In this document: positions 1-64,000 of the stretch, piece after piece
Layout of the letters: the number at the start of each line of letters is the position of its first letter
Numbering within the stretch: the stretch's first letter is position 1
Virus record (IMG/VR): IMGVR_UViG_3300028388_001496
Coordinates: 12,152-76,151 of that record
DNA: 64,000 bases
Reading direction: 5' to 3' (one strand)
Source: a virus
Notes under the pieces: generated by a model
Seen by the model: the letters and a program-made list of their open reading frames with translations, nothing else
Told to the model about the DNA's origin: nothing
Database searches by the model: none
Position numbers and translations under genes: made by a program

Positions 1-990
1 ATGACAGGTGGTGCCCCAGTTTCTGAGGCTTACTCTAGTGGAAATGAGAGTAACAAGCAGGCTCCTGGTCGCTTGAAAAACCAAATTTCCATTCTTAGGA
101 AGTCTTACGAAATTGGTGGTAATATCTCTAACCGGACTGTAGAGTTCCAATTTAATCTTGGAGGTTCTACTACTAGCCTGTGGCTACCCTGGGAAGAGTA
201 CCAACATGAAATGCAATTCAAAGAGGCTTGTGAGGAACACCTATGGTGGAGTTCTTACAACCGTGATAGCCAAGGTCGTATTACGACTATTGACGAGGAA
301 ACTGGTTTTCCTATTCCTTTGGGTGCTGGTATCGACGATCAAATTCCTAATAAAGATACCTATGGTTTCTTGACTACTACAAAACTCAAGAATACTATCG
401 GTGATGTTCTTTATGGAGCAACTGACACGGGTAACATGAACGTAGTTCTGTTTACTGGTATTGGTGGTGCTAGGGAATTTGACGAAGCTATTAAGCGTGA
501 GGCTAATGGTGGAGGTGCATGGCAACTACTTACTGGTGATGTTGCAAGTAAATTTGTAACTGGACCTGCTGGTTCTAACAGTCTTTCTTTTGGTGCTTAC
601 TTTAGTACTTATCGTCATATTGATGGTCATACTATTACTCTGAAACTCTTGAACCTTCTTGATCATGGTTCTAGGGCTGAAAACAGTCCTAAGCACCCTG
701 TATCTGGGTATCCTTTGAGTTCTTACGAAATGTACTTTGTTGATATGAGTACTTATGACGGACAACGTAACGTACAGATGGTTAGCCAGAAAGGACGTTC
801 AATGATCCGTGGTATTGAGCAAGGTATGACTCTTTACAAAGGAATGAATTACGGAGATTACTCTGGAAATGACAAGATGCTTCATCTTGCAACTGACCAG
901 GATAAGACTTCCATTCACTTCCTCAAAACTCTTGGAGTAAGTATTCGTCGTAATACTCACTGCTTGAAATTGACTTGTGATCTATCTTAG
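1..990 (+). CDS. Major capsid protein, C-terminal part (crAss-like)
   Basis: I read this as the HK97-fold major capsid protein of a crAss-like podovirus, the subunit that builds the icosahedral shell. The 329 residues visible here are shorter than the roughly 500 usual for the family, so the Met at base 1 is probably internal and the gene is cut by the window edge. Recognisable parts are a Trp-rich stretch (about residues 61-84), and the segment around YDGQRNVQMVSQKGRSM (about 253-270) that precedes a closing beta-rich tail. It is followed by a hairpin terminator and then by connector-like genes, which is the order expected in these phages. No protease or scaffold is visible. The call rests on remembered family resemblance and context, not on an alignment. 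Confidence 0.72.
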   Translation: MTGGAPVSEAYSSGNESNKQAPGRLKNQISILRKSYEIGGNISNRTVEFQFNLGGSTTSLWLPWEEYQHEMQFKEACEEHLWWSSYNRDSQGRITTIDEETGFPIPLGAGIDDQIPNKDTYGFLTTTKLKNTIGDVLYGATDTGNMNVVLFTGIGGAREFDEAIKREANGGGAWQLLTGDVASKFVTGPAGSNSLSFGAYFSTYRHIDGHTITLKLLNLLDHGSRAENSPKHPVSGYPLSSYEMYFVDMSTYDGQRNVQMVSQKGRSMIRGIEQGMTLYKGMNYGDYSGNDKMLHLATDQDKTSIHFLKTLGVSIRRNTHCLKLTCDLS

Positions 991-1026
991 GATAGTTAGT
1001 TTAGTTTAGTTTATAATGTAAGTGGC

Positions 1027-1056
1027 GGAGGGGTACCTACTACCCCTCCAATACTT
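1027..1056 (+). terminator. Hairpin terminator after the capsid gene
   Basis: A perfect 9-bp stem (GGAGGGGTA at 1027-1035 with TACCCCTCC at 1041-1049) closes a 5-base loop just downstream of the capsid stop codon. The following bases (AATACTTT) are only moderately T-rich, so it may act as an attenuator that keeps capsid transcripts more abundant than the downstream genes. Confidence 0.65.
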
Positions 1057-1068
1057 TAAACAATAAAA

Positions 1069-2058
1069 ATGATGGAACAAGATATTGCTACACGACCCAT
1101 GACTCAGAGTAAAACTTACGAAAGTACTCTACATTTATCTATTCGTAGAAAACAAACTTTAACCGGGCTTCCCGGTGATGATCCAAGTGTTTATAATCTA
1201 AAGATTGGATCTAGTATTCATAATCGTGCTCCCCTTAGTGGATTGACTCACGATGAAGAAAAACTATACCTTCCAAGTATTGTAGGTGTTGCACCTGACA
1301 ATCACAATTGGGGTAATATTGTAAAAGAATATTGGAATAATATTAGTGAGAGAGTTCCTTCTGATGAAGAAACTGCTACTCAAAAGCTTCCTGGTAGAGA
1401 ACTTAGATTTACTATTAGGTTTAATAATGCTAAAGATAAAGCTTCTTTTGATAAGGTTCTTACTTTTGATGAAAAAGGAGAAATCAGTAAGAATGGCGTT
1501 TGTGTGGATGGCGTTTCTGATTTTGTATTGTTCCGCTACTGCCTTGTATATGGGCGAGTAGCTAATAATGTTGATGATGTGGGCAAGAGTCCTAAGATTC
1601 GATTCTACTTGTATAGCAAGTCAGTTGAGAACAGGAAAGCTCACAATACAATGCAAAGCAAGCTCCAGGCACAGAATAAATTTGCTGAAATTATGACAGA
1701 CGAAAGCGTGGTAAATAGCCTGCTTCGTATGTTTGAGCAATTGCCAGAGGAGTTTGATGATATGGAAAGCAAGCACATGGCACTCTATAATTTTGTTGAG
1801 AGCCGGCCTGCTGATTTCCTTGCATATTGTAATGATGAAGGTATCAAGATTAAAGGTGCTATTTTAGAAGCCGTTGAACTTGGTATTATTTATAATCCAG
1901 CTAATACTGAATCTTACTACTTTGGTGAGAATAAAGAAATGTATTTAGGTGGAAGTCTTGATGATGTTGTAATTTGGTGGAAAACCAAGAAAGGTGAAAC
2001 TGCTGAAGAAGTCAAAAAGACTATCAAATCACTTATTAAAGAAAAACGTAGTCGATGA
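1069..2058 (+). CDS. Conserved virion-module protein, function unknown
   Basis: A 329-residue soluble protein with no signal peptide or membrane segment. The N-terminal third is beta-rich, the centre carries a segment typical of a folded domain (about residues 110-185), and the C-terminal part is helical and ends in a Lys/Arg-rich tail (KSLIKEKRSR). I do not recognise an enzymatic motif. Its place immediately after the capsid gene and its 4-base ATGA overlap with the next gene suggest a co-translated head or head-tail joining protein of the crAss-like type. The start is the first of two Met codons (ATGATG); no Shine-Dalgarno sequence is seen, which is normal for Bacteroidota phages. The function is inferred from position only. 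Confidence 0.55.
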   Translation: MMEQDIATRPMTQSKTYESTLHLSIRRKQTLTGLPGDDPSVYNLKIGSSIHNRAPLSGLTHDEEKLYLPSIVGVAPDNHNWGNIVKEYWNNISERVPSDEETATQKLPGRELRFTIRFNNAKDKASFDKVLTFDEKGEISKNGVCVDGVSDFVLFRYCLVYGRVANNVDDVGKSPKIRFYLYSKSVENRKAHNTMQSKLQAQNKFAEIMTDESVVNSLLRMFEQLPEEFDDMESKHMALYNFVESRPADFLAYCNDEGIKIKGAILEAVELGIIYNPANTESYYFGENKEMYLGGSLDDVVIWWKTKKGETAEEVKKTIKSLIKEKRSR

Positions 2059-3113
2059 CAACTCAGGAGTTGCATATTGGATTAGACCTAGAGTTACAAA
2101 AACTAAATAGTCAAGTAACTCAAAATATTAGACCACAAGAAAAAGATTGGTTTATTAATAAGGAGGTACGCAAGTTTATTGACAAATCAATGTCAGGTAC
2201 GTTATCTCCTTTACAGGCTGGATTCCAAGACGTAACTCGGAGAATCGAAGACGTTAAGCCTTTAGTTCGTAATAAGGTTAGGTTCCTGTCAGATCAGGGG
2301 GCAAATGCTGTAATTGCTTTGCCCTCTGATTGTTACAGGTTAATAGCTTGTGATATTACAATGGCTAAAGACTGTGATGGTGCCCCTTCTTCTACTGCTA
2401 AGAAGGAATACCGTCTAGAAATACCTCTTAGTAGTATTACTACAACTTATAATACTATTAAGATTTCAATAACTATTGATGGGGGTCAAGAAGATTTAAT
2501 TGTTACAACTGATATTCCTGATGGTTATTTAAGTAGTCTTGATTTAAAGAAGCAAGCATTTATGCTTATCAAGGCACTTAAAATATTGCTTCCAAAAAAG
2601 TTAGACGACTTTTTCGACAATTACGATTTATACTACGAACACGATAGAGATAGATACGTACCTGATACTTTTATTTTATATACAACTGATGCTACTTATA
2701 ATAGCATAGTATCTTTTAATAATAATCCTGTTACTACCCCTTCAACCACTAGTACTGTTGATTCTGTTGATGGTAGTAAATATCCTCTAGAGAGTAATAT
2801 AAGAATAATTGACGATGAGTTTTATAGTGATGCAAAGCATTCACATTTATCTAAAAGTACGTCTGTATCGCCTATGGCAAGGATTCAGAACAATCAAATA
2901 TTGGTTCACAAGCCGGAAGGTGTTGTACTAGGATCAGCCTCCGTGAGGTATGTTTGTTACCCCACGCTTGCAGATGTACTTTTAGAGTCTAACATAAATA
3001 TGGGCCGAGTTGCTTTAGAAAAAGTACTTACTAATACTGTTGCTTATATAAAAGCATTAATTTCTTCTAACAACTATGAAGCTTATAAAACTGAAAATAT
3101 TTTAACAGAATAA
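2055..3113 (+). CDS. Putative connector/ring protein of the head-tail interface
   Basis: A 352-residue protein whose N-terminal part (about residues 28-75) has the pattern EKDWFINKEVRKFIDK followed by a segment ending RRIEDVKPLV. I remember this layout from conserved crAss-like virion proteins next to the capsid gene. A beta-rich middle and a helical C-terminus (VLTNTVAYIKALISS) follow. It has no signal peptide, so it should assemble in the cytoplasm. It overlaps the preceding stop codon by 4 bases, which suggests translational coupling. I infer a head-tail connector or ring role; a tail-tube or stabilisation role is equally possible from sequence alone. Confidence 0.5.
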   Translation: MTTQELHIGLDLELQKLNSQVTQNIRPQEKDWFINKEVRKFIDKSMSGTLSPLQAGFQDVTRRIEDVKPLVRNKVRFLSDQGANAVIALPSDCYRLIACDITMAKDCDGAPSSTAKKEYRLEIPLSSITTTYNTIKISITIDGGQEDLIVTTDIPDGYLSSLDLKKQAFMLIKALKILLPKKLDDFFDNYDLYYEHDRDRYVPDTFILYTTDATYNSIVSFNNNPVTTPSTTSTVDSVDGSKYPLESNIRIIDDEFYSDAKHSHLSKSTSVSPMARIQNNQILVHKPEGVVLGSASVRYVCYPTLADVLLESNINMGRVALEKVLTNTVAYIKALISSNNYEAYKTENILTE

Positions 3114-3123
3114 ATTTGACATT

Positions 3124-4086
3124 ATGAATCGTATTGGAGTTTTGAAAGATGTGGCCTATGGTCTTAAAGCTGGTGGAGGAACAGTAGCCGATCTCGGTGA
3201 AGCCGGACAACTGGCAGCCGGAGCTTGGGCAATTTTTAACCCTGCTGGAACTTTGCTTCCTGCTGCTCTTACGGGAGCTGATGGTATCCTGTCTGATCAC
3301 AAGCACGTTGTAATGGCCTTTGGTCGTGCCGACGAAGCTCTTATTGTGAATGTACCCAGGGTCGTAAAAGATATTACTAGGAAAAACGCTGTAGCTGCTG
3401 TTAATCCTATTGTAACTATTGGAGGTACTACTGCTGCTGATTCACTTAGTTTTGAAAATGAAGGTGATATTACTGTGAAAGTTTATGATACAACTTTCTC
3501 TAGTCGTTTTGGTATTCCTTCTATTCGTGCTAGTGTTTACAAAACAGCTAACATGACTGCTGAACAAGCTGTTGATGCTGTTGTAGCTAAATTGAACGCT
3601 GCTTCTGCACCGTTTACTGTAACTGCTGCTAAGACTGGTGCTGATCCAAACTTTGGAATTACTATTACTCCTGACGATTATCGTCAGATTGAAGTAGCTC
3701 TTGATGGTATGTGGGCAAATGATAAAATTGCTCAGACTACTGATGCTACTTATGGATTTGGTACTCCTGCACAAGTACTCCAAATGGAGAAAGATTTTAG
3801 TGTAGAAGAAGGTAATGGAAACTACACAGAATTTGGTTCTGATTTCTTTAAAGGAACTTGGGAAACTGATTCTGCTGAAACATATGACCTTATCACTATT
3901 ATTAGTGATGCATATCATAATGGCCCAGTAACTAAAAGGCACGTATCAACTAATAGGTTGGTAATGGCTGCTGTAAATGGTGGTTCTACTACTAATGCTG
4001 CTGGAATTATGACCATTCTACAAGCCGTATTCCCAACTGCTTATAGTGCAACTGAAGGAGTAGAAACGGCTGAAGACGCTGGATAA
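3124..4086 (+). CDS. Putative auxiliary virion protein (decoration or tail-tube-like)
   Basis: A 320-residue Ala/Gly/Thr-rich protein. The first 60 residues are helical and small-residue-rich. Residues about 95-200 form a beta-rich domain with the pattern TAEQAVDAVVAKLNA followed by FTVTAA and FGITITP; such a pattern occurs in tube or decoration proteins of several phages. The C-terminal region is acidic (ETAEDAG). Its position directly before a strong terminator and after the connector-like gene suggests a highly expressed structural protein, perhaps the auxiliary capsid protein of crAss-like virions. This is inference from composition and context; no diagnostic motif is present, and it should not be taken as evidence for a contractile tail. 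Confidence 0.45.
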   Translation: MNRIGVLKDVAYGLKAGGGTVADLGEAGQLAAGAWAIFNPAGTLLPAALTGADGILSDHKHVVMAFGRADEALIVNVPRVVKDITRKNAVAAVNPIVTIGGTTAADSLSFENEGDITVKVYDTTFSSRFGIPSIRASVYKTANMTAEQAVDAVVAKLNAASAPFTVTAAKTGADPNFGITITPDDYRQIEVALDGMWANDKIAQTTDATYGFGTPAQVLQMEKDFSVEEGNGNYTEFGSDFFKGTWETDSAETYDLITIISDAYHNGPVTKRHVSTNRLVMAAVNGGSTTNAAGIMTILQAVFPTAYSATEGVETAEDAG

Positions 4087-4137
4087 TAGTATGAATTATT
4101 GGGGTTAATCATATTATTTAGTAGTTAGTGTTAAATG

Positions 4138-4167
4138 AGGCCCTTGACTTTGTTGAGGGCCTTTTTT
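4138..4167 (+). terminator. Rho-independent terminator ending the capsid operon
   Basis: A 7-bp GC-rich stem (AGGCCCT at 4138-4144, AGGGCCT at 4156-4162) followed by a run of six T. It lies 52 bases after the stop of the 320-residue protein gene and closes the first structural transcription unit. The next gene starts 15 bases later. Confidence 0.85.
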
Positions 4168-4181
4168 ACTAAAAAGAAAGA

Positions 4182-5618
4182 ATGGCTATATTTTATTCAG
4201 TAACTAAGAGCGTGGGTATAAGGACGTTAACTGTATCTCAGGATACAGAATATGTCTTGTACTATGTCTGTGGTAGAAAGAAAACAGTTGTTATGAGTGG
4301 GAGTATATCTCCTGGTGATTCTGTTATCTTATCGGCCAGTAAAGACGGAACATACGAACTCATCCTAAGTAAAACAGGTGAAACTGATATTACTTATACT
4401 TATACTGTTTATCAAAACCTTCTTAAATCCCTTTTAATTGATATTGAAACTTATCTTGGCGATGAATGTGTAACTACTTCTTGCAATGATAAGTATAATG
4501 TATGCATAGAAAGAGAAGCTGAAAGGTACTTCCAATACAAAGATTTATATACTAAATTACTTGCTTTCCAAGCTCTTTACTTTGAAGAGATAAGTGATGG
4601 TTTAGTTACTATCTTTTCTAACTTTATTACTGCTGCTGTAGATAATGATCGTTGTAGTATTCAAACTTATATTAATGATATGCTTAAAGAAGAGTGTATC
4701 TGGGGAGCAGCTAACAGCACCTCTCAACTCTATACAGAGCTTATAGGTTATTATTATTACGCTATTTATTTTACTGAGAAAAATATAGCAGGAGCTAATC
4801 AAGATGAGTTAGATTACATAGAAAGTCTTTTCAATACGGAAACTATTGATAATCTAGTAAATAGTAATACTTGTATAGATCCAGCACAAACTGAAGATAT
4901 TTATAATGAAGTTGTTTCTGCTGGTAATACTAAACCTACTGTGGATGATTACCAAATTGTGCCTCCTATAAACTTACCTGATAACCTATTCCAATATACA
5001 TTTACTGGAATAGAATTTACAAATAACTTTCAGGACGTTCAAGGCGATTTGCCAGGGAAAATTAAGTTTTCCCTATTGCCAGTCAGGGGTACTCTTAAAT
5101 ATAACGGAGTTGCAGTTACAATCGGTACAGAGTATTCGTATTCTAATGTTGATTTGTTTACCTATGAGGTAACGATTGGGGAACAATTAATCATATTCGA
5201 TGTAATTCAATTTCAAGTAAGTGATGATAATTTAAACTCAATTTATAGTGATATGGCACAAGTAACAATTAATACTTCTGCTTATGTTAACCAACCGATT
5301 AGTCAGCTCGGTGATCTTACTCTTAATAAGAATAACAGGGAAAATCATGTATTTACTATTAGTGATTTCACTACTAGTTTGGTTCCTCCTTATGTTGATC
5401 CTGAAGGAGATTCACTTGATGCTATTCGTGTAGATACTTTACCTGCTACAGGTACTCTACAACTAAGCGGAGTTAATGTTACAGCAAATGATATTATTGA
5501 TGCAGCAGATATTAATGCTGGAAACTTTGTATATGTAGCTCCTGATCAGGATGGAAGTGCAAGTAACAGTTTTAATTTCTCTGCTAGAGATGCTGGTTCC
5601 CTGCAATGGGTTAACTAA
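4182..5618 (+). CDS. Virion-associated protein with C-terminal Ig/cadherin-like repeats
   Basis: A 478-residue protein in two parts. Residues 1-230 hold a small beta domain, then a helical, Cys- and Tyr-rich region (CVTTSCNDKYNVC near residues 88-100; several further Cys) that may bind other tail components. Residues about 250-478 contain two beta domains of about 100 residues; the second has the Ca-binding look of cadherin-like or tandem-95 repeats (DPEGDSLDAI, then FVYVAPDQDGSASNSFNF). These domains commonly decorate phage fibres and bacterial adhesins. The stop codon overlaps the next start by one base, and the next three genes are also adhesin-like, so I infer a base for a receptor-binding complex. 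No signal peptide. Confidence 0.5.
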   Translation: MAIFYSVTKSVGIRTLTVSQDTEYVLYYVCGRKKTVVMSGSISPGDSVILSASKDGTYELILSKTGETDITYTYTVYQNLLKSLLIDIETYLGDECVTTSCNDKYNVCIEREAERYFQYKDLYTKLLAFQALYFEEISDGLVTIFSNFITAAVDNDRCSIQTYINDMLKEECIWGAANSTSQLYTELIGYYYYAIYFTEKNIAGANQDELDYIESLFNTETIDNLVNSNTCIDPAQTEDIYNEVVSAGNTKPTVDDYQIVPPINLPDNLFQYTFTGIEFTNNFQDVQGDLPGKIKFSLLPVRGTLKYNGVAVTIGTEYSYSNVDLFTYEVTIGEQLIIFDVIQFQVSDDNLNSIYSDMAQVTINTSAYVNQPISQLGDLTLNKNNRENHVFTISDFTTSLVPPYVDPEGDSLDAIRVDTLPATGTLQLSGVNVTANDIIDAADINAGNFVYVAPDQDGSASNSFNFSARDAGSLQWVN

Positions 5619-6292
5619 TGGCTACAGTAACTATTAATACAGGACAGGCTGGACTTCCTCCGGATGCATTTCTAATGTTTCTAGGAGGAAGTGTTGCCCC
5701 TGTTAACTTTACAGGTGGAGGATATTTAACTCAATTGGATGCAAGTCCTAGTAGTGATCCTGATGGTACTATAGAAACTTATAAGTTCTATCGTAGAACA
5801 GATGGTGGAAATTGGATATTATTTGTTACGAAATCTACTCCGTATGCAAACCATCAAATTTATAGTACATCTACTGTAGAGTATAAAGTAGTTGTAGTTG
5901 ATAATGATGGTCTTGAAGACGAGTCTGGAATACTTACGGTAAATTTTACTGAAGAAGCTGTTATAAATTGTGATGCAGTAATAAATGGTAAGAATTTTGT
6001 TACTAGGTATATTCAACCTTTAGATGCTACTTTTGTATTAGATGGTACTGAAAGTGATCCAGGAAATGAAAGTGCTACTATAACTTCTTACACTTGGAGA
6101 ATAACTTCTGCACCTGCTGGAAGCACAGCTCGTATAGCTAATAGTATTGCTTCTAGAACTTCAATAGGCTACTTGAATGTTCAAGGAATTTATTATGTAC
6201 AGCTTAGTATTTATAGTAGTAATGGTACCACTGATAGTCTACTTGTAGAAATAGAAGTTAAAGACACTGACGAAAATGGAAATTATCTGTAA
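5618..6292 (+). CDS. PKD/Ig-like domain protein
   Basis: A 224-residue protein consisting of two Ig-like domains of the PKD type. The first (about residues 30-110) has the signature LDASPSSDPDGTIETYKF, and the second (about 130-215) has FVLDGTESDPGNESATITSY. Both have the DPD/DPG plus aromatic pattern of PKD domains, which mediate protein-protein or protein-sugar contacts. It starts MATVTIN, close to the MALVTIN start of the next two proteins, so this small N-terminal segment may be a shared docking peptide. It lacks a signal peptide. A role as a fibre or decoration subunit is inferred from domain type and from its tight packing with neighbouring adhesin-like genes. Confidence 0.55.
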   Translation: MATVTINTGQAGLPPDAFLMFLGGSVAPVNFTGGGYLTQLDASPSSDPDGTIETYKFYRRTDGGNWILFVTKSTPYANHQIYSTSTVEYKVVVVDNDGLEDESGILTVNFTEEAVINCDAVINGKNFVTRYIQPLDATFVLDGTESDPGNESATITSYTWRITSAPAGSTARIANSIASRTSIGYLNVQGIYYVQLSIYSSNGTTDSLLVEIEVKDTDENGNYL

Positions 6293-6329
6293 GATTTGGA
6301 ACTGGTTAAAGAAACTTTGGAAAAAAATT

Positions 6330-7532
6330 ATGGCTTTAGTTACAATTAACAATACTGCAAATGGTGATGACTGGGCTGAATTTATTATAAGTCATTCTAC
6401 AAGCGATCAAGCTAATGTACAAGTAAATACTACTAGTGGAGCTGCTGTTGAAATTGATTGGGGAGATGGTACTATAGAAACACTAGCAGCAGCAACTAAA
6501 CATGATCATACCTATGTAAGTAATGCTACAGTTTTTAGAGTAAGAACTGCTGGAGGTTTAGAAGATATCGAAAGGATTTTTATTGATGCATTGAATCCTT
6601 TATTATTAGGAGGAGATATTTCTCAGTTTAATCAACTAGTAAACCTTCTTACTATAAAAGCAGATATGGGAGGAGCAGGTACTTTAGGAGGTAATATTAC
6701 TTCTCTTAACTTATCTTCTATAGATACTTTTATAATAAATACTGGAGGAACATTTGTTTGTACTACTTTAACTATTCCTAGGACTATTGTTAGTCAAATT
6801 GAATTAGCTAATGGCTGTGAAATAACTGGAGCTGTTTCTGATTTACCTCCAAATTTGCAAAGGTTGTATATTAGAAATACTGTTACAACTAGTAATATAA
6901 CAGGTTCTATTTTGGACTTTCCACGGTCTATGACAAGTATTGATGTAGCAAAAAATACTACTCCTATTACTGGTAATATAGCTAATTGTCCTCCTAATCT
7001 TCAGTACCTTTATTTACAAGGAAATAATAATGTTACTGGTGATGTACAAAATTTACCGTCCTCTCTGTTAAGTTGTAGTGTTTATGGAGATAATACTATA
7101 TTTGGAGATGTAGCTAATGGTCCTAATTGTAGTTATTCTTTACAAGGAAGTAACATAATTAGTGGAAATATTTCTTCATTAAATTTTAATAATAAGTTTC
7201 ACTTTGTTTATGGTAATAATACTTTAACTGGTAGTTTGCATCAAATTACAGGAACTACTAGAATATTAACTGCTTTATTTGGTAACAATACTATTGAGAA
7301 TTTTGGTTCTAAAGATTATACAGGATATACTAATGTAAGCATACAAATGTATTGCAGTAGTCAAATGTTACCTGGTCATGTTGATCAATTAATAATTGAT
7401 CTTAATAATGCAGGATTAACTACTGAAGTAGCTTTGAATTTTAGCGGTCCCGGAGCAGTTAGAACGAGTGCATCAGACGCTGCATTTACTGCTATTACAA
7501 CTGGAGGAGGAACTATAAACCTAACCCCCTAA
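6330..7532 (+). CDS. Leucine-rich-like repeat adhesin, copy 1
   Basis: About 400 residues. A PKD-like segment (EIDWGDGTIETL, then HDHTYV) leads into roughly ten imperfect units of about 22 residues with the pattern GNNTITGDIxNLPxxLxxLxL, a leucine-rich-like solenoid. The C-terminal module contains RTSASDAAFTAI. I chose the start at 6330 because it gives MALVTINN, identical to the start of the following paralogue; an ATG at 6276 would add 18 residues rich in Trp and Lys and overlap the previous gene by 17 bases. Repeats of this kind form elongated ligand-binding surfaces, and I infer receptor binding. No signal peptide in the chosen form. Confidence 0.6.
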   Translation: MALVTINNTANGDDWAEFIISHSTSDQANVQVNTTSGAAVEIDWGDGTIETLAAATKHDHTYVSNATVFRVRTAGGLEDIERIFIDALNPLLLGGDISQFNQLVNLLTIKADMGGAGTLGGNITSLNLSSIDTFIINTGGTFVCTTLTIPRTIVSQIELANGCEITGAVSDLPPNLQRLYIRNTVTTSNITGSILDFPRSMTSIDVAKNTTPITGNIANCPPNLQYLYLQGNNNVTGDVQNLPSSLLSCSVYGDNTIFGDVANGPNCSYSLQGSNIISGNISSLNFNNKFHFVYGNNTLTGSLHQITGTTRILTALFGNNTIENFGSKDYTGYTNVSIQMYCSSQMLPGHVDQLIIDLNNAGLTTEVALNFSGPGAVRTSASDAAFTAITTGGGTINLTP

Positions 7533-8938
7533 TGGCTTTAGTTACCATAAATAACTATTTTAAAAGTAGTATTACTTTTCAGTTTGCTCAGACTGCTGCT
7601 TCTGTACCAGGAGTACGTTTTATTTCTAGTACTAGTAATCAATATAAAACTACTATAGATGGTGGAACACCTAGTTATAGTCCAATTAGTGATGTTGTAG
7701 AAATTCCTATTAACACTCCTCTTAATACTTTTGTAAGTGTAGAAATTGAAGTACTTAGAGGCAATAGTCTTGATACTATTTTAGAATTTGAAGTTACAGG
7801 TGCTGGAGCAATTAGTACTAGTGCTTTAAATATTGGGCAAAGTATGCCTAATTTAACAAAGTTAAAAACTAGTATTAGTACTTCATTAGGAGATTTAACA
7901 GGTAATATATCTGATCTTCCTACTGGATTAACTTACCTGTATTATAGGGGTAGTATATCTGGATTAGTAACAGAGTTGCCTATAGGCTTAACTTATTTAT
8001 ATGCTAGAGGAACCGATACTGATTTTAATTTAACAGGATCATTTGCTGATTTTCCTAGTACTATAGAAACTATTTATTTTTATCGTACAGGTGTTGTAGC
8101 GTCCGCAGGTATTGGAGGAAATATAGGAGATTTACCAACAGGTGTCATAACTGTTAATGGTACTTTTGATCAACCTGCTACTATAGATTTTGATAATCTT
8201 CCTTCTACTATTGAGTCTATTCAATTAGCTAATGGTAGTCAAGGTAATATTACCTTAACAGGAAGTATTAATAATACTCCTTCTAATTTTGTATATCTTT
8301 TTATAAGTGCACCAGGAACTGGAAGTACTTGTGACTTAACTGGAGATGTTGCAAATTTACCTAATACTGTAAGATATTTTTATCCTGGTAGTTTTCCTAC
8401 TGATACTAATACTATTACAGGTACTATTGCAAATTTACCTACTTCTCTTTCAAGAATAAGATTAGAAGGAAATAATACTTTATCTGGTGATATTGCAGAT
8501 ATGCCTTCTGGTGCTGGTATAGTATCTATATTTGGTAATAATACTATATCAGGTAATATACAAAGTTATGGAGGTACTCCTAGTTATTTACAAATAGAAG
8601 GCAACAATACCATATCAGGAGATTTAGGACTTATTCCTAATGCTTTTATTAATTTAATAATAAAAGGTGCTGCAACTATTAATGATTTTACTTATCCTGC
8701 TTTAAGTAATGTTGTAAACGCTGGTGTTGCTTTTGATATAGAAATAGTAGGTAATTCAAGTTTTACTTCAGCAGAGATAGATAATCTATTAATTCATTTT
8801 GATGCTTTTTTACCCATTACTACTTCTCCAGGTTCAAACATAGCGTTTAACGGTATAGGGGCTGGTTCAAGAACTTCAGCATCAGATGATGCATATAATA
8901 GTTTGATTTCTAAAAATTATAATGTAATTTTAAATTAA
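7532..8938 (+). CDS. Leucine-rich-like repeat adhesin, copy 2
   Basis: A 468-residue paralogue of the previous gene. It also starts MALVTINN, continues with a beta-rich N-terminal domain, then more than ten repeats such as TGNISDLPTGLTYLYYRG and SGDIADMPSGAGIVSIFGNN, and closes with the same C-terminal module (FTSAEIDNLLI, then RTSASDDAYNSLI). It lacks the PKD-like DWGDGT segment found in copy 1. The stop codon of copy 1 overlaps this start by one base. The pair is best explained by duplication and divergence of a receptor-binding protein. The DNA is especially T- and A-rich at third codon positions. Confidence 0.6.
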   Translation: MALVTINNYFKSSITFQFAQTAASVPGVRFISSTSNQYKTTIDGGTPSYSPISDVVEIPINTPLNTFVSVEIEVLRGNSLDTILEFEVTGAGAISTSALNIGQSMPNLTKLKTSISTSLGDLTGNISDLPTGLTYLYYRGSISGLVTELPIGLTYLYARGTDTDFNLTGSFADFPSTIETIYFYRTGVVASAGIGGNIGDLPTGVITVNGTFDQPATIDFDNLPSTIESIQLANGSQGNITLTGSINNTPSNFVYLFISAPGTGSTCDLTGDVANLPNTVRYFYPGSFPTDTNTITGTIANLPTSLSRIRLEGNNTLSGDIADMPSGAGIVSIFGNNTISGNIQSYGGTPSYLQIEGNNTISGDLGLIPNAFINLIIKGAATINDFTYPALSNVVNAGVAFDIEIVGNSSFTSAEIDNLLIHFDAFLPITTSPGSNIAFNGIGAGSRTSASDDAYNSLISKNYNVILN

Positions 8939-8945
8939 AAGATAA

Positions 8946-9251
8946 ATGAAACCACAAATATACAAGGGGTCTAGTGCAGATGTAAAGCCTTTACACGCTC
9001 CACTACAAAGTATTTTTATCGAAGAAGATACTGATGAGATTTATGTAAAGAACTCATCCTCAAGAACTAACAACGGTTGGGAAAAATCAGCAATCAGCCT
9101 GACCAATATTAAAACCGATTTAGATGCTAGTGGTTATGCTAAATCTAGTGGTACTACTGGAGGTGTTGCTTCTGCTGGTGCTGGAAATCAGTATGTAGAA
9201 TTAGAGATCGGTGGAGTTGTATATAAAGTTTTACATGACGGAACTGTATAA
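8946..9251 (+). CDS. Small fibre-associated protein with GSSADVKPL module
   Basis: A 101-residue protein. Residues 5-48 (YKGSSADVKPLHAPLQSIF, acidic DT, ending NGWEK) match a segment of the next gene product (FVGKSSDIKPLDAPIGAVF, DT, NGWKL), so the two share an N-terminal module of about 40 residues. Similar short modules occur in tail-fibre proteins of many phages, where they present a surface next to the fibre tip. The C-terminal part is Gly/Ala-rich and ends VLHDGTV. No signal peptide or enzyme motif. Function beyond structural or fibre attachment is unknown. Confidence 0.5.
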   Translation: MKPQIYKGSSADVKPLHAPLQSIFIEEDTDEIYVKNSSSRTNNGWEKSAISLTNIKTDLDASGYAKSSGTTGGVASAGAGNQYVELEIGGVVYKVLHDGTV

Positions 9252-9253
9252 TA

Positions 9254-9664
9254 ATGGCAATTACTCGAATTGACGTTGATAGGTTTGTAGGAAAATCAAG
9301 TGATATAAAACCACTTGATGCTCCTATTGGTGCCGTATTTTATGAATATGACACAGAAAATCATTATGATAAAACAGTTGATTCTATTAATAATTATAAT
9401 GGTTGGAAACTAAGACAAACACCCTCGACATCTGCTGAAAATGTAAAAGGTAGTATTACAGCTAAAACTTGGCTTGGTAAAAGCTATGTAGTTTTAATGG
9501 CTGGTACAGATGAAACAAACATTGAAGCAGGAGATTTACTTGTTGGATTAGATAATAATGGTAAATTTATTTCTTATCAAGCTAAAATTAATAATCCAGC
9601 TAGTACTGATGATATGTTAATTTTTAATGATATAACTGGATACGATCCTACAGCCCCTCTATAA
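9254..9664 (+). CDS. Small two-module fibre-associated protein
   Basis: A 136-residue protein with two modules. The first (about residues 10-52) is the same SSDIKPL...NGW module as in the preceding gene. The second (about 75-125) has the pattern AGTDETNIEAGDLLVGLDNNGKF, which reappears in the next, membrane-anchored protein as GGTNKEKLEQGDLFLGMEGEF. It therefore bridges its two neighbours in domain composition. The stop codon overlaps the next start by one base. I infer that it is a structural or assembly protein; no catalytic residues are apparent. Confidence 0.5.
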   Translation: MAITRIDVDRFVGKSSDIKPLDAPIGAVFYEYDTENHYDKTVDSINNYNGWKLRQTPSTSAENVKGSITAKTWLGKSYVVLMAGTDETNIEAGDLLVGLDNNGKFISYQAKINNPASTDDMLIFNDITGYDPTAPL

Positions 9665-9936
9665 TGGATATTTTGCTACTTATTTTAGTTCTGCTTATTA
9701 TCGGCTACCTAGTATATCGAAGGTTTTTTGAAAAAACCAAAGAGATCAATGGAATCGCTATAATTAACGATCAAGTTGTTTTAAAAATAGGAGGTACAAA
9801 CAAAGAAAAACTCGAACAGGGTGATTTATTTCTGGGTATGGAGGGTGAATTTTTTGTTGTTGGAGAGTTAGAATCTAATCCCAAAGCATCAAACAAGTAT
9901 GCTTATTACATAAGAAACAAAAAGAATACAAAATGA
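9664..9936 (+). CDS. Small membrane-anchored protein sharing a virion module
   Basis: A 90-residue protein with one clear membrane segment at residues 3-20 (LLLILVLLIIGYLVY) followed by RRFFEKTK, so by the positive-inside rule the C-terminal domain should face the cytoplasm. That domain (about residues 40-75) is a version of the EAGDL/GxxGxF module in the preceding protein. A phage membrane protein carrying a virion-like module could tether a structural or secreted partner to the inner membrane; this is inference. It overlaps the next gene, the first of the six signal-peptide proteins, by 4 bases (ATGA), so the two are probably translated together. Confidence 0.5.
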   Translation: MDILLLILVLLIIGYLVYRRFFEKTKEINGIAIINDQVVLKIGGTNKEKLEQGDLFLGMEGEFFVVGELESNPKASNKYAYYIRNKKNTK

Positions 9937-11969
9937 AAAAGATTTTATTTTTTCTATTAATGCTAGTTGGATTTTCGCTTTCTGCTCAAGTCCATACTTT
10001 AACTGGTATTATATTTAGAAATGGACCTCCTAACGCTAGTACTAGTAATCTTGATGAGTTTTTATTAGTACGTCCTACTGGTCAAGTTCGTTCTTTAGAT
10101 CTTGCCAGTCTTGCTGCTCGTATTAATGCTGAATTGCCTGCTGGTAATTTTACTCAAGAAGAGATTGAAGATTTTATTGCTGCAATGATTACAACTGGTA
10201 CTCAAACTAATATTGTAATTACTTATGATGATGTAAATAGTCAATTAGATTTTGTAGTAAACGCACCAGGATTAGATACAGAAGAAGTTGAAGATGTTGT
10301 AGGAGGATTGTTAGTAGGAGGAACTGGAGTAACAGCTACTTATAATGATGTTGCTGGTACTCTTACAGTTGCTTTGTCAGGTGCTGAATTTACTACTCTT
10401 GATGAAACAAAATTAGATGGTATCGAAGCAGCAGCTACAGCAGATCAAACAGGAGCTGAAATTAAAGTATTATATGAAGCAGAAGCTAACACAAATGCTT
10501 ATGATGATGCAGCAGTTGCTAAGTTAGCCGGTATAGAAGATAATGCTACAGCAGATCAGACTGCAAGTGAAGTTCCAATTATAGATGCTGGATTACTTAT
10601 AACTGCAACAGATGTTGAAGGAGCATTACAAGAATTAGCAAATGCTATTGATATTGCTAATAATGCTGAAGGAGTTAGTTTAGATACTACTAATTTTGAT
10701 AACATTTTAAGTCCAACAGAAAATAATGTTCAACTTGCTATTGAGGTATTAGAAAATCAAGTAGATCAAGATAATCAGACTGCTGCTGAAGTACCAGTTT
10801 CTACAGCTAATTTTAATAATAATTTAGGTCCAGGTGATAGTAATGTTCAAGTAGCTTTTGAAACTCTTGATGATCTAATTGCAGCAGCCGCAGGATCAGG
10901 TTCAATTTTTACTTATACAGAAGAACAATGGTTAGCACTTCCGCAAATCACAAGAGATACAGTTAACGCCATTGTTGTTGATGTGGTTGGAAATGCTATT
11001 CAAGCAGTGGGAGTATCGTACAATAATACTGAATCAGGTCTTACAGCTACAAACGTACAACACGCTATTGATGAGGTTGATAGTACGCAAGACAGTGTTG
11101 TAACTGAGATAGCAATAAATCCAACTTCTTCATTTGATTTTTATACTCTAACTACAAACGCAAATGCTTTTACTCCATATTTTGCAGATAACGCTATTGT
11201 GTCGTTAGATTATAACGGAGAAACTTTAACAATACCAAAAGATAGTATTGAGCCGGGAGAGGCTATCAGAATTGTTTTAGATAGTAATGCTGGCGGTATT
11301 GCAAATATTGTTCCAGCAGACTCAGTTTTATTTTTAGGATTTGCTGACGGTCTTTCTCTTGATTCATATCCGTCTGGCGTTACTTTAGTAAGAAGAAACT
11401 CTACAACTGTTCCAAATAGACAATATATGGTAACTGACTATTTTGGATCAATAACAGCATTAATTGGAGCTTATGAAAGTAACAACGAATACACTGAAGC
11501 ATCTGCGGTAAACGCTGATAATTATACAGCTTCTTTAGGAAGTTGGACAGACGAATCTGGGAATTTAGATGGGCTTACTTTATCTGGAGATGCTCCTGTT
11601 ACAAATGGCGGTTCAAGCGGTTCTATAAGGTATCAGCACGTTTCAGGTTCCGATTTTGATGGACCAACACTGATTTACAGCGATCCAATTAATCCGGGAA
11701 ATGCAATAGAAACAGGAGTTGATTACAAAATTTCATTCTGGTATAAAAGGGTAACAGGTAGTGCAACAGCTGATCTTCAATTGTTTATTAACCAATCACC
11801 AAATTATTCCGAAACAGTTACAACCAACACAACGGGGACTTGGACATTTTGGGAATCTTCAGTTTTTCAATTTAACTCAACAACTCCCAGCATAAGAGTT
11901 GCAAACAACTTTGGCGAACCCACTGCCGGAGATTTTTATTTCACAAACTTTACACTTGTTAAACAATGA
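9933..11969 (+). CDS. Secreted fibre-like protein with carbohydrate-binding-like C-terminus
   Basis: A 678-residue protein that begins with a classical Sec signal peptide (KK, hydrophobic core LFFLLMLVGF, then LSA before Gln20), so the mature protein would start with Gln. Residues about 30-370 resemble phage tail-fibre repeats (DETKLDGIEAAATADQTGAE; TDVEGALQELANAID; TNVQHAIDEV). Residues about 325-360 contain YTEEQWLALPQITRD, which is shared with the protein two genes on. Residues about 520-678 form a jelly-roll, carbohydrate-binding-like module with YKISFWYKRVTGSATA and TGTWTFWESS. A fibre architecture behind a secretion signal is odd, because virions assemble in the cytoplasm. It could be a surface-displayed or released decoy or adhesin, or a recruited host gene. 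ATGA overlaps on both sides. Confidence 0.6.
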   Translation: MKKILFFLLMLVGFSLSAQVHTLTGIIFRNGPPNASTSNLDEFLLVRPTGQVRSLDLASLAARINAELPAGNFTQEEIEDFIAAMITTGTQTNIVITYDDVNSQLDFVVNAPGLDTEEVEDVVGGLLVGGTGVTATYNDVAGTLTVALSGAEFTTLDETKLDGIEAAATADQTGAEIKVLYEAEANTNAYDDAAVAKLAGIEDNATADQTASEVPIIDAGLLITATDVEGALQELANAIDIANNAEGVSLDTTNFDNILSPTENNVQLAIEVLENQVDQDNQTAAEVPVSTANFNNNLGPGDSNVQVAFETLDDLIAAAAGSGSIFTYTEEQWLALPQITRDTVNAIVVDVVGNAIQAVGVSYNNTESGLTATNVQHAIDEVDSTQDSVVTEIAINPTSSFDFYTLTTNANAFTPYFADNAIVSLDYNGETLTIPKDSIEPGEAIRIVLDSNAGGIANIVPADSVLFLGFADGLSLDSYPSGVTLVRRNSTTVPNRQYMVTDYFGSITALIGAYESNNEYTEASAVNADNYTASLGSWTDESGNLDGLTLSGDAPVTNGGSSGSIRYQHVSGSDFDGPTLIYSDPINPGNAIETGVDYKISFWYKRVTGSATADLQLFINQSPNYSETVTTNTTGTWTFWESSVFQFNSTTPSIRVANNFGEPTAGDFYFTNFTLVKQ

Positions 11970-14053
11970 TAAGGTTTTTAATATTCTTTTTGTTTAGTCT
12001 GCCTGTTTTTAGTCAACAGTATTATGTTACTAATACAGATGTTCAAGGAACTGGAACACAAGGTAGTCCGTGGACTTTTACTCAAATGCTAAATAGCGTA
12101 AACCCAGGAGATACAATAAATGTTGCTCCAGGCGTATATATACCGCCACAAACAGCTAGTCCCGCACAGGGCTATAGACTAACAAGAAATGGAACAGCCT
12201 CAAATCCTATTCTAATTAGAGGATATACAAATGTGCCGGGAGATATTGATCCTGATGCTACACAAGATAAAACCTACAGTAATAGGACTATTCAGCAACC
12301 AGCTTTTTGGACGTATGATGTAGGTCAAGCAGCATCTATAAATCCTAGCACATTAAATGCGTTTAACAACAACGCAATGCCAACTATTTATGCTGCTGCT
12401 GAAACACGACCAAATCCAGATATTAGTTATTGGGGATATACAGCTTTTGAGGTGCTTGGAGATTATGTAATTATTCAAAACTTTCAAATTGAAGGTGGAT
12501 ATAATGGATTAAAAACAAACGGTGCAAACAACTCAACTTTTAAAAACATATATGTTAGAGAACAACTTTATAGCGGTGTTCAAAATACAAACAATGACAA
12601 TGTTGTATGGAAAAATATAATATCAGAAGATGGGGGTTATTATGGTTTTGTAAATAAAAATGGATCAAACAACATTTTTGATGCTATTGCTGTAGTTGAT
12701 GATAATAGCAAGTTAAATGGTAACGGTTATTATGGAACCGGCTATTTCTTTTTGTTCTCTCCAATGGCAAACTCAGTTGTAACAAACATTTGGGTTCATT
12801 TTAATTACATAGGTTGTGGCACAAGTCACTGTGGAGGACACGGAATTGTTTTAAAATGGCCTGATGAAGCTACAGGGATAGACAATACTAAAAACGTAGT
12901 TGATGGTTTTATTATAACAAATACCTATTTAGAATATCAATTTCCCGGTTCAAAAATAGCAAGTGATGGCACTAGAAACATTTACAGAAATGGAGCCGTA
13001 ATACGGTGGGAAGATTGGGTTTCTGACTATGATAGATCGGGGGCAAGAATAGCTAATAACGCAAATGGTCTTTTAGTTGAAAATGTTACGTTTGATAATT
13101 GTGCTATTAGCTTTATGGATTGGGATGATGGCAGGGGCGGTGAAGGGCCAAACAATGTTTCTGGTAGTGCTGGATATGACATGGTTTTTAACAACATAAC
13201 AAGCATAGGTAATAGATATGCTTTTCAGTTTGATGAATATGGAAACGGTTTTAATGATGGTAGTGCTAGAGATATTTACGTTTACAATAGTACTTTTTAT
13301 GGAAGCGTTTATATGTTTGAAAGTTCCAGGGCAAACGAGAATATCAACTTTGTAAATTGTTTGTGGGATAGTATGAGTTCTGGATATAGAAATAGTGCTA
13401 TATCAACAAATTATCCGATAGATGCTAGTTTTGATAGTAACAGCTTTTCTAACATAGGATTTAGCTTAACAACACCTGCTGGAACCAATTATAGAACTGA
13501 TCCATTATTTACTGATCCAGCTAATTATAATTTTACAGTAACAGAGCCTTCATTATTAACAGCGGGAGTAGCAACACCATATACTTCCGCAGGACAGCCT
13601 TTAGGATCGCTTGATCCTGCTGTAAACGGAGGTGCTGATGTTCCAACTGATCCAGGAGACGTAACGCCTCCATCGGTTAGTAATTTTTCTGTTGAATCAA
13701 TAACAGAAAATAGTATAACTGTTTCTTGGAGTTTAAATGAAGGTGGAACTGGTAAAACAGAATATGGAACCAGTACTGGAAATTATACGCTTGAAACAAC
13801 AAATGAAACAAGTTATTTAACATTTCACAGGCAAACTATGAGGGATTTAATCCCTGATACTCCTTACTTTTTTAGAGTAACCGGGACAGATGCTGCAAAT
13901 AACACATATACTTCAAACGAACTTACAGCAACCACTTTAACGGCAGGTCAAGACCCAGGAGAAGGAGGCGATCCAAATGAGCCTATTTTAGGAATTTCAA
14001 AATCAAATAGAAAAAGAGGAAAAGGCGTTTTATTAAAAAAGAAAAAACAATGA
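11966..14053 (+). CDS. Secreted right-handed beta-helix protein with FN3 domain, putative polysaccharide lyase
   Basis: A 695-residue protein with a signal peptide (MIRFLIFFLFSLPVFS, Gln at +1). Residues about 20-100 match the opening of Bacteroidota beta-helix proteins (GTGTQGSPWTFTQML, then PGDTINVAPGVY). Residues about 100-540 are Asn/Gly-rich rungs (NFQIEGGYNGLKTNG, NNSTFKNIYVREQLYSGVQ) typical of right-handed parallel beta-helices, a fold of pectate, alginate and chondroitin lyases and of phage tailspikes. Residues about 560-650 form a fibronectin type III domain (VSWSLNEGGTGKTEYG; YFFRVTGTDAANNTY). The last 20 residues are strongly basic. I cannot name the substrate. The signal peptide suggests glycan degradation or binding outside the cytoplasm. 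ATGA overlaps link it to both neighbours. Confidence 0.65.
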   Translation: MIRFLIFFLFSLPVFSQQYYVTNTDVQGTGTQGSPWTFTQMLNSVNPGDTINVAPGVYIPPQTASPAQGYRLTRNGTASNPILIRGYTNVPGDIDPDATQDKTYSNRTIQQPAFWTYDVGQAASINPSTLNAFNNNAMPTIYAAAETRPNPDISYWGYTAFEVLGDYVIIQNFQIEGGYNGLKTNGANNSTFKNIYVREQLYSGVQNTNNDNVVWKNIISEDGGYYGFVNKNGSNNIFDAIAVVDDNSKLNGNGYYGTGYFFLFSPMANSVVTNIWVHFNYIGCGTSHCGGHGIVLKWPDEATGIDNTKNVVDGFIITNTYLEYQFPGSKIASDGTRNIYRNGAVIRWEDWVSDYDRSGARIANNANGLLVENVTFDNCAISFMDWDDGRGGEGPNNVSGSAGYDMVFNNITSIGNRYAFQFDEYGNGFNDGSARDIYVYNSTFYGSVYMFESSRANENINFVNCLWDSMSSGYRNSAISTNYPIDASFDSNSFSNIGFSLTTPAGTNYRTDPLFTDPANYNFTVTEPSLLTAGVATPYTSAGQPLGSLDPAVNGGADVPTDPGDVTPPSVSNFSVESITENSITVSWSLNEGGTGKTEYGTSTGNYTLETTNETSYLTFHRQTMRDLIPDTPYFFRVTGTDAANNTYTSNELTATTLTAGQDPGEGGDPNEPILGISKSNRKRGKGVLLKKKKQ

Positions 14054-15075
14054 AAAAACTAATCTATATACTAACCTTTTTAATCTCAGGCTTTATTCAG
14101 GCTCAAATAGCCACAGATAGTATTGCCAAGTTCATATCTATTGGAGGCCAGATTTACAAGGTTACAGGAAACAGCGATACGCAATACTTTACAGTTGCTC
14201 AATGGAACGCTTTAAGTCAGGCACAACAAGACGCTGTTCAGGATGCGGTGATTGTAACTGATTATGGAAGTGCTTTAGGTTTATTTAATGTTACTGATTT
14301 AGGAGCTGCTGATAAAACGCTCACTCAATCTGATTTTAATGCTTTTGGTTATACAGACAACACAGTAACATTTACAGTAGATGATACTCCAGTAAGCAGT
14401 TCAAGATTAATTCTTAAAAACACAGATATTGATTCTGTAATAAGCGTTGTTCCAGCCGCTGGCGTTTCGTTTATTGGAACAGGTACAGGAGTTATTTCAA
14501 ATGCCTTTAAAATTGATTCTTTAAATGCAGCTACAATTACAAAACTATATGCCAATACTTATAGCGTAGATGGTTATGTAAAACCATTTATACCTGTTGA
14601 TCCAGGTATTTATGATGCTCTTAATGCTTTAGAAGATTTTAATGGAAATGAAACAAACGCTATAACAGGAGTCACTGAAAATAACGGAAGTGGTACACTA
14701 GCTTCAGTTGCAACAACAAGTCCGGCAGTAGGTAGTACTAACATGATTCAGTACACAGTTACAGCTAATTCTCAAAACACTATATATATAGCCGCACCGA
14801 GTACTTTACAATCAGGTGTAAGTTATACTTTAGAGATGAATGTTTCATGTAATTGTCCAGGAGGTGCTATAGCTAATTTTAGAGTAGATACTTCTGATGG
14901 ATACGGAGTGCTTGACGTAGATACAAACACTCTATCAGATGGAACTTGGGAGGTTTTAACAATATCAGGAACTTGGGGAGGAACAAATAGTGGTCTAGTA
15001 AGAATATATTTAGGAGGAACACCTACTATAGGAGATGTAATTTCATTTGATGGATTGAGATGGGTAGAAAATTAA
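14050..15075 (+). CDS. Secreted protein with carbohydrate-binding-like C-terminus
   Basis: A 341-residue protein with a signal peptide (MKKLIYILTFLISGFIQA, Gln at +1). Residues about 45-75 (YFTVAQWNALSQAQQDAVQDAVIV) correspond to the YTEEQWLALPQITRD segment of the first secreted protein, so the two share at least this region and probably the beta domain after it (SVVPAAGVSFIGTGTG against NIVPADSVLFLGFADG). Residues about 190-341 form a beta-sandwich of the carbohydrate-binding kind (YTLEMNVSCNCPGG, WEVLTISGTWGGTNSG). There is no visible catalytic motif. It is likely a shorter paralogue that lost the tail-fibre repeats. It overlaps the next gene by 16 bases. Confidence 0.55.
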   Translation: MKKLIYILTFLISGFIQAQIATDSIAKFISIGGQIYKVTGNSDTQYFTVAQWNALSQAQQDAVQDAVIVTDYGSALGLFNVTDLGAADKTLTQSDFNAFGYTDNTVTFTVDDTPVSSSRLILKNTDIDSVISVVPAAGVSFIGTGTGVISNAFKIDSLNAATITKLYANTYSVDGYVKPFIPVDPGIYDALNALEDFNGNETNAITGVTENNGSGTLASVATTSPAVGSTNMIQYTVTANSQNTIYIAAPSTLQSGVSYTLEMNVSCNCPGGAIANFRVDTSDGYGVLDVDTNTLSDGTWEVLTISGTWGGTNSGLVRIYLGGTPTIGDVISFDGLRWVEN

Positions 15076-16325
15076 TATACATATTTCTTTTTGTTGGTTT
15101 GTTTGGATATTCACAAACAAACACAGTAGCAGAATGGTATGCATTATGGGAAACAGCATATCCTATTGATTCAGCTAATGGAAACACATCTGGAACTGGT
15201 TCACCACTTCAAATGTGGGTAAAGTCAACGTCTAACGGGGCTAATCAAGAACATTATTATTTAGCTTGGAATTATAAAGGAGTTGTTGATGTATGGAAAG
15301 CCAACGGACAAGAAATTGATCTTTGGAGAGCTTTAAAAATGGCATATAATGTAAGAAATGCATCTGTTCCTTGTGATGGTACAGAAGATCCAAATTGGAG
15401 TCCTGGAGAATATCAAGTATGGCCCAGAGAAAGAGACGTTATAGACCCACAGGGAGCGGCTTTGTGGGAAAGTTATTTTTGGAGATATGTAACACACTTG
15501 TTAAGAGTAATGTATCAAAGTCCAGTATTACTTTCAACGGCTCATAATGGAGATCCTGATTTTCCAGGTACTACTTGGCAAGATGTTTACAATGATATGT
15601 TGCCTTGGGTAGAACAACATCTTTGGAATAAATGGGAAGAAGCAAATACAGATAATTTTTACAGATCAAGGGTTCACATGGCTCAACATTGGGGTTGGAT
15701 GGGTATGGAGCTTTATATAATGACAGGAACACAAAAATATTTGAATGTGTTTCAAGAAATAAATTATACTGGTATGCCTTCTAATTATCCAGGTGCTAAT
15801 ATTAGAGATGAAGTTTATAATATAGGTGATGCGTATTCATGGACAGCTGTATGGTTTTCTTCTACTGCTGTTCAAGATAGAGATCATGCTGAATCTGTTT
15901 ATAATTCAATTCCAGAAATGTATGAGCAAGGATATCATTGGACATTAGATGATGTAACTGCATTTAGTGAAGGGTTTAAACAATTTGTATATGGATCGAG
16001 TTTAGATAACACTAATACTTATGTTGATGGATCGGGATCATTTACATCTTCTGGTCATGTTGCATCTTGTTTGCCTTTAGCAAGATATGATTCACAAATA
16101 ATGGGATATTGGCAAAACCAAGTAACAACTATTGCGGATATACCGGGATCAGTTAATTGGATTAATATGCGATTATATGCAATTGGCGGTGCTGCTTTAG
16201 CTCAAGCATATCAAAATAACACAATTTCATATCCTGAAAATTTAGCTGTTACACCTCCTATTCAGGGTTTGCCTGGAGGAAAAAAAGGATTAAAGAAAAA
16301 ATACATTTCCATAATAAGCAATTAA
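15060..16325 (+). CDS. Secreted Trp-rich helical protein, possible glycan-active enzyme
   Basis: A 421-residue protein with a signal peptide (MGRKLIYIFLFVGLFGYS, Gln at +1). The mature part is helical and unusually rich in Trp, Tyr and His (YQVWPRERDVIDPQGAALW; HMAQHWGWMGMELYIM; GDAYSWTAVWF), with the feel of an (alpha/alpha) barrel as in alginate and heparinoid lyases or glycoside hydrolases. I do not recognise the family, so no reaction is assigned. The C-terminus has a Pro/Gly linker and a basic tail (PPIQGLPGGKKGLKKKY) resembling those of two other proteins in this block. Unlike its neighbours it has no visible carbohydrate-binding module. It is the best candidate here for an unassigned phage-encoded enzyme. 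Confidence 0.5.
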   Translation: MGRKLIYIFLFVGLFGYSQTNTVAEWYALWETAYPIDSANGNTSGTGSPLQMWVKSTSNGANQEHYYLAWNYKGVVDVWKANGQEIDLWRALKMAYNVRNASVPCDGTEDPNWSPGEYQVWPRERDVIDPQGAALWESYFWRYVTHLLRVMYQSPVLLSTAHNGDPDFPGTTWQDVYNDMLPWVEQHLWNKWEEANTDNFYRSRVHMAQHWGWMGMELYIMTGTQKYLNVFQEINYTGMPSNYPGANIRDEVYNIGDAYSWTAVWFSSTAVQDRDHAESVYNSIPEMYEQGYHWTLDDVTAFSEGFKQFVYGSSLDNTNTYVDGSGSFTSSGHVASCLPLARYDSQIMGYWQNQVTTIADIPGSVNWINMRLYAIGGAALAQAYQNNTISYPENLAVTPPIQGLPGGKKGLKKKYISIISN

Positions 16326-16326
16326 C

Positions 16327-17331
16327 ATGAAAAAATTACTCTACATCATAGCGTTAATTTCCTCCTTTGCATGGAGCCAAGACCCTGTAGTAGTAGGAAT
16401 AAAAGCCAATGGGCAATACACACAAGTCCTTCAAGGAGGTATTGGTCAAGCCGTTGCCATAGACCTGCTAAACCCAATCGACAGCCTTGTAACGGCTGCA
16501 TCTGATTCTTTGTATTTGGAATATACTCACTATCAAACTGGGCTTAATACTGGGCGAAGAAAAAACCTTCGCAAGAACAATGGAAGAATTGATTATTTTC
16601 CTACCTCTGAAGCTATTCCTCTGAATACTGTTTGGAGAGGAAGAACCGGGGCATCTAATGATACGCTTGCCATTAATCCATTCAACAATTACAAACTTGT
16701 TTTTGATGGACAGACTACTGGTAATGCAGCTTACATCACAGGGCCATACGAAACAATGTATATTGAAAAGGTAGCCACTGATACTCTACTTGTGGCCGGG
16801 GCTAATTTGGTGGAATATACTTACTCCTCTGTAAATCCTTGGCTCATTGACGGGTTTTCTGGGTCAATAGGGTCTGAGGCCAACACTTCTTATGCCGTAG
16901 AAGCAGCTTCTGGTGTTTACATATCCCTTGTCGGGCCATTAGGTGTGACGGAATCTGTTGCCTCTGACTCCCCAACTGGAGAAGGGGTATATGCTATGGA
17001 GTTAACTTCTGACCCAGGGGGTGATGGAGATGGTGATAGGCAAAGAATATTTATTGAAGGGCTTACTATTGGGGAGATATATGAATACGAGGTAAGCTAT
17101 AAAATGGTCACTGGAGCCGGTGGACGGTTTACAATAGCAAACGGAAACGGAGTTAGTATTGAGGACACTAGATTTAGTGGCACCACATGGGTAACAGCAA
17201 CTGGTGAGTTTACATATACAGAAGGAGCAAATAATAATATCCAATGTGTGTTCTATGCTGCTGATGCCCCAAGCGGTTTAGCCGGAGATGTTGCTAGATT
17301 TCAATTTGACATAAGACTAAAAAATGATTAG
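16327..17331 (+). CDS. Secreted beta-rich protein with carbohydrate-binding-like module
   Basis: A 334-residue protein with a signal peptide (MKKLLYIIALISSFAWS, Gln at +1). The N-terminal mature domain (about residues 20-165) is a beta domain starting VVVGIKANGQYTQVLQGG. The C-terminal domain (about 170-334) is a jelly-roll-like module with YEYEVSYKMVTGAGGRF and an aromatic-poor closing strand, comparable to the modules at the ends of the first and third secreted proteins. Codon choice differs from the genes before it: GCC, GGG and CTT codons are frequent, which suggests separate acquisition. It overlaps the next gene by 8 bases. The role is inferred as glycan binding; no catalytic site is apparent. 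Confidence 0.5.
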   Translation: MKKLLYIIALISSFAWSQDPVVVGIKANGQYTQVLQGGIGQAVAIDLLNPIDSLVTAASDSLYLEYTHYQTGLNTGRRKNLRKNNGRIDYFPTSEAIPLNTVWRGRTGASNDTLAINPFNNYKLVFDGQTTGNAAYITGPYETMYIEKVATDTLLVAGANLVEYTYSSVNPWLIDGFSGSIGSEANTSYAVEAASGVYISLVGPLGVTESVASDSPTGEGVYAMELTSDPGGDGDGDRQRIFIEGLTIGEIYEYEVSYKMVTGAGGRFTIANGNGVSIEDTRFSGTTWVTATGEFTYTEGANNNIQCVFYAADAPSGLAGDVARFQFDIRLKND

Positions 17332-18220
17332 AGCTTTATTGTTTTTATTTCTTTTTCCATCTGTCATATTTGGACAGGGGTCTATAATTTGGGATACAGA
17401 CTTTAACTCAATTCAGTGGTCTGTGGATGGTAGCGGAAGAAATGGTGATCCCCAGCTTTGGGAAACCAATGGAGCTACTGCCAACCTTGTCGGAAATGCC
17501 AGAGAGGGAACGGGTGCTGTTGAACTTCCGATGGAGTCCGACAACGAAAGAAATGAAATGAATGTAGATGCACTATTTTTTGATGCGTGGAACGAAGAGT
17601 TTTGGATAGGTTTTTCATTTAAAATAGTTGAGCCTTTACCGTCTTCAAGATTGTTTATGCAAATTAGATGTAAAGCTATTGATCCAGATTCCCCTACTGT
17701 AAATCCGATTGGATTTAGGCAAGAGTCGCCTGGAAAATGGTATATTCAAACAGCTACTGATCCAAATTATTATGATGTTGCTCCTGTTCCATTTGGTGGA
17801 GCCGGGTCATATACTGAAAGCAGCAACTTAATAGACTACGTTCAAGGGGAGTGGAACGATGTGGTAATTTATTGGAAACCAAACTCTGTTGGAAATTCGT
17901 CGGATGGAGATGTAAAAATATGGGTTAATGGCGAGGTAATAGTTGATAAGTCCAACACGACAACTGTTTATAGAAGGTCGGTAGACGGTGTAATTATTGA
18001 TGATTTTTTTGCTCCTAAGATTGGCCCGTATGCTGGGACTTTGGATAGGGTTGGCGTGTATCATTATGATGCTTATAAGGTTTGGAAGGGAGCTGGAGGT
18101 ACTTACGAAGATGTAAGTCCGCTTGGTTTAAGTCCGGGAGATGTGGGCGGTGGAGGCACACCTGTAGCCCCAATACAAGGAAATAAAAAAGCAGTTTACA
18201 AAGCATTTTACGATAACTAA
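17324..18220 (+). CDS. Putative secreted polysaccharide lyase (jelly-roll type)
   Basis: A 298-residue protein with a signal peptide (MIRALLFLFLFPSVIFG, Gln at +1). The whole mature chain reads as a concanavalin-like jelly roll of the kind found in polysaccharide lyases acting on heparinoids, alginate or glucuronan: EFWIGFSFKIV, a long middle with FRQESPGKWYIQ, then VQGEWNDVVIYWKPN, DVKIWVNGEVIVDKSN, and a closing PYAGTLDRVGVYHYDAYKVW. The GEWNDVVIYW and VKIWVNGE strands are typical of this fold. It ends with a Gly-rich linker and the tail PVAPIQGNKKAVYKAF. I infer depolymerisation of capsule or exopolysaccharide; substrate unknown. Codon use matches the preceding gene rather than the rest of the block. 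Confidence 0.6.
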   Translation: MIRALLFLFLFPSVIFGQGSIIWDTDFNSIQWSVDGSGRNGDPQLWETNGATANLVGNAREGTGAVELPMESDNERNEMNVDALFFDAWNEEFWIGFSFKIVEPLPSSRLFMQIRCKAIDPDSPTVNPIGFRQESPGKWYIQTATDPNYYDVAPVPFGGAGSYTESSNLIDYVQGEWNDVVIYWKPNSVGNSSDGDVKIWVNGEVIVDKSNTTTVYRRSVDGVIIDDFFAPKIGPYAGTLDRVGVYHYDAYKVWKGAGGTYEDVSPLGLSPGDVGGGGTPVAPIQGNKKAVYKAFYDN

Positions 18221-18231
18221 AAATAATCATC

Positions 18232-18558
18232 ATGTTATTACACTTTTTAGAATTAGTAGGATTATCACTACTAGGAACAGCAATATATACACTTTGGGCA
18301 GTAAGAAAGCATATTAAAGACTTTAAGCCTAAGATTTTTATAGGTAAAAATAAAGGATTTTGGATATGGTGTACTTGTTTTCAAGTGGTTATGTCTTTTA
18401 CGGCTGTTAAATTTCCAGAGGTAATTGATGGTTTAGGTCAATTTATACCTATTAAATTTGATGACCCTAAAGCATTTATTATAAGTGGATGGGCATTAGC
18501 TATGGCAGCTAATCAAGTATCTAAACCTGAACAAAAAATAGGTCAACTAAAGAAATAA
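18232..18558 (+). CDS. Holin-like membrane protein
   Basis: A 108-residue protein with three likely membrane segments (about residues 4-24, 44-62 and 80-96), a positively charged loop after the first segment (RKHIKDFKPK) and a charged C-terminus. This is the size and topology of a class I holin, which opens the inner membrane so that the endolysin can reach the cell wall. The endolysin gene lies two genes downstream, which supports the call. No family-specific motif is recognised. It starts 11 bases after the last secreted-protein gene. Confidence 0.55.
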   Translation: MLLHFLELVGLSLLGTAIYTLWAVRKHIKDFKPKIFIGKNKGFWIWCTCFQVVMSFTAVKFPEVIDGLGQFIPIKFDDPKAFIISGWALAMAANQVSKPEQKIGQLKK

Positions 18559-18566
18559 AATGACTA

Positions 18567-19310
18567 ATGCAATCATTATTAAATGGAGATGTTATTGTAG
18601 AGATAATTAAGTTTGTAGGCTTGATAGCAACTCCTATACTTGGTTATGTAACTGCTAAAAAAGTAAAAGAAAATAAATCAATAAAAGCTGATAATGAATT
18701 ACTAAAAGATAATGTATATCAAACTAAAGTACGAGTACTTAAAGAATTGTTTGATTTACAACATTTTGCTCAATTAGAAAGATATATAAATCTTGTATGG
18801 GATACTACTCCTATGGATAGATTTACTATTATGTTTGTAATGAATGGTAAGATTAACTTTAATTATCTTACTGTAATTCATGATCAAAGTTCAATAGATC
18901 ATAAACTAGGAGGTGCTTCTCCTTATGCTAAATTTAGCATAGATCAATCTTATAAAAATCTAGTACATAAAATCGAAAAAGGTCGTCCTGTTTGGTATGA
19001 TATTCCTGCTAAAGAAATAGGAGAAATGAATGATTTTATTGAACTTGAAGGAATAAAAAAGATTGTATTTTTTCTTGTTAAGAGAATACCTATTGATGAG
19101 TTTAATGATATTGTAGTTTATTTGTCTTTTTCTTCTACTACTGAACATGATTTTGATAAATTAGATACAAGAAGAGTTGAACTAATAACTTCAGGTAAAA
19201 TAACTCCTAAACTTGAGGACTTACTTGAATTACCTACTGTTAAAAATGCAGACGAATTATTATCTAACTTAGAAACAACTGATGAAAGCTTTTCAAATCG
19301 CATTAAGTAA
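18567..19310 (+). CDS. Membrane-anchored protein of the lysis cassette, GAF-like domain possible
   Basis: A 247-residue protein with an N-terminal membrane segment (about residues 8-26, VIVEIIKFVGLIATPILGYV), a short coiled-coil stretch, and a cytoplasmic mixed alpha/beta domain. In that domain the order FTIMFVMNGKINFNYL, YAKFSIDQSYKNLVHKI, PVWYDIP, IKKIVFFLVKRI and VVYLSFSS follows the strand-helix pattern of GAF-type sensor domains, though I see no ligand residues. It sits between the holin-like gene and the endolysin gene and overlaps the latter by 29 bases. A role in timing or regulation of lysis is a guess from position. An antiholin or a structural anchor are alternatives. Confidence 0.4.
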   Translation: MQSLLNGDVIVEIIKFVGLIATPILGYVTAKKVKENKSIKADNELLKDNVYQTKVRVLKELFDLQHFAQLERYINLVWDTTPMDRFTIMFVMNGKINFNYLTVIHDQSSIDHKLGGASPYAKFSIDQSYKNLVHKIEKGRPVWYDIPAKEIGEMNDFIELEGIKKIVFFLVKRIPIDEFNDIVVYLSFSSTTEHDFDKLDTRRVELITSGKITPKLEDLLELPTVKNADELLSNLETTDESFSNRIK

Positions 19311-19713
19311 ATTCGGGGTAAAAGAAATAAAAGGACATGAAGACAATCCAGAAATTGTTGGATGGTTTAATGATCTTGGATATGAGGGTGAAAAACTCAA
19401 AGACGAAACAGCTTGGTGCAGTTTATTTGCAAATTGGTGTTGCAAGCAAGCTGGATTACCATATACAGGAGCTTTAAATGCTCGTAGTTGGTTAGATTGG
19501 GGTGTAGAAGTTGATATACCAAAGCAAGGAGATATAGTTGTGTTATGGAGAGAAAGCCCTGACAGTTGGAAAGGTCATGTAGGCTTTTATGTAACTGAAC
19601 GTCATGGTTGGATTTATGTACTTGGAGGAAATCAATCTAACGAGGTAAACATAAAAGCATATCCTAAAAAACGCTTGCTAGAGTATAGACGCTACTCCAG
19701 AGGTGTTGTATGA
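19282..19713 (+). CDS. Endolysin of the CHAP/NlpC-P60 type
   Basis: A 143-residue peptidoglycan hydrolase. The compact domain has the expected catalytic order: Cys in TAWCSLFANWCC (about residue 46), His in GHVGFYV (about residue 99), and a polar residue after GGNQSNEV. These match small phage cell-wall amidases or endopeptidases of the TIGR02594-like group, which cut the peptide part of peptidoglycan. There is no signal peptide, so it needs the holin-like protein to reach its substrate. The start is inside the end of the previous gene (29-base overlap). Length is normal for a single-domain endolysin. Confidence 0.85.
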   Translation: MKAFQIALSKFGVKEIKGHEDNPEIVGWFNDLGYEGEKLKDETAWCSLFANWCCKQAGLPYTGALNARSWLDWGVEVDIPKQGDIVVLWRESPDSWKGHVGFYVTERHGWIYVLGGNQSNEVNIKAYPKKRLLEYRRYSRGVV

Positions 19714-19771
19714 TTTTTGCTTGTAAATAATTTTTGATTGGTTTTGTAAAACAGTTTTTTACCTTTAAGAA

Positions 19772-20425
19772 ATGGTTAATCTTGCTGTTATAAAGCGTGG
19801 TGTAATAGTTGCAATTATACTTATAGTTTTCATTACACTTGTAGTTAACTGTAGAGGTAATATTATTACTGCTTTAGGAGGTTATACTGATGAAGACTTT
19901 GTAACCAAGATTGATACTGAGTATTTGCCGGTAAAAATAGATACCACAGCAGTATTTAATCATTATGTAGAAACTCGTGGTATTATACTAAATCCTGATC
20001 CTGAGATTAAGTATAAGTATAAGATTGTAAAAGAATACATTAAAGATACTGTAGTTGTTGATAGTACTAAGTATTTTAGTGTAGCTGTAAAAGATAGCTT
20101 AATTGATGGAACAATCCATGTCGTTAACAATTTTGAAGGCGACTTACTGGACGCTTATTTTCGTTACAAACCTTTGTTTCCTAAGTATATTGAGAAAAGA
20201 ATACCAATTAAAGTTACGGAAACAAAATACGTCAATACCCAAGGGATTTTGTTTGGTGTTGGTGGTCGCGTTAATAATTTGGGACATATCGGGGGTCATG
20301 CTGCTTTTATGACTAAAAATAGATGGGATTTTAGAGTAGGATATAATAGTGGCAGAGTTATTGAAAATTCGTTTAACACTGATGATTATATATCAATAGA
20401 CATAACAAAGTACTTTAAATGGTAA
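19772..20425 (+). CDS. Membrane-anchored lysis-cassette protein, spanin-like
   Basis: A 217-residue protein with one N-terminal membrane segment (about residues 8-26, VIVAIILIVFITLVV) and a periplasm-facing body. The body contains a charged region rich in Lys, Asp and Tyr (about 60-115) and a C-terminal part with alternating aromatic strands (RWDFRVGYNSGRV, DDYISIDITKYFKW) that looks like the end of an outer-membrane or periplasmic beta domain. Directly following the endolysin gene, it may help disrupt the outer membrane like a unimolecular spanin. This is inferred from position and topology. It is separated from the endolysin by 58 bases without a clear promoter. Confidence 0.4.
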   Translation: MVNLAVIKRGVIVAIILIVFITLVVNCRGNIITALGGYTDEDFVTKIDTEYLPVKIDTTAVFNHYVETRGIILNPDPEIKYKYKIVKEYIKDTVVVDSTKYFSVAVKDSLIDGTIHVVNNFEGDLLDAYFRYKPLFPKYIEKRIPIKVTETKYVNTQGILFGVGGRVNNLGHIGGHAAFMTKNRWDFRVGYNSGRVIENSFNTDDYISIDITKYFKW

Positions 20426-21072
20426 CACTTAGAGGAATAACAGAAAATCTTGCTTTTCAATTTGGACAGCAATTTAATCAAACACTACAAAAGTCTATTG
20501 AAGATAGTGTTATTGAATTAAGAGCTTTATTTATTAGGCAAGACTTACAAAGAAACCAACTATCTTTACAACATTATATAGATAGTTTTTGTCTTAATAT
20601 GGAGCTTGTAGATAAGTCTGAGTGTGAAGGTCTTAGTACAGGTGATAGGATTCTTAGAAGTACAACTGAAATACCTCGTTCTATAAGACTTAAAGGAATG
20701 GGTAGAACAAATTATAGATATGTTGGACCAGTAGATAGGTCTAAGCCTTTTGTATATGTTGACCCTGAAGAAATGATGTATGTCGAACATCTTCCTTTTA
20801 CCGGCCCCTTTACTTACTATACTATTAAAAATGACAGACTATTTTTACTTAATAGGAAAAAAGGTTGTAAGGTTCTTATGGAAGGTATTATTGAAGATCC
20901 TAGAGATATTGCTGATTGTAATTATCCTGATCGCCATTATAATGATATTCCATTTTCATGCCCTGCTGATCTTATTGTAGGAATTAAGGATGCAATTAAA
21001 CAACGATTCTTCCCAGAACTTATTAAAGATGGTGAAGAAGTAAATATAGAGAAAGGTGATACTGAAGCTTAA
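20419..21072 (+). CDS. crAss-like head-tail connector/ring protein
   Basis: A 217-residue soluble protein. The pattern, a helical N-terminus with RQDLQRNQLSLQHYIDSF, then LVDKSECEGLSTGDRILRST, IPRSIRLKG, YRYVGPVDRSKPF, FTYYTIKNDRLFL and VLMEGIIEDPRDI, is one I associate with a conserved small virion protein of crAss-like phages that forms part of the stacked rings below the portal. The alternating beta domain between about residues 75 and 160 is its core. It is followed by two more conserved structural genes. It overlaps the previous stop codon by 7 bases. The family assignment is from memory of the pattern; the exact ring number is not claimed. Confidence 0.6.
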   Translation: MVTLRGITENLAFQFGQQFNQTLQKSIEDSVIELRALFIRQDLQRNQLSLQHYIDSFCLNMELVDKSECEGLSTGDRILRSTTEIPRSIRLKGMGRTNYRYVGPVDRSKPFVYVDPEEMMYVEHLPFTGPFTYYTIKNDRLFLLNRKKGCKVLMEGIIEDPRDIADCNYPDRHYNDIPFSCPADLIVGIKDAIKQRFFPELIKDGEEVNIEKGDTEA

Positions 21073-21076
21073 CGTA

Positions 21077-21862
21077 ATGTACCAACTCTATATTAAAGAG
21101 TTGTCAGATAAGATTGAGAAGGCTGATAAGGAGATAGGCAAGCTTCAAATAGAACGTGAAAAGGTTCTGAAGCTATTATCTAAATATGAGATAGCCATTA
21201 ACCAATCTTATGTAGTTCGTTTTAAAGAGCTTATTAAAATCACTACATTACGAGAATTTAGACAAGTATTAAATTCAAATAAGAATAAGATTATTCCTAT
21301 TTACTTTGAAAGATTGATAAGAGTTAATAGGAATATTGCTGTATTAACTTATCAACGTAAAAAAGCAGAAAAACAAATAATTTCTTATAAAGTTTATAAG
21401 GAAATTTGCTATAAATTCAATCAAAAGATAGTTGATGCTATAGTATATAAAAATTACTATTTTACTCCTAATAGATATTTTGGTGGTGTAGGCATTATAA
21501 GGAGAGAAGAAGTTAATCCTAAAGTTAATTGGGGTAAAAGTAATAGAAAAAGAAAAGAATTAGAAAGTAAAGGTCTTACTCCTTACAAACAAGCAGATGC
21601 TGAAGCTGCTGCTGCAAGAGGAGAAGATTATGATGGTATAGAGTGGCTAGTTTATTTACCTACTGTTAATTATTATTTCTACTGGTTTAAGAATAAAGAT
21701 CAATATCAATTTTTACCATTGGTTAAAGATTATAAATTCACACCAGCTCGAAGAAGAACTCCTGATCTTCCTAGTCCTGTAAGAAAATTACAGGAAGTTA
21801 AAGAAGATCGTACTAGAGCTGCTGCTTTATATAATCGAAAACCTGTTCAGAATGGTAACTAG
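21077..21862 (+). CDS. crAss-like virion protein with coiled-coil start
   Basis: About 261 residues from the ATG at 21077, which follows the previous stop by 4 bases; an ATG at 21056 would add 7 residues and overlap. The first 50 residues form a heptad-rich helix (KELSDKIEKADKEIGKLQIER), and the middle is basic and helical. A conserved-looking block (about residues 130-165) reads YFGGVGIIRREEVNPKVNWG followed by SNRKRKELESKG. That GG...I.R....VNWG.SN pattern is shared by proteins of crAss-like and other podoviral tails. The C-terminus is Arg/Pro-rich. I infer a tail-assembly or stabilising role from pattern and neighbours. Confidence 0.55.
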   Translation: MYQLYIKELSDKIEKADKEIGKLQIEREKVLKLLSKYEIAINQSYVVRFKELIKITTLREFRQVLNSNKNKIIPIYFERLIRVNRNIAVLTYQRKKAEKQIISYKVYKEICYKFNQKIVDAIVYKNYYFTPNRYFGGVGIIRREEVNPKVNWGKSNRKRKELESKGLTPYKQADAEAAAARGEDYDGIEWLVYLPTVNYYFYWFKNKDQYQFLPLVKDYKFTPARRRTPDLPSPVRKLQEVKEDRTRAAALYNRKPVQNGN

Positions 21863-22673
21863 CTTAGTAAGTAGTAAAGTAATAATTGGAGAAATGTTCC
21901 AGGATTTTAATATGTCTGGAACTAATTGGTTGGGGAATGTCAATAGACACCTCGCTAGAGCCTTAGAGCTGATGCGTCTGAGTGGATATTTTAAAGAAGC
22001 CCTACAAGTAGGAGAAGTTTCCGATTCAATGACTCCTGTACCCTGTGGTCTTAAAGAATTGATCGCAGTTTTAGATATTTCCAACGGTATAACCGTTTTA
22101 CCTATAATGAATAGCAATTATGTAGGTAGAAAGTTTGCTGACTACTTGGGAACATCGTTAAGAAGTGGAAGCGTAAACTTTAACGCTTTACATACTAGCT
22201 TTGAAACAGGCAGAGTTGCATTTATTTATCACAAACCTCCTGTTGATGATGAAGGCTATCCTATGATTCCTGACAATCCTGAAGTCATGGAAGCATTACC
22301 TTTTTACTTAATAATGAGATTAGGATATAGTGGTTATATCCATCCTGTAGTTACCAGACAGGAAGCAGAAGAAAAATGGGAAAGACTATTTCCTAGAGCT
22401 AGAAATAGTGTTAACTTTCCAACTATTGAAGAAATGGATCATGTGGTTTCATCTGTCGCTGATCCTTATTATGAGAGGTGGTTTAATTATGAAGTACTCT
22501 TAGGACTTGAGGCTGATCTTCCAGTTTACTTGTCTGAAGCTTATCTTGATGAAGACAATGTTGTTGTTAATATGAATGTAACTAACATAGAACAAGACGA
22601 CAATATTACAGTATCTGATACTGCACCTCCAAATCCAGAACCAGGTGATATTTGGATAGATACCAATGGCTGA
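21852..22673 (+). CDS. Tail connector protein with C-terminal fibre-attachment peptide
   Basis: A 273-residue structural protein. Residues about 25-115 (NWLGNVNRHLARALELMRLSG, VPCGLKELIAVLDI) follow the pattern of a conserved crAss-like tail-tube or adaptor protein. The middle contains EEKWERLFPRARNSVNFP. The final 35 residues contain SDTAPPNPEPGDIWIDT, a peptide widespread in phage fibre proteins, where it usually precedes fibre or bundling domains. The start overlaps the previous gene by 11 bases. No membrane segment. The role is inferred as the collar or adaptor that holds side fibres. Confidence 0.55.
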   Translation: MVTSLVSSKVIIGEMFQDFNMSGTNWLGNVNRHLARALELMRLSGYFKEALQVGEVSDSMTPVPCGLKELIAVLDISNGITVLPIMNSNYVGRKFADYLGTSLRSGSVNFNALHTSFETGRVAFIYHKPPVDDEGYPMIPDNPEVMEALPFYLIMRLGYSGYIHPVVTRQEAEEKWERLFPRARNSVNFPTIEEMDHVVSSVADPYYERWFNYEVLLGLEADLPVYLSEAYLDEDNVVVNMNVTNIEQDDNITVSDTAPPNPEPGDIWIDTNG

Positions 22674-22950
22674 TGATAAACAATATAGTAAGATAGGTAT
22701 ATTCTTTGCTAGAAATTGGCAATGGATTATCGCTATTACTATTAGTGCTATTGGTGCATATTCTCAGTATGAATTACTACATTATCAAGTTGAACGTAAT
22801 ACTAACAGGTTACAAACTTGGATAGAAAGACAAGAAAAACATAATGAAAGTAGTAATGCTATACACTTAAAGGAAGCTCTTGAAATAGCTACTTTAAAAC
22901 AACAGATTAAATATTTAGAAGAAGAAGTTAATAATTTAAAACAAAAATGA
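22666..22950 (+). CDS. Small membrane/coiled-coil protein
   Basis: A 94-residue protein with one membrane segment (about residues 17-35, NWQWIIAITISAIGAYSQY) followed by a long charged helix ending in heptads (EIATLKQQIKYLEEEVNNLKQK). The layout, short N-terminus, membrane helix and periplasmic or cytoplasmic coiled coil, resembles small phage membrane proteins including Rz-type spanins and holin partners. It overlaps the previous gene by 8 bases. Function unknown; a second inner-membrane spanin is possible but it lies away from the endolysin gene. Confidence 0.45.
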   Translation: MADDKQYSKIGIFFARNWQWIIAITISAIGAYSQYELLHYQVERNTNRLQTWIERQEKHNESSNAIHLKEALEIATLKQQIKYLEEEVNNLKQK

Positions 22951-22951
22951 A

Positions 22952-23359
22952 ATGGCTGATATTAAGTATAATCAATTTAAAGTCGATCTCCTAAAGGGAG
23001 TACATAATTTAGAAACAGCATCTGGTTATAAACTAGCACTATTTACTGCTAGTCATACACCTGCTGCTACTGATACTCTATATTCTGGACTTACTGGTGA
23101 AGTAGCTAATGGAAATGGATATACTACCGGAGGTGCTACTGTAACTGGTGTAGCTGTAACAGATAATGCTGGTACTGCTGAAGTAGATGCAACTGACGTT
23201 ACTTGGACAAGTTCAACTATTACTGCTCGTTATGCAATTTTGTATAAAGTTGCTGATAGTAAACTTGTATGTCTTTGGGATTTTTCTACTGATCAAAGTT
23301 CTAGTAATGGTGACTTTACTGTTCAGTTCAATGCTAGTGGTCTATTGAACTTAACATAA
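22952..23359 (+). CDS. Phage virion protein of the small beta-barrel type
   Basis: A 135-residue protein of a type seen next to the tail or head genes of many unrelated phages: KLALFTASHTPAATDTLYSG, then EVANGNGYTTGG, VTWTSSTITARYAILYKVAD and LWDFSTDQSSSNGDFTVQFN. The recurring order (KLALYT, GYTxGG, TITARxALLY, LDFGxxxxSxNGxFTVQ) makes it recognisable, but the exact virion location is not settled in the families I know. It is the last gene before a hairpin, consistent with the end of a transcription unit. No signal peptide. Confidence 0.7.
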   Translation: MADIKYNQFKVDLLKGVHNLETASGYKLALFTASHTPAATDTLYSGLTGEVANGNGYTTGGATVTGVAVTDNAGTAEVDATDVTWTSSTITARYAILYKVADSKLVCLWDFSTDQSSSNGDFTVQFNASGLLNLT

Positions 23360-23380
23360 TAGTATGAGTAAATAACAATA

Positions 23381-23410
23381 GGCCGGTAGGACATTATGTT
23401 CTTACCGGCC
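23381..23410 (+). terminator. GC-rich hairpin, probable terminator
   Basis: GGCCGGTA at 23381-23388 pairs with TACCGGCC at 23403-23410, and the pairing extends inward through GGAC/GTTC. The stem is very stable for this AT-rich genome, but the bases after it (ATTGTATATA) are not a T run. It ends the unit of connector and virion genes and precedes the repeat adhesin. Confidence 0.65.
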
Positions 23411-23424
23411 ATTGTATATAAGAT

Positions 23425-26184
23425 ATGGCTAACCGAGATAGATATTTCAATTCTACTATTACTGCTACCATTGCCAATCCAGGCAATGCTTTAGGAGCCC
23501 CTGACGGTACGGTAGCTGGTACTGCTGACAAAACAGCCGTATCTGGTAATTGGGATTTCTCGGTTGAAGCTGTAGGAACATATACAGGAGATCATACAAT
23601 TGTTTTAACGGTAGGTAAAAATGCTTCAGGAGGTGGTGACGCTACTCTTGATTCCGTTGTTATTGATGTAAACGGTTCTCCCGTAACACCTACCTCCGCA
23701 CCTACGCTTCCATTAACGCTTACCGGAGATCCTGCCGGAACATTAGACACAGCCACATTTGTAGTTGCCAATGCTGATATAGCCCCAGGCGACACCCTTG
23801 ATATTACAATAGGTGGTACAGGTGGCGGTGGTGGTCCGAACGAGCGTGGTTTTGTACTTGACGGTGCTACATGGACTGTAGATTACAGTACGGGTAGTAA
23901 TGTAACTCCTCAAGTAGGTGTACAAAGTTTTACCCTTACCCAGCAAGCTGTTACTGTTGATACTGTATTTAATCAAACAGTTGTTGTAGGCATACAGTCT
24001 ATTACTATTGAAGCAAAACATAGTTATGTAAATGAGTATTATCAAACTCCAAGCCCAATAAATGCTTATGAAGAAACCAATGAAGTATCTACAATAGGAG
24101 GTACTGTTACAACTGAAGAATCTGTTGCTGAAACAGGCGGTGGTAGTTCTTATGTTCTTTCAAAAGGAACACAAGCAGGTGCTGCATACTTTGGAATAAC
24201 AAATAACATAGGTGGACAAAAGATGCCAGTTGGCTGGTATGAAATAACTATCAAATTATCATTTATAAGTAGTATTGGTGACGTTGCTCTTTATGGTTCT
24301 CAAGGTGATCGTTTTGTATATGAAGCTGATGGAATTCCTTGGGGAGTTGGAGAAGCATTTAAAGATGGTACATGGCATACGCTAACTAGTTATAACTACT
24401 ATGAAGGATATGTTGGAACTAACGATGGTAGTTATCGTGTTTGGTTCGATTCTGAAACCTTAACTGGAGATACGTTATATCTGGATCAGTTTAGTATTAA
24501 ACCGTTATTTCCAGTTTATTCAGCTAACAATCTTTATACACCAGCAAATGCACTTAATGCTGATAATATTTCTTTTACACTTGGAAATATAACAGATCAA
24601 ACTAATGATACAAGTGATCTTAGTGTTGTAAAAAAAGACACCCCTTCTCAATATCCTACTTCCCCTTATTCAGTAAGATTAAACACTACAGCTAGTCAAT
24701 ATGAACGTATAGAAATACAATTAGCTTTAGACGGTGTTACACTAGATACTTCTAAAAATTACATAGTAAAAGTTTGGTATAAAAGAGTTGTAGGAGCTAC
24801 GACAACTGGAAATGGATTCTCTTTTGCTGTTAGAACCAGTGGTGGAAATAGTAGCGCCGCTACAGGTGATGGAGCGTTTGAAACAATCACAGAAGCTAAT
24901 ACTGGTACTTGGACACAATGGACTTCTTCAGCATGGTCTCCCACTGAAACACAACCTGATCTTTGGTTTGTAGGATCTTGGAATGAAGCAGTAACTGCTG
25001 ATGATTTTTATATTACCAACCTTGAAATACTAGAAGCTTCAGTTGATGTAACTGTTGTTTTAGGCGTACAGTCTATTACACTTACACAACAAACTGTTAA
25101 TGTATTTACTCAGGACGATTCAATACTTGTTACTGATCCGGTTTTATATTTACGTCCATCTACTATCGACCCAGATGTTACGATAGATGGAAATGCTCTT
25201 TCTGATACAGGAGAACCGGCGTGGGCTGATAGATCTTCTAATGGTTTAACAACCACAATGATTGGAACTAATCCTCTTGCTCTTAATATTGACGCTTCAG
25301 CTGGAAGACAAGTAACTTTCGATGGGACAAATGGATTAGATATAAGTGATGATGCATCAATTGATTTTACTCCTGGTACAGATGAATTTAGTTTAGTATT
25401 AAGAGAAGGATCAGATGATACAGCTCAAGGTTATTGGATAGCAAAAGCAGACGATGCAGATACTGGTAGACAATACACTGCTGTTATAAGAAATACTACA
25501 TTAAGAGTTGTAATAGGAGGAACTGAACAAATAGCAACAGTTCCTGCTGGTCCCAATAGATTAGTTATTCTCAATGTTTCAACTACAGGTGTTGATGCCT
25601 GGGTAGACGGAACTCAATATTTAACAGCTGCTTCTATAGGAACTAATACTGCTACAAATTCTTTGAATGTAGGTTGTCGAACAGATGCTGCTGGTGGTCA
25701 AATGATTGGTGATCTTGACATAGTTGCTATTATTCCAAAAGTCATTTCCACCGCTGAACGGGAGGCTATTGAGGCAGAATTTCAAATTAATGGAGGTAAT
25801 CAAACAGTAAATTTAGGAGTACAGTCTATTACTTTAACCCAGCAATCTGTTACTGTAAATACAGACTGGGTAACTACTATAGGGATACAATCTTATAGTC
25901 TTTCTGTATTAGCAGCTACAGTTAATACTGATTGGACTACTATAGTTGGTATTCAATCCTATACTTTATCTGTATTATCGGCTACTGCTTCTCTTGGTAA
26001 TACATCTGTTGTAGCTCTACAAACATATAATTTAAGTGTATTATCTTCTACTGCTAATCTTGATTGGGTAAATGTTGTAGAAATACAATCTTATAATCTT
26101 ACTCAAGTAAGTGTAACTACTGTAGAAGGTACTGGAGTTAATGTTGCTACAGCGATTCAATCTTTTAGTTTATCTGTATTATAG
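23425..26184 (+). CDS. Giant repeat adhesin, 5-prime part (frame broken)
   Basis: A 919-residue modular surface protein without a signal peptide. Order: beta domain (about 1-165); first repeat motif (VGVQSFTLTQQAVTVDT, about 168-184); two jelly-roll carbohydrate-binding-like modules (about 200-360 and 365-540, the second with YIVKVWYKRVVGATTTG and TGTWTQWTSSAW); another repeat motif (about 546-565); a laminin-G/concanavalin-like module (about 570-790, with QVTFDGTNGLDISDDASIDF and NSLNVGCRT); then tandem 22-24-residue repeats. The frame stops at TAG 26182-26184 in mid-repeat, while the same repeats continue in another frame up to 27941. A 7-base loss relative to sister repeats explains this. 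I infer a side fibre or head adhesin. The first 500 bases are less AT-rich than the rest. Confidence 0.65.
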   Translation: MANRDRYFNSTITATIANPGNALGAPDGTVAGTADKTAVSGNWDFSVEAVGTYTGDHTIVLTVGKNASGGGDATLDSVVIDVNGSPVTPTSAPTLPLTLTGDPAGTLDTATFVVANADIAPGDTLDITIGGTGGGGGPNERGFVLDGATWTVDYSTGSNVTPQVGVQSFTLTQQAVTVDTVFNQTVVVGIQSITIEAKHSYVNEYYQTPSPINAYEETNEVSTIGGTVTTEESVAETGGGSSYVLSKGTQAGAAYFGITNNIGGQKMPVGWYEITIKLSFISSIGDVALYGSQGDRFVYEADGIPWGVGEAFKDGTWHTLTSYNYYEGYVGTNDGSYRVWFDSETLTGDTLYLDQFSIKPLFPVYSANNLYTPANALNADNISFTLGNITDQTNDTSDLSVVKKDTPSQYPTSPYSVRLNTTASQYERIEIQLALDGVTLDTSKNYIVKVWYKRVVGATTTGNGFSFAVRTSGGNSSAATGDGAFETITEANTGTWTQWTSSAWSPTETQPDLWFVGSWNEAVTADDFYITNLEILEASVDVTVVLGVQSITLTQQTVNVFTQDDSILVTDPVLYLRPSTIDPDVTIDGNALSDTGEPAWADRSSNGLTTTMIGTNPLALNIDASAGRQVTFDGTNGLDISDDASIDFTPGTDEFSLVLREGSDDTAQGYWIAKADDADTGRQYTAVIRNTTLRVVIGGTEQIATVPAGPNRLVILNVSTTGVDAWVDGTQYLTAASIGTNTATNSLNVGCRTDAAGGQMIGDLDIVAIIPKVISTAEREAIEAEFQINGGNQTVNLGVQSITLTQQSVTVNTDWVTTIGIQSYSLSVLAATVNTDWTTIVGIQSYTLSVLSATASLGNTSVVALQTYNLSVLSSTANLDWVNVVEIQSYNLTQVSVTTVEGTGVNVATAIQSFSLSVL

Positions 26185-27800
26185 TTAACTCAGATTGTGT
26201 TGTTACAGTTAACTTACAATTTTATACATTATCTATATTAAGTGCTACGGTTGTAGAAGGTACAGGAGTTAGTGTATCCACTAATCTTCAATCTTATACC
26301 TTATCAGTACAATCTGTTACTACTAATTATGATTGGGTTGAAATAGTAGGTATTCAATCTTATACACTTTCAGTAAGTTCTTCTACGATAGTAACTGAAG
26401 AAACAGCACTTGTAGGAGTTGCAGTACAAAATTATACATTAAATGTACTTGCTGCTACAGTATCTACTGCATCAGTTACTACAGTAGTTGTAGGAATACA
26501 ATCTTATTCTCTTAGTGTTTTAGGTGTTACAGTTAATACTGGAACAACTTATACAGCAGGAGTTCAATCATACTCTCTGAGTATCCAGCCGGTAACAGTA
26601 AATACCGGAACAGGTGTAACTGCCAACCTTGCAGTACAATCATATACGTTAACTGTAAATGCTATCTCGGTTAACACTGCTTCAAATGTATCTGTTGAGG
26701 TTAATCTTCAAAGTTATACCTTATCTCTTCTCTCAGCTACTGTTTCCGAAGGAACTGGTGTTGTAGCTAGTGCAGGACTACAAAGTTATACTTTAACTGT
26801 ACAACCTGTAACAACTAATGTGGAGGTTGTTGTTACAGTTTCTACAAATGTACTTTCTTATAGTCTATCTGTACTTGGTGTAACAGTTAATACAACATCT
26901 AGTGTTACTGTATCGGCTGGATTACAATCTTATGCATTAGTTCAACAAGCAGCTAGTGTAGTAGCAGGAGGATCTATTTCTGTTGGTCTTTCTTTACAAA
27001 CTTATACTTTAAGTGTACAAAGTGTTATAGTTAATCTTGATTATGTAGTAGCTACTAACACACAAGCGTACACATTATCTTTACCGGCTCCTACTATTGT
27101 TAGAGATGCAAATGTAGCTATTAATGTAATTAATTATACTCTTTTAGTACAATCTGCTACTGTTGTATCAGCAGGTAATGTTGTTGTTGCTATAGGAGTA
27201 CAATCGTTTACTTTATCAGTACAATCTGTTACTGTTGCTACTACAACCAACATAAGTATAGTAATTGCAATTCAGTCTTATAGTTTATCTACACAAGCTG
27301 TAACTACTAGTCTTGGTACAGGTGATACTGTAGCAGTTGCAGTTCAAAGTTTTAGTTTAAGTGTTCAATCTGTAACAGTATTAGCAGTAGTTAATACTAG
27401 TATATCAGTTGCAATACAAAGCTATTCTTTAACTGTAAATCCTGTTATTATTGCTGCTGGGGGTAATATCTCAGTAGGAGTAGCTATACAAACCTTTTCT
27501 TTATCTGTAATAAGTGTTACAGTTGCTACTGTTTCTAATGAAACTGTAGTAGTAGGAATACAATCATACAGTCTTTCAGTACAAGCAGTATCTGTAGTAG
27601 TTGGTGGTAGTATTGCGGTTTCAGTTGGATTACAGTCTTATTCCTTAAATATACAGCCTGCTTCTGTTATACTTAACACAAATAATACTATCTTAGCAGG
27701 AGTACAGTCTTACGCACTTTCTGTAAATACTGTAACTGTTAATGTAGAGTTTGGAGTATCTGTTAGTCTAGCTGCATTAGGATATACTTTACAAGTTGAA
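25807..27800 (+). repeat. Tandem coding repeats, about 29 units of 22-24 residues
   Basis: Counting each [ILV]-Q-[ST]-[YF]-[ST]-L core as one unit, I find about 29 consecutive units, each 66-72 bases. The core IQSYTLSVQSVTVNT is conserved and the linker (GTGVSVSTN, DWVEIVG, GGSISVGLS and others) varies. At the DNA level the string CAATCTTATA recurs in many units. Three isolated copies also lie upstream between the sugar-binding modules. The units are all-beta and most likely stack into a long stalk or solenoid. Confidence 0.8.
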
Positions 27801-27941
27801 TCTATAGTTTTTCCTGGAGCAACTGTAAAAGTTTGGTTGAACAATCAATGGGTTTCTGGAGAAGTAAAAGTGTGGAAAGATAATCAATGGATTACAGGAA
27901 CTATTAAAGTTCGGCAAGGAAATGAATGGATAACAACATAA
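26169..27941 (+). pseudogene. Giant repeat adhesin, 3-prime part in shifted frame
   Basis: This open frame continues the repeats of the upstream CDS from about base 26184 but has no start codon before a GTG at 26820. It encodes some 23 repeats of 22-24 residues with the core IQSYSLSVQSVTVNT, then a C-terminal cap of three short units (VKVWLNNQW, VKVWKDNQW, IKVRQGNEW), a type of ending seen on fibre proteins. Together with the 5-prime part the intact gene would encode about 1500 residues. If the shift is real, only a truncated adhesin is made unless ribosomes shift frame or the GTG is used. If it is an assembly error in the repeats, the gene is intact. The following gene starts 5 bases after the stop. 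Confidence 0.65.
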
Positions 27942-27945
27942 TGAT

Positions 27946-30900
27946 ATGAAAAATTTTGGAGGACTTATTACCGATACATTGCCTATCAATCTTCCTCCCG
28001 GAAATTGGTTGAAGGCTCGTAATATCATTAAGAATAAAAAACTTGATGCTGTTAGTAATGAGTATGCACATACATTATTTACCAATCAGTCTGCTATTTA
28101 TTTAGGAGAAGTCAGTACTGCAAAAGATATTGTATTTTTTGGTGTATCCTCTACTGGTAACAGTCTGATATACAGGCAACGATTAGGTGATGATGTTAAT
28201 CCAATAGAAAAGGTATTTGATAGTGCATATCTAGGATTTAATAAAAGTCGTCCTATAGAAGGTATTGCTGTTTACAACTATCTCGATGAATTGATTATAG
28301 CATTTTGTGATGGAATTTTTGAGGATAGTAATTCTCCAAAAGTTATTAATATTGATAATCCTCCTGTAGAACTTGATGCTAATAAAGAACTTGTAACTCC
28401 AGCTAATGTTAATAGGCTGGAAATGTTTCCAGATGTACAAGAAGCAAATATTAATCTTAGTTACTTAGAATCTGGTGATATTGATGGTTTATTTGCTTAT
28501 GTAACTTATTGCTATGTTTTCAAAGACGGCAGTACTACAGCTTACTTCCCTGTAAGTAATGTTGCTTATCTAGGAGAGGGGGTTGATCCAGTTAATAGAC
28601 GAGGTATGCGTCTTGGATTTTCTGGATTAGATTCTAGCTTTAGCAAACTGAGGATCGGTTTAGTCGTAGTTAACGATTCAAATCTGGTAGGTTATGAAAG
28701 TTATGACATATCATATACTGGAACAGCTAAGACAATTGACGTTAGTACTCTATCTAACTTTGAAAGTACTGCCGCTGAAAACATAGTACTTAATAAAATA
28801 GTGTTTGACAAATTTGAAACTATAACTAAACAAAATAATAGAGTTGTAGTTGGTAAATATACTATTAAACCTAGAGTACCGTTACAAAAGTATTTTTGTA
28901 ATCTAACACTTTCTCCTTATTTATATCTTGGTGATAGATCTACTCCAGGTTTGATGCCTGATGAAGTATATTCTTTTTATGGTCAAGTTCAATGGAAAGA
29001 TGGTAGTTATTCTGAAGCGTTTCATATACCTAACAGAGTAGCTCAAGTAGGAACTGATGCTCCTGATGCTGCTTTTATTAGTGAGTGGGGTTTAGATTGG
29101 TTAGATCAATATCCAAGTGTAGATTGGAGAGAATTTCATTTCTACAATAGAGGTAGAGTAAGTTCTAATAACACAGGAACCCGTTATTTTGGTGTTTGGC
29201 AAAATACTTCAGAATACTATCCCAATGATGAGGAATATGATGGTAGCGAAGATTATAATGGTAGTAATATCCCAGGAGGAACAGATTTAAGAAATCAACC
29301 TATTAGGTATCATAGAGTACCAGCTCTAAACGAGATTGCCAGAAATTCCGGATATGTACCTAATACCTTTTATACTGATCCTAAGCAATTCTGGAAAGTA
29401 GGTGTATCTGTAATGAATTTCGCCGATGCTTTTCCATCAGAAATTAGGGATCAAATTCAAGGGTATCGTATTTGTTTTGTAAAACGTGATATTGGTAATA
29501 GTCTTGTAAGTGGTAATTGGTTTGCTACTAGAAGAGGAGATTTAGAATGGTCTCAAGGTGCTACTGATATTACTTATGAATATTATAATTTTAATTATAA
29601 TGAAAGTACTTATGATACTAGAGTTAGTCAGCCTGATATAAGATTTGACAATCTTAGGCTTATTAGTCCTGAATTATTTAAGACTAGACCTAATTTAGAT
29701 CTTACTTTTATAAAGACTAATTATCTTTTTTCTGCACAAACTCAAAGTCCTCAATTATTATTTGCTGATAATAATGAACTTCATGCTCCTACTTATGAAG
29801 GACTTACATATAGACCTGGAAATAATCTTGCAGCAAGTACTCAGTACTTAGAAGAAGGAGTTAATTTAGATACAGGTAAAACAGATTATTTAAAAAGTCT
29901 ATTTACTAACACTCCTACTAATGCTATAAATTTCGAGAGATTTTATATGGCTAATGTATCTGGTATTAGCTTTAAAAATAATGTATATCCTGGATTTAAA
30001 AGTGCTGATTTAGTTGTATTAGGACGTACTAGCACACTTAATTCAGTCGTTGATTTTAAAGGCGGAGATGTATTTAACGACAATCAAGCTGATATGCATA
30101 TTCACTATGCTTCTTTTGAAGCTATAGGAAATGATGCTAGAATTATTGTTGCTAGATATTATCAATACTTAACATTACATGGATTATATTCTCCTATTAA
30201 TGGATCATTAATTGAAAATGATGAACCTACTAGAAAAGATGAAGACTTTACTATAGGTGATAATGAAGAGCCTGATCGAATTAATGAAGAGTATTATTTT
30301 ACTAATGATTATGACTTTGATGTTAAGAATGAAGATGATTTAAGCAAACTAAATGACATCAATACTATACTTACTTTTGAACCTGATAGTCAGTTTATTG
30401 ATACATTTTTGTATCGTTTTCATAGAGGTATTTCTATTGGTAAGGAAACATTGAATACGTCTGGTTTGCGTACCTTCTTGTCCGACGAATACTACGAAGT
30501 GGCGAACGATAGGGGCGATCTGGTAGCCCTTCGTGGGTCGGACAGGGTTTTATACATTCAGTATGAGAACTCTTTATATGTGGCAGTTCTGAAAGATATT
30601 TTGAGAGCAAACAATGTGGATGCTTATCTTGGAGAACCTGATATTTTAGAACGTACTCCACAAGAAGTTTTACCTGATAGTAAAGGTACTATTAGTTCTG
30701 TATCTAAAATGTCATGTAAAGTTATTAAAGGAATGTATATAGCTCTTAATGCTATAGATGGTCAAATATATATTGTAAGTAATAGTGCTAAAGAAATTAC
30801 TAGACTTGGTAATAGAAACTGGTTTAATAAAAATTGGGATATAGGATTGACTTACTATAATACCCATCCAGTTACAGGTCGTAAAATAAGAGTGGATCAT

Positions 30901-31692
30901 CCCTCTATTGCAGGATATTCAGTAGGTTACGATGAACGATTTGAAAGATTATTTGTAACAAAAAGATATTTTGAGCCTACTCAAGCTGCTTACAATGAAA
31001 GCATTTATAGTTTTGATGGTAATTTTTTTAGTAATGATAGTGGCATAGTAAGTGTTTATACTTCTGGTTTATTTCAAAATAAGAGTGAAACTCTTAGTTT
31101 TAGTCTAGAAGATAATCTATGGATGTGTTGGCATGATATAGAACCTGGAGCTTATATTCATACTCCTAATAGGTTTTTAAGTGTAAAAACTGATCCAGGT
31201 CAACCTCTTTTCTATGTATTCCAACATAATGATCAAGATAATGTAGGGGTTTATCATGGTATTAGACATGAAAGTTATGTTGATTTAGTGTTTAATGGTG
31301 ATAATAGTTTTACAAAAGTTTATCAAGCAGTTAGAGTTATATCTAATGCTATAAAGGATAATGTGAACTATAAAGATGTTACCATAGATAAGATGGTAAT
31401 ATACAACGATAATCAATGTTCTGGTGAAATCGACTTATCTGATTTGACTAGAAATGCCAACAATGAATTTAATTTTAATGAGTTTCGTGATCTTGTAATA
31501 GATGCTCAACAGCCGATAATAAATGAAGATGGCTCGATTAACGAAAGCAATATAAATTATGACAAGTTGTGGTTTGAAAGATCGTATTTTATGAGTAAAT
31601 TTATAGTGGTACGGTTAATAATGAGTAATACTGATGCTACTAATATTTACTTAACTGAGGTTAATGTTAAAAGCGTAGTAAGTAAGCGATAA
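27946..31692 (+). CDS. Tail-nozzle ('muzzle')-like protein
   Basis: A 1248-residue soluble protein that opens MKNFGGLITDTLPINLPPGNWLKARN and soon reaches NEYAHTLF, then a beta-propeller-like sequence (IAVYNYLDELIIAF, VFKDGSTTAYFPVSNVAYLGEG, FYGQVQWKDGSYSEAFHIPNRV). This start, an Asn/Asp-poor docking peptide, NxxxARN and then asparagine-rich propeller blades, is how I remember the large tail-nozzle proteins of crAss-like phages and, more distantly, T7 tail tubular protein B. The protein would form the distal tube through which DNA passes. It directly precedes the ejection proteins, as expected. A local stretch at about 30455-30600 uses GC-richer codons than the rest. Confidence 0.6.
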   Translation: MKNFGGLITDTLPINLPPGNWLKARNIIKNKKLDAVSNEYAHTLFTNQSAIYLGEVSTAKDIVFFGVSSTGNSLIYRQRLGDDVNPIEKVFDSAYLGFNKSRPIEGIAVYNYLDELIIAFCDGIFEDSNSPKVINIDNPPVELDANKELVTPANVNRLEMFPDVQEANINLSYLESGDIDGLFAYVTYCYVFKDGSTTAYFPVSNVAYLGEGVDPVNRRGMRLGFSGLDSSFSKLRIGLVVVNDSNLVGYESYDISYTGTAKTIDVSTLSNFESTAAENIVLNKIVFDKFETITKQNNRVVVGKYTIKPRVPLQKYFCNLTLSPYLYLGDRSTPGLMPDEVYSFYGQVQWKDGSYSEAFHIPNRVAQVGTDAPDAAFISEWGLDWLDQYPSVDWREFHFYNRGRVSSNNTGTRYFGVWQNTSEYYPNDEEYDGSEDYNGSNIPGGTDLRNQPIRYHRVPALNEIARNSGYVPNTFYTDPKQFWKVGVSVMNFADAFPSEIRDQIQGYRICFVKRDIGNSLVSGNWFATRRGDLEWSQGATDITYEYYNFNYNESTYDTRVSQPDIRFDNLRLISPELFKTRPNLDLTFIKTNYLFSAQTQSPQLLFADNNELHAPTYEGLTYRPGNNLAASTQYLEEGVNLDTGKTDYLKSLFTNTPTNAINFERFYMANVSGISFKNNVYPGFKSADLVVLGRTSTLNSVVDFKGGDVFNDNQADMHIHYASFEAIGNDARIIVARYYQYLTLHGLYSPINGSLIENDEPTRKDEDFTIGDNEEPDRINEEYYFTNDYDFDVKNEDDLSKLNDINTILTFEPDSQFIDTFLYRFHRGISIGKETLNTSGLRTFLSDEYYEVANDRGDLVALRGSDRVLYIQYENSLYVAVLKDILRANNVDAYLGEPDILERTPQEVLPDSKGTISSVSKMSCKVIKGMYIALNAIDGQIYIVSNSAKEITRLGNRNWFNKNWDIGLTYYNTHPVTGRKIRVDHPSIAGYSVGYDERFERLFVTKRYFEPTQAAYNESIYSFDGNFFSNDSGIVSVYTSGLFQNKSETLSFSLEDNLWMCWHDIEPGAYIHTPNRFLSVKTDPGQPLFYVFQHNDQDNVGVYHGIRHESYVDLVFNGDNSFTKVYQAVRVISNAIKDNVNYKDVTIDKMVIYNDNQCSGEIDLSDLTRNANNEFNFNEFRDLVIDAQQPIINEDGSINESNINYDKLWFERSYFMSKFIVVRLIMSNTDATNIYLTEVNVKSVVSKR

Positions 31693-31695
31693 ATT

Positions 31696-32862
31696 ATGGC
31701 ACTAGGGGCAATTATGATGGGAGCAAATGCCGGTATGGGTATTATAAATTCTCTCATTCAGAATAAACAAGCAAAAGAAGCTGCAAAGGAGGCTATGGAT
31801 ATTTCTTTAGCTAATCGCCAGCGAACAGATCAATTTGAACTTGAAGAATTTCCTGAAGAAGGCTACAGAGTTAGTAGCTTTTATCAGGCTTATGGTGGTA
31901 AATTACCTATGAAAGCAAGAGGAGGTAATCTTGCACCTATGTCTTCTGATATGGTTGATGTTGTAGGACCAAGACACTCTCAAGGTGGAGTTCAAATTGG
32001 AGGTGCAGAGGTAGAAGGTGGCGAAACTATTAAAGACGGTGAAAGAGTATATAGTGATCGACTAAAGTTTGCTCCTGGTATTACTTATGCTGATCAGGCT
32101 AAGAAATACGCTAAGATGAAAGCTAAGTTTGAGAAAAAACTTAATAGTGATAATCCTCTTGCTATTAATACTGCTAAAAGAAAGATTCAAATTTTAGACA
32201 GTAAAGAAGATAAATTATTTGAACAACAAGAAACTAGTAAAATGGGATACGGAGGTAAAAAGTTACAAGCAGGAGGTTTTCTTCAAAATTTCATGCCTTA
32301 TGCTGATAATATAGTTAATGCTGGTCTTAGTTTCTTAACTCCTAAAGTACCTAAACCTAATCTGGTTAAACCAAGAAAACTAAATACCAACATAAATGTC
32401 AATCCTCAGTTAAATGCCGTATCAAGAGCCGAAGATGCCGCTAAGAACACGATTCTTAACAATACTAATAATAGTGCTGTTGCTCGTAACGCTATTACTA
32501 GGGCAAGGCTACAAGGTTCTGAGCAAAAAGCGAATATTCTTGGTAGGAAAGAAAATCAAGAAACTCAATTGAGGAATCGTAATACAATGTTCCAGACTCA
32601 AACTGATCAAGCTAATGCTGCTAAAATGGATCAGTATAATCAAATGAAAATGGGTCGGTCTTCTGCTATTCTTAGTAATATTTCTCAGAATATTGCTGAT
32701 GCTTCTAAAGATTGGACGGAACAACAAAACTTTAGTGCTAAAAAAGACTTTAACACCAAGCAACTTGCTGCTCTACTAGCTAGTGGAGATTTTGGAGAAG
32801 GTGATGTTCTTATGCGTAGGTTTAAAGAAATACTTGCTGGACTAAGAAAAAAGAATAACTAA
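31696..32862 (+). CDS. Putative ejection (cargo) protein
   Basis: A 388-residue protein with a small-residue-rich hydrophobic start (ALGAIMMGANAGMGIINSLI), then the block DVVGPRHSQGGVQIGGAEVEGGETI followed by VYSDRLKFAPGITYADQAKK (about residues 87-135). This HSxGGVxI...EVEGGE...VYSD pattern is familiar from virion cargo proteins of crAss-like and other Bacteroidota phages that travel with the DNA. The rest is helical, Gln/Asn-rich and basic. Its place between the nozzle-like gene and the large ejection proteins supports an internal virion location. It shares one base with the next gene. Confidence 0.6.
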   Translation: MALGAIMMGANAGMGIINSLIQNKQAKEAAKEAMDISLANRQRTDQFELEEFPEEGYRVSSFYQAYGGKLPMKARGGNLAPMSSDMVDVVGPRHSQGGVQIGGAEVEGGETIKDGERVYSDRLKFAPGITYADQAKKYAKMKAKFEKKLNSDNPLAINTAKRKIQILDSKEDKLFEQQETSKMGYGGKKLQAGGFLQNFMPYADNIVNAGLSFLTPKVPKPNLVKPRKLNTNINVNPQLNAVSRAEDAAKNTILNNTNNSAVARNAITRARLQGSEQKANILGRKENQETQLRNRNTMFQTQTDQANAAKMDQYNQMKMGRSSAILSNISQNIADASKDWTEQQNFSAKKDFNTKQLAALLASGDFGEGDVLMRRFKEILAGLRKKNN

Positions 32863-35609
32863 TGTTTCCAAAGTTTTCATACAGTAACGCTAAGTTACAG
32901 GATTTCGGTGCCCCTATTAATATACTAGGTAAAGCTCTTGATGAAAGAGAAAAACGTGCTGAGTATGTTATAGATGCTACTGAAAAATATAAACAGGCTC
33001 TTGCTAGTATGCCTGTTACTGCTGCTGATCAACCTAAATTAAAAGAGGCTCAAGATTATTTAGGTAATGTTGTTGGAGAGTATGCAGAAGGAGAAAGCTA
33101 TGCAGATAAATATTTAGATACAAAACGACTTGCTAGTGATTTAGAAAGTCGTTTCGGTCTTTCTGCTATGCAACAACAGTATAAACAACAACAGGCTTAT
33201 ATTACTGATTTAAAAGAAAGGTATAAGCAAGGAGATATTAGTGCTGGTGATATGGATCGAGCTATTGCTGAGACTCAATACTTAAATCGTAAGGGTGTTG
33301 AAAAAGGTGAGGCTGGTTGGAGATCTACATTTAGTGGTAGAAGAGTACTTAACAAATTTGATGCTGCTAAAGAAGCTGAAGATTTTATTAAAGGTATTAA
33401 AGCTAGTACTATTATTGATCCTGATACGGGTGCTACTTATCACTATAGTCAAGATGTTCAAGGATATATTAATGCTGATACTGGTGATGCTGTATCAGCA
33501 GATAGAGTAGCTAGTGCTGCCAGAGGATATTTAATGCAGAATCCTGATTTTCTTGATAAAGTTCAAGATGACGTTTATTACGAACTTAATGCTATGTTGC
33601 GTGATCCTGAAACAGGTAGACGTCGTGATATGACTGCTGAAGATTTTCAAGCATTAACTGGAGTCAGTGTATCTAAAGCATTAGGTGATGAATTTGGTGG
33701 CAAAAGTATAGAAGAATTACAAGAGGAAGGAGTTGATCTTGAAACTTTATATGGAAGACTAAGAGCTGAAAAAGAAGTAAATAATGCTATTGCTCCTGTA
33801 GTAGGTAAAAATGCATATGCACAACTTCGTCGTACTCACTTAACTGATTTTGTTTTCCGTCACGGGTTAACTAATTCTGGAAAAGATAAAACTGACCCAG
33901 TTGTAGCTCATTCTTATCTTGAAGCTTTTCATACAGAGGATCGTTATAATAGTGAAGATCTTGCACTTGCTGGTCAAAATAGAGTTCAAGCACAAGACAG
34001 AATCAAATTTATCGAAGAAAACATTGATAATGTAGATTCTTTAGACCCCGAAACAGGCAAATCTTATAAGCAAGAACTCATAGACCTTAGAGATGTTGTA
34101 GAAAGAACTACTGAAAATATTGATAAAGTTCTTGAATATTCTCCTACTGCTCAAAAACTAATTACCAAAGCTGTTCAAAACGAGGGAGAACCTTATGATG
34201 TAAGTTTAAATTCAGGTTCTATTGATGGACTTGATATTAACAAAGGTCAAATGATGGATCTTGTTAATATCGCTATGAGTCGTGATCTTGAGTACGAAGA
34301 TTTATCTCCTTTTATCGGCCTTGAAGAAGATACGCAAGAAGGAGCGTTAATGGAAGATACACCTAAAGCAAATGCTATAAGTGCATTAAAACACAAAGTA
34401 GAGCGTGTAGCTTCTGAAATTGAAGATAATATTGAAGATGAAGATATAGTTTATAATAGAACTTATCATTATTTGAATCTTAATGAATTATCTGCTGAAG
34501 AACGTAGATCAAACAGTTATCATCAACTTGTTAGACAAGTTAAAAATATTCCAGAACAAAGTAGTAACTTCCATACGACATTTAAACCCGTTGGCGATGG
34601 TAGAGCTTTAGCTGAATCCATAGCTGATGAATTTAATGTAGAAGATGGAGATACTATCCAATGGGATAAAGCCGTAATTACTCCTCTATTTGATAATCGT
34701 AAAGATGAGGATGGAAACTATAAACCTCTTTACGGTATAAAAGTTCCTATTAAAAGAAAAGATAAAGACAGTGAAGAAGCTAAAATGGCAACTGTAACTG
34801 CACACGGAAGTGATCCTAATAGAGATGCTAGATATATAGATGCTATGCAAGATTTGTATCGTAAATATAGAAGTATTCCAAATCCTAATGCTACACAAAC
34901 AAATGTATTAGAAGGTCTTGCTGTAAATCTATTTAATCTTACACCAGCAGGAAGGGAGTTTGATATGTACGATTTGAGAGGGGCTAAAAATCGTCAAGTA
35001 TTTGATATACCCTTAGATGATGAAGGATTAAGAGCAGATATTCAAGTCTTTACAAAAGGTTCTCCAGATAATAAGAAATACTATCTTATCGAGCCTAACA
35101 AAAAGGATAGAATGGGTAATCATATGTTCTATGCTGCTAATCAATATGGAGATATTAGCACTTATACTGCTGCTCAAATTCAAAGCAGCTCTGATCTTAC
35201 TTCTATAGGTGCAAATACTCCTACAGGATTAAAGAAACAAATTGCTAATATGTGGGCACAAACTCGTCCTCAATATAGAGTCGATACTTCTCAACTAGTA
35301 GATGCTAAAGGCATTTTTGGTAATGATATTAAAGATGAATCTGTAGATACCAGAGTTACTCCTAAAGCTGCTGACAGTTTAAGAATAATGAAGAGTAGAT
35401 ATAGCGATTTAATATTAACTGACGGACTAAGAGAAGAAGGAGTTAGTTATGGTGCCAAAGACTCAATACATAAAGAAGCAAATGCTGTAGATTTAAGAGA
35501 TACTCCTGGAGCTAGAGAATTAGCACAAGAATCTCCTGAGAGTCTAAATTCTATGGGTATCGAAGAAATAAGCTTTCATAATAACCATTTTCACGTTGTA
35601 TTCAAATGA
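32862..35609 (+). CDS. Virion ejection protein with C-terminal M15-like peptidoglycan peptidase
   Basis: A 915-residue protein. Residues 1-840 are helical, charged and partly coiled-coil (YKQQQAYITDLKERYKQGD), typical of proteins stored in the capsid and injected. The last 75 residues carry the zinc-site order of M15 DD-peptidases: His870 and Asp877 (HKEANAVD, spacing H-x6-D) and His909 or His911 in HNNHFHVVF. DGLREEG at about 854-860 matches the strand before the site. I infer local cleavage of peptidoglycan cross-links during DNA entry. The peptidase at the extreme C-terminus may be the first part to reach the wall. The stop codon overlaps the start of the giant ORF by ATGA, suggesting coupled, equal synthesis. 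Confidence 0.7.
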   Translation: MFPKFSYSNAKLQDFGAPINILGKALDEREKRAEYVIDATEKYKQALASMPVTAADQPKLKEAQDYLGNVVGEYAEGESYADKYLDTKRLASDLESRFGLSAMQQQYKQQQAYITDLKERYKQGDISAGDMDRAIAETQYLNRKGVEKGEAGWRSTFSGRRVLNKFDAAKEAEDFIKGIKASTIIDPDTGATYHYSQDVQGYINADTGDAVSADRVASAARGYLMQNPDFLDKVQDDVYYELNAMLRDPETGRRRDMTAEDFQALTGVSVSKALGDEFGGKSIEELQEEGVDLETLYGRLRAEKEVNNAIAPVVGKNAYAQLRRTHLTDFVFRHGLTNSGKDKTDPVVAHSYLEAFHTEDRYNSEDLALAGQNRVQAQDRIKFIEENIDNVDSLDPETGKSYKQELIDLRDVVERTTENIDKVLEYSPTAQKLITKAVQNEGEPYDVSLNSGSIDGLDINKGQMMDLVNIAMSRDLEYEDLSPFIGLEEDTQEGALMEDTPKANAISALKHKVERVASEIEDNIEDEDIVYNRTYHYLNLNELSAEERRSNSYHQLVRQVKNIPEQSSNFHTTFKPVGDGRALAESIADEFNVEDGDTIQWDKAVITPLFDNRKDEDGNYKPLYGIKVPIKRKDKDSEEAKMATVTAHGSDPNRDARYIDAMQDLYRKYRSIPNPNATQTNVLEGLAVNLFNLTPAGREFDMYDLRGAKNRQVFDIPLDDEGLRADIQVFTKGSPDNKKYYLIEPNKKDRMGNHMFYAANQYGDISTYTAAQIQSSSDLTSIGANTPTGLKKQIANMWAQTRPQYRVDTSQLVDAKGIFGNDIKDESVDTRVTPKAADSLRIMKSRYSDLILTDGLREEGVSYGAKDSIHKEANAVDLRDTPGARELAQESPESLNSMGIEEISFHNNHFHVVFK

Positions 35610-38600
35610 GAAAGAGCATTGGAGAATTAATGAAAAACCAGAATACGAATCCTACTCCTGACCCTAAAGAGGGTAGGAGTATTGGAGCTTCTGGAGCTAA
35701 GTTAAGCAGACCGTTTAGTGAAGGTGATGAAACTTATGTTGAAACCGAAGCTTATAAGCCTTATTTAGGTGCCCCTAAAGGTGCTTCTGCTTTTAACTTT
35801 GACATGGATTATGAAAGAGCTAGAGCATTAGGTCAATCTAACTGGGAACAAGCTGGTAATGCAGTAGCTAGATTACTCCCTAATACTATTCTAGAAATTG
35901 CTAATCAGGTAGGTGCTACTCTTGATTTAGAGGATTATGCCAATGCTGATGGTGAGATAGGTAACTGGTTGAGCAAGTGGGCATTGGAGCGTCAGCAAGA
36001 TATTAATGAAGCATTACCTATATATAGAGAACAACCTGATCGTGCTTTAGATGTTGGAGATTTTGCATGGTGGATGGAGAACGGTTCTGAGTTAGTTAAA
36101 TCTGCTACTGCTTTTGTTGCTCTTGGTTATGGTGTAGGAGTTGGTTTAGGTTCTTTAGGTACTTTATCAAAAGGTACAAGAGCTGTAAAATGGTTAGAAA
36201 GTATTGCTGGAGTTGATAACGTAGCTAAAGGAGCACAAGCAGCTGGAGCACTTACTAATGCTTATATTCTTAACCATGCTGAAGGATATGGAATAGCTGT
36301 AAATGTTTTTGATGAAACTTATAAAGAAGCTCTTCAAAAATATTCTAATACACCTGATGTAAGTCCTGAAGAAGCTGATAGACTAGCTCGTAGAGATGCT
36401 GCTCGTAAAGGTGAAAATGCTTTAAATCTTAATAAAGCTAATATAGCTCTTAACTTATCTAGTGCGGCTATGTTCCTGAAAGCTCCGATGCTTACAAGAC
36501 ATATCCTGAAAAAGCCTAATCTTCTCAGAAGTCTTAAACGCACAGGAGTTGAAGGGTTACAGGAATCTGCTGAAGAAACTATTAACCTTATCGCAGAAAA
36601 ACGTGCTTTGGCTGATGATTTCTCTTTATCGGCTATGATTGACGATGCTTTCACTAGAGAAGGTGCTGAAGCTGCATTTTTAGGTTTTCTTGGTGGTGCC
36701 GGTCAAACAGGAATGACCCTGGCAGGCCGTGATTTAAAAATACGCAGAGATAGTGAAGGTAACAGGGTAAGTGATAATCAACTCTTACGGGATCGTCTGT
36801 CTACTCAAGAGGAACAAATGGCAAAGTGGGATGCTATGAGTAAAGCAGAGAAAATATCGTCTGTTACGGATGCTTTTCTCAATCTTAACGAACAGGCTAA
36901 AGCGTTCCAAGCATACGAGGCCGTTAAAGATAGTGATCCAGTAAAAGCTGAACAGATTGCTAATAAAATATTTGCTAATCAAGTTTATGCTGCATTTAAT
37001 ACTGGTACTACAGAGAGATTTGAGCAAATTTTCGATGAGATTTCAAAGTTAGATGAAGACCAAGCTAAAGCAAAAGGACTTGATCCTAAAACTTATAAGC
37101 AAAAAGCTACTGAAGCTAAAGAAACAATTAAAAGTCTAGAGAAACCTTTTGTAGAATCTAGAGGTTATCTTAATGCAAATAAAGTATATGGTAATCAAGC
37201 TGAATTAGCTTATTACAGGAGAGAAGAAGATAAGTTAAAAAAAGAACAAGAAAATCTTCTTAATAGTATTATTCAGTATGGTGCAGATCGTAAATTAGAT
37301 ATGACTGCTGAGAGTGTTGAGAACTGGAAAGGTGTTCAAGACCTTCCTGAATATGCTCAATACACAGCTAATAAAGCTGCTTTAAATGTTATTGAAGATC
37401 GTAAAAAGTTTCTTGTTGATGAGTATGCTGAGATTACATCCAGAAAATATCAAAATAAACTTAAAGAGGATGATAGAGAAAGGATAAATAATCTTAAAAG
37501 TGAAGAAGAAAATCAAAAAGGAGCTACAGCTAAAGCAAATACTGTTGCAAAATCTAAAAATGTTAAAAAGAGCATTAAGAAAAAGCAAGAGGCGACTCCG
37601 CCTGTGGAGCCGACTACAGTTGCTGAAGAACCTGCTTCGATAGCTCAAGTAGATTTTGGTCCAGGAGCTGAACAAGCTACTGAAGCTGCTAATAAAGTAC
37701 TAGCAGATAAACGTACTAAAGTTGATACTAAAATTCAACAACTTGAAACCTTTAGAAATAAAGTTAATGAAAGTAGTGATGAGGTATTAAAAAATAAAGT
37801 TAATATCCAAGTTGCTCAAGCTATTAGAGTTCTAAAAGCTGAAAAAACTCAACAAGAACTTAAATCAAAAGAAGAGGATCAAAATAACAGTGCTATTGAG
37901 GGTATAGCTACAGATCTTGCTAATGATTTTGAAGAAGACTTTTCTCCAGCTAGTGAAAATTTAGAAAAACAAAGAAGTCGTATTAATAAAATGCTCGATT
38001 TGCTGGGTTCTATCGAGGCTACTGGTACAGACATTACTAATTTTCAAGAAGTTGGTACGAAAATAAAAGGAGTACTGGGTGAGGATCGTTTTATTCGTTA
38101 CTATCAACAGTTTCAAGACCTATATAATATTGCTGTACCAGAAGGTAAAAATAATCAACCCTATGAAGAACTTTTCTTAGACCCTGCACAAGAAAGAGAA
38201 ATTTTAGCTAATGACAGGAGTATTGCTCAAGCAGCTTTACCAGCTCAAGTTTTTAAACTTACTGAACAGGAGCTTTTAGAAGAAATTGACAAGGGTTATA
38301 CCAAAATCCTGGAAGATCAGGGTTACAAGAGATATAAAAAAGAAAATGCTACAGAAGAAGGTAAACGACTTGATGTTGCCCACAATACAGTAGCTCACAA
38401 GGACAAAGATTACCGATATACCGCAAAAAGCAGTAAAACGGATAGGTTCAATGTACTCAATTTTACTTTAGGTAAAACTGATCTTAATACTTATTTTACT
38501 AAAAATGCTGATGAAGCAGTATTAGATTTTGATAAGATTAATGTAGGTAGTAAAGTTACTTTTAAAGTTGTACCAGAAGTTGTGTATGACGATGGTACAG

Positions 38601-41600
38601 TTGTAAGGAGAAGATTTATTGAATGGGAAAAAGGTCATAGAGTTGATGGTGCTGATATAGTTAGGGATGATTTATCGACAATAGATGATGAATTTCTTGG
38701 TGATATTGTCGATCAAGCAAAATCAGCAAAAATAGTAAAAATTAACGGAGAAAATGAAAGAGGAGTAAGTGCTGACATAAGAGTTGTAACTGATGATGGT
38801 GCTCAAACTTTTACTGTTTTTCTAAAAAGTAATAGAAAAGAATTTGTAGAAAAAGTTAAAGACGGTAATGTACAAGTTCTGCCTATGGTAACAGATGCTC
38901 CTATTGCTATGTTCTGGAAAGGACGTAGAATTAATGGTGCTTATTTACACCTGCCTGAATGGATTCGTCCTGATAACGTAAGAGGAGTTGAACAAAGTGT
39001 AGAAGAACAAAAAGCAAGACTTACTGCAATTCGTGATGCTGTTATTCGTAATGGAGAAATTACATTTGAAATTACTGAAAGAGGAGATGGATTTCCATTA
39101 GTAGATCCTAATGGCATTAAAAATAAAACATCTGCTGCTATGCCAGAAGCAACGCTTGCAGTAGGTAAAGATGGTTATTTTAAAAAGGGTATTAATAGCC
39201 ATGAAGTAATTAATAAATATATTCCTGCTGATGGTTGGTTGTATGGTATATTCCCTGTAAATAAAAATAAAAACTGGGCTACTCCATTAAAACCTTCTTC
39301 GTTAGAAGAGCATCCTGATTATGTTAGTACTTTAACTCAAGTTTTACAAGCTCATTTAATTGGTGCTGAAACTAAATTAGTTAAAGACATTCGTGATGAG
39401 CTAAGTATCGACATTCTTACTTTACCTGGCCTCAAACAGTTTTTTGACTTGTTTGTTTATACTAGCCAGAAGAAGGATAATAATGATGATTTTAAAGCTA
39501 GAGTTGATAGTATTAGAGATGAAGAAGCTTTAATAGAATTTACTGACTATACTATTAGGTTTTCCAGAGGTAATAATAATGGTAATACTACTGAAACATT
39601 AAGTTCTGAGCGTATTAGAACTATGAATGTTCCTGCTTCTGAAAGAGTTATTACTAAAGCAGTAAAAAATCTACAAAAGGTTCTTTATAATCGTTCTATA
39701 AATCCAGTTGCTAACAGGTTTGGTAAAAAAGATTTTAAACTTCCAATTATACGAAATGGTGAACTTAAAGTACAGACTTATGATTCCTATGATAATTTTA
39801 TCAAAGATCATAGCTATACTGCTAATTACAGCTATACCTTACCTAGCGGTAAAACTATATACACTGCTCAAAGTACTCTTAGATTTGATGAAACAAGAGT
39901 TATTAAACCTGAAGTACCAACTGAGTTAGAAACAGTAGAAGAGCCTATAGAATCTGCTCAAGAATCTGAAGAAGATTTTGATCTTCTTGCAGGTTTTGAA
40001 GAAGATTTTGCTCCAAAGTCTTTGTCAAGACAACAAAGAAGAACTATTAAAAGAACTACTCCTGATGAATTAGATATTAAAGGAGTAAGTGTCAGAATAC
40101 AAGAAGCTATTATAAATCATTTAGTAGCTGAAGTTGTAACTAGGTATGCTAAAAAAGGAGATCTTAATGCATTTACTTATTTAGATATTTTTAGAAAGAA
40201 TAAGCTAAGTACTTTTAGGAAAATGTATGAGGAGGCTATTGAAAATGCTAAATCAGATAACCTTAAAAAGCAACTTAAAAGTAAGCTTAATATTGTTAAT
40301 TCTTTAGATGAGAATTATAACAAGATTTTAGCTATGACCGTTGAACGGTTACAGCGTGTTAACGGTTTAGTTTTGGATGGTCGTACCATTCGTAAAATAA
40401 CTAAAGACATTAAGGAGGATAATCTTGATTTTGAAGAAAAGGTAAATGATGATGGAGAGGTAAGACAAGAAAACTGGCAGACTAACATATTCAAAACTGA
40501 TTACAGAGAAAAAGTAAGTGCCGAAGTTAAAAACTTACTTACTGGAATTAAGAAAATAAAAGAGGACGGTTCTGTTGAAAAAACTGTCTTTGGTTTAGAT
40601 GCTGTATTACCTTTTGATAGAGTATTTAATGATGTTACTGCTATTACTGCTTTTAGTAATAAAGGAGAAGATGCTATATCTGGACCTAATTTTGATAATC
40701 TAGTAAAGCTTATAGAAGATCAGGTAGAAAACAAGCCTTATTTGCAACAAGTTGTAGATACGCTTAGAGATGCTGATCCTCAAACTCAAAAGCAGTTTAC
40801 TAGAGTAATGAGTAAGCACTATACTCATCATATCTATGCCTTTAAAACAGAAGATGAAGACGGTGTTCCAAAAATTTTCTATTCTAATAGTGATAGAAAT
40901 TCCCTACAAAATGCTATTAGAGATCGTTGGGCTGCCAACTTAATGGCTAGTAAACTTGTTACTGTTAATGATAGAGGTACTCAACTTAAATTAAGAGCTT
41001 CTGAAGTTAATAAGCTTAGGAAGTTACAAAAAGAGATTGCTGATGATCCTAAAAACGAAGAAAACATTCCTAAACTTGTTAAATTATTTAATGATTTAGG
41101 TGTTGATGTTCCTACTAGGTTTGTTGAAAGAATTTTTAACAATCAATTTGTAATGAATGGACGAATTGTACCTACAAAAGAAGTTGTAGCAGGTTCTAGT
41201 GGATTCATTAAAAATTACCTAGATAGATTAGATGCTCTTAAAGGCAAAGATCTTCTAAAAGAAAAGCTCTATGAGAATTTTGGAGCTATGAATACTTTTA
41301 TTGAAGAAGCTGCTAAAGTCTATCCTAGTTACTATGCACACTCCTTTAAAGATGTTAGAGGAGAAAATTACTTTGGTTATTCTCAGAATAAGTTTATTGT
41401 AGATAGGATAAAACAACTTAAAACTGATCCTGATCTTATTGATCGTCTTCAAAAGCAACCTTTTACTCGTAAAAGTTGGATGCTTACTAAGTTGACTGAG
41501 AATAATAACGATGGAATGAATTACCTTCAATATAAAACTATTGATGGTATAAATGATGGTAGAGAAGGTTCTAAATACCATCAAATGACTACTCAAGAAC

Positions 41601-44600
41601 AAGAGTTGTTTAAAGTAGGTTTATTCTATTCAGAAAATAAATATAATAGAAGTGAGGATGAAAGATATATAGTAAATACTATGTATCCTACTTTATCTGA
41701 CAAAGAAACTGCATATTCACTTAGATTTTTAAGTAGAGATTTTACTAAGGGTGCTTTAAATGGCGACTTAAATATTCAATGGGCTAAAGCGTTATTCAAT
41801 AATATAGTAATGCCAGAGGCCAGGAGAAAGTACACTAAGCAAGTCAATCCTGAGAATTTTGAGTACTCAGGAATGAATGAAGGTAGTGATGTGTTTTTGT
41901 TGTTCCCAGAATTGAACATGGTAAAAGAAATGTTTGAAGAGGGTACTCACGTTATAAAAGACTTAGATACAGATAAAAAAGCCTATAACGCTGGTGTAGA
42001 AGCTTTCAAAAGAATTGTCGATAACCTTGCTAAAAAACGTCTTGATACGTTTAAAGGTCTAGGAATTGTTGAAACAGTAGAGGGTCAGAATAATGCTCCT
42101 AGTAAAGAAATCCTAACTATGGTACCTCGTAAAAAAGGTACTACTGCTCTACAGGAAGCATATAACTATGAGATCAATTACCTGTTGAGTAATATGGGTG
42201 TTTTTCAATTGTTTACGACTGATCCTGCAAACTACTTCAAATCAAAACATTGGAAAACTGTAGCTGAAAGAGTAGGTACAAGTACTCGTATGGCTACTCT
42301 TCCTTTTTATACTTTAGAAGATTTTCAAAAAGAGCATGATGATACCTTTGATAATATGGGTAAACGTCTTGCTGCTGATTCTGCTCCAGGTGAAGATATA
42401 CCTGGTAGTGATAGTGATTCATTTACTATTGCTCACGTTTCTGATACAGAAACAGAGTCTATGTTCATGGATTATTATAATTCTATACTTGATAAAGCTG
42501 ATGCAGATCAATATAAGAAAATGGCAGATACTGATGCTCAGGAATATACTACTATAGAAGAGCATCTAAAAATAATGGAAAGCCTTGGAGAGATAAGTAA
42601 TTCACAAAGAAGAAGTTTACTTATCAAAGAAGGTAAAGGTACTCTTACGGGAGAAGATTTAGATGTTATTCTTCAACCTATGAAGCCACGTTATGTAACT
42701 AACAAGTGGAATGGGCCGATAGAAAGAAGGATTTACATTAAGTCTTCCAGTTTCCCGTTAATAAAACAACTTACTAAGGGATTAGAGATAGATAAACTAC
42801 GCGAAGCTATGCATAAAGCTAAGATAGATCGTGTTGTTTATAATACTGCTTTTAAAGTAGGTGGAAATCTTGAAACTAGTGCTGTCTTTAATGGAGATGG
42901 AACTGCTGTTGATAAGCTTGTGGAAACTCTGAGCAGGGGTGAAATCTCTGGGTTACCTCGTACAGGCATGAAAATTCAACAGCAAGTTCCTCCCTCCATT
43001 CGACTTGGAGATGGTAAAAGTGATAAGAATTATATTACTAATCCAACTCAATTAGTAGCTCTTATTACTAGTATGTTTAGAGAAGAGGCTGCTTTTGATA
43101 TTTCTGGTAAGAAAAATGCTAAAGGTAAAGAAGTTCAAGATCGTTTGAATGAAAATTATCAAAAACTTTATCAATATAAGTTTGAAGAACTTAGAAAAGA
43201 ACTAGGATATGATCCTATTACTAATACTTTAAATACAGGTAGGCTTAGAAATATTCTTCAAGCTGAAGCTATAGAAAGAGATTATCCTTTATACGACTTA
43301 CTAGCTTTTGATATTACCGGCGAGGGAAAATTTCAAGTTCCTTTGTGGGCAACTGGTGTTTCTGCTAAGATTCAGAGTATGCTCAACTCCATTGTGTTCA
43401 ATCGGATGATCCGGCACCGCCCTAGAGGACAATCCTATGTACTTGGTAGTAATATGGGTTTCAAACCTGTAATTAAAGAAGGTACAGAAGCAGATGAAGT
43501 TATACAATCTGAAACAGGAATTGTATTCGATCAATCCTGGCTTAAAGAAAGTGGAGGAACATTACGCCCTATGCGTATTGAAAGAGGTGAAGTAAAGCCT
43601 GCTGAAGTTATTGCTCCATTTAGAATGTACGATAAGACTGGAAAGAGATTACAACTTTCTAAATATGTTGATGCAAATGGTAACATAGATACATCTAAAC
43701 TTGATCCTGAAGTTCTTGAAATGCTTGGATTTAGGATTCCAACTCAGGGTGTTAAATCTATGTCTTATATTAAAATTGTAGGATTTTTACCAGAAGCTTC
43801 TGGAGATTTATTATTAGCTCCTTCTGAATTTACTATTCAAATGGGTAGTGACTTTGATATTGATAAGCTTTACGCTTTAATGTATCATACAAACGTTACT
43901 GAAAATGGTAAAGTATCTGTTTATAAAGGAGGTAGTGTTTCTAAAACTATTGATAATGATAATCTAAGATTATATTTCTCAGTACTTAAAAGCAATAGTA
44001 CTTATGTACAAAAACAAATTGCTAGTCCTCTTGATTTTGGTCAACTTAAAGACTTAGCTGACGAAATTTATCCTATTGTAAAAGAGCAAGAAGATTATAT
44101 AGGAATTAGTGAAGGATACCAAGCTTATAAATACAATAACGCTAGAGCTGGTAAACTTGCTGTAGGTGTATTCAGTAATGATATGCGTCTTATGGCTAAC
44201 TTTGCAGATACAGGAGTTTATTGGAGAACTAAAAAAGGAAAGCAATTAAGTTTTAATATTGGTGGTGTTAGAAATACTCCTTTAAGTTATCCTAGAGCAC
44301 AGACTAAGCCTAAAGCTGCTGTAATTGAAGCTTTTCAATCTCTTGCTGTAGATAACGAAAACGAACAGGCATTACACAAACTTAATATTAATAATAGAAC
44401 CTTTGGATTTATTCGTGCTATGGCAATGAGTGGATTTGAAGAAGATATTATTAGTTATGTTCTTGCTCAACCTATTGTTATTGATTATGTAAACGAGTTA
44501 CTTAAAGGTGCAACTGAAAATGAAGCCAATTCTCGTGCTAGGGCACCGTTTGTAGTAGAAGAAGATCTTAAATGGACTCTTAATACTAATATTAGTAAAA

Positions 44601-47600
44601 GTGATCTGAAGCGTAATATGCGTAGGGCACAAGCTAATTCAGTTCAGCAGCATAGAGTTTTAGACTTGTTTCAATATCTAAGTGGTAAAGGATCAGAGCT
44701 TAATACTATATCTACTGCTCTTAATAGTTTTAATTCTGGTATTGGTAAAAACTTGTTTTATTCTATTGCTAAAGAAAAGCAATACTTGGCATTATTTACT
44801 CCAGACTATACAAGTAAGTATGCTAATCTTCATAATATAATTGGAGATTACATTTCATTGTCTGTTAAAAATCCTAACGTATCTAATCCAGAATATAATC
44901 AAGTTGTTATAGATTGGACTAAAGCTCACGTTAATGGTAATCAGAAAGAAGTATTAGATAAGCTTATTAATGATGGTTTCTATCCTATTACACCTGTAGC
45001 AGATCAGGTGGGAGAGGATTTAAGGTATCGTAAGAATGTAGAGTTTATCAAGCCTAAAACAATCCCGGCTTTAGCTAGTGTATATGGTACGCTACTGAAT
45101 AATAATATCTGGTCCGAGTTCTTTCCTTATAATAATGAGGGAGTATTAGAAACAGTACGACAACTTAAAAAGCTTAAAGGCTATTATGGAAGTTCTCTTA
45201 ATAGGGATGCAGAACTAAGTCAAAAAGCTTTTAATGATATTAAAAGATATTTAGCTTCTAGAGGAGCTGGTGTTTTAGTTGATGGTAATCTTACTCAAGA
45301 ACGTGCTAGATTATTTATTGATACAAATGAGAATAAATCTATTGCTACTATTGTTAAAGAATACAAAGAAGAAGGTAAGCTTAGAAACTTATTTGTAAAT
45401 AGACTTAGCTTTGACACTAAAAAAGCTATTGTACCTTCTAGGATTCTTTATAAAGCTGCTGTAGCAGAAAACTTACATGAAAGAGAGATTTATCAATCTT
45501 TCTATTCTATGTTAATTAGTAATAGAAAACTTGATCCTAAAAACGGTATTGAGTATGATGTAGGGATGGTAGCTAGAGATATGATAGCTGCTCAATTGCT
45601 TGGTAATGGTGTACAAGGTGCTGAAGAGTTTATTAAATACATTCCTATTAACTATCTGCGAACTATAGGTTATTATGGTGCTATTACAAATGACTTGGTT
45701 AATAGTATAGAACCTGGCATTATTGTAAAACAAGCTATTCAACATAATCCTAGTTTTATTTATAACTGGAAAGTAGATGCTGCCCTTAAAAAGGAGATAT
45801 TAAAAGAATCAGAAGATGGTAGAAAAGTAATTATTGATTTAAACCGTAAATTTAAAGCTCCTGATTTTATTGCTATACCAGACTCTACACATCGTAAGGG
45901 TTCTAGATTGTATGAACTTAATGAAGAACGTACAGAATACAATCAAATTCCTACATTAGGAGATCAAAATATCTACGAGTTTAATTTTGGAGAACCTAAT
46001 GCTATATCTGCATTTCCATTTAATAATTTACAAGATCCAGAACCTGTAACTGTATCTACTGAAGTTGATACTGATACAGATCTTGTTAAACCTTTAAATG
46101 TAAATGATGAGATTATTAGTGATCCTCAAACTCAAACTGTAGAAGAGAGGTTTAATCTTGATAATCCTAATGTATTTGATATTCTTACTAAAGTTACACA
46201 AAGTAATAATAGTTTACATAAAGTATTTGCTACTGCAATACTAAATTCAAATAATACTGAGATTCTTAACAAAATTAAATTTATTGTTGATCCCAGTCTT
46301 AAAGTAAGAGGTAGCTTTAATATCAATGATTGGACTATTAAAGTTAATCCTTTAGAATATGACTTTCCTGGAGAATTTGAAGCACTTTTCTTGGAAGAGG
46401 TTATTCATGCTGTAACTAAAGAAGCTATATTAGAAAATAAACATGGTGAAGTATTACAACTTAAAGCTTTAAGAAAAGAAGCTATTAATGCTGTAGAAGC
46501 TATGTTTAAAGCTAATAATCCTGATGCTAGTTTTAAAGTAGCTGCTGAAGCTATTAGAAAGAAAATACAGGAAGGTAAAGCTTTATCTGCTTTGGAAGAG
46601 GATATTATTTATCCTCTTATGAATGATGAAGAATTTATTGGTCGTCTGTTTAAATCTAAAGAGCTACAAAAAATTCTGAATCAAACTAAAAGCCAGAACG
46701 GTACTATAAGTATCTGGGATCGGTTCAAAAACTGGATTAGAGATATTTTAAACGGCTTAGGTTTCGATATTCAAAAAGGTTCTGTACTAGATTACAGTTT
46801 GAGTAATATACTAGAGCTTATTCAGTCTGAAAAGCCTTCTGCTCAAGTAATGGAAGAAATGAAACGAGTTTCTCCTGTTATGAGAACTTTAAAACAAGTA
46901 TATCAACAATTTGATTTAGTAGTAGAAACTGATAATAGATTCTCTCCTAGACTTATTAATAATGGACCTGAAGTAGTTGATAAAATAAATAGTACTTATT
47001 CTAATATTGAAGCTTCATTTATTCCAGACGATCCATATAATACAGGAGAACCTACAACTACAGGTTATGTAAGATTAAAGTTTACTGAAGATTTTGCTCC
47101 TAAAGTAGAACGTAGTAATCTTAGATCATTCCAGGATAACTATAAACGTAGGATGCGTTTCTTAAAAGACGCTATTGATAAAGCTGCTGCTCAAAAAGAT
47201 TTTAAACGAGTTGAAACTCTTAAAATACAATTAGATCAGCTAACTGAAAGAGAGAAAGATGTACTCACTATGGAATTTCTTGCAGATGCTAAAGCACAAG
47301 GTTTGCAAGATATGGCTGAAATTTCTCAAATATTTAAACGAGGAACTACAGTTGGTGATGCAATCTATATTAAAGAAATTACTGATTATTGGACTAACTT
47401 AGATCAATTATTATTTACTGAAGATGATCTATACTCTAGTGTTATTAAAGAGTTTAGAGAAATCGAGAACATGGCTTATCAACATCAACAAACTTTACAT
47501 GATATTGAAGAAAATTATGCTAATAAAGTTCTCGACGATTATGGATTTGGTACTACAGTAGAAGATATATTTAAGTATTATAAAGATGTAAATAGAATTA

Positions 47601-50446
47601 CATCTGAAACTTTAGATATTAGTAGATTTGGTAATGCTTTAAGTAGTAATTTACTTCTTAAATTAAAAGAAGCAAATATTCAAGCTATTGATGAGTCTAG
47701 GGATATGCTTAAAGATCTGGAAGAAAGAGAAAAAGTTCTTCGAGCTGCACTTAAATCCATTGGTTTTACCGGCGAGGATACATTTGATGTATTTAGACAA
47801 AGAGATTCTAAAGGACGTTTAACTGGTCATTTAGTTCGTCGTTATAGTGCTGATTTTGTTAAGACTTTAGGCAGACTTAAAAAAGGTCTTAATAGAAATA
47901 ATAACAGACAAGTTTATGAAACTCTTCTTAATTGGTCAAGAACTAATACCAAAGAAATTGATTTAAGAAAGATTTTCCTTGATGCGGAAAGAGATCAAGA
48001 TTATATTGACACTCTTAAAGAAGAAATGGGAGAAACTCATTACAATGCTTGGTACAAGAATCAAAAGGCTAAAATTGATCGTTACTTTGAACAAAAACAG
48101 AATTTTGAAGAATTGCTTGAAGAAAGAAGAAGTAATAACCCAGAACAAGCTATGGCTACTTGGGTTGCTCAACATTCTCCTTTTGTATATCAACGTCATT
48201 TAAAATCTGGACTTACTAAAGGATTTGAAGAAGGATTAAATAAGTTCCGTAATACTGATTTTATAGTATCTGTTCCTGCTAAAGAAAAGGATTATGATAA
48301 TAATTTTAAAACCATAGAATCTAATAAAGATATTTATGATTTCTACAATTATTTCACCGATTTGGACGCAAAATTACAGTCGCTATTGCCCGAAAAAGAA
48401 CGAGTTAATTTGATCTATTACGGAATCCCGTATTTGCCTAAAACAGCCCAAAATGCGTTTAGGGGTAAGGGTATGACTATTGGTTTAGCCCCAGTTAAAG
48501 ATGCAATCGCAAGAACTGTTAGAATAGCTGGTGAAGGTCAAGAAGATATAAATCCTATTACAGATAGACCTTATCGTAATCTTGATATTAGTCTTACAAA
48601 AGACAATAGACTTGAATTAAAAGTTTATATGGAGAATAAGACTATAGAGTATCAAGAAAATAATAATGGTCAACTACCTTCTAAAGAGTTGCAAAGTGAA
48701 TGGATGGCCGATAAAATAAATGAATTGAGTCAGCAAAAATCATTTGATCTTCCTGCTGTACTTAGACTTTATTCTATGGCTGCACATACTTATACTCATA
48801 AAGCTAGGGTAGAAGATTATATGCGTCTTGTTCAAAATATATTTGATAGACAAAAAGAAAATAAATTAGATAGGGCTACTAATGAACCTATTGAAGGAAA
48901 AACTAAAGAAGCTAGTAATAGTTTTAGAAATACTAAAGCTGCGTTAGATTATACTGCTAGTACTTTTTATGGTATTACAAAATCTAATGAAGGAATAACT
49001 AGTGATAAGGTTTATACTACAGAAGAGAAAAAACTACTTAAAGATGTTGAAAAAAATATTCTTAAAGTAGAATCTATGTATAGATCTGGAGTTCTTAGTG
49101 AAGATCAGTATAATGAAAAGATTAAAGAGTTATATGATATAAGAGATAGTATTGGAGGAATTGCTGTATGGAGTAGAAGAGGAGATGCTGTTCTCAAGTA
49201 TGTACAGCTAAAGGGAATGGGATGGAACTTTATGAGTGGTATTGCCAACATAGGTTTTGGTCTTATTTCTAACTATATTGAAGCTGCTGGTGGTTTACAC
49301 TATACTAATGCAGATTTAAACAGAGGATATAAATTAGTAAGAAGCAGTATGCTTCGTAATGCTACTTTTAATCGTGTAACTACTCCTACTGCTAAGAAGA
49401 TTCGTTCACTTATGAATAAGTGGGACGTACTAAAAGATGCTAGTAAAGAGCTTTATGAAAATGCATTTGATTTAAGAGTTAGTGATAAACATAAGTGGTT
49501 AGAGCCATATAATATGACAGTACGTACTGAATATTTAAACCAGGCTCCATTATTAATCGCTGTGTTAAATAATAAGAAACTAACATTACCTGATGGTACT
49601 GTTACTACTTATTGGGATGCTTTAGATGAAAATGGTAATTGGGATACAGAAAAATATGGTCCCGAACCTACTAAAGAACTTACTAAAGCTAAACTAAAAT
49701 TGGATCAACTCATTAAACGTAATCATGGTAACTATGATCCTGTTTCAGCACTTAAAATTAAAGATAAGATTCTTGGTAGAGCTTTAAGTCAGTTTAGAAC
49801 ATGGATGTTTGAAGGGTTTGCTAATAGATTTCAAAATCGTAAATATGATGCCCTTTTAGAAATGGATGTAAAGGGTAGGTATGTTACTACTATGGATTTC
49901 TTTAAAGAGTATGGTTTTAAAGGTAGTATAGATGTACTTAAAGGTATGGTTAGACACCTTACTTTTGGTAAAGTCTTTAAAAATTCTGATTTTGATAGTA
50001 TTATTAGTGATAATAACAAACTAGATAAAATTGATGCAGCTAACCTTAGAAAACTTATGGCTGAGATTAGTATGTATATAAGTTTATATACTAGTTATAT
50101 GCTTCTTTCTCTTGCTGCTGGAGAAATGGATGATGATGATAAGTATAAAAAGTATGCACTTAATCTTTTCATCAATCAAGGAATTAGACTTAAAACTGAT
50201 ATTCTGTTTTATAGTAATCCTCAAGAATTTAGAAATCTAATGCGTGATCTTATTCCAGCTATGTCTATTATTAAAGATGGATATGAGTGGGCAGATGCAG
50301 TAGGAAGATTTATACAAGGAGATGATGAAATTAAAACAGGAGTTTACTCTGGAAATTCTAGGTTACTTAGAGAAACAGTACAAATGTTCCCATTTGGTAC
50401 TCAAGTCTATAAAAATATCAACTACTCGGTTCAGACTTTCGACTAG
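35606..50446 (+). CDS. Giant fused virion protein containing the crAss-like RNA polymerase
   Basis: A 4946-residue protein. Residues 1-650 are helical, with a hydrophobic Gly-rich segment at about 167-190, and end in a KKK/Pro-Glu linker. Residues 2749-2753 read DFDID, the metal-chelating loop of the double-psi beta-barrel RNA polymerase packaged in crAss-like virions. RPRGQS (about 2605-2610) upstream fits the partner barrel. Residues 3597-3601 (EEVIH, then AVT) look like a zincin helix in which the first His of HExxH is Glu. Residues 3840-4700 are coiled coil and helical. Hydrophobic helices (about 4820-4840) lie near the end. A FxEDFxP-type motif occurs at 775-781, 1464-1470 and 3826-3832. 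The protein probably enters the cell and transcribes early genes. Fusion of polymerase with other ejection proteins is inferred from size. Confidence 0.75.
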   Translation: MRKSIGELMKNQNTNPTPDPKEGRSIGASGAKLSRPFSEGDETYVETEAYKPYLGAPKGASAFNFDMDYERARALGQSNWEQAGNAVARLLPNTILEIANQVGATLDLEDYANADGEIGNWLSKWALERQQDINEALPIYREQPDRALDVGDFAWWMENGSELVKSATAFVALGYGVGVGLGSLGTLSKGTRAVKWLESIAGVDNVAKGAQAAGALTNAYILNHAEGYGIAVNVFDETYKEALQKYSNTPDVSPEEADRLARRDAARKGENALNLNKANIALNLSSAAMFLKAPMLTRHILKKPNLLRSLKRTGVEGLQESAEETINLIAEKRALADDFSLSAMIDDAFTREGAEAAFLGFLGGAGQTGMTLAGRDLKIRRDSEGNRVSDNQLLRDRLSTQEEQMAKWDAMSKAEKISSVTDAFLNLNEQAKAFQAYEAVKDSDPVKAEQIANKIFANQVYAAFNTGTTERFEQIFDEISKLDEDQAKAKGLDPKTYKQKATEAKETIKSLEKPFVESRGYLNANKVYGNQAELAYYRREEDKLKKEQENLLNSIIQYGADRKLDMTAESVENWKGVQDLPEYAQYTANKAALNVIEDRKKFLVDEYAEITSRKYQNKLKEDDRERINNLKSEEENQKGATAKANTVAKSKNVKKSIKKKQEATPPVEPTTVAEEPASIAQVDFGPGAEQATEAANKVLADKRTKVDTKIQQLETFRNKVNESSDEVLKNKVNIQVAQAIRVLKAEKTQQELKSKEEDQNNSAIEGIATDLANDFEEDFSPASENLEKQRSRINKMLDLLGSIEATGTDITNFQEVGTKIKGVLGEDRFIRYYQQFQDLYNIAVPEGKNNQPYEELFLDPAQEREILANDRSIAQAALPAQVFKLTEQELLEEIDKGYTKILEDQGYKRYKKENATEEGKRLDVAHNTVAHKDKDYRYTAKSSKTDRFNVLNFTLGKTDLNTYFTKNADEAVLDFDKINVGSKVTFKVVPEVVYDDGTVVRRRFIEWEKGHRVDGADIVRDDLSTIDDEFLGDIVDQAKSAKIVKINGENERGVSADIRVVTDDGAQTFTVFLKSNRKEFVEKVKDGNVQVLPMVTDAPIAMFWKGRRINGAYLHLPEWIRPDNVRGVEQSVEEQKARLTAIRDAVIRNGEITFEITERGDGFPLVDPNGIKNKTSAAMPEATLAVGKDGYFKKGINSHEVINKYIPADGWLYGIFPVNKNKNWATPLKPSSLEEHPDYVSTLTQVLQAHLIGAETKLVKDIRDELSIDILTLPGLKQFFDLFVYTSQKKDNNDDFKARVDSIRDEEALIEFTDYTIRFSRGNNNGNTTETLSSERIRTMNVPASERVITKAVKNLQKVLYNRSINPVANRFGKKDFKLPIIRNGELKVQTYDSYDNFIKDHSYTANYSYTLPSGKTIYTAQSTLRFDETRVIKPEVPTELETVEEPIESAQESEEDFDLLAGFEEDFAPKSLSRQQRRTIKRTTPDELDIKGVSVRIQEAIINHLVAEVVTRYAKKGDLNAFTYLDIFRKNKLSTFRKMYEEAIENAKSDNLKKQLKSKLNIVNSLDENYNKILAMTVERLQRVNGLVLDGRTIRKITKDIKEDNLDFEEKVNDDGEVRQENWQTNIFKTDYREKVSAEVKNLLTGIKKIKEDGSVEKTVFGLDAVLPFDRVFNDVTAITAFSNKGEDAISGPNFDNLVKLIEDQVENKPYLQQVVDTLRDADPQTQKQFTRVMSKHYTHHIYAFKTEDEDGVPKIFYSNSDRNSLQNAIRDRWAANLMASKLVTVNDRGTQLKLRASEVNKLRKLQKEIADDPKNEENIPKLVKLFNDLGVDVPTRFVERIFNNQFVMNGRIVPTKEVVAGSSGFIKNYLDRLDALKGKDLLKEKLYENFGAMNTFIEEAAKVYPSYYAHSFKDVRGENYFGYSQNKFIVDRIKQLKTDPDLIDRLQKQPFTRKSWMLTKLTENNNDGMNYLQYKTIDGINDGREGSKYHQMTTQEQELFKVGLFYSENKYNRSEDERYIVNTMYPTLSDKETAYSLRFLSRDFTKGALNGDLNIQWAKALFNNIVMPEARRKYTKQVNPENFEYSGMNEGSDVFLLFPELNMVKEMFEEGTHVIKDLDTDKKAYNAGVEAFKRIVDNLAKKRLDTFKGLGIVETVEGQNNAPSKEILTMVPRKKGTTALQEAYNYEINYLLSNMGVFQLFTTDPANYFKSKHWKTVAERVGTSTRMATLPFYTLEDFQKEHDDTFDNMGKRLAADSAPGEDIPGSDSDSFTIAHVSDTETESMFMDYYNSILDKADADQYKKMADTDAQEYTTIEEHLKIMESLGEISNSQRRSLLIKEGKGTLTGEDLDVILQPMKPRYVTNKWNGPIERRIYIKSSSFPLIKQLTKGLEIDKLREAMHKAKIDRVVYNTAFKVGGNLETSAVFNGDGTAVDKLVETLSRGEISGLPRTGMKIQQQVPPSIRLGDGKSDKNYITNPTQLVALITSMFREEAAFDISGKKNAKGKEVQDRLNENYQKLYQYKFEELRKELGYDPITNTLNTGRLRNILQAEAIERDYPLYDLLAFDITGEGKFQVPLWATGVSAKIQSMLNSIVFNRMIRHRPRGQSYVLGSNMGFKPVIKEGTEADEVIQSETGIVFDQSWLKESGGTLRPMRIERGEVKPAEVIAPFRMYDKTGKRLQLSKYVDANGNIDTSKLDPEVLEMLGFRIPTQGVKSMSYIKIVGFLPEASGDLLLAPSEFTIQMGSDFDIDKLYALMYHTNVTENGKVSVYKGGSVSKTIDNDNLRLYFSVLKSNSTYVQKQIASPLDFGQLKDLADEIYPIVKEQEDYIGISEGYQAYKYNNARAGKLAVGVFSNDMRLMANFADTGVYWRTKKGKQLSFNIGGVRNTPLSYPRAQTKPKAAVIEAFQSLAVDNENEQALHKLNINNRTFGFIRAMAMSGFEEDIISYVLAQPIVIDYVNELLKGATENEANSRARAPFVVEEDLKWTLNTNISKSDLKRNMRRAQANSVQQHRVLDLFQYLSGKGSELNTISTALNSFNSGIGKNLFYSIAKEKQYLALFTPDYTSKYANLHNIIGDYISLSVKNPNVSNPEYNQVVIDWTKAHVNGNQKEVLDKLINDGFYPITPVADQVGEDLRYRKNVEFIKPKTIPALASVYGTLLNNNIWSEFFPYNNEGVLETVRQLKKLKGYYGSSLNRDAELSQKAFNDIKRYLASRGAGVLVDGNLTQERARLFIDTNENKSIATIVKEYKEEGKLRNLFVNRLSFDTKKAIVPSRILYKAAVAENLHEREIYQSFYSMLISNRKLDPKNGIEYDVGMVARDMIAAQLLGNGVQGAEEFIKYIPINYLRTIGYYGAITNDLVNSIEPGIIVKQAIQHNPSFIYNWKVDAALKKEILKESEDGRKVIIDLNRKFKAPDFIAIPDSTHRKGSRLYELNEERTEYNQIPTLGDQNIYEFNFGEPNAISAFPFNNLQDPEPVTVSTEVDTDTDLVKPLNVNDEIISDPQTQTVEERFNLDNPNVFDILTKVTQSNNSLHKVFATAILNSNNTEILNKIKFIVDPSLKVRGSFNINDWTIKVNPLEYDFPGEFEALFLEEVIHAVTKEAILENKHGEVLQLKALRKEAINAVEAMFKANNPDASFKVAAEAIRKKIQEGKALSALEEDIIYPLMNDEEFIGRLFKSKELQKILNQTKSQNGTISIWDRFKNWIRDILNGLGFDIQKGSVLDYSLSNILELIQSEKPSAQVMEEMKRVSPVMRTLKQVYQQFDLVVETDNRFSPRLINNGPEVVDKINSTYSNIEASFIPDDPYNTGEPTTTGYVRLKFTEDFAPKVERSNLRSFQDNYKRRMRFLKDAIDKAAAQKDFKRVETLKIQLDQLTEREKDVLTMEFLADAKAQGLQDMAEISQIFKRGTTVGDAIYIKEITDYWTNLDQLLFTEDDLYSSVIKEFREIENMAYQHQQTLHDIEENYANKVLDDYGFGTTVEDIFKYYKDVNRITSETLDISRFGNALSSNLLLKLKEANIQAIDESRDMLKDLEEREKVLRAALKSIGFTGEDTFDVFRQRDSKGRLTGHLVRRYSADFVKTLGRLKKGLNRNNNRQVYETLLNWSRTNTKEIDLRKIFLDAERDQDYIDTLKEEMGETHYNAWYKNQKAKIDRYFEQKQNFEELLEERRSNNPEQAMATWVAQHSPFVYQRHLKSGLTKGFEEGLNKFRNTDFIVSVPAKEKDYDNNFKTIESNKDIYDFYNYFTDLDAKLQSLLPEKERVNLIYYGIPYLPKTAQNAFRGKGMTIGLAPVKDAIARTVRIAGEGQEDINPITDRPYRNLDISLTKDNRLELKVYMENKTIEYQENNNGQLPSKELQSEWMADKINELSQQKSFDLPAVLRLYSMAAHTYTHKARVEDYMRLVQNIFDRQKENKLDRATNEPIEGKTKEASNSFRNTKAALDYTASTFYGITKSNEGITSDKVYTTEEKKLLKDVEKNILKVESMYRSGVLSEDQYNEKIKELYDIRDSIGGIAVWSRRGDAVLKYVQLKGMGWNFMSGIANIGFGLISNYIEAAGGLHYTNADLNRGYKLVRSSMLRNATFNRVTTPTAKKIRSLMNKWDVLKDASKELYENAFDLRVSDKHKWLEPYNMTVRTEYLNQAPLLIAVLNNKKLTLPDGTVTTYWDALDENGNWDTEKYGPEPTKELTKAKLKLDQLIKRNHGNYDPVSALKIKDKILGRALSQFRTWMFEGFANRFQNRKYDALLEMDVKGRYVTTMDFFKEYGFKGSIDVLKGMVRHLTFGKVFKNSDFDSIISDNNKLDKIDAANLRKLMAEISMYISLYTSYMLLSLAAGEMDDDDKYKKYALNLFINQGIRLKTDILFYSNPQEFRNLMRDLIPAMSIIKDGYEWADAVGRFIQGDDEIKTGVYSGNSRLLRETVQMFPFGTQVYKNINYSVQTFD

Positions 50447-50488
50447 TAGTTGTGTTTTGTGTTTATTTATTTGTTTAGTGTTTAAAAG

Positions 50489-50516
50489 AAAAGGGGTACA
50501 ATTAAGTACCCCTTTT
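50489..50516. terminator. Bidirectional terminator between convergent gene blocks
   Basis: AAAAGGGGTAC (50489-50499) and GTACCCCTTTT (50506-50516) form a perfect 11-bp stem with a 6-base loop. The A run on one side and the T run on the other make it work for both directions. It lies between the stop of the giant ORF and the end of the minus-strand block. Confidence 0.88.
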
Positions 50517-50556
50517 CCGAATAAACAACTAATAAACAAATGAAGCTACCTACTTA

Positions 50557-50886
50557 CTAATACTTAGGGAACACTTCGACATCAGTAAATTTTTCTGCTC
50601 TTTTAGCTCTAGTATAAAACTTAGCACCAGTTGGAGTTTTCTTAATCTTTACAGATTTATTCCCAATGTCAGTACCATCTTTATAAGTAAAGCTAATCTT
50701 AGAAAGATCAGGTTTTTCATTACTGAGGTTTCTTAAACTATAATATTGTTTATAAAGTTCATGATATTTTTCATCAAGTTTTACGTTTTCACGTTCAAGC
50801 TTACCTACTTTTCTAAAGTAGAAAACGTACTGTGCAAATATAATAACTATCGCACCGATTAGAACAAAAATCATAGTGGTATTCAT
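50557..50886 (-). CDS. Small membrane protein with coiled coil
   Basis: A 109-residue protein. One membrane segment (about residues 5-24, MIFVLIGAIVIIFAQYVFYF) is followed by KVGKLERENVKLDEKYHELYKQYY, a clear coiled coil, and a basic C-terminal region (KSVKIKKTPTGAKFYTRAKRAEKF). It is the last gene of the minus-strand block and overlaps the previous gene by 4 bases. No family recognised. A membrane scaffold for replication or an early host-takeover role is possible, without direct support. Confidence 0.45.
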   Translation of the reverse strand: MNTTMIFVLIGAIVIIFAQYVFYFRKVGKLERENVKLDEKYHELYKQYYSLRNLSNEKPDLSKISFTYKDGTDIGNKSVKIKKTPTGAKFYTRAKRAEKFTDVEVFPKY

Positions 50887-51587
50887 TTTTTAGAATTTAA
50901 AAGGTTGAAAATCAATTTATTAAGGTCTGCTTCTCGATAGGTACTAGGTTTTAAAACCTTACCTGTTTCAGCATTTTTAAACATAATATAACCATTTTTC
51001 AGGTCAACAGTTTCTACTTGGTTTCCTTTATCACGAAGTTCGGAAACTAACTCTTTTAGTTTCTCTTCAGTTATGTTAGTAGGAACAAGTTTACTCATAT
51101 TAGAACTATGTACTTCTTCCATACCTTCATAAGCAATATCAGCTAAATTAAAAGTATAAAAGTTTCTATAGGTTACATATAAGAGATCAAGAAGAGCATC
51201 AAATACAGCAGTAACATCGTTCTTAGGGGCAGATTCAGCTTTCTCTTGTAATTCAACAAAATGAGAATATATTTCTCCTCTGCTTAATCCCATAGCAAAG
51301 CCAAGTTCCAATGCTTCTTCCATTATTAGTCTGAACGCTAGTCCAGTACCTTGCCAATCAGATACAACGTGCGTATCTTCCTTTTTAACGGCAAAGGTCT
51401 TATTAAATTCAAGGATCATCTCAAAATTTGTAGGAGGCAATCCTTGTAACAAAGACATAATCATTGAATACTTCTGTGAGGGGGTCAGGAGTTCATCTAT
51501 TGATACTTCTTTGCCTTCAGCACCTACAGGAAGGTCGTCAAGAATTTCGTACAACCTGGCGGCTAATTTCTCTTTATTATGATACAT
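50883..51587 (-). CDS. MazG/PRA-PH-like nucleotide pyrophosphohydrolase
   Basis: A 234-residue all-alpha NTP pyrophosphohydrolase. The diagnostic elements are EFNKTFAVK (about residue 60), RLIMEEALELG with the metal-binding ExxE (about 86-96), DALLDLLYVTYRNF with the second acidic site (about 129-142), and the family-typical EEVHSSNMSKL (about 157-167). Enzymes of this group hydrolyse nucleoside triphosphates to monophosphates and pyrophosphate; phage versions adjust the nucleotide pool or remove alarmones. The first 55 residues are an extra helical region. It overlaps the neighbours by 4 and 1 bases, so it is co-expressed with the uracil-DNA glycosylase region, fitting nucleotide-pool and repair work. 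Confidence 0.82.
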   Translation of the reverse strand: MYHNKEKLAARLYEILDDLPVGAEGKEVSIDELLTPSQKYSMIMSLLQGLPPTNFEMILEFNKTFAVKKEDTHVVSDWQGTGLAFRLIMEEALELGFAMGLSRGEIYSHFVELQEKAESAPKNDVTAVFDALLDLLYVTYRNFYTFNLADIAYEGMEEVHSSNMSKLVPTNITEEKLKELVSELRDKGNQVETVDLKNGYIMFKNAETGKVLKPSTYREADLNKLIFNLLNSKK

Positions 51588-52060
51588 TAAACAGTTAAAT
51601 TTGAAGCTTTATGCTTAGGTTTATTACTAACTTTAACATCAGTATCGTATGTAGGTTTTTTAACTTGACATACAATAGTAGAAGCAGGCATTACAAGTAC
51701 TTCATAAGTTCTACCTTTAATTTCTACTTTAAATCCATGTTTTAAATCATATTCAGAAGCAATTACTTTTACATATAGTTTATCACCGTAAAAGTGTTTG
51801 ACTTGAATATTATCTTTAAGACTAGGACACATATCTACAAGCATACCTCCTTCTTGTTGTATGATCTTTTGAACTTCCATCTTTACAGTATCAGGAATTT
51901 TAATTCCAGATTCAGTTTCTAATTTATCCAAAGCAGGATAAAGAAACATAATATTACCATTAGCAAGACTTAATACTTTTTCTTGACAAGCTGCTAAAGC
52001 AACATCAAAAGGTGGTAATTGTAATTCAGAAAAATCGTACTTTACATTGTTTATAATCAT
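51587..52060 (-). CDS. Conserved-looking protein of unknown function
   Basis: A 157-residue soluble protein. The N-terminal half is mixed (PPFDVALAACQEKVLSLANG, then a helical stretch with KIPDTVKMEVQKIIQQEG), the C-terminal half is beta-rich (YVKVIASEYDLKHGFKVEIKGRTYEVLVMPASTIV) and it ends in a basic tail. I recognise no family. It sits between the nucleotide pyrophosphohydrolase and the uracil-DNA glycosylase genes. An AAACCCTAA element lies 7 bases before its start, one of five such elements near starts in this block. Confidence 0.45.
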   Translation of the reverse strand: MIINNVKYDFSELQLPPFDVALAACQEKVLSLANGNIMFLYPALDKLETESGIKIPDTVKMEVQKIIQQEGGMLVDMCPSLKDNIQVKHFYGDKLYVKVIASEYDLKHGFKVEIKGRTYEVLVMPASTIVCQVKKPTYDTDVKVSNKPKHKASNLTV

Positions 52061-52076
52061 AGTATTAGGGTTTAAA

Positions 52077-52778
52077 TTATCTCCATTTAATAGTTGGTAA
52101 TCCCATTCTCATACACTTTAGATCAGCTTCAATGAAATTTTCATGTTTCCATTGAGTATTATTATAAGAAGCTGAAGCTGGATGAGAAGCAGTTAGTATG
52201 TAATTACCTTCTGGTTCAATCACTCTACCAAGAGTTTGAGCGTATTTGCCCCAGAGCATAAATATAATACCTTTTCTCTTAAAAGACAGGGTTTTAAGGA
52301 AATTTGCAATAGCAGTTTCCCAGCCTAGATGTTTATGAGAATGTGGTTTTCCAGCTTCTACTGTAAGTACAGTATTAAGAAGCATTACACCTTGATCTAC
52401 AAGATATTGTAAATTAGGATTCGCGTTTACTTCGCCGGTAAGAGGACAAGTTGCTTGTATTGTTTGCCATATCTTCCTTAAAGAAGGAGTCATATGTTTT
52501 TTAACAGCAAAAGCATAACCTGTAGCATTACCATCGTGGTAAGGGTCTTGTCCAAGAATAACAATTCTTAGCTTATCAGGATGAATTTCTCTAAAAATTC
52601 TGAGTATATCCTGTTGTTCGGGATAAACTACTACCCCACCCTTTCTCATTTCCTCAACATCAGACATTGCTTTGCGTATAACATCTAAGGAAGTTTGAGA
52701 GAAATAATCTACCCAATTATCTAAATCAGGGTGGGGACTTTCAGTAGTTTTAACATCAGCAGAACTAAAAAGATCCAT
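52077..52778 (-). CDS. ung: Uracil-DNA glycosylase, family 1
   Basis: A 233-residue enzyme that removes uracil from DNA by cutting the N-glycosidic bond. Motif A is GQDPYHDG at 76-83 with Asp78 as the water-activating residue; the uracil-binding segment is VMLLNTVLTVEAGKPHSH (131-148); the strand FMLWGKYA (173-180) follows. Motif B is HPASAS at 199-204 instead of the usual HPSPLS, so the catalytic His199 is kept but the DNA-intercalating loop differs. Length is normal. It is packed with 1-base spacing against the next gene. In a phage with an AT-rich genome it likely repairs deaminated cytosine or misincorporated dUMP. Confidence 0.93.
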   Translation of the reverse strand: MDLFSSADVKTTESPHPDLDNWVDYFSQTSLDVIRKAMSDVEEMRKGGVVVYPEQQDILRIFREIHPDKLRIVILGQDPYHDGNATGYAFAVKKHMTPSLRKIWQTIQATCPLTGEVNANPNLQYLVDQGVMLLNTVLTVEAGKPHSHKHLGWETAIANFLKTLSFKRKGIIFMLWGKYAQTLGRVIEPEGNYILTASHPASASYNNTQWKHENFIEADLKCMRMGLPTIKWR

Positions 52779-53341
52779 TATAAAGTATATCTTAAATGAT
52801 CAGATCCTTTCTTAACAGGAGGGTTAGTAGATACTTCACCACTTTCTTCTTCAAACTCAAGATAAGGTATTCTATCCCAATGTAACACAAATGGACGAAT
52901 ACCAAAAGTCTTAACAGACATAGGATCATTTTCTTTAGTCCAAGCGTTTGCTTTAGCTTCTACTTCTTTTTTACGAGCTTTGATAAGTTCTCCAACTCGG
53001 TTATAGATATTTTCTAAAGCTTCAAGATAAGGATCATCAGTATCTTCATAATCCCAAAAGCCTCTAGTAGCTAATGTAATTTTAGCACCATAAGCTTCAG
53101 CAGTTTTGCTTTTACTATCTTCTATAGCACGTTCTACAGCATCTTGAATAAATCCTTTAGCTCTAGAATTTTTATTTACTTCTTCATGAATCTTTGAGAA
53201 TTTCTTTAGCATTACTCCGGCATATAGAGGATCTACTTTGCCTTCATCAATAGCTTCAATTACTTGTTTAGCGGTATCCTTGGCTGGTTTACCAAGAATA
53301 CCTTTAAAAATAATACTGGGTTTATTAGTTGTTTCTGACAT
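52778..53341 (-). CDS. Unknown helical protein
   Basis: A 187-residue, Lys- and Glu-rich, mostly helical protein (KDTAKQVIEAIDEGKVDPLYAGVMLKKF is the N-terminal core, split here by residues of typical helical spacing; AYGAKITLATRGFWDYE lies in the middle). A C-terminal beta segment (FVLHWDRIPYLEFEEE) follows. I do not recognise the family. It overlaps the amidoligase-like gene by 17 bases and the glycosylase gene by 1 base. The AACCCT element lies one base before its ATG. Confidence 0.4.
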   Translation of the reverse strand: MSETTNKPSIIFKGILGKPAKDTAKQVIEAIDEGKVDPLYAGVMLKKFSKIHEEVNKNSRAKGFIQDAVERAIEDSKSKTAEAYGAKITLATRGFWDYEDTDDPYLEALENIYNRVGELIKARKKEVEAKANAWTKENDPMSVKTFGIRPFVLHWDRIPYLEFEEESGEVSTNPPVKKGSDHLRYTL

Positions 53342-54071
53342 GAGGGTTAATTTTTTTTACTCTGTTTTTTATTATTTCATTTATATCCTGTTTTTCGTAT
53401 CTTAACCAGGGATTGTTTCTTAGTAATAACTTTTCTTCTAATCCCAGAGTAACTTCACGAAATATTTTACAAGCGTGAGTTATACGTTTAAACAGTAGTT
53501 CGTAGTTAAAGGTCATTTCTCCAATTCGTATTTCAGCAGTTCTGAATCCACGTTGAAGACGCACCCAACCCATTCCAGTACTTACAGCACGACGATTATA
53601 TGAACCTTTGTAATTCCATTTTTCAAGTTCAGATAATATATGTTCTTGCAGTTTTTGTTCTTTATCATTTTCAAGTACTTTGACAAAATCATCATAATAA
53701 TCGTCAAGACCTATATGGTAATGTATTCCACTACCAAAATTCAAAAGACTGTACTTACATAAACCTTGGGATAATCTATAAAGAGCTTGTAGCCCTTCAA
53801 GACCTTTTACAATACGATAGCGTTGTTCACTTCGGTCCACGTTTACTTCTACCATTCCAGGGATTTCTTCAAACCACCTTACGTTGTAATCTGGACCCAT
53901 ATCACATTCAAACTCCATCCCCACCCCAAAAGGTAGGAGGTAATCTCCTACCTGTCTGGTTTCGGGGGTACTCTCTACTGCTAATGGTAGAGTAGCTAGA
54001 AGCTTGGATAGATTAATACTCTCCTGATCTCCTTTTTGGAGAAGCTTTGGCAACTGTGTATCCATTGTCAA
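53325..54071 (-). CDS. Putative amidoligase-like (glutamine-synthetase-fold) protein
   Basis: A 248-residue protein whose three motifs match the order of the Amidoligase_2 family: an N-terminal GVGMEFECDMG (about residues 49-59), a central GSGIHYHIGLDDYY (about 113-126), and a later RTAEIRIGEMTFN (about 175-187). In that family the Glu residues bind metal and the His contacts the substrates in ATP-dependent peptide-bond formation. The C-terminal helices are basic. In phages such enzymes could modify a peptide, a small molecule or DNA; the sequence does not tell. Its start lies within the previous gene (59-base overlap). If not an amidoligase, it may be an inactive relative. Confidence 0.45.
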   Translation of the reverse strand: MTMDTQLPKLLQKGDQESINLSKLLATLPLAVESTPETRQVGDYLLPFGVGMEFECDMGPDYNVRWFEEIPGMVEVNVDRSEQRYRIVKGLEGLQALYRLSQGLCKYSLLNFGSGIHYHIGLDDYYDDFVKVLENDKEQKLQEHILSELEKWNYKGSYNRRAVSTGMGWVRLQRGFRTAEIRIGEMTFNYELLFKRITHACKIFREVTLGLEEKLLLRNNPWLRYEKQDINEIIKNRVKKINPHVRNN

Positions 54072-54414
54072 TTAAGAGTTTTTGAGCAGCAGCAATTTCC
54101 ATATTAGTAGCAACTCTATCAGCAAAATTAGGAGCAGGTTTACCCTTCTTTACTTCCTTAACTTTAGTACGAGTTTCTGCTTTCTTCTTTTCAGTAGTAG
54201 CTTTATCAGCAGTCATAAGACTAATAATTTCTTTTAGCCTTTTTTTACTATTACGCTTATTATAAGCTTCTACTTCATTAAGAATGTGTTCTCTGTCTTT
54301 CTTATTCTTAAAGGCCCTGGAATACTTATCCCGGCCAATAGTAATGATAACATTACGACCAATTTGACGTCCTTTAATTTGTTCCTGTTTCGTTTTAGTT
54401 GTTCCCATTTTCAT
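54013..54414 (-). CDS. Small basic protein, unknown
   Basis: A 133-residue, strongly basic protein (Lys/Arg-rich throughout: KDREHILNEVEAYNKRNSKKRL in pieces, and KKAETRTKVKEVKKGKP). A nucleic-acid-binding role is plausible from charge only. The C-terminal part (NMEIAAAQKLLIDNGYTVAK) looks like a short helix-turn-helix-like or swirl motif. An AACCCC element lies 8 bases before the start codon. It overlaps the genes on both sides. Confidence 0.4.
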   Translation of the reverse strand: MKMGTTKTKQEQIKGRQIGRNVIITIGRDKYSRAFKNKKDREHILNEVEAYNKRNSKKRLKEIISLMTADKATTEKKKAETRTKVKEVKKGKPAPNFADRVATNMEIAAAQKLLIDNGYTVAKASPKRRSGEY

Positions 54415-56626
54415 TTGTTTTAGGGGTTAATAATAAAGATGAATGATAATATTTATTATCGAGTTTAAGACACTTCATAGTAGATAAGAATCTCTGTGTT
54501 ACCTCCAAAGGGGCACTATCATTGATCCATTTTGCATCTTTAATACGCTCGATAAACATCATTAAAGGTACAAAAAGATGTTCGTTATATAACATCTTAT
54601 CAAAAGTGTTAGGATAAATCTCACTAAGTTCTTTATTAAAGTATTCAGGAAGATTTATATGATAAGTCTTAGTAAATTCTTTTGTAGTAGTAGGAATCTC
54701 ATAATAAGTAGCTGCATAACTATAACTTAGATATGTTTTAGCTAAAGTATCCCACATATTACTATAATAAGTACTATACTTTTTAATAAGAGATCTATGT
54801 TCTTTAATATTTCTACTAAAAGCATCATATAGCCTTAATCTACAAAAGTAGTTATGTAAACTCTTTACTTTAAAAATAGATTTAGCGTGATAACATTTAT
54901 CTTTCTTAATAAGTTTAGATAAAGTTGTAGGAGTAACAATTAAAAGCTTAAATCTTTTATTGTAAGGAGCATTTTCAAGTAACGTGTGATAAGCCATTGT
55001 ACGTTCTTTATCTTCCTTTTTATCAATAAGAAATATAGCTTTATATTTATCAATTAGATCACCATATTTAGTCTTATGCATACTATTGTAATAATCATAA
55101 TATGTAATAAGTTCTTTACGTTCTAATCTAATTCTCTTTTGTTCAGCCTTATATTCTTCTATCCATTCTTCGTCAGCATATCCATCAAGAAGATGTACAT
55201 GACTACGATTTTTAATAGATTCATTTAAAGCTTTATTCCATTCGTAGACAGCTTTAACAGAGCCGTCTTTAAGAATATATCTTCTAGTAGGAGTACCCCA
55301 ACTAGGAGCATCACGATTCCTTTCAGCATAACCTAATGCATAAGCCAGCTCATAAAAATCATTTTTATTAAGCTTCTTTTTCTTTATAAGATTACCATGC
55401 CCTGCTGCTAAAAGATCATACTTACTAGGTCTATCTTTTTCAGTATAATACATACGAGATTTATTAGCAAGAGCATATGCTAAATCCTGATAACGTCTAT
55501 ATGTTCTAATTGTTTCATTAGAAAATTCCACTACATCATAAACATTTACAAGAACATCATAAAGATTTCTCTTAGGTAGTTTAAGATTTAATGGAGTATA
55601 GGTAGGTTTAGCATTAGATAATCTAACCTGAAGATCAATATCTCCTATACTAAGAACATGAAAGTCATTACCTTTTCTATTCATTGTTACAAATTCAACA
55701 GGATCATCTGTTTTTAATCCTTCTTCATATAAAGAATCAAAATATTCTGTTGCTTTTGTTATCCTCTCAATAAGGTATTCCTTTACATCTTCAGTATAAT
55801 TAATACTTTCTCTACTTAAAGTAACATCTAATTCTTCAAATGTACATTTAAGAGCTACAGGAACTGCATAAGGTTCAAGTTCTAAAGTACGCCAGTTAAT
55901 AGGATATGGTACACCGTTAATAGACAAGTGCATCACATCAAAGGGACGTTCTTTATCCTTTAATAAAAAATCACCAGCATCATAGATAGTGTACTCATTA
56001 TCAAAGTAATAATTCTCATCTTGGACATAAATATCTGTAAAATAAGATAATTGTTGATGACAAGCTTTATTAACAGCAAGAAGATCTTCAGGTTTAAGTT
56101 CTACTATTACAGTAGTTCCACTATGTTCTAAAGTGTCTTCTTCAACAAGTAATTCAGCTTTAAGATTAGTATCAGAGTTATCAAGTAAATAATGATACTT
56201 AACACCATCATGAATAGTTATAAGTTCAAAAAACTCTTGATAAGCAAGAGGAGATTTAGATCCAATTCCCCATCCACCAATCTTATCATTAGAATCTCTT
56301 TTATCTGAAGCAAAGATATTCATATAAATCTGTTTAAATCTATCAGGACTTATACCTGTACCCTGATCTTTAAAAGAAATATAAGGAGTATCATCTTCAT
56401 TGTAAATATGAATTACTACAGGATGATTATGACCTGCTTCGTAATTAGCATCTACAGCATTAGCAGTAATTTCTCGGATAAATGAACCTATAGGATTAGA
56501 GTATAGATTCTTAGAAACCATTGTAAAAGCAAGTCCGAGATCGTCTTGTCTTATACCGGCTTGAATAGTATCATCAAACCCATCGCCAATGGTTTTACGT
56601 TCAATTTTTGCGTGTTTAATCTTCAT
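54395..56626 (-). CDS. rIIA-like GHKL ATPase
   Basis: A 743-residue protein from the ATG at 56626 (MKIKHAKIER). An upstream ATG at 56704 is rejected because its extension runs through a terminator-like hairpin. The Bergerat fold is clear: N box REITANAVDAN (51-61), G1 box FKDQGTGIS (85-93), G2 box GGWGIGSKSPLAY (117-129). T4 rIIA and its relatives in many phages share this layout and act in membrane-linked lysis inhibition or exclusion; crAss-like phages often carry a relative. Residues after about 350 are helical, Tyr-rich and unfamiliar, which is typical. A separate upstream promoter is likely, since the gene follows a terminator. Confidence 0.8.
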   Translation of the reverse strand: MKIKHAKIERKTIGDGFDDTIQAGIRQDDLGLAFTMVSKNLYSNPIGSFIREITANAVDANYEAGHNHPVVIHIYNEDDTPYISFKDQGTGISPDRFKQIYMNIFASDKRDSNDKIGGWGIGSKSPLAYQEFFELITIHDGVKYHYLLDNSDTNLKAELLVEEDTLEHSGTTVIVELKPEDLLAVNKACHQQLSYFTDIYVQDENYYFDNEYTIYDAGDFLLKDKERPFDVMHLSINGVPYPINWRTLELEPYAVPVALKCTFEELDVTLSRESINYTEDVKEYLIERITKATEYFDSLYEEGLKTDDPVEFVTMNRKGNDFHVLSIGDIDLQVRLSNAKPTYTPLNLKLPKRNLYDVLVNVYDVVEFSNETIRTYRRYQDLAYALANKSRMYYTEKDRPSKYDLLAAGHGNLIKKKKLNKNDFYELAYALGYAERNRDAPSWGTPTRRYILKDGSVKAVYEWNKALNESIKNRSHVHLLDGYADEEWIEEYKAEQKRIRLERKELITYYDYYNSMHKTKYGDLIDKYKAIFLIDKKEDKERTMAYHTLLENAPYNKRFKLLIVTPTTLSKLIKKDKCYHAKSIFKVKSLHNYFCRLRLYDAFSRNIKEHRSLIKKYSTYYSNMWDTLAKTYLSYSYAATYYEIPTTTKEFTKTYHINLPEYFNKELSEIYPNTFDKMLYNEHLFVPLMMFIERIKDAKWINDSAPLEVTQRFLSTMKCLKLDNKYYHSSLLLTPKTNENGNN

Positions 56627-56661
56627 TTGTTTATGTTTATTTGTTGTTTCTATGATATAGA

Positions 56662-56738
56662 AAAGCCCCCTAATACGTTCATCCACTAAACAACTCTTAA
56701 CCAATCATGGGAAAAAAGATGAACGCTCAGAGGGCTTA
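56662..56738 (-). terminator. Long-stem terminator-like hairpin after the ligase gene
   Basis: Read on the minus strand, AGCCCTCTGAGCGTTCATC (56737 down to 56719) pairs with GATGAACGTATTAGGGGGCT (56683 down to 56664), leaving a loop of about 35 bases, then CTTTTCTAT. The outer 8 bp (with one G-U type pair) and the inner 8 bp (CGTTCATC) are separated by a small internal bulge. It lies between the ligase and the rIIA-like gene. Confidence 0.65.
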
Positions 56739-56827
56739 AAAACCCTATTACTATTAGGCAATAGTAAGTTACAAAAAATCGAAAACATTATTCTGGAATA
56801 CAGACAGAATCGTTTTCTTATTAGTTT

Positions 56828-58090
56828 CTACTCATAATCCCTTATATGCATATCTATAATGTGAAATGGTAGTCTATCTGCTGTCCATTCATAGAACACT
56901 AGAGTTAGATCATGACCAATCATATCATTTTTAAATTTCAAAACATTACGCTTATAATCATCAGTTCCTTTAGGATTAACAGCAAATGTTTTTCCTTTCT
57001 CATTTATACATATAAAGTTTCCTTTAGTAGGGTCTTTATCTTGAGGTAGTACATTTGTAATTTTAAATTCCTCAGATATAGTTCTTTTTAGTTTAGTCAT
57101 AGTCATAGGACGACCACCAAACTTATACTGAGCATTAAAATCTCTAAATATTGCACCCTCATATCCTTGTCCTATAAATTTATCAGTAAGTTCTTGAGCT
57201 AATTTGTCATTAGGAACTTTAATAGATCGGATAAGTTCTATAGGACTAGAAAGATCAGAAAAATGTTGAGTATGTATAGACTTTAAAGTTTGCCACCTTT
57301 CAAGTTGTATCATGTTTGCTATTGCAAGATCAAATACTACATAAACAACTCGTTGAGTTGTAAGTGATATCTTCTTAACAGCAGAAGCTATTTCTTGTAA
57401 AGGTTCACCATGTATATAAAGTTCACCATCCAGTACAACGTCTTCACCATTCCAGACAAAAACATCTGATTTCTGTCGTAGGTAGTCCAGAATATGAGGT
57501 ATTTCATATTCCTTTCCCTCCTTTGACAATATTTTCGGCTCGCCGTTAAAAAGAGAGATTGTAGCTCGCACCCCGTTTATCTTGGGTTGAGCCATGACGG
57601 GAAACTTAGAAATAATAGACTTAGGTTCCTTTTTTACATGAGGATTTTGCATATAATAATACTTACGATCATCATATACAGTACCATCAGGAGCAGTCCA
57701 ATCTTTCTTTGATCTATAATACTGTTGGGCTTTCATAGGTTTAATTCGACCTTGAGCATCAGTACGATACTGAGGAAGAGTATTATCTAACTCATCTATC
57801 GTACTAATACCAAGATCTTCCATAGACTTATAACCCTTGTCTTTCTTGCGTTTAATAGCACTTTCAACCTTAGATATAGCCTGTTCAAACGGAGTAGTTT
57901 CATTTGCTTTTCCGATGTTTTTTCCTTGAACATTACGTTCCCAGGTAATCGCTCTCTTACCGTCTAAAAGACCATAAGATTTACAAATATCTACTTGTGC
58001 TCCAGTATTAACTACTTTAGCAGTCCAAACAACTATATTACCTTTACTATCTCTAGAATAGATAGGTTTAAACTCCTTTCTCATGTTCAT
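56828..58090 (-). CDS. ATP-dependent DNA ligase with N-terminal WGR-like domain
   Basis: About 420 residues from 58090 (MNMRKEF); an ATG at 58084 is equally possible, and a farther in-frame ATG at 58129 lies inside the previous gene. The N-terminal 75 residues (YSRDSKGNIVVW, GKNIGKANETTPFEQA) match WGR-like domains often fused to phage ligases. The nucleotidyltransferase core follows: motif I KINGVR with the AMP-bound Lys at about 170, DGELYIHG (about 221-228, motif III region), EGAIFRD (about 311-317, motif IV) and TKLKRT (about 332-337, motif V). It seals nicks after replication and repair. It overlaps the small upstream gene by about 20 bases. Confidence 0.88.
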   Translation of the reverse strand: MNMRKEFKPIYSRDSKGNIVVWTAKVVNTGAQVDICKSYGLLDGKRAITWERNVQGKNIGKANETTPFEQAISKVESAIKRKKDKGYKSMEDLGISTIDELDNTLPQYRTDAQGRIKPMKAQQYYRSKKDWTAPDGTVYDDRKYYYMQNPHVKKEPKSIISKFPVMAQPKINGVRATISLFNGEPKILSKEGKEYEIPHILDYLRQKSDVFVWNGEDVVLDGELYIHGEPLQEIASAVKKISLTTQRVVYVVFDLAIANMIQLERWQTLKSIHTQHFSDLSSPIELIRSIKVPNDKLAQELTDKFIGQGYEGAIFRDFNAQYKFGGRPMTMTKLKRTISEEFKITNVLPQDKDPTKGNFICINEKGKTFAVNPKGTDDYKRNVLKFKNDMIGHDLTLVFYEWTADRLPFHIIDMHIRDYE

Positions 58091-58250
58091 CTGTTTTAGG
58101 TAATATATCAGCATTAACTTCCATATCATGAATCATATTAAGAAGTTTTTGAGCTTCATCTGAACTTATTATAACATTAGGTTTATTGTCTATAATAGCT
58201 TGAAGCTTTTCAGTTATACACATTGGCCTTATCTCCATTATATTTTTCAT
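58068..58250 (-). CDS. Small acidic protein upstream of ligase
   Basis: About 60 residues from the ATG at 58250 (MKNIMEIRP), which sits just after the stop codon of the previous gene. An ATG at 58277 would overlap that gene. The sequence is helical (ITEKLQAIIDNKPN, SSDEAQKLLNMIHDME) and ends DEHEKGV. No family recognised; it could be a small regulator or a partner of the ligase, with which it overlaps. Confidence 0.4.
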   Translation of the reverse strand: MKNIMEIRPMCITEKLQAIIDNKPNVIISSDEAQKLLNMIHDMEVNADILPKTDEHEKGV

Positions 58251-58252
58251 TG

Positions 58253-59137
58253 TTATAAATTTAAGATTGGTTCCCATATAGCTCTTTTATCAGCGTATAT
58301 AGAAAAGATTATTTTATGTTTTTCACCTTCATCAATAGGAGTAAAAAAACTTCCATCACCTATAACGTGAAGTCGATCATCATCTTCTATAATAGGAGGT
58401 ATTTTATGTTTAGTTTTATCATAACCCTCTACTAAAAAGTCAGTAAAAGTTTTAAGATAAGGATAAGCTAGGTTAGAAACGTCCCAACGACGACCATGAC
58501 CTTCCTTAGTTTTATCATTAAACTTTTTAACAGTATCTTGTATTTCTACAGTAATCCAAATAGGATAATTTTGAGCAACTATCTTACGCATCTTTTCGAT
58601 CATATTCCAATCAATAGTAAGAAACTTTTGATAGTACATTTCTTTAAGATCATCCACCATTTTGTTTCTTTGGAATGGATTATAGATACCACTATACAAA
58701 CCTTGACCACTAACTACAAGAGTTTTAGAAGTACCAACTTGAGTAGGATTAGCTATAATTCTTTCTCCAGTATCACCATCAACAAGAAAATATTTAGTCT
58801 TTCTTTTCTTTTGTTTTTCAGTAAGTGGTGCAAAATGAGTTTCGTATATAGTCGGTTCTACATAAGACAATATTGAAAACGCTTTAGAACCTTTAAATCC
58901 CCATATCTCATATCCATCTCTGAGATGAGCAGGTGTTATATTACCATCATTAAGGGCAATAGCTTTTTCAGATCCCTTTTTTAAAAGTTTCTTCCAAACT
59001 TTCTTACCCTTAGCTCTAATAGTAGTACCATCCCAATAAAAGTATTTAGGATTCTGTTTCTTAGATACCTCAATTTCTCTGGTATATTCTTCGATAGTTA
59101 TCCCTATCAACTTTTGTAAATTTTCTAACATTGTCAT
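58253..59137 (-). CDS. Putative RusA-like Holliday-junction resolvase
   Basis: A 294-residue protein. The C-terminal third has the order expected of RusA-type resolvases: a hydrophobic strand IWITVEIQD (about residues 192-200), then RRWDVSNLAYPYLKTFTDFLVEG (about 215-237, the DxDN-like and helix part, split here for length), then IIEDDDRLHVIGDG (about 247-260) with the clustered acidic residues, and a closing strand KIIFSIYAD. In RusA, the Asp residues bind Mg and the enzyme resolves four-way junctions. The N-terminal 180 residues (with a GDTGERIIANPTQVG segment) are not part of that family as I know it. Recombination context (RecT-like, ligase) agrees. It overlaps the upstream gene by 68 bases. 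Confidence 0.45.
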   Translation of the reverse strand: MTMLENLQKLIGITIEEYTREIEVSKKQNPKYFYWDGTTIRAKGKKVWKKLLKKGSEKAIALNDGNITPAHLRDGYEIWGFKGSKAFSILSYVEPTIYETHFAPLTEKQKKRKTKYFLVDGDTGERIIANPTQVGTSKTLVVSGQGLYSGIYNPFQRNKMVDDLKEMYYQKFLTIDWNMIEKMRKIVAQNYPIWITVEIQDTVKKFNDKTKEGHGRRWDVSNLAYPYLKTFTDFLVEGYDKTKHKIPPIIEDDDRLHVIGDGSFFTPIDEGEKHKIIFSIYADKRAIWEPILNL

Positions 59138-59564
59138 AATTTTTATCTGGAGTATCGTACCAAATGATTATATATTTAGGATGCCCAAGAGCCATCATTA
59201 GTGTTGTCCATGATCCTCTATGATCTGGACAAACATTAATAAGCCAAGCATTATCTTTTTGCTTTTCTATACTTTTTGTATAATCTCTGTAATGTGTTTG
59301 ACGATAACCGCCAGTACTAGCTTCAAAGCTATCGAGATATTTAGTAACTCTAGTACTAATAAACATACCTGATCTACTTTTATCAGGTACGCCTACTACA
59401 GTATGATTATTACAATTAATACCAAGCTTTTGACTTAGTTCAGCAAGAGTCCCTCTTTGAGAAGCTTCTTCAATTTGTTGATAGATTTTCTCAGTAAGAG
59501 CAGTAATATAATAGTTAACATTTGTTTCTTCTTCTTTTCCAGTACTTAGGAATATTGTTTTCAT
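59070..59564 (-). CDS. Unknown protein between primase and RusA-like genes
   Basis: A 164-residue protein. Two regions stand out: HTVVGVPDKSRSGMFIST (about residues 54-71) and WLINVCPDHRGSWTTLMMALGHPKYIIIWYDT (about 106-137, quoted in parts: WLINVCPDHRG, ALGHPKYIIIW). The second part has alternating strand and helix as in small Rossmann-like or nuclease folds, but no metal site is obvious. It starts at the primase stop (4-base overlap) and runs 68 bases into the next gene. No function assigned. Confidence 0.4.
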   Translation of the reverse strand: MKTIFLSTGKEEETNVNYYITALTEKIYQQIEEASQRGTLAELSQKLGINCNNHTVVGVPDKSRSGMFISTRVTKYLDSFEASTGGYRQTHYRDYTKSIEKQKDNAWLINVCPDHRGSWTTLMMALGHPKYIIIWYDTPDKNYDNVRKFTKVDRDNYRRIYQRN

Positions 59565-60388
59565 GTTATGAAATTTAGTTGTTTATATAATTGTTTATCT
59601 TGATCTCTAAATAGATATTCATATTTAGAGTAAATATTATCTATATGATTTTTATAATGACCAACTCCTCTAAGTTTTACAAAATCACTTACATCTTTAG
59701 CTCCATAATCATGTGTACCAAAGCGTCCATTAGTAAAGAAAAACGGATCAATACGATATTGCTTTCTCATTTTATTGGCAGCGGAGACCCCAGCAGAATC
59801 GAAATCCATACAGCTTATAATATAATCAAACTGCATTTTTAACCACTCATATTGCTTGGAAGTTATTAAAACGGACTCAGCGGGCGGTGCAATCGCCTGT
59901 AAACCAATAGATTTGAACGTAAGCACATCTTTCATAGATTTAGTTATTATACAAAATCTACCAGGAGTTATCATATGAGCACCTTCAAGAAAAGTTTTAT
60001 TAAGATGAAAACCAGGTTCTCCTTTACTTTTACGTATAGGATAATATATTTTCCATCTATCTATTCCTTCTTTAGTTTTGCCTCCATAATAACAATAAGC
60101 TGGATCAGTGTAATGGTATTTGTAAATACTTATAAAAGGAAGGTTGTTTTTAGATACATATATTTCTTCAGCAAAATATACATGACCATAAGAAAGTAAT
60201 TTCTTATTTATATTAAATTGTTTCCAGTATTTTTCATCATTATAGTTAAACTCACGAAATCTAATTCTAAATTGAGTAGTAGCTTTTCTTCTTTTCTCAA
60301 AATATTCCTTAGTTACTCTTTCATATTTAGCTATTTCATTCTCATTTTCATATCTATGAATACGAAAATCTTTAGCAATAGTTTCCAT
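59561..60388 (-). CDS. DnaG-type primase, TOPRIM part
   Basis: A 275-residue protein with the catalytic half of a phage primase. The TOPRIM fold is seen at about residues 146-240: FCIITKSMKDVLTF (where bacterial DnaG has the catalytic Glu, this has Thr/Lys, as I recall for crAss-like primases), SCMDFDSAGVSAANKM (Asp195 and Asp197), and KDVSDFVK. The preceding 130 residues are the RNA-polymerase-like core. The zinc-binding domain expected at the N-terminus is missing; a separate small reading frame upstream keeps its first 22 residues. The METIAKDF start is chosen only because it is the first ATG in this frame. Confidence 0.72.
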   Translation of the reverse strand: METIAKDFRIHRYENENEIAKYERVTKEYFEKRRKATTQFRIRFREFNYNDEKYWKQFNINKKLLSYGHVYFAEEIYVSKNNLPFISIYKYHYTDPAYCYYGGKTKEGIDRWKIYYPIRKSKGEPGFHLNKTFLEGAHMITPGRFCIITKSMKDVLTFKSIGLQAIAPPAESVLITSKQYEWLKMQFDYIISCMDFDSAGVSAANKMRKQYRIDPFFFTNGRFGTHDYGAKDVSDFVKLRGVGHYKNHIDNIYSKYEYLFRDQDKQLYKQLNFIT

Positions 60389-60510
60389 AATGAAACCAAA
60401 GCCATATTTATCTTTACTGTCAACACCAAGTCTATATGCAACATTTGTTCTTGGTTGATACGTTCCAGAATATAATCTTTAGTAAGTTTAGGATATACTC
60501 CGAAAGCCAT
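60331..60510 (-). pseudogene. Primase N-terminal remnant, frame lost
   Basis: A 59-codon frame beginning MAFGVYPKLTKDYILERINQ, which is how crAss-like primases commonly begin. After codon 22 the frame diverges, while the other frame, open from about base 60477, reads NVAYRLGVDSKDKYGFGFI straight into the METIAKDF of the primase. The zinc-binding segment that should lie between these parts (with its Cys/His) is absent. I infer a deletion ending near 60441-60450 that also shifted the frame. The ATG lies 15 bases after the stem of the SSB terminator. Confidence 0.5.
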
Positions 60511-60524
60511 AAGAACAGGATATT

Positions 60525-60554
60525 AAAAAAGGGGTAACGTGAATTACCCCTTTT
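60525..60554 (-). terminator. Terminator after the SSB-like gene
   Basis: GGGGTAA (60531-60537) and TTACCCC (60544-60550) form the stem. On the minus strand it is followed by six U. It ends the SSB-like transcript 17 bases after the stop codon, and the short T run on the other side makes it partly bidirectional. Confidence 0.85.
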
Positions 60555-60570
60555 AGTTAAACAAAAACCT

Positions 60571-61326
60571 CTAATCGTAAGTTTGATCGAAGTCTGGCAT
60601 TTCACCACCACTAGGTACACCGCCAGCAAGACCAGCAGGACCTCCTTGAGAAACATCACTAGTAACCTTATCATATTTAAGATTAACAGTAAGTATCTTA
60701 TTAACAGGTCCGCGTTCTACGAAATTAGGTGAGTAAGGGAATCCTAGATTACCTTTATAGTAAACCAACTTAACAAAAAGCGGGTTGATACTATATACTT
60801 TCTTTCCTTCGTGTTCCCTCGAATTAAAAGCATCAGCAATCATATTAAAATACTCAGTCCAGTTAGAAGCACCAATACCAATACCACTAGAAGGAAACTC
60901 ACCAACAGCTTGTTCCCAAATGTGTTTGATACGACTATTAGATGCATCAAGTTTATTCTTAAACTTAGCATCATCAGAATCAATCTTCCACTCTGTATGA
61001 GTATATTGTTTCCCATCACTTGTTTTAAATACAAATTGAAGTACGGGAACAGTTGAACCATCTTTCTTCTCCAGTTCTGGATTACAAACTACATTAACAA
61101 GACGAGCAACAGGAAAATGCCAGCCACTTGTGTATTGTTGTGTAGGTTTCTCCAGCTTATGAGGAGCAGGAATAGGTACTAAATTGGAGGATTTAGTTTC
61201 AGTAGTAATACCAAACATTCCTCCAGATTGGGGATTAGCTTGCTTTGGAGCCTCTTTATTAGTAACAGGTTCTTCAGCAAAGCTAGGTGTAGCACCTGAT
61301 TTTTCAGGTGTTAAATCATCAGACAT
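60571..61326 (-). CDS. Putative single-stranded DNA-binding protein
   Basis: A 251-residue protein. The first 80 residues are low-complexity, Pro/Thr-rich. The central domain (about 85-215) is an all-beta OB-like region with VARLVNVVCNPELEKKDG, VLQFVFKTSDGKQYTHTEWKID and VYSINPLFVKLVYYKGN. The Gly-rich linker (SQGGPAGLAGGVPSGG) ends in the acidic-aromatic tip MPDFDQTYD, the hallmark of phage and bacterial SSBs that recruit partners. Located between the primase and the RecT-like gene and closed by its own terminator, it is well placed to coat replicating DNA. The start (MSDDLTPEK) is 18 bases after an AACCCT element. Confidence 0.65.
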   Translation of the reverse strand: MSDDLTPEKSGATPSFAEEPVTNKEAPKQANPQSGGMFGITTETKSSNLVPIPAPHKLEKPTQQYTSGWHFPVARLVNVVCNPELEKKDGSTVPVLQFVFKTSDGKQYTHTEWKIDSDDAKFKNKLDASNSRIKHIWEQAVGEFPSSGIGIGASNWTEYFNMIADAFNSREHEGKKVYSINPLFVKLVYYKGNLGFPYSPNFVERGPVNKILTVNLKYDKVTSDVSQGGPAGLAGGVPSGGEMPDFDQTYD

Positions 61327-61396
61327 ATGTACATGATTTTAGAAGGGTTAATAATCAGTTAAAGCATAAGTGTTAAAAGTAGATAGGGATAAAGAT

Positions 61397-61430
61397 AAAA
61401 AAGGCTATCACCAGTTTCCCGATGATAGCC
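61397..61430 (-). terminator. Strong terminator between two minus-strand genes
   Basis: TGATAGCC (61423-61430) and GGCTATCA (61403-61410) form an 8-bp stem; read on the minus strand it ends in six U (61397-61402). It is placed 10 bases after the stop of the 165-residue protein gene and so separates its transcript from the SSB-like gene. Confidence 0.88.
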
Positions 61431-61440
61431 TAATTTTGAT

Positions 61441-61938
61441 TTACAGATCTTCAAGGCTGTCTCCAGCTTCATCAGAAGGAACTGCCTGGGGTTCAGGCAT
61501 ATTAGCAGCTTCGTTAGAAGAAGAACTGCGTTGCTGTTTGGGAACTTTACGATCTTCAACAAGAGGATAGTAAGTAATAGTTCCTTCAGCTCCAGGAACC
61601 TCAACTTCTTCACCATTCTCTTTGTCAATTACGAAGTGAATGTTGTGATCAGCATCACCCATTTTACTCCATGCAGCAGCGGCAGAAAGAGTCAAGTAAG
61701 ATCCAGACTTTCCAAGTTTAGATCCATTTACATTGTCTCCGTCGTCAAAACCTTTGCCAGCAAAGAATTTTCCAGGTTCAGCAGGATGCTCTGCAATGTC
61801 TACTCGATCACCTTCAGTAACTCCGAGAACACTTGCAGCCTCATCGCTTACTTTAAAGGCTCCAGAAGTAGGAGCAGCAATAATTTCACATCCTTGATCT
61901 TTCACTGGTCGCACGTTAGTCAAACTTTTTAAACGCAT
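61441..61938 (-). CDS. Small acidic-tailed protein of the replication block
   Basis: A 165-residue protein. Residues 1-55 read as a small beta domain (GAFKVSDEAASVLGVTEGDRVDIAEH, a turn of the kind seen in swapped-hairpin or AbrB-like folds), then a second region (GSYLTLSAAAAWSKMGD, HNIHFVID, TYYPLVEDRKVP) and a disordered tail that ends DEAGDSLEDL. The acidic tip resembles SSB tails, so the protein may also bind DNA or a common partner. It has its own terminator, and an AACCCT element stands 15 bases before the ATG, indicating separate, probably high expression. No family is recognised with confidence. Confidence 0.45.
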   Translation of the reverse strand: MRLKSLTNVRPVKDQGCEIIAAPTSGAFKVSDEAASVLGVTEGDRVDIAEHPAEPGKFFAGKGFDDGDNVNGSKLGKSGSYLTLSAAAAWSKMGDADHNIHFVIDKENGEEVEVPGAEGTITYYPLVEDRKVPKQQRSSSSNEAANMPEPQAVPSDEAGDSLEDL

Positions 61939-62014
61939 AATAATAAATAATTAAGGGTTAATAAATAATTAATAATTAATGAATAAAAATAGATAAGTAG
62001 GTTAGTAGTTAGAT

Positions 62015-62866
62015 TTAAGCTTCTTCGTAAGGAATTTCTTCAATCACTTCCTCACCTCTGTCGTTTATATATGAATTAGCTCCGAGTTCATCAGGACTCA
62101 TAAGTCCAGAGATAACATCATCACCAATCTCTCTAGCTCCATTATTAAAAGCTCTGGCATCAAGCATCCTTCTCCAATAGGCTTTCCAATTATGCTTATC
62201 AAGAAGATTAGCTTCGCCTGCTTCCATAGTACTAAAACTACCTTCGGCTGTCATTTCTTTCCAGGTACCATCCGGACGTTTAATCAAACGATTAAATTTA
62301 TAAGTAGTTCTGTATCCAGCAAGAGCCTTGCCTGTATTGTCTGGTTGTTCCTCAATAGTTCCTTGTTTAACTATTATAGGTTTACCACTACTCATTACAA
62401 CTTTGCCTTGTTTATCTTTCTTAGCAAAGTTATAAATCTCTACAGCGTTTTCTACTTTCTCAAATGTAATTCCAGCTTTAATAATTAAAGCACGAATTAA
62501 ATGAGTACCTAGACTAGGCTTACCCTCTATGGGATAAATCTGAGAAATAGATGTTACAAAAGGGAGTCCAAGTTCTCTACCAGTCATCATAGCTAAAGCT
62601 ACGTCTTCTGGTGTTTTTAAAGGACAAAGTTTACTGTTAGCAATAGCTTCCCCTAATGCAAGCATCCTAGCTGGAGTACTAAAATCACTATAATCAAGAG
62701 CTTTTAATTCAGCAGTCGAAAGACTTTTTGAGGGTAAATTTTTAGAAACAGAAGGAGAAGCTTTTGAGGTATCAGGAGCTTCCTGAACGCCCTTAACTTC
62801 TCCCTTGTTTACTTCCCCTTCTTTTAAATCACTTTGTACTGTCTTTTGAGTTTTCTTCTCTGACAT
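62015..62866 (-). CDS. RecT-like single-strand annealing protein
   Basis: A 283-residue protein. The first 50 residues are charged and probably disordered. The core shows the RecT-type order MLALGEAIANSKLCP, EDVALAMMTGRELGLPFVTSI, SQIYPIEGKPSLGTHLIRALI, then later W-K-A-Y-W-R-R-M-L-D-A-R-A-F and DDVISGLMSPDEL. The GRELGLP, IEGKPSL and RRMLDARAF...DVISG segments are the recognisable ones. Such proteins pair complementary single strands in phage recombination and replication restart. A good Bacteroidota-type promoter and a hairpin lie just upstream, so the gene probably starts its own transcript. Confidence 0.78.
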   Translation of the reverse strand: MSEKKTQKTVQSDLKEGEVNKGEVKGVQEAPDTSKASPSVSKNLPSKSLSTAELKALDYSDFSTPARMLALGEAIANSKLCPLKTPEDVALAMMTGRELGLPFVTSISQIYPIEGKPSLGTHLIRALIIKAGITFEKVENAVEIYNFAKKDKQGKVVMSSGKPIIVKQGTIEEQPDNTGKALAGYRTTYKFNRLIKRPDGTWKEMTAEGSFSTMEAGEANLLDKHNWKAYWRRMLDARAFNNGAREIGDDVISGLMSPDELGANSYINDRGEEVIEEIPYEEA

Positions 62867-62886
62867 TGTGAAATTTGTTATTAGTT

Positions 62887-62904
62887 ATACGATTCGTTTC
62901 GTAT
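62887..62904. promoter_or_regulatory. Inverted repeat in the RecT-like gene leader
   Basis: ATACGA and TCGTAT surround TTCGTT just downstream of the predicted start of transcription. It could be an operator for a repressor or a small hairpin in the leader RNA; the sequence does not decide between these. Confidence 0.45.
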
Positions 62905-62926
62905 TGCCATCTCTAATAACACATTA

Positions 62927-62957
62927 CAAATATATAAAATGTAACTAGATATGCAAC
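62927..62957 (-). promoter_or_regulatory. Bacteroidota-type promoter for the RecT-like gene
   Basis: Read on the minus strand: GTTG (62957-62954), 19 bases, then TATATTTG (62934-62927). The second element matches the Bacteroidota -7 consensus TAnnTTTG exactly and the first differs from the -33 TTTG by one base. The spacing fits the host sigma factor. Transcription would start near 62920, about 55 bases before the ATG at 62866. Confidence 0.6.
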
Positions 62958-62972
62958 ACTTTTTAGCAAAAA

Positions 62973-64000
62973 TTAAAGATTAGAGTCTGTTAGAGCATCA
63001 GATTCCTCTTCAACATTATGATCATACGGCACTATTTTTCCTGTATGTAGTTCATTTCTTAACCATATAGAACCAATAGAACCGTGTCTAGCTTTGAGCT
63101 GTTGTAGATGAATAAGTCCAGCAGTAGGAATTTTCTTAGGGCCATACTGTGATATTTTTAAAAGTGCAGGTTGATGTATAGTTAGCACTGAATCACAAGC
63201 ATTATATAATTGACCTTGAGCATAAATATCAGATTTGATAGGATAATGCATAGAAGATTTCATTATACGATCAGTTGTTTCAATATTATTATTTAACTGA
63301 CCGATAATAAATACCATCGCTCCAAATTCCTTTCTCAATCTAATAGCTATTTTCCCTAATCTAGCCATTAACTCTCTTTCGCTCTTTTCACCTAGTTTCT
63401 CAATAAGTAATGAGTGGTCAATATTAATAACCACCTTATACTTCTTTCCATTCTTAACTTCTTTATTCTTATATACTTTATAATAGTGTGATACAGTATT
63501 ATAAATCATATTAAGATTTCCAGCAGTTTCAAAAAATAAGATACTCTTACGCTTATAATAATTTAGAAAGTTATCTACTTTAAGTAATTCATCATCAGTT
63601 AGACGATTATAATTCTTAGTATTCCTATCATAATGACTACTAAGAATATAATTATAGTTAACACCCATATCATTAGCACAAGCTCTAATTATTTCTGTAT
63701 GACTAGACATTTCAAAACAGAATTGAAATATCAATGGTATAAAATCTATCTCTCCATTTATAGAATCAGGTTCTCTATAATCAAGAAAATCCTCAATAAA
63801 TGTATTCATAAGATAAGACTTACCAGAACCAGATAATCCAGCTAACAAGTAAACATTGTTAAATCTAAACCATTTGCGTTGAGCAATATTTAGTTTAGGA
63901 TACCTGGTTTTTAGACCATGTTGTTCTCCAGTTCTTTCTAACAGTATCTGTTGCCTAGCTTGTTGAACAGCTTGAGCAGGAGTAGTTACTGGTAGTACAT
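62973..64000 (-). CDS. DnaB-type replicative helicase ATPase domain (5-prime end cut)
   Basis: The reading frame is open to the window edge, so the gene starts outside; 342 residues are visible. Upstream of the Walker A motif AGLSGSGKS the text reads RYPKLNIAQRKWFRFNNVYLL, the usual lead-in to the RecA-like core. Further motifs are the strand VVINIDHSLL (Walker B), FIIGQLNNN (H3/Q-type), QGQLYNACDSVLTI, and LQQLKARHGSIGSI, the position where DnaB relatives carry the arginine finger loop (KxRxG). The protein unwinds DNA at the replication fork, working with the primase and SSB encoded next to it. It is the first gene of the block seen here. Confidence 0.8.
   Translation of the reverse strand, partial: VLPVTTPAQAVQQARQQILLERTGEQHGLKTRYPKLNIAQRKWFRFNNVYLLAGLSGSGKSYLMNTFIEDFLDYREPDSINGEIDFIPLIFQFCFEMSSHTEIIRACANDMGVNYNYILSSHYDRNTKNYNRLTDDELLKVDNFLNYYKRKSILFFETAGNLNMIYNTVSHYYKVYKNKEVKNGKKYKVVINIDHSLLIEKLGEKSERELMARLGKIAIRLRKEFGAMVFIIGQLNNNIETTDRIMKSSMHYPIKSDIYAQGQLYNACDSVLTIHQPALLKISQYGPKKIPTAGLIHLQQLKARHGSIGSIWLRNELHTGKIVPYDHNVEEESDALTDSNL

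Follow-up and report, generated by a model that had tools for sequence, protein, structure and literature searches.

A cassette of six phage genes with secretion signals: crAss-like and Cellulophaga phages may export part of the tail and join it to the particle at cell burst

Our analysis of a 64 kb stretch of viral DNA (the window; IMG/VR virus record IMGVR_UViG_3300028388_001496, record length 79,316 bases) reveals six consecutive genes, P1 to P6, whose predicted products all begin with an export signal and carry Gln directly after the predicted cut site. Comparable cassettes recur in unrelated cultured phages of Cellulophaga. We propose that P1-P6 are the virion components that bind the receptor and degrade the capsule, and that they would be made as Sec precursors, exported and docked on the particle at lysis; we give this reading a probability of roughly 0.57. 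Textbook assembly of tailed phages is cytoplasmic.

Results

The six open reading frames occupy positions 9933-18220 head to tail on a single strand (Table 1), and the intergenic spacing from the small gene before P1 onward is -4, -4, -4, -16, +1 and -8 nt. The sequence-only reading had placed six adjacent genes at these coordinates, within the virion gene block, and had listed six cleavage sites with Gln at +1; the ORFs and their placement were confirmed, and our rule-based scan returned exactly the same six sites.

Table 1. Cassette genes, flanking genes and enzyme tails (positions are those of the window; types, signals and cut sites are predicted)
Feature	Position	Strand	Description	Signal	Cut site	Sequence
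Small protein before P1	9664..9936	+	one N-terminal membrane helix; overlaps P1 start			
P1	9933..11969	+	678 aa, fibre-type	9933-9986	LSA/Q	
P2	11966..14053	+	695 aa, enzyme-type	11966-12013	VFS/Q	
P2 C-terminal tail	13982..14050	+				PILGISKSNRKRGKGVLLKKKKQ
P3	14050..15075	+	341 aa, fibre-type	14050-14103	IQA/Q	
P4	15060..16325	+	421 aa, enzyme-type, Trp-rich helical	15060-15113	GYS/Q	
P4 C-terminal tail	16257..16322	+				PIQGLPGGKKGLKKKYISIISN
P5	16327..17331	+	334 aa, fibre-type	16327-16377	AWS/Q	
P6	17324..18220	+	298 aa, enzyme-type; basic C-terminal tail	17324-17374	IFG/Q	
P6 C-terminal tail	18170..18217	+				PIQGNKKAVYKAFYDN
Membrane protein right after P6	18232..18558	+	holin-like by position			

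The scan used heuristic rules on the charge of the n-region, the hydrophobic core and small residues at -3 and -1. Signal-like N-termini were found in seven of the 49 window ORFs, exactly six of which, namely P1-P6, have Gln at +1; each of the six combines a positive n-region, a hydrophobic core and small -3/-1 residues with this Gln. By the same rules no signal with Gln at +1 was present in the remaining 43 window ORFs or in the 15 kb of record flanks outside the window. None of 16,409 internal 45-mers from the same proteome passed the signal scan; for shuffled N-termini, 0.09-2% of trials gave a pass that also had Gln at +1. The chance of adjacency for six such genes among 48 is 3.5e-6, and, with Gln making up 3.6% of the proteome, the chance that all six have it at +1 is about 2e-9. 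The same scan found no Gln(+1) signal in the tail genes of phi14:2, phi17:2, Panino, phi12:1, crAss001, B124-14, Flavobacterium 11b and T4.

A search of the whole virus record for the T9SS type A C-terminal sorting domain TIGR04183 gave no match at E 0.1 (control genomes gave matches, one of them over the cut-off), and no NCBIfam match for P1-P6 was found at E 0.5. With neither match, we rejected T9SS export of P1-P6. Release into the medium before lysis would thus be without its usual route, which argues for residence of P1-P6 in the periplasm until lysis. The same data bear on the idea that P1-P6, once exported, cover the surface of the infected cell and mask its receptors from competing phages. 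Exported phage exclusion proteins have precedent, and receptor-binding domains with export signals could mask receptors from within the envelope. However, no lipobox with Cys at +1 occurs on P1-P6, all six having Gln there, no outer-membrane anchor was found and the T9SS tail is missing; the late position in the virion block also speaks against superinfection exclusion, which we consider very improbable.

The first gene of the window encodes a crAss-type major capsid protein (Pfam Crass_capsid, 3.8e-48; phrog_11589, 9.2e-62), and therefore the phage belongs with Crassvirales, as had been supposed from the sequence. This capsid protein is 71-83% identical to those of ten IMG/VR loci; near-identical DNA to the window was not present in the phage collection searched.

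The domain assignments give the gene order fibre, enzyme, fibre, enzyme, fibre, enzyme: judged by sequence, P1, P3 and P5 appear to be fibre-like proteins with CBM-like ends, and P2, P4 and P6 are probably glycan-active. P1 matches the tail fiber family phrog_24456 (3.6e-17), and its residues 73-206 (134 aa, the tail-fibre repeat region) are 49% identical to phi14:2 g086. Its C-terminal end has a weak CBM_4_9 match in common with a signal-less 919-aa protein at 23425 of the same genome; TRF detected no tandem repeats at 23.4-28 kb. A supposed kinship of P1 to the collagen-like signal-bearing fibre of contig L113 was dropped, as comparison gave no real similarity. The C-terminal part of P5 matches phrog_16053 tail fiber (1.4e-5), to which the tail fibres with signals in Cellulophaga phages belong, and its end resembles a CBM4-like beta-sandwich (Foldseek E about 5e-5, low-confidence model). 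P3 has a marginal match to the phi19:3 gp94 tail fibre (E 0.005) and resembles P1 and P5 in layout. Similarity to an annotated fibre family was found for P1 and P5, and for none of P2, P3, P4 and P6 individually.

On the enzyme side, P2 combines a DUF5123-like right-handed beta-helix with fn3 similarity (FN3) and a basic C-terminal tail, and has no relatives in the bacterial genomes searched. P6 is a predicted polysaccharide lyase (Pfam PF14099 Polysacc_lyase, 3.7e-13; 50.3 bits vs a gathering cut-off of 29.9). P4 matches phrog_33201 (E 2e-13, covering residues 175-352 only) and is 26% identical to Ingeline gp34 in a pairwise alignment over 93%; its family has relatives in Ingeline, phi12:1, phi19:3, Panino and one Cellulophaga chromosome. 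Structure models of P3 and P4 were poor and gave no confident fold; a helical toroid for P4 (GH127, GH76, HepC) was not used, the matches being insignificant and the model of low confidence. P2, P3 and P6 have no relatives in the phage collection, and IMG/VR scans with P4, P6 and the products of the 136-aa and 1248-aa genes as single proteins gave no hits. The glycan-binding and glycan-cutting cargo expected by the sequence-only reading is supported by the beta-helix and FN3 of P2, the lyase similarity of P6 and the CBM-like ends of P1 and P5.

The motif PI[LQ]G followed by basic residues, at most 23 aa from the C-terminus, is restricted to P2, P4 and P6 among the window proteins. Comparable Cellulophaga phage enzymes have a different common tail, NQKLIYWRY, which is also present in signal-less phages; the short enzyme tail therefore probably serves for docking whether or not the protein is exported. 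The small membrane protein before P1 has counterparts in the same position in phi19:3, phi18:3, phi13:2, phi46:3, phi19:1 and Nekkels, and is a possible local partner of the cassette. The membrane protein right after P6 is homologous to phi19:1 gp105, phi10:1 gp96 and Nekkels gp56 (E about 1e-11), each of which comes after its own phage's cassette.

Cultured Cellulophaga phages of three families carry cassettes of three to five consecutive fibre/lyase genes with signals and Gln: Ingeline (Duneviridae), phi19:3, phi18:3, phi13:2 and phi46:3 (Pachyviridae), and phi10:1, phi19:1 and Nekkels (Assiduviridae). RefSeq records bear the note "experimental MS/MS proteomics" for phi18:3 gp085-087, phi10:1 gp091-094 and phi19:1 gp101-104; all 11 of these virion-noted proteins from three phages carry signals, and these database notes document virion association for relatives, that is, for phages other than the window's own. 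In phi14:2, tail proteins detected by MS/MS contain domains of these MS/MS-noted cassettes but have no signals.

These records are central for the view that P1-P6 are a true secretome acting off the virion, by capsule stripping, progeny release or blocking of rivals, in which case virion detection would be carry-over or secondary sticking. Virion preparations can contain periplasmic protein or vesicles. This view gains from the export signals following the Gln rule, from the glycan-active domains, from a Cellulophaga chromosome which encodes a secreted, signal-bearing P4 homologue outside any phage context, and from the Q-rule proteins without assigned function in P. gingivalis phages (PMC10367356). 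However, the MS/MS notes on 11 cassette proteins and the phage tail-fibre domains, exchanged with signal-less tail proteins, argue against a pure secretome, as does the missing T9SS tail for leaving the cell. Thus we regard it as unlikely. The sequence-only reading stood with regard to export signals, glycan cargo and site in the virion block; its separation of the secretome from virion parts is probably wrong in view of the MS/MS notes for phi18:3, phi10:1 and phi19:1 and of a signal-bearing S74 fibre in contig L025. Of the options it had named, decoration of virions after release fits best.

The signals of the Cellulophaga cassettes are under purifying selection. In codons 2-20 of the lyase family pN is 0.000 vs pS 0.302 (six distinct sequences), and the fibre family signal has a pN/pS of 0.21. 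The wider set contains 26 distinct signals, and all but two of them show Gln at +1 (24 of 26, with one judged by eye); across the phylum Bacteroidota the figure is about 71% (PMC10653852). The cargo, in turn, is swapped. The lyase domain of phi19:3 gp88 (residues 117-774) is 44-48% identical in phi14:2 g086 and phi17:2 gp54, where it lies behind non-signal N-termini, and the signal-bearing phi18:3 gp87 has the domain of the signal-less phi14:2 g085. Within the signal-bearing group the N-terminal 55-118 aa, signal included, are conserved and the C-terminal domains differ. The signal therefore goes with the phage and with the end of the protein used for attachment, rather than with the cargo.

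One would argue that the signals are inert, the proteins being assembled in the cytoplasm with a hydrophobic N-terminus that is a leftover of host secreted genes or an uncut virion anchor. Indeed, phi14:2, phi17:2 and phi12:1 have homologues without a signal among their tail or structural proteins, and the chromosomal P4 homologue of the host bears a signal. However, purifying selection on the signal speaks against this, and the conserved Gln at +1 should matter only after cutting and exposure to periplasmic peptidases. Additionally, in the records compared cassettes are signal-bearing or signal-free as sets, the exception being phi19:3 gp95 with its broken start. Inert signals are thus still less probable than a true secretome.

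The comparison with related crAss-like genomes, suggested by the sequence-only reading, gave support in part. Contig L025, which has a neighbouring gene in common with the window, carries a signal+Gln tail fibre with an S74 intramolecular chaperone, and signal+Gln pairs occur in the crAss-like contigs L047 and L067, a minor-tail domain being present in one. On the other side, the stretch around the capsid gene in L034, L035 and L038, close relatives by capsid, contains no genes with signals. L038 has no cassette at the matching place, and its contig end lies, at another place, within a collagen-like fibre that bears a signal followed by Gln.

Discussion

We infer the following route and extend it to the phage of the window. 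During infection of a Bacteroidota cell, P1-P6 would leave the cytoplasm through the host translocon, signal peptidase I would cut them ahead of Gln, and host glutaminyl cyclase would cap the new N-terminus as pyroglutamate, giving protection from periplasmic peptidases. The proteins would be stored folded in the periplasm until holin and endolysin break the membranes and the wall, upon which they would dock on heads and tails built in the cytoplasm, the fibres via their conserved N-terminal modules and the enzymes perhaps via their short C-terminal tail. Fibres able to attach late to finished particles occur in other phages. P1-P6 may have a dual role and also strip glycans before lysis. The wider notion is a split assembly, in which cytoplasmic heads and tails are joined at lysis by a pyroglutamate-capped receptor-binding module that has passed through host Sec, and in which signal-bearing N-terminal modules are exchanged among unrelated Bacteroidota phages; we would give it even odds. 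As to the origin of the cassette genes, the secreted P4 homologue on the Cellulophaga chromosome makes host secreted enzymes a plausible source.

If export of receptor-binding proteins proves to be routine in Bacteroidota phages, these proteins fold in another environment and are assembled in another order, they depend on the host's export machinery and glutaminyl cyclase, and fibre mixing between co-infecting phages becomes possible. Receptor-binding proteins are hard to recognise in these phages, and the signal, being easy to read, could serve as their genome-level marker. Cultured Cellulophaga phages allow a direct test of the export idea.

The closest known systems are the Cellulophaga cassettes. 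Ingeline gp31-34, phi19:3 gp87-90, phi19:1 gp101-104, phi10:1 gp91-95 and phi18:3 gp85-87 likewise run fibre/lyase/fibre/enzyme with Sec signals and Gln at +1, apart from phi19:3 gp90 and phi19:1 gp104, which have Lys instead. Homologues of P4 and P5 are detectable in these cassettes, and the membrane protein after the cassette is common to the window phage, phi10:1, phi19:1 and Nekkels. However, the carriers belong to non-crAss families whereas the window phage is crAss-like, their lyase is a different beta-helix, and their enzymes end in NQKLIYWRY in place of PI[LQ]G with basic residues. In phi14:2 (Crassvirales, Steigviridae), g085 and g086 lie in a crAss-like virion block, are virion proteins by MS/MS according to the record and resemble the window in the P1 stretch. 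Unlike P1-P6, all phi14:2 tail proteins are without signal peptide; since its virions are made with signal-less fibres, a crAss-like virion can be formed without export.

Bartlau et al. (2021) described the Ingeline and Nekkels lyases as carrying signal peptides and stated that such enzymes are usually tail-borne (PMC8776804); these are the same genes as compared here, and the part of that text considered here does not mention the Gln rule, fibres, the relatives' virion MS/MS or a meaning of the signals for assembly. From Porphyromonas gingivalis phages, a 2023 study described five genes of unassigned function that follow the Q-rule (PMC10367356; repeated in PMC10653852). Like P1-P6, their products have a Sec signal and Gln at +1, but the genes lie in prophages and are not described as a fibre/lyase cassette or as virion parts (PMC10367356). 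Signals on single phage proteins were thus known earlier; the literature searched, with partial coverage, did not yield a whole signal-bearing receptor-binding cassette or its consequence for assembly. Ordinary tailspike and depolymerase modules, such as those of P22 and Klebsiella phages, have a conserved N-terminal attachment part and an exchangeable glycan-active part. P1-P6 are alike in this modular layout, but the tailspikes of P22 and Klebsiella phages are produced and assembled without secretion signals.

Genes flanking the signal-bearing cassette

The cassette of six adjacent genes for signal-bearing fibre- or enzyme-type proteins (P1-P6) is followed directly by a gene for a membrane protein, homologues of which occupy the same place in the unrelated Cellulophaga phages phi10:1, phi19:1 and Nekkels; a further homologue is encoded on contig L025. 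The position just before the cassette holds small membrane proteins, differing ones, in six Cellulophaga phages (phi19:3, phi18:3, phi13:2, phi46:3, phi19:1 and Nekkels), and no such protein was found at the matching place in Ingeline, phi10:1 or L025.

Features in and beyond the window
Locus	Coordinates	Feature
Window	6276-8938	Adjoining pair of repeat-protein paralogues, 418 aa and 468 aa
Window	8946-9664	Two small proteins encoded side by side
Window	9664-9936	Small protein, one N-terminal membrane helix; overlaps start of P1 (fibre-type)
Window	18232-18558	Membrane protein, holin-like by position
Window	26184-27941	Long open frame composed of diverged repeats (VQSYTLSV..TVNTG), after the 919-aa protein (23425-26184)
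L025	9588-9956	Membrane protein homologue
L029 (Cellulophaga chromosome)	7989-9149	Secreted P4 homologue, signal and Gln at +1
L012 (phi19:3)	14620-15789	gp95
L010 (Maribacter phage Panino)	4366-9194; 13226-16095	Groups of neighbouring fibre-like proteins

Duplicated and repeat-bearing genes

The two small upstream proteins, which appear to belong to a fibre base or tip, have an N-terminal domain in common, at 45% over 42 aa. The paralogous repeat proteins are 31% identical to each other, and one gives a weak FNIP repeat match. The repeats of the long open frame, in which a usual start codon stands only at the beginning of the 3' part, also occur at the C-terminus of the signal-less 919-aa protein. 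The duplicate gp95 of phi19:3 looks like a decayed copy, since its signal-coding stretch is retained but is not in frame with any ordinary start codon.

The P4 homologue (P4 being the Trp-rich helical protein) lies in surroundings without any phage context, and it is possibly a host source of the P4-type gene or a former phage gene. In Panino, whose fibre-like proteins lack signals, members within the groups have short C-terminal peptides in common (RQYxN; FINC), a further hint of C-terminal docking tags.
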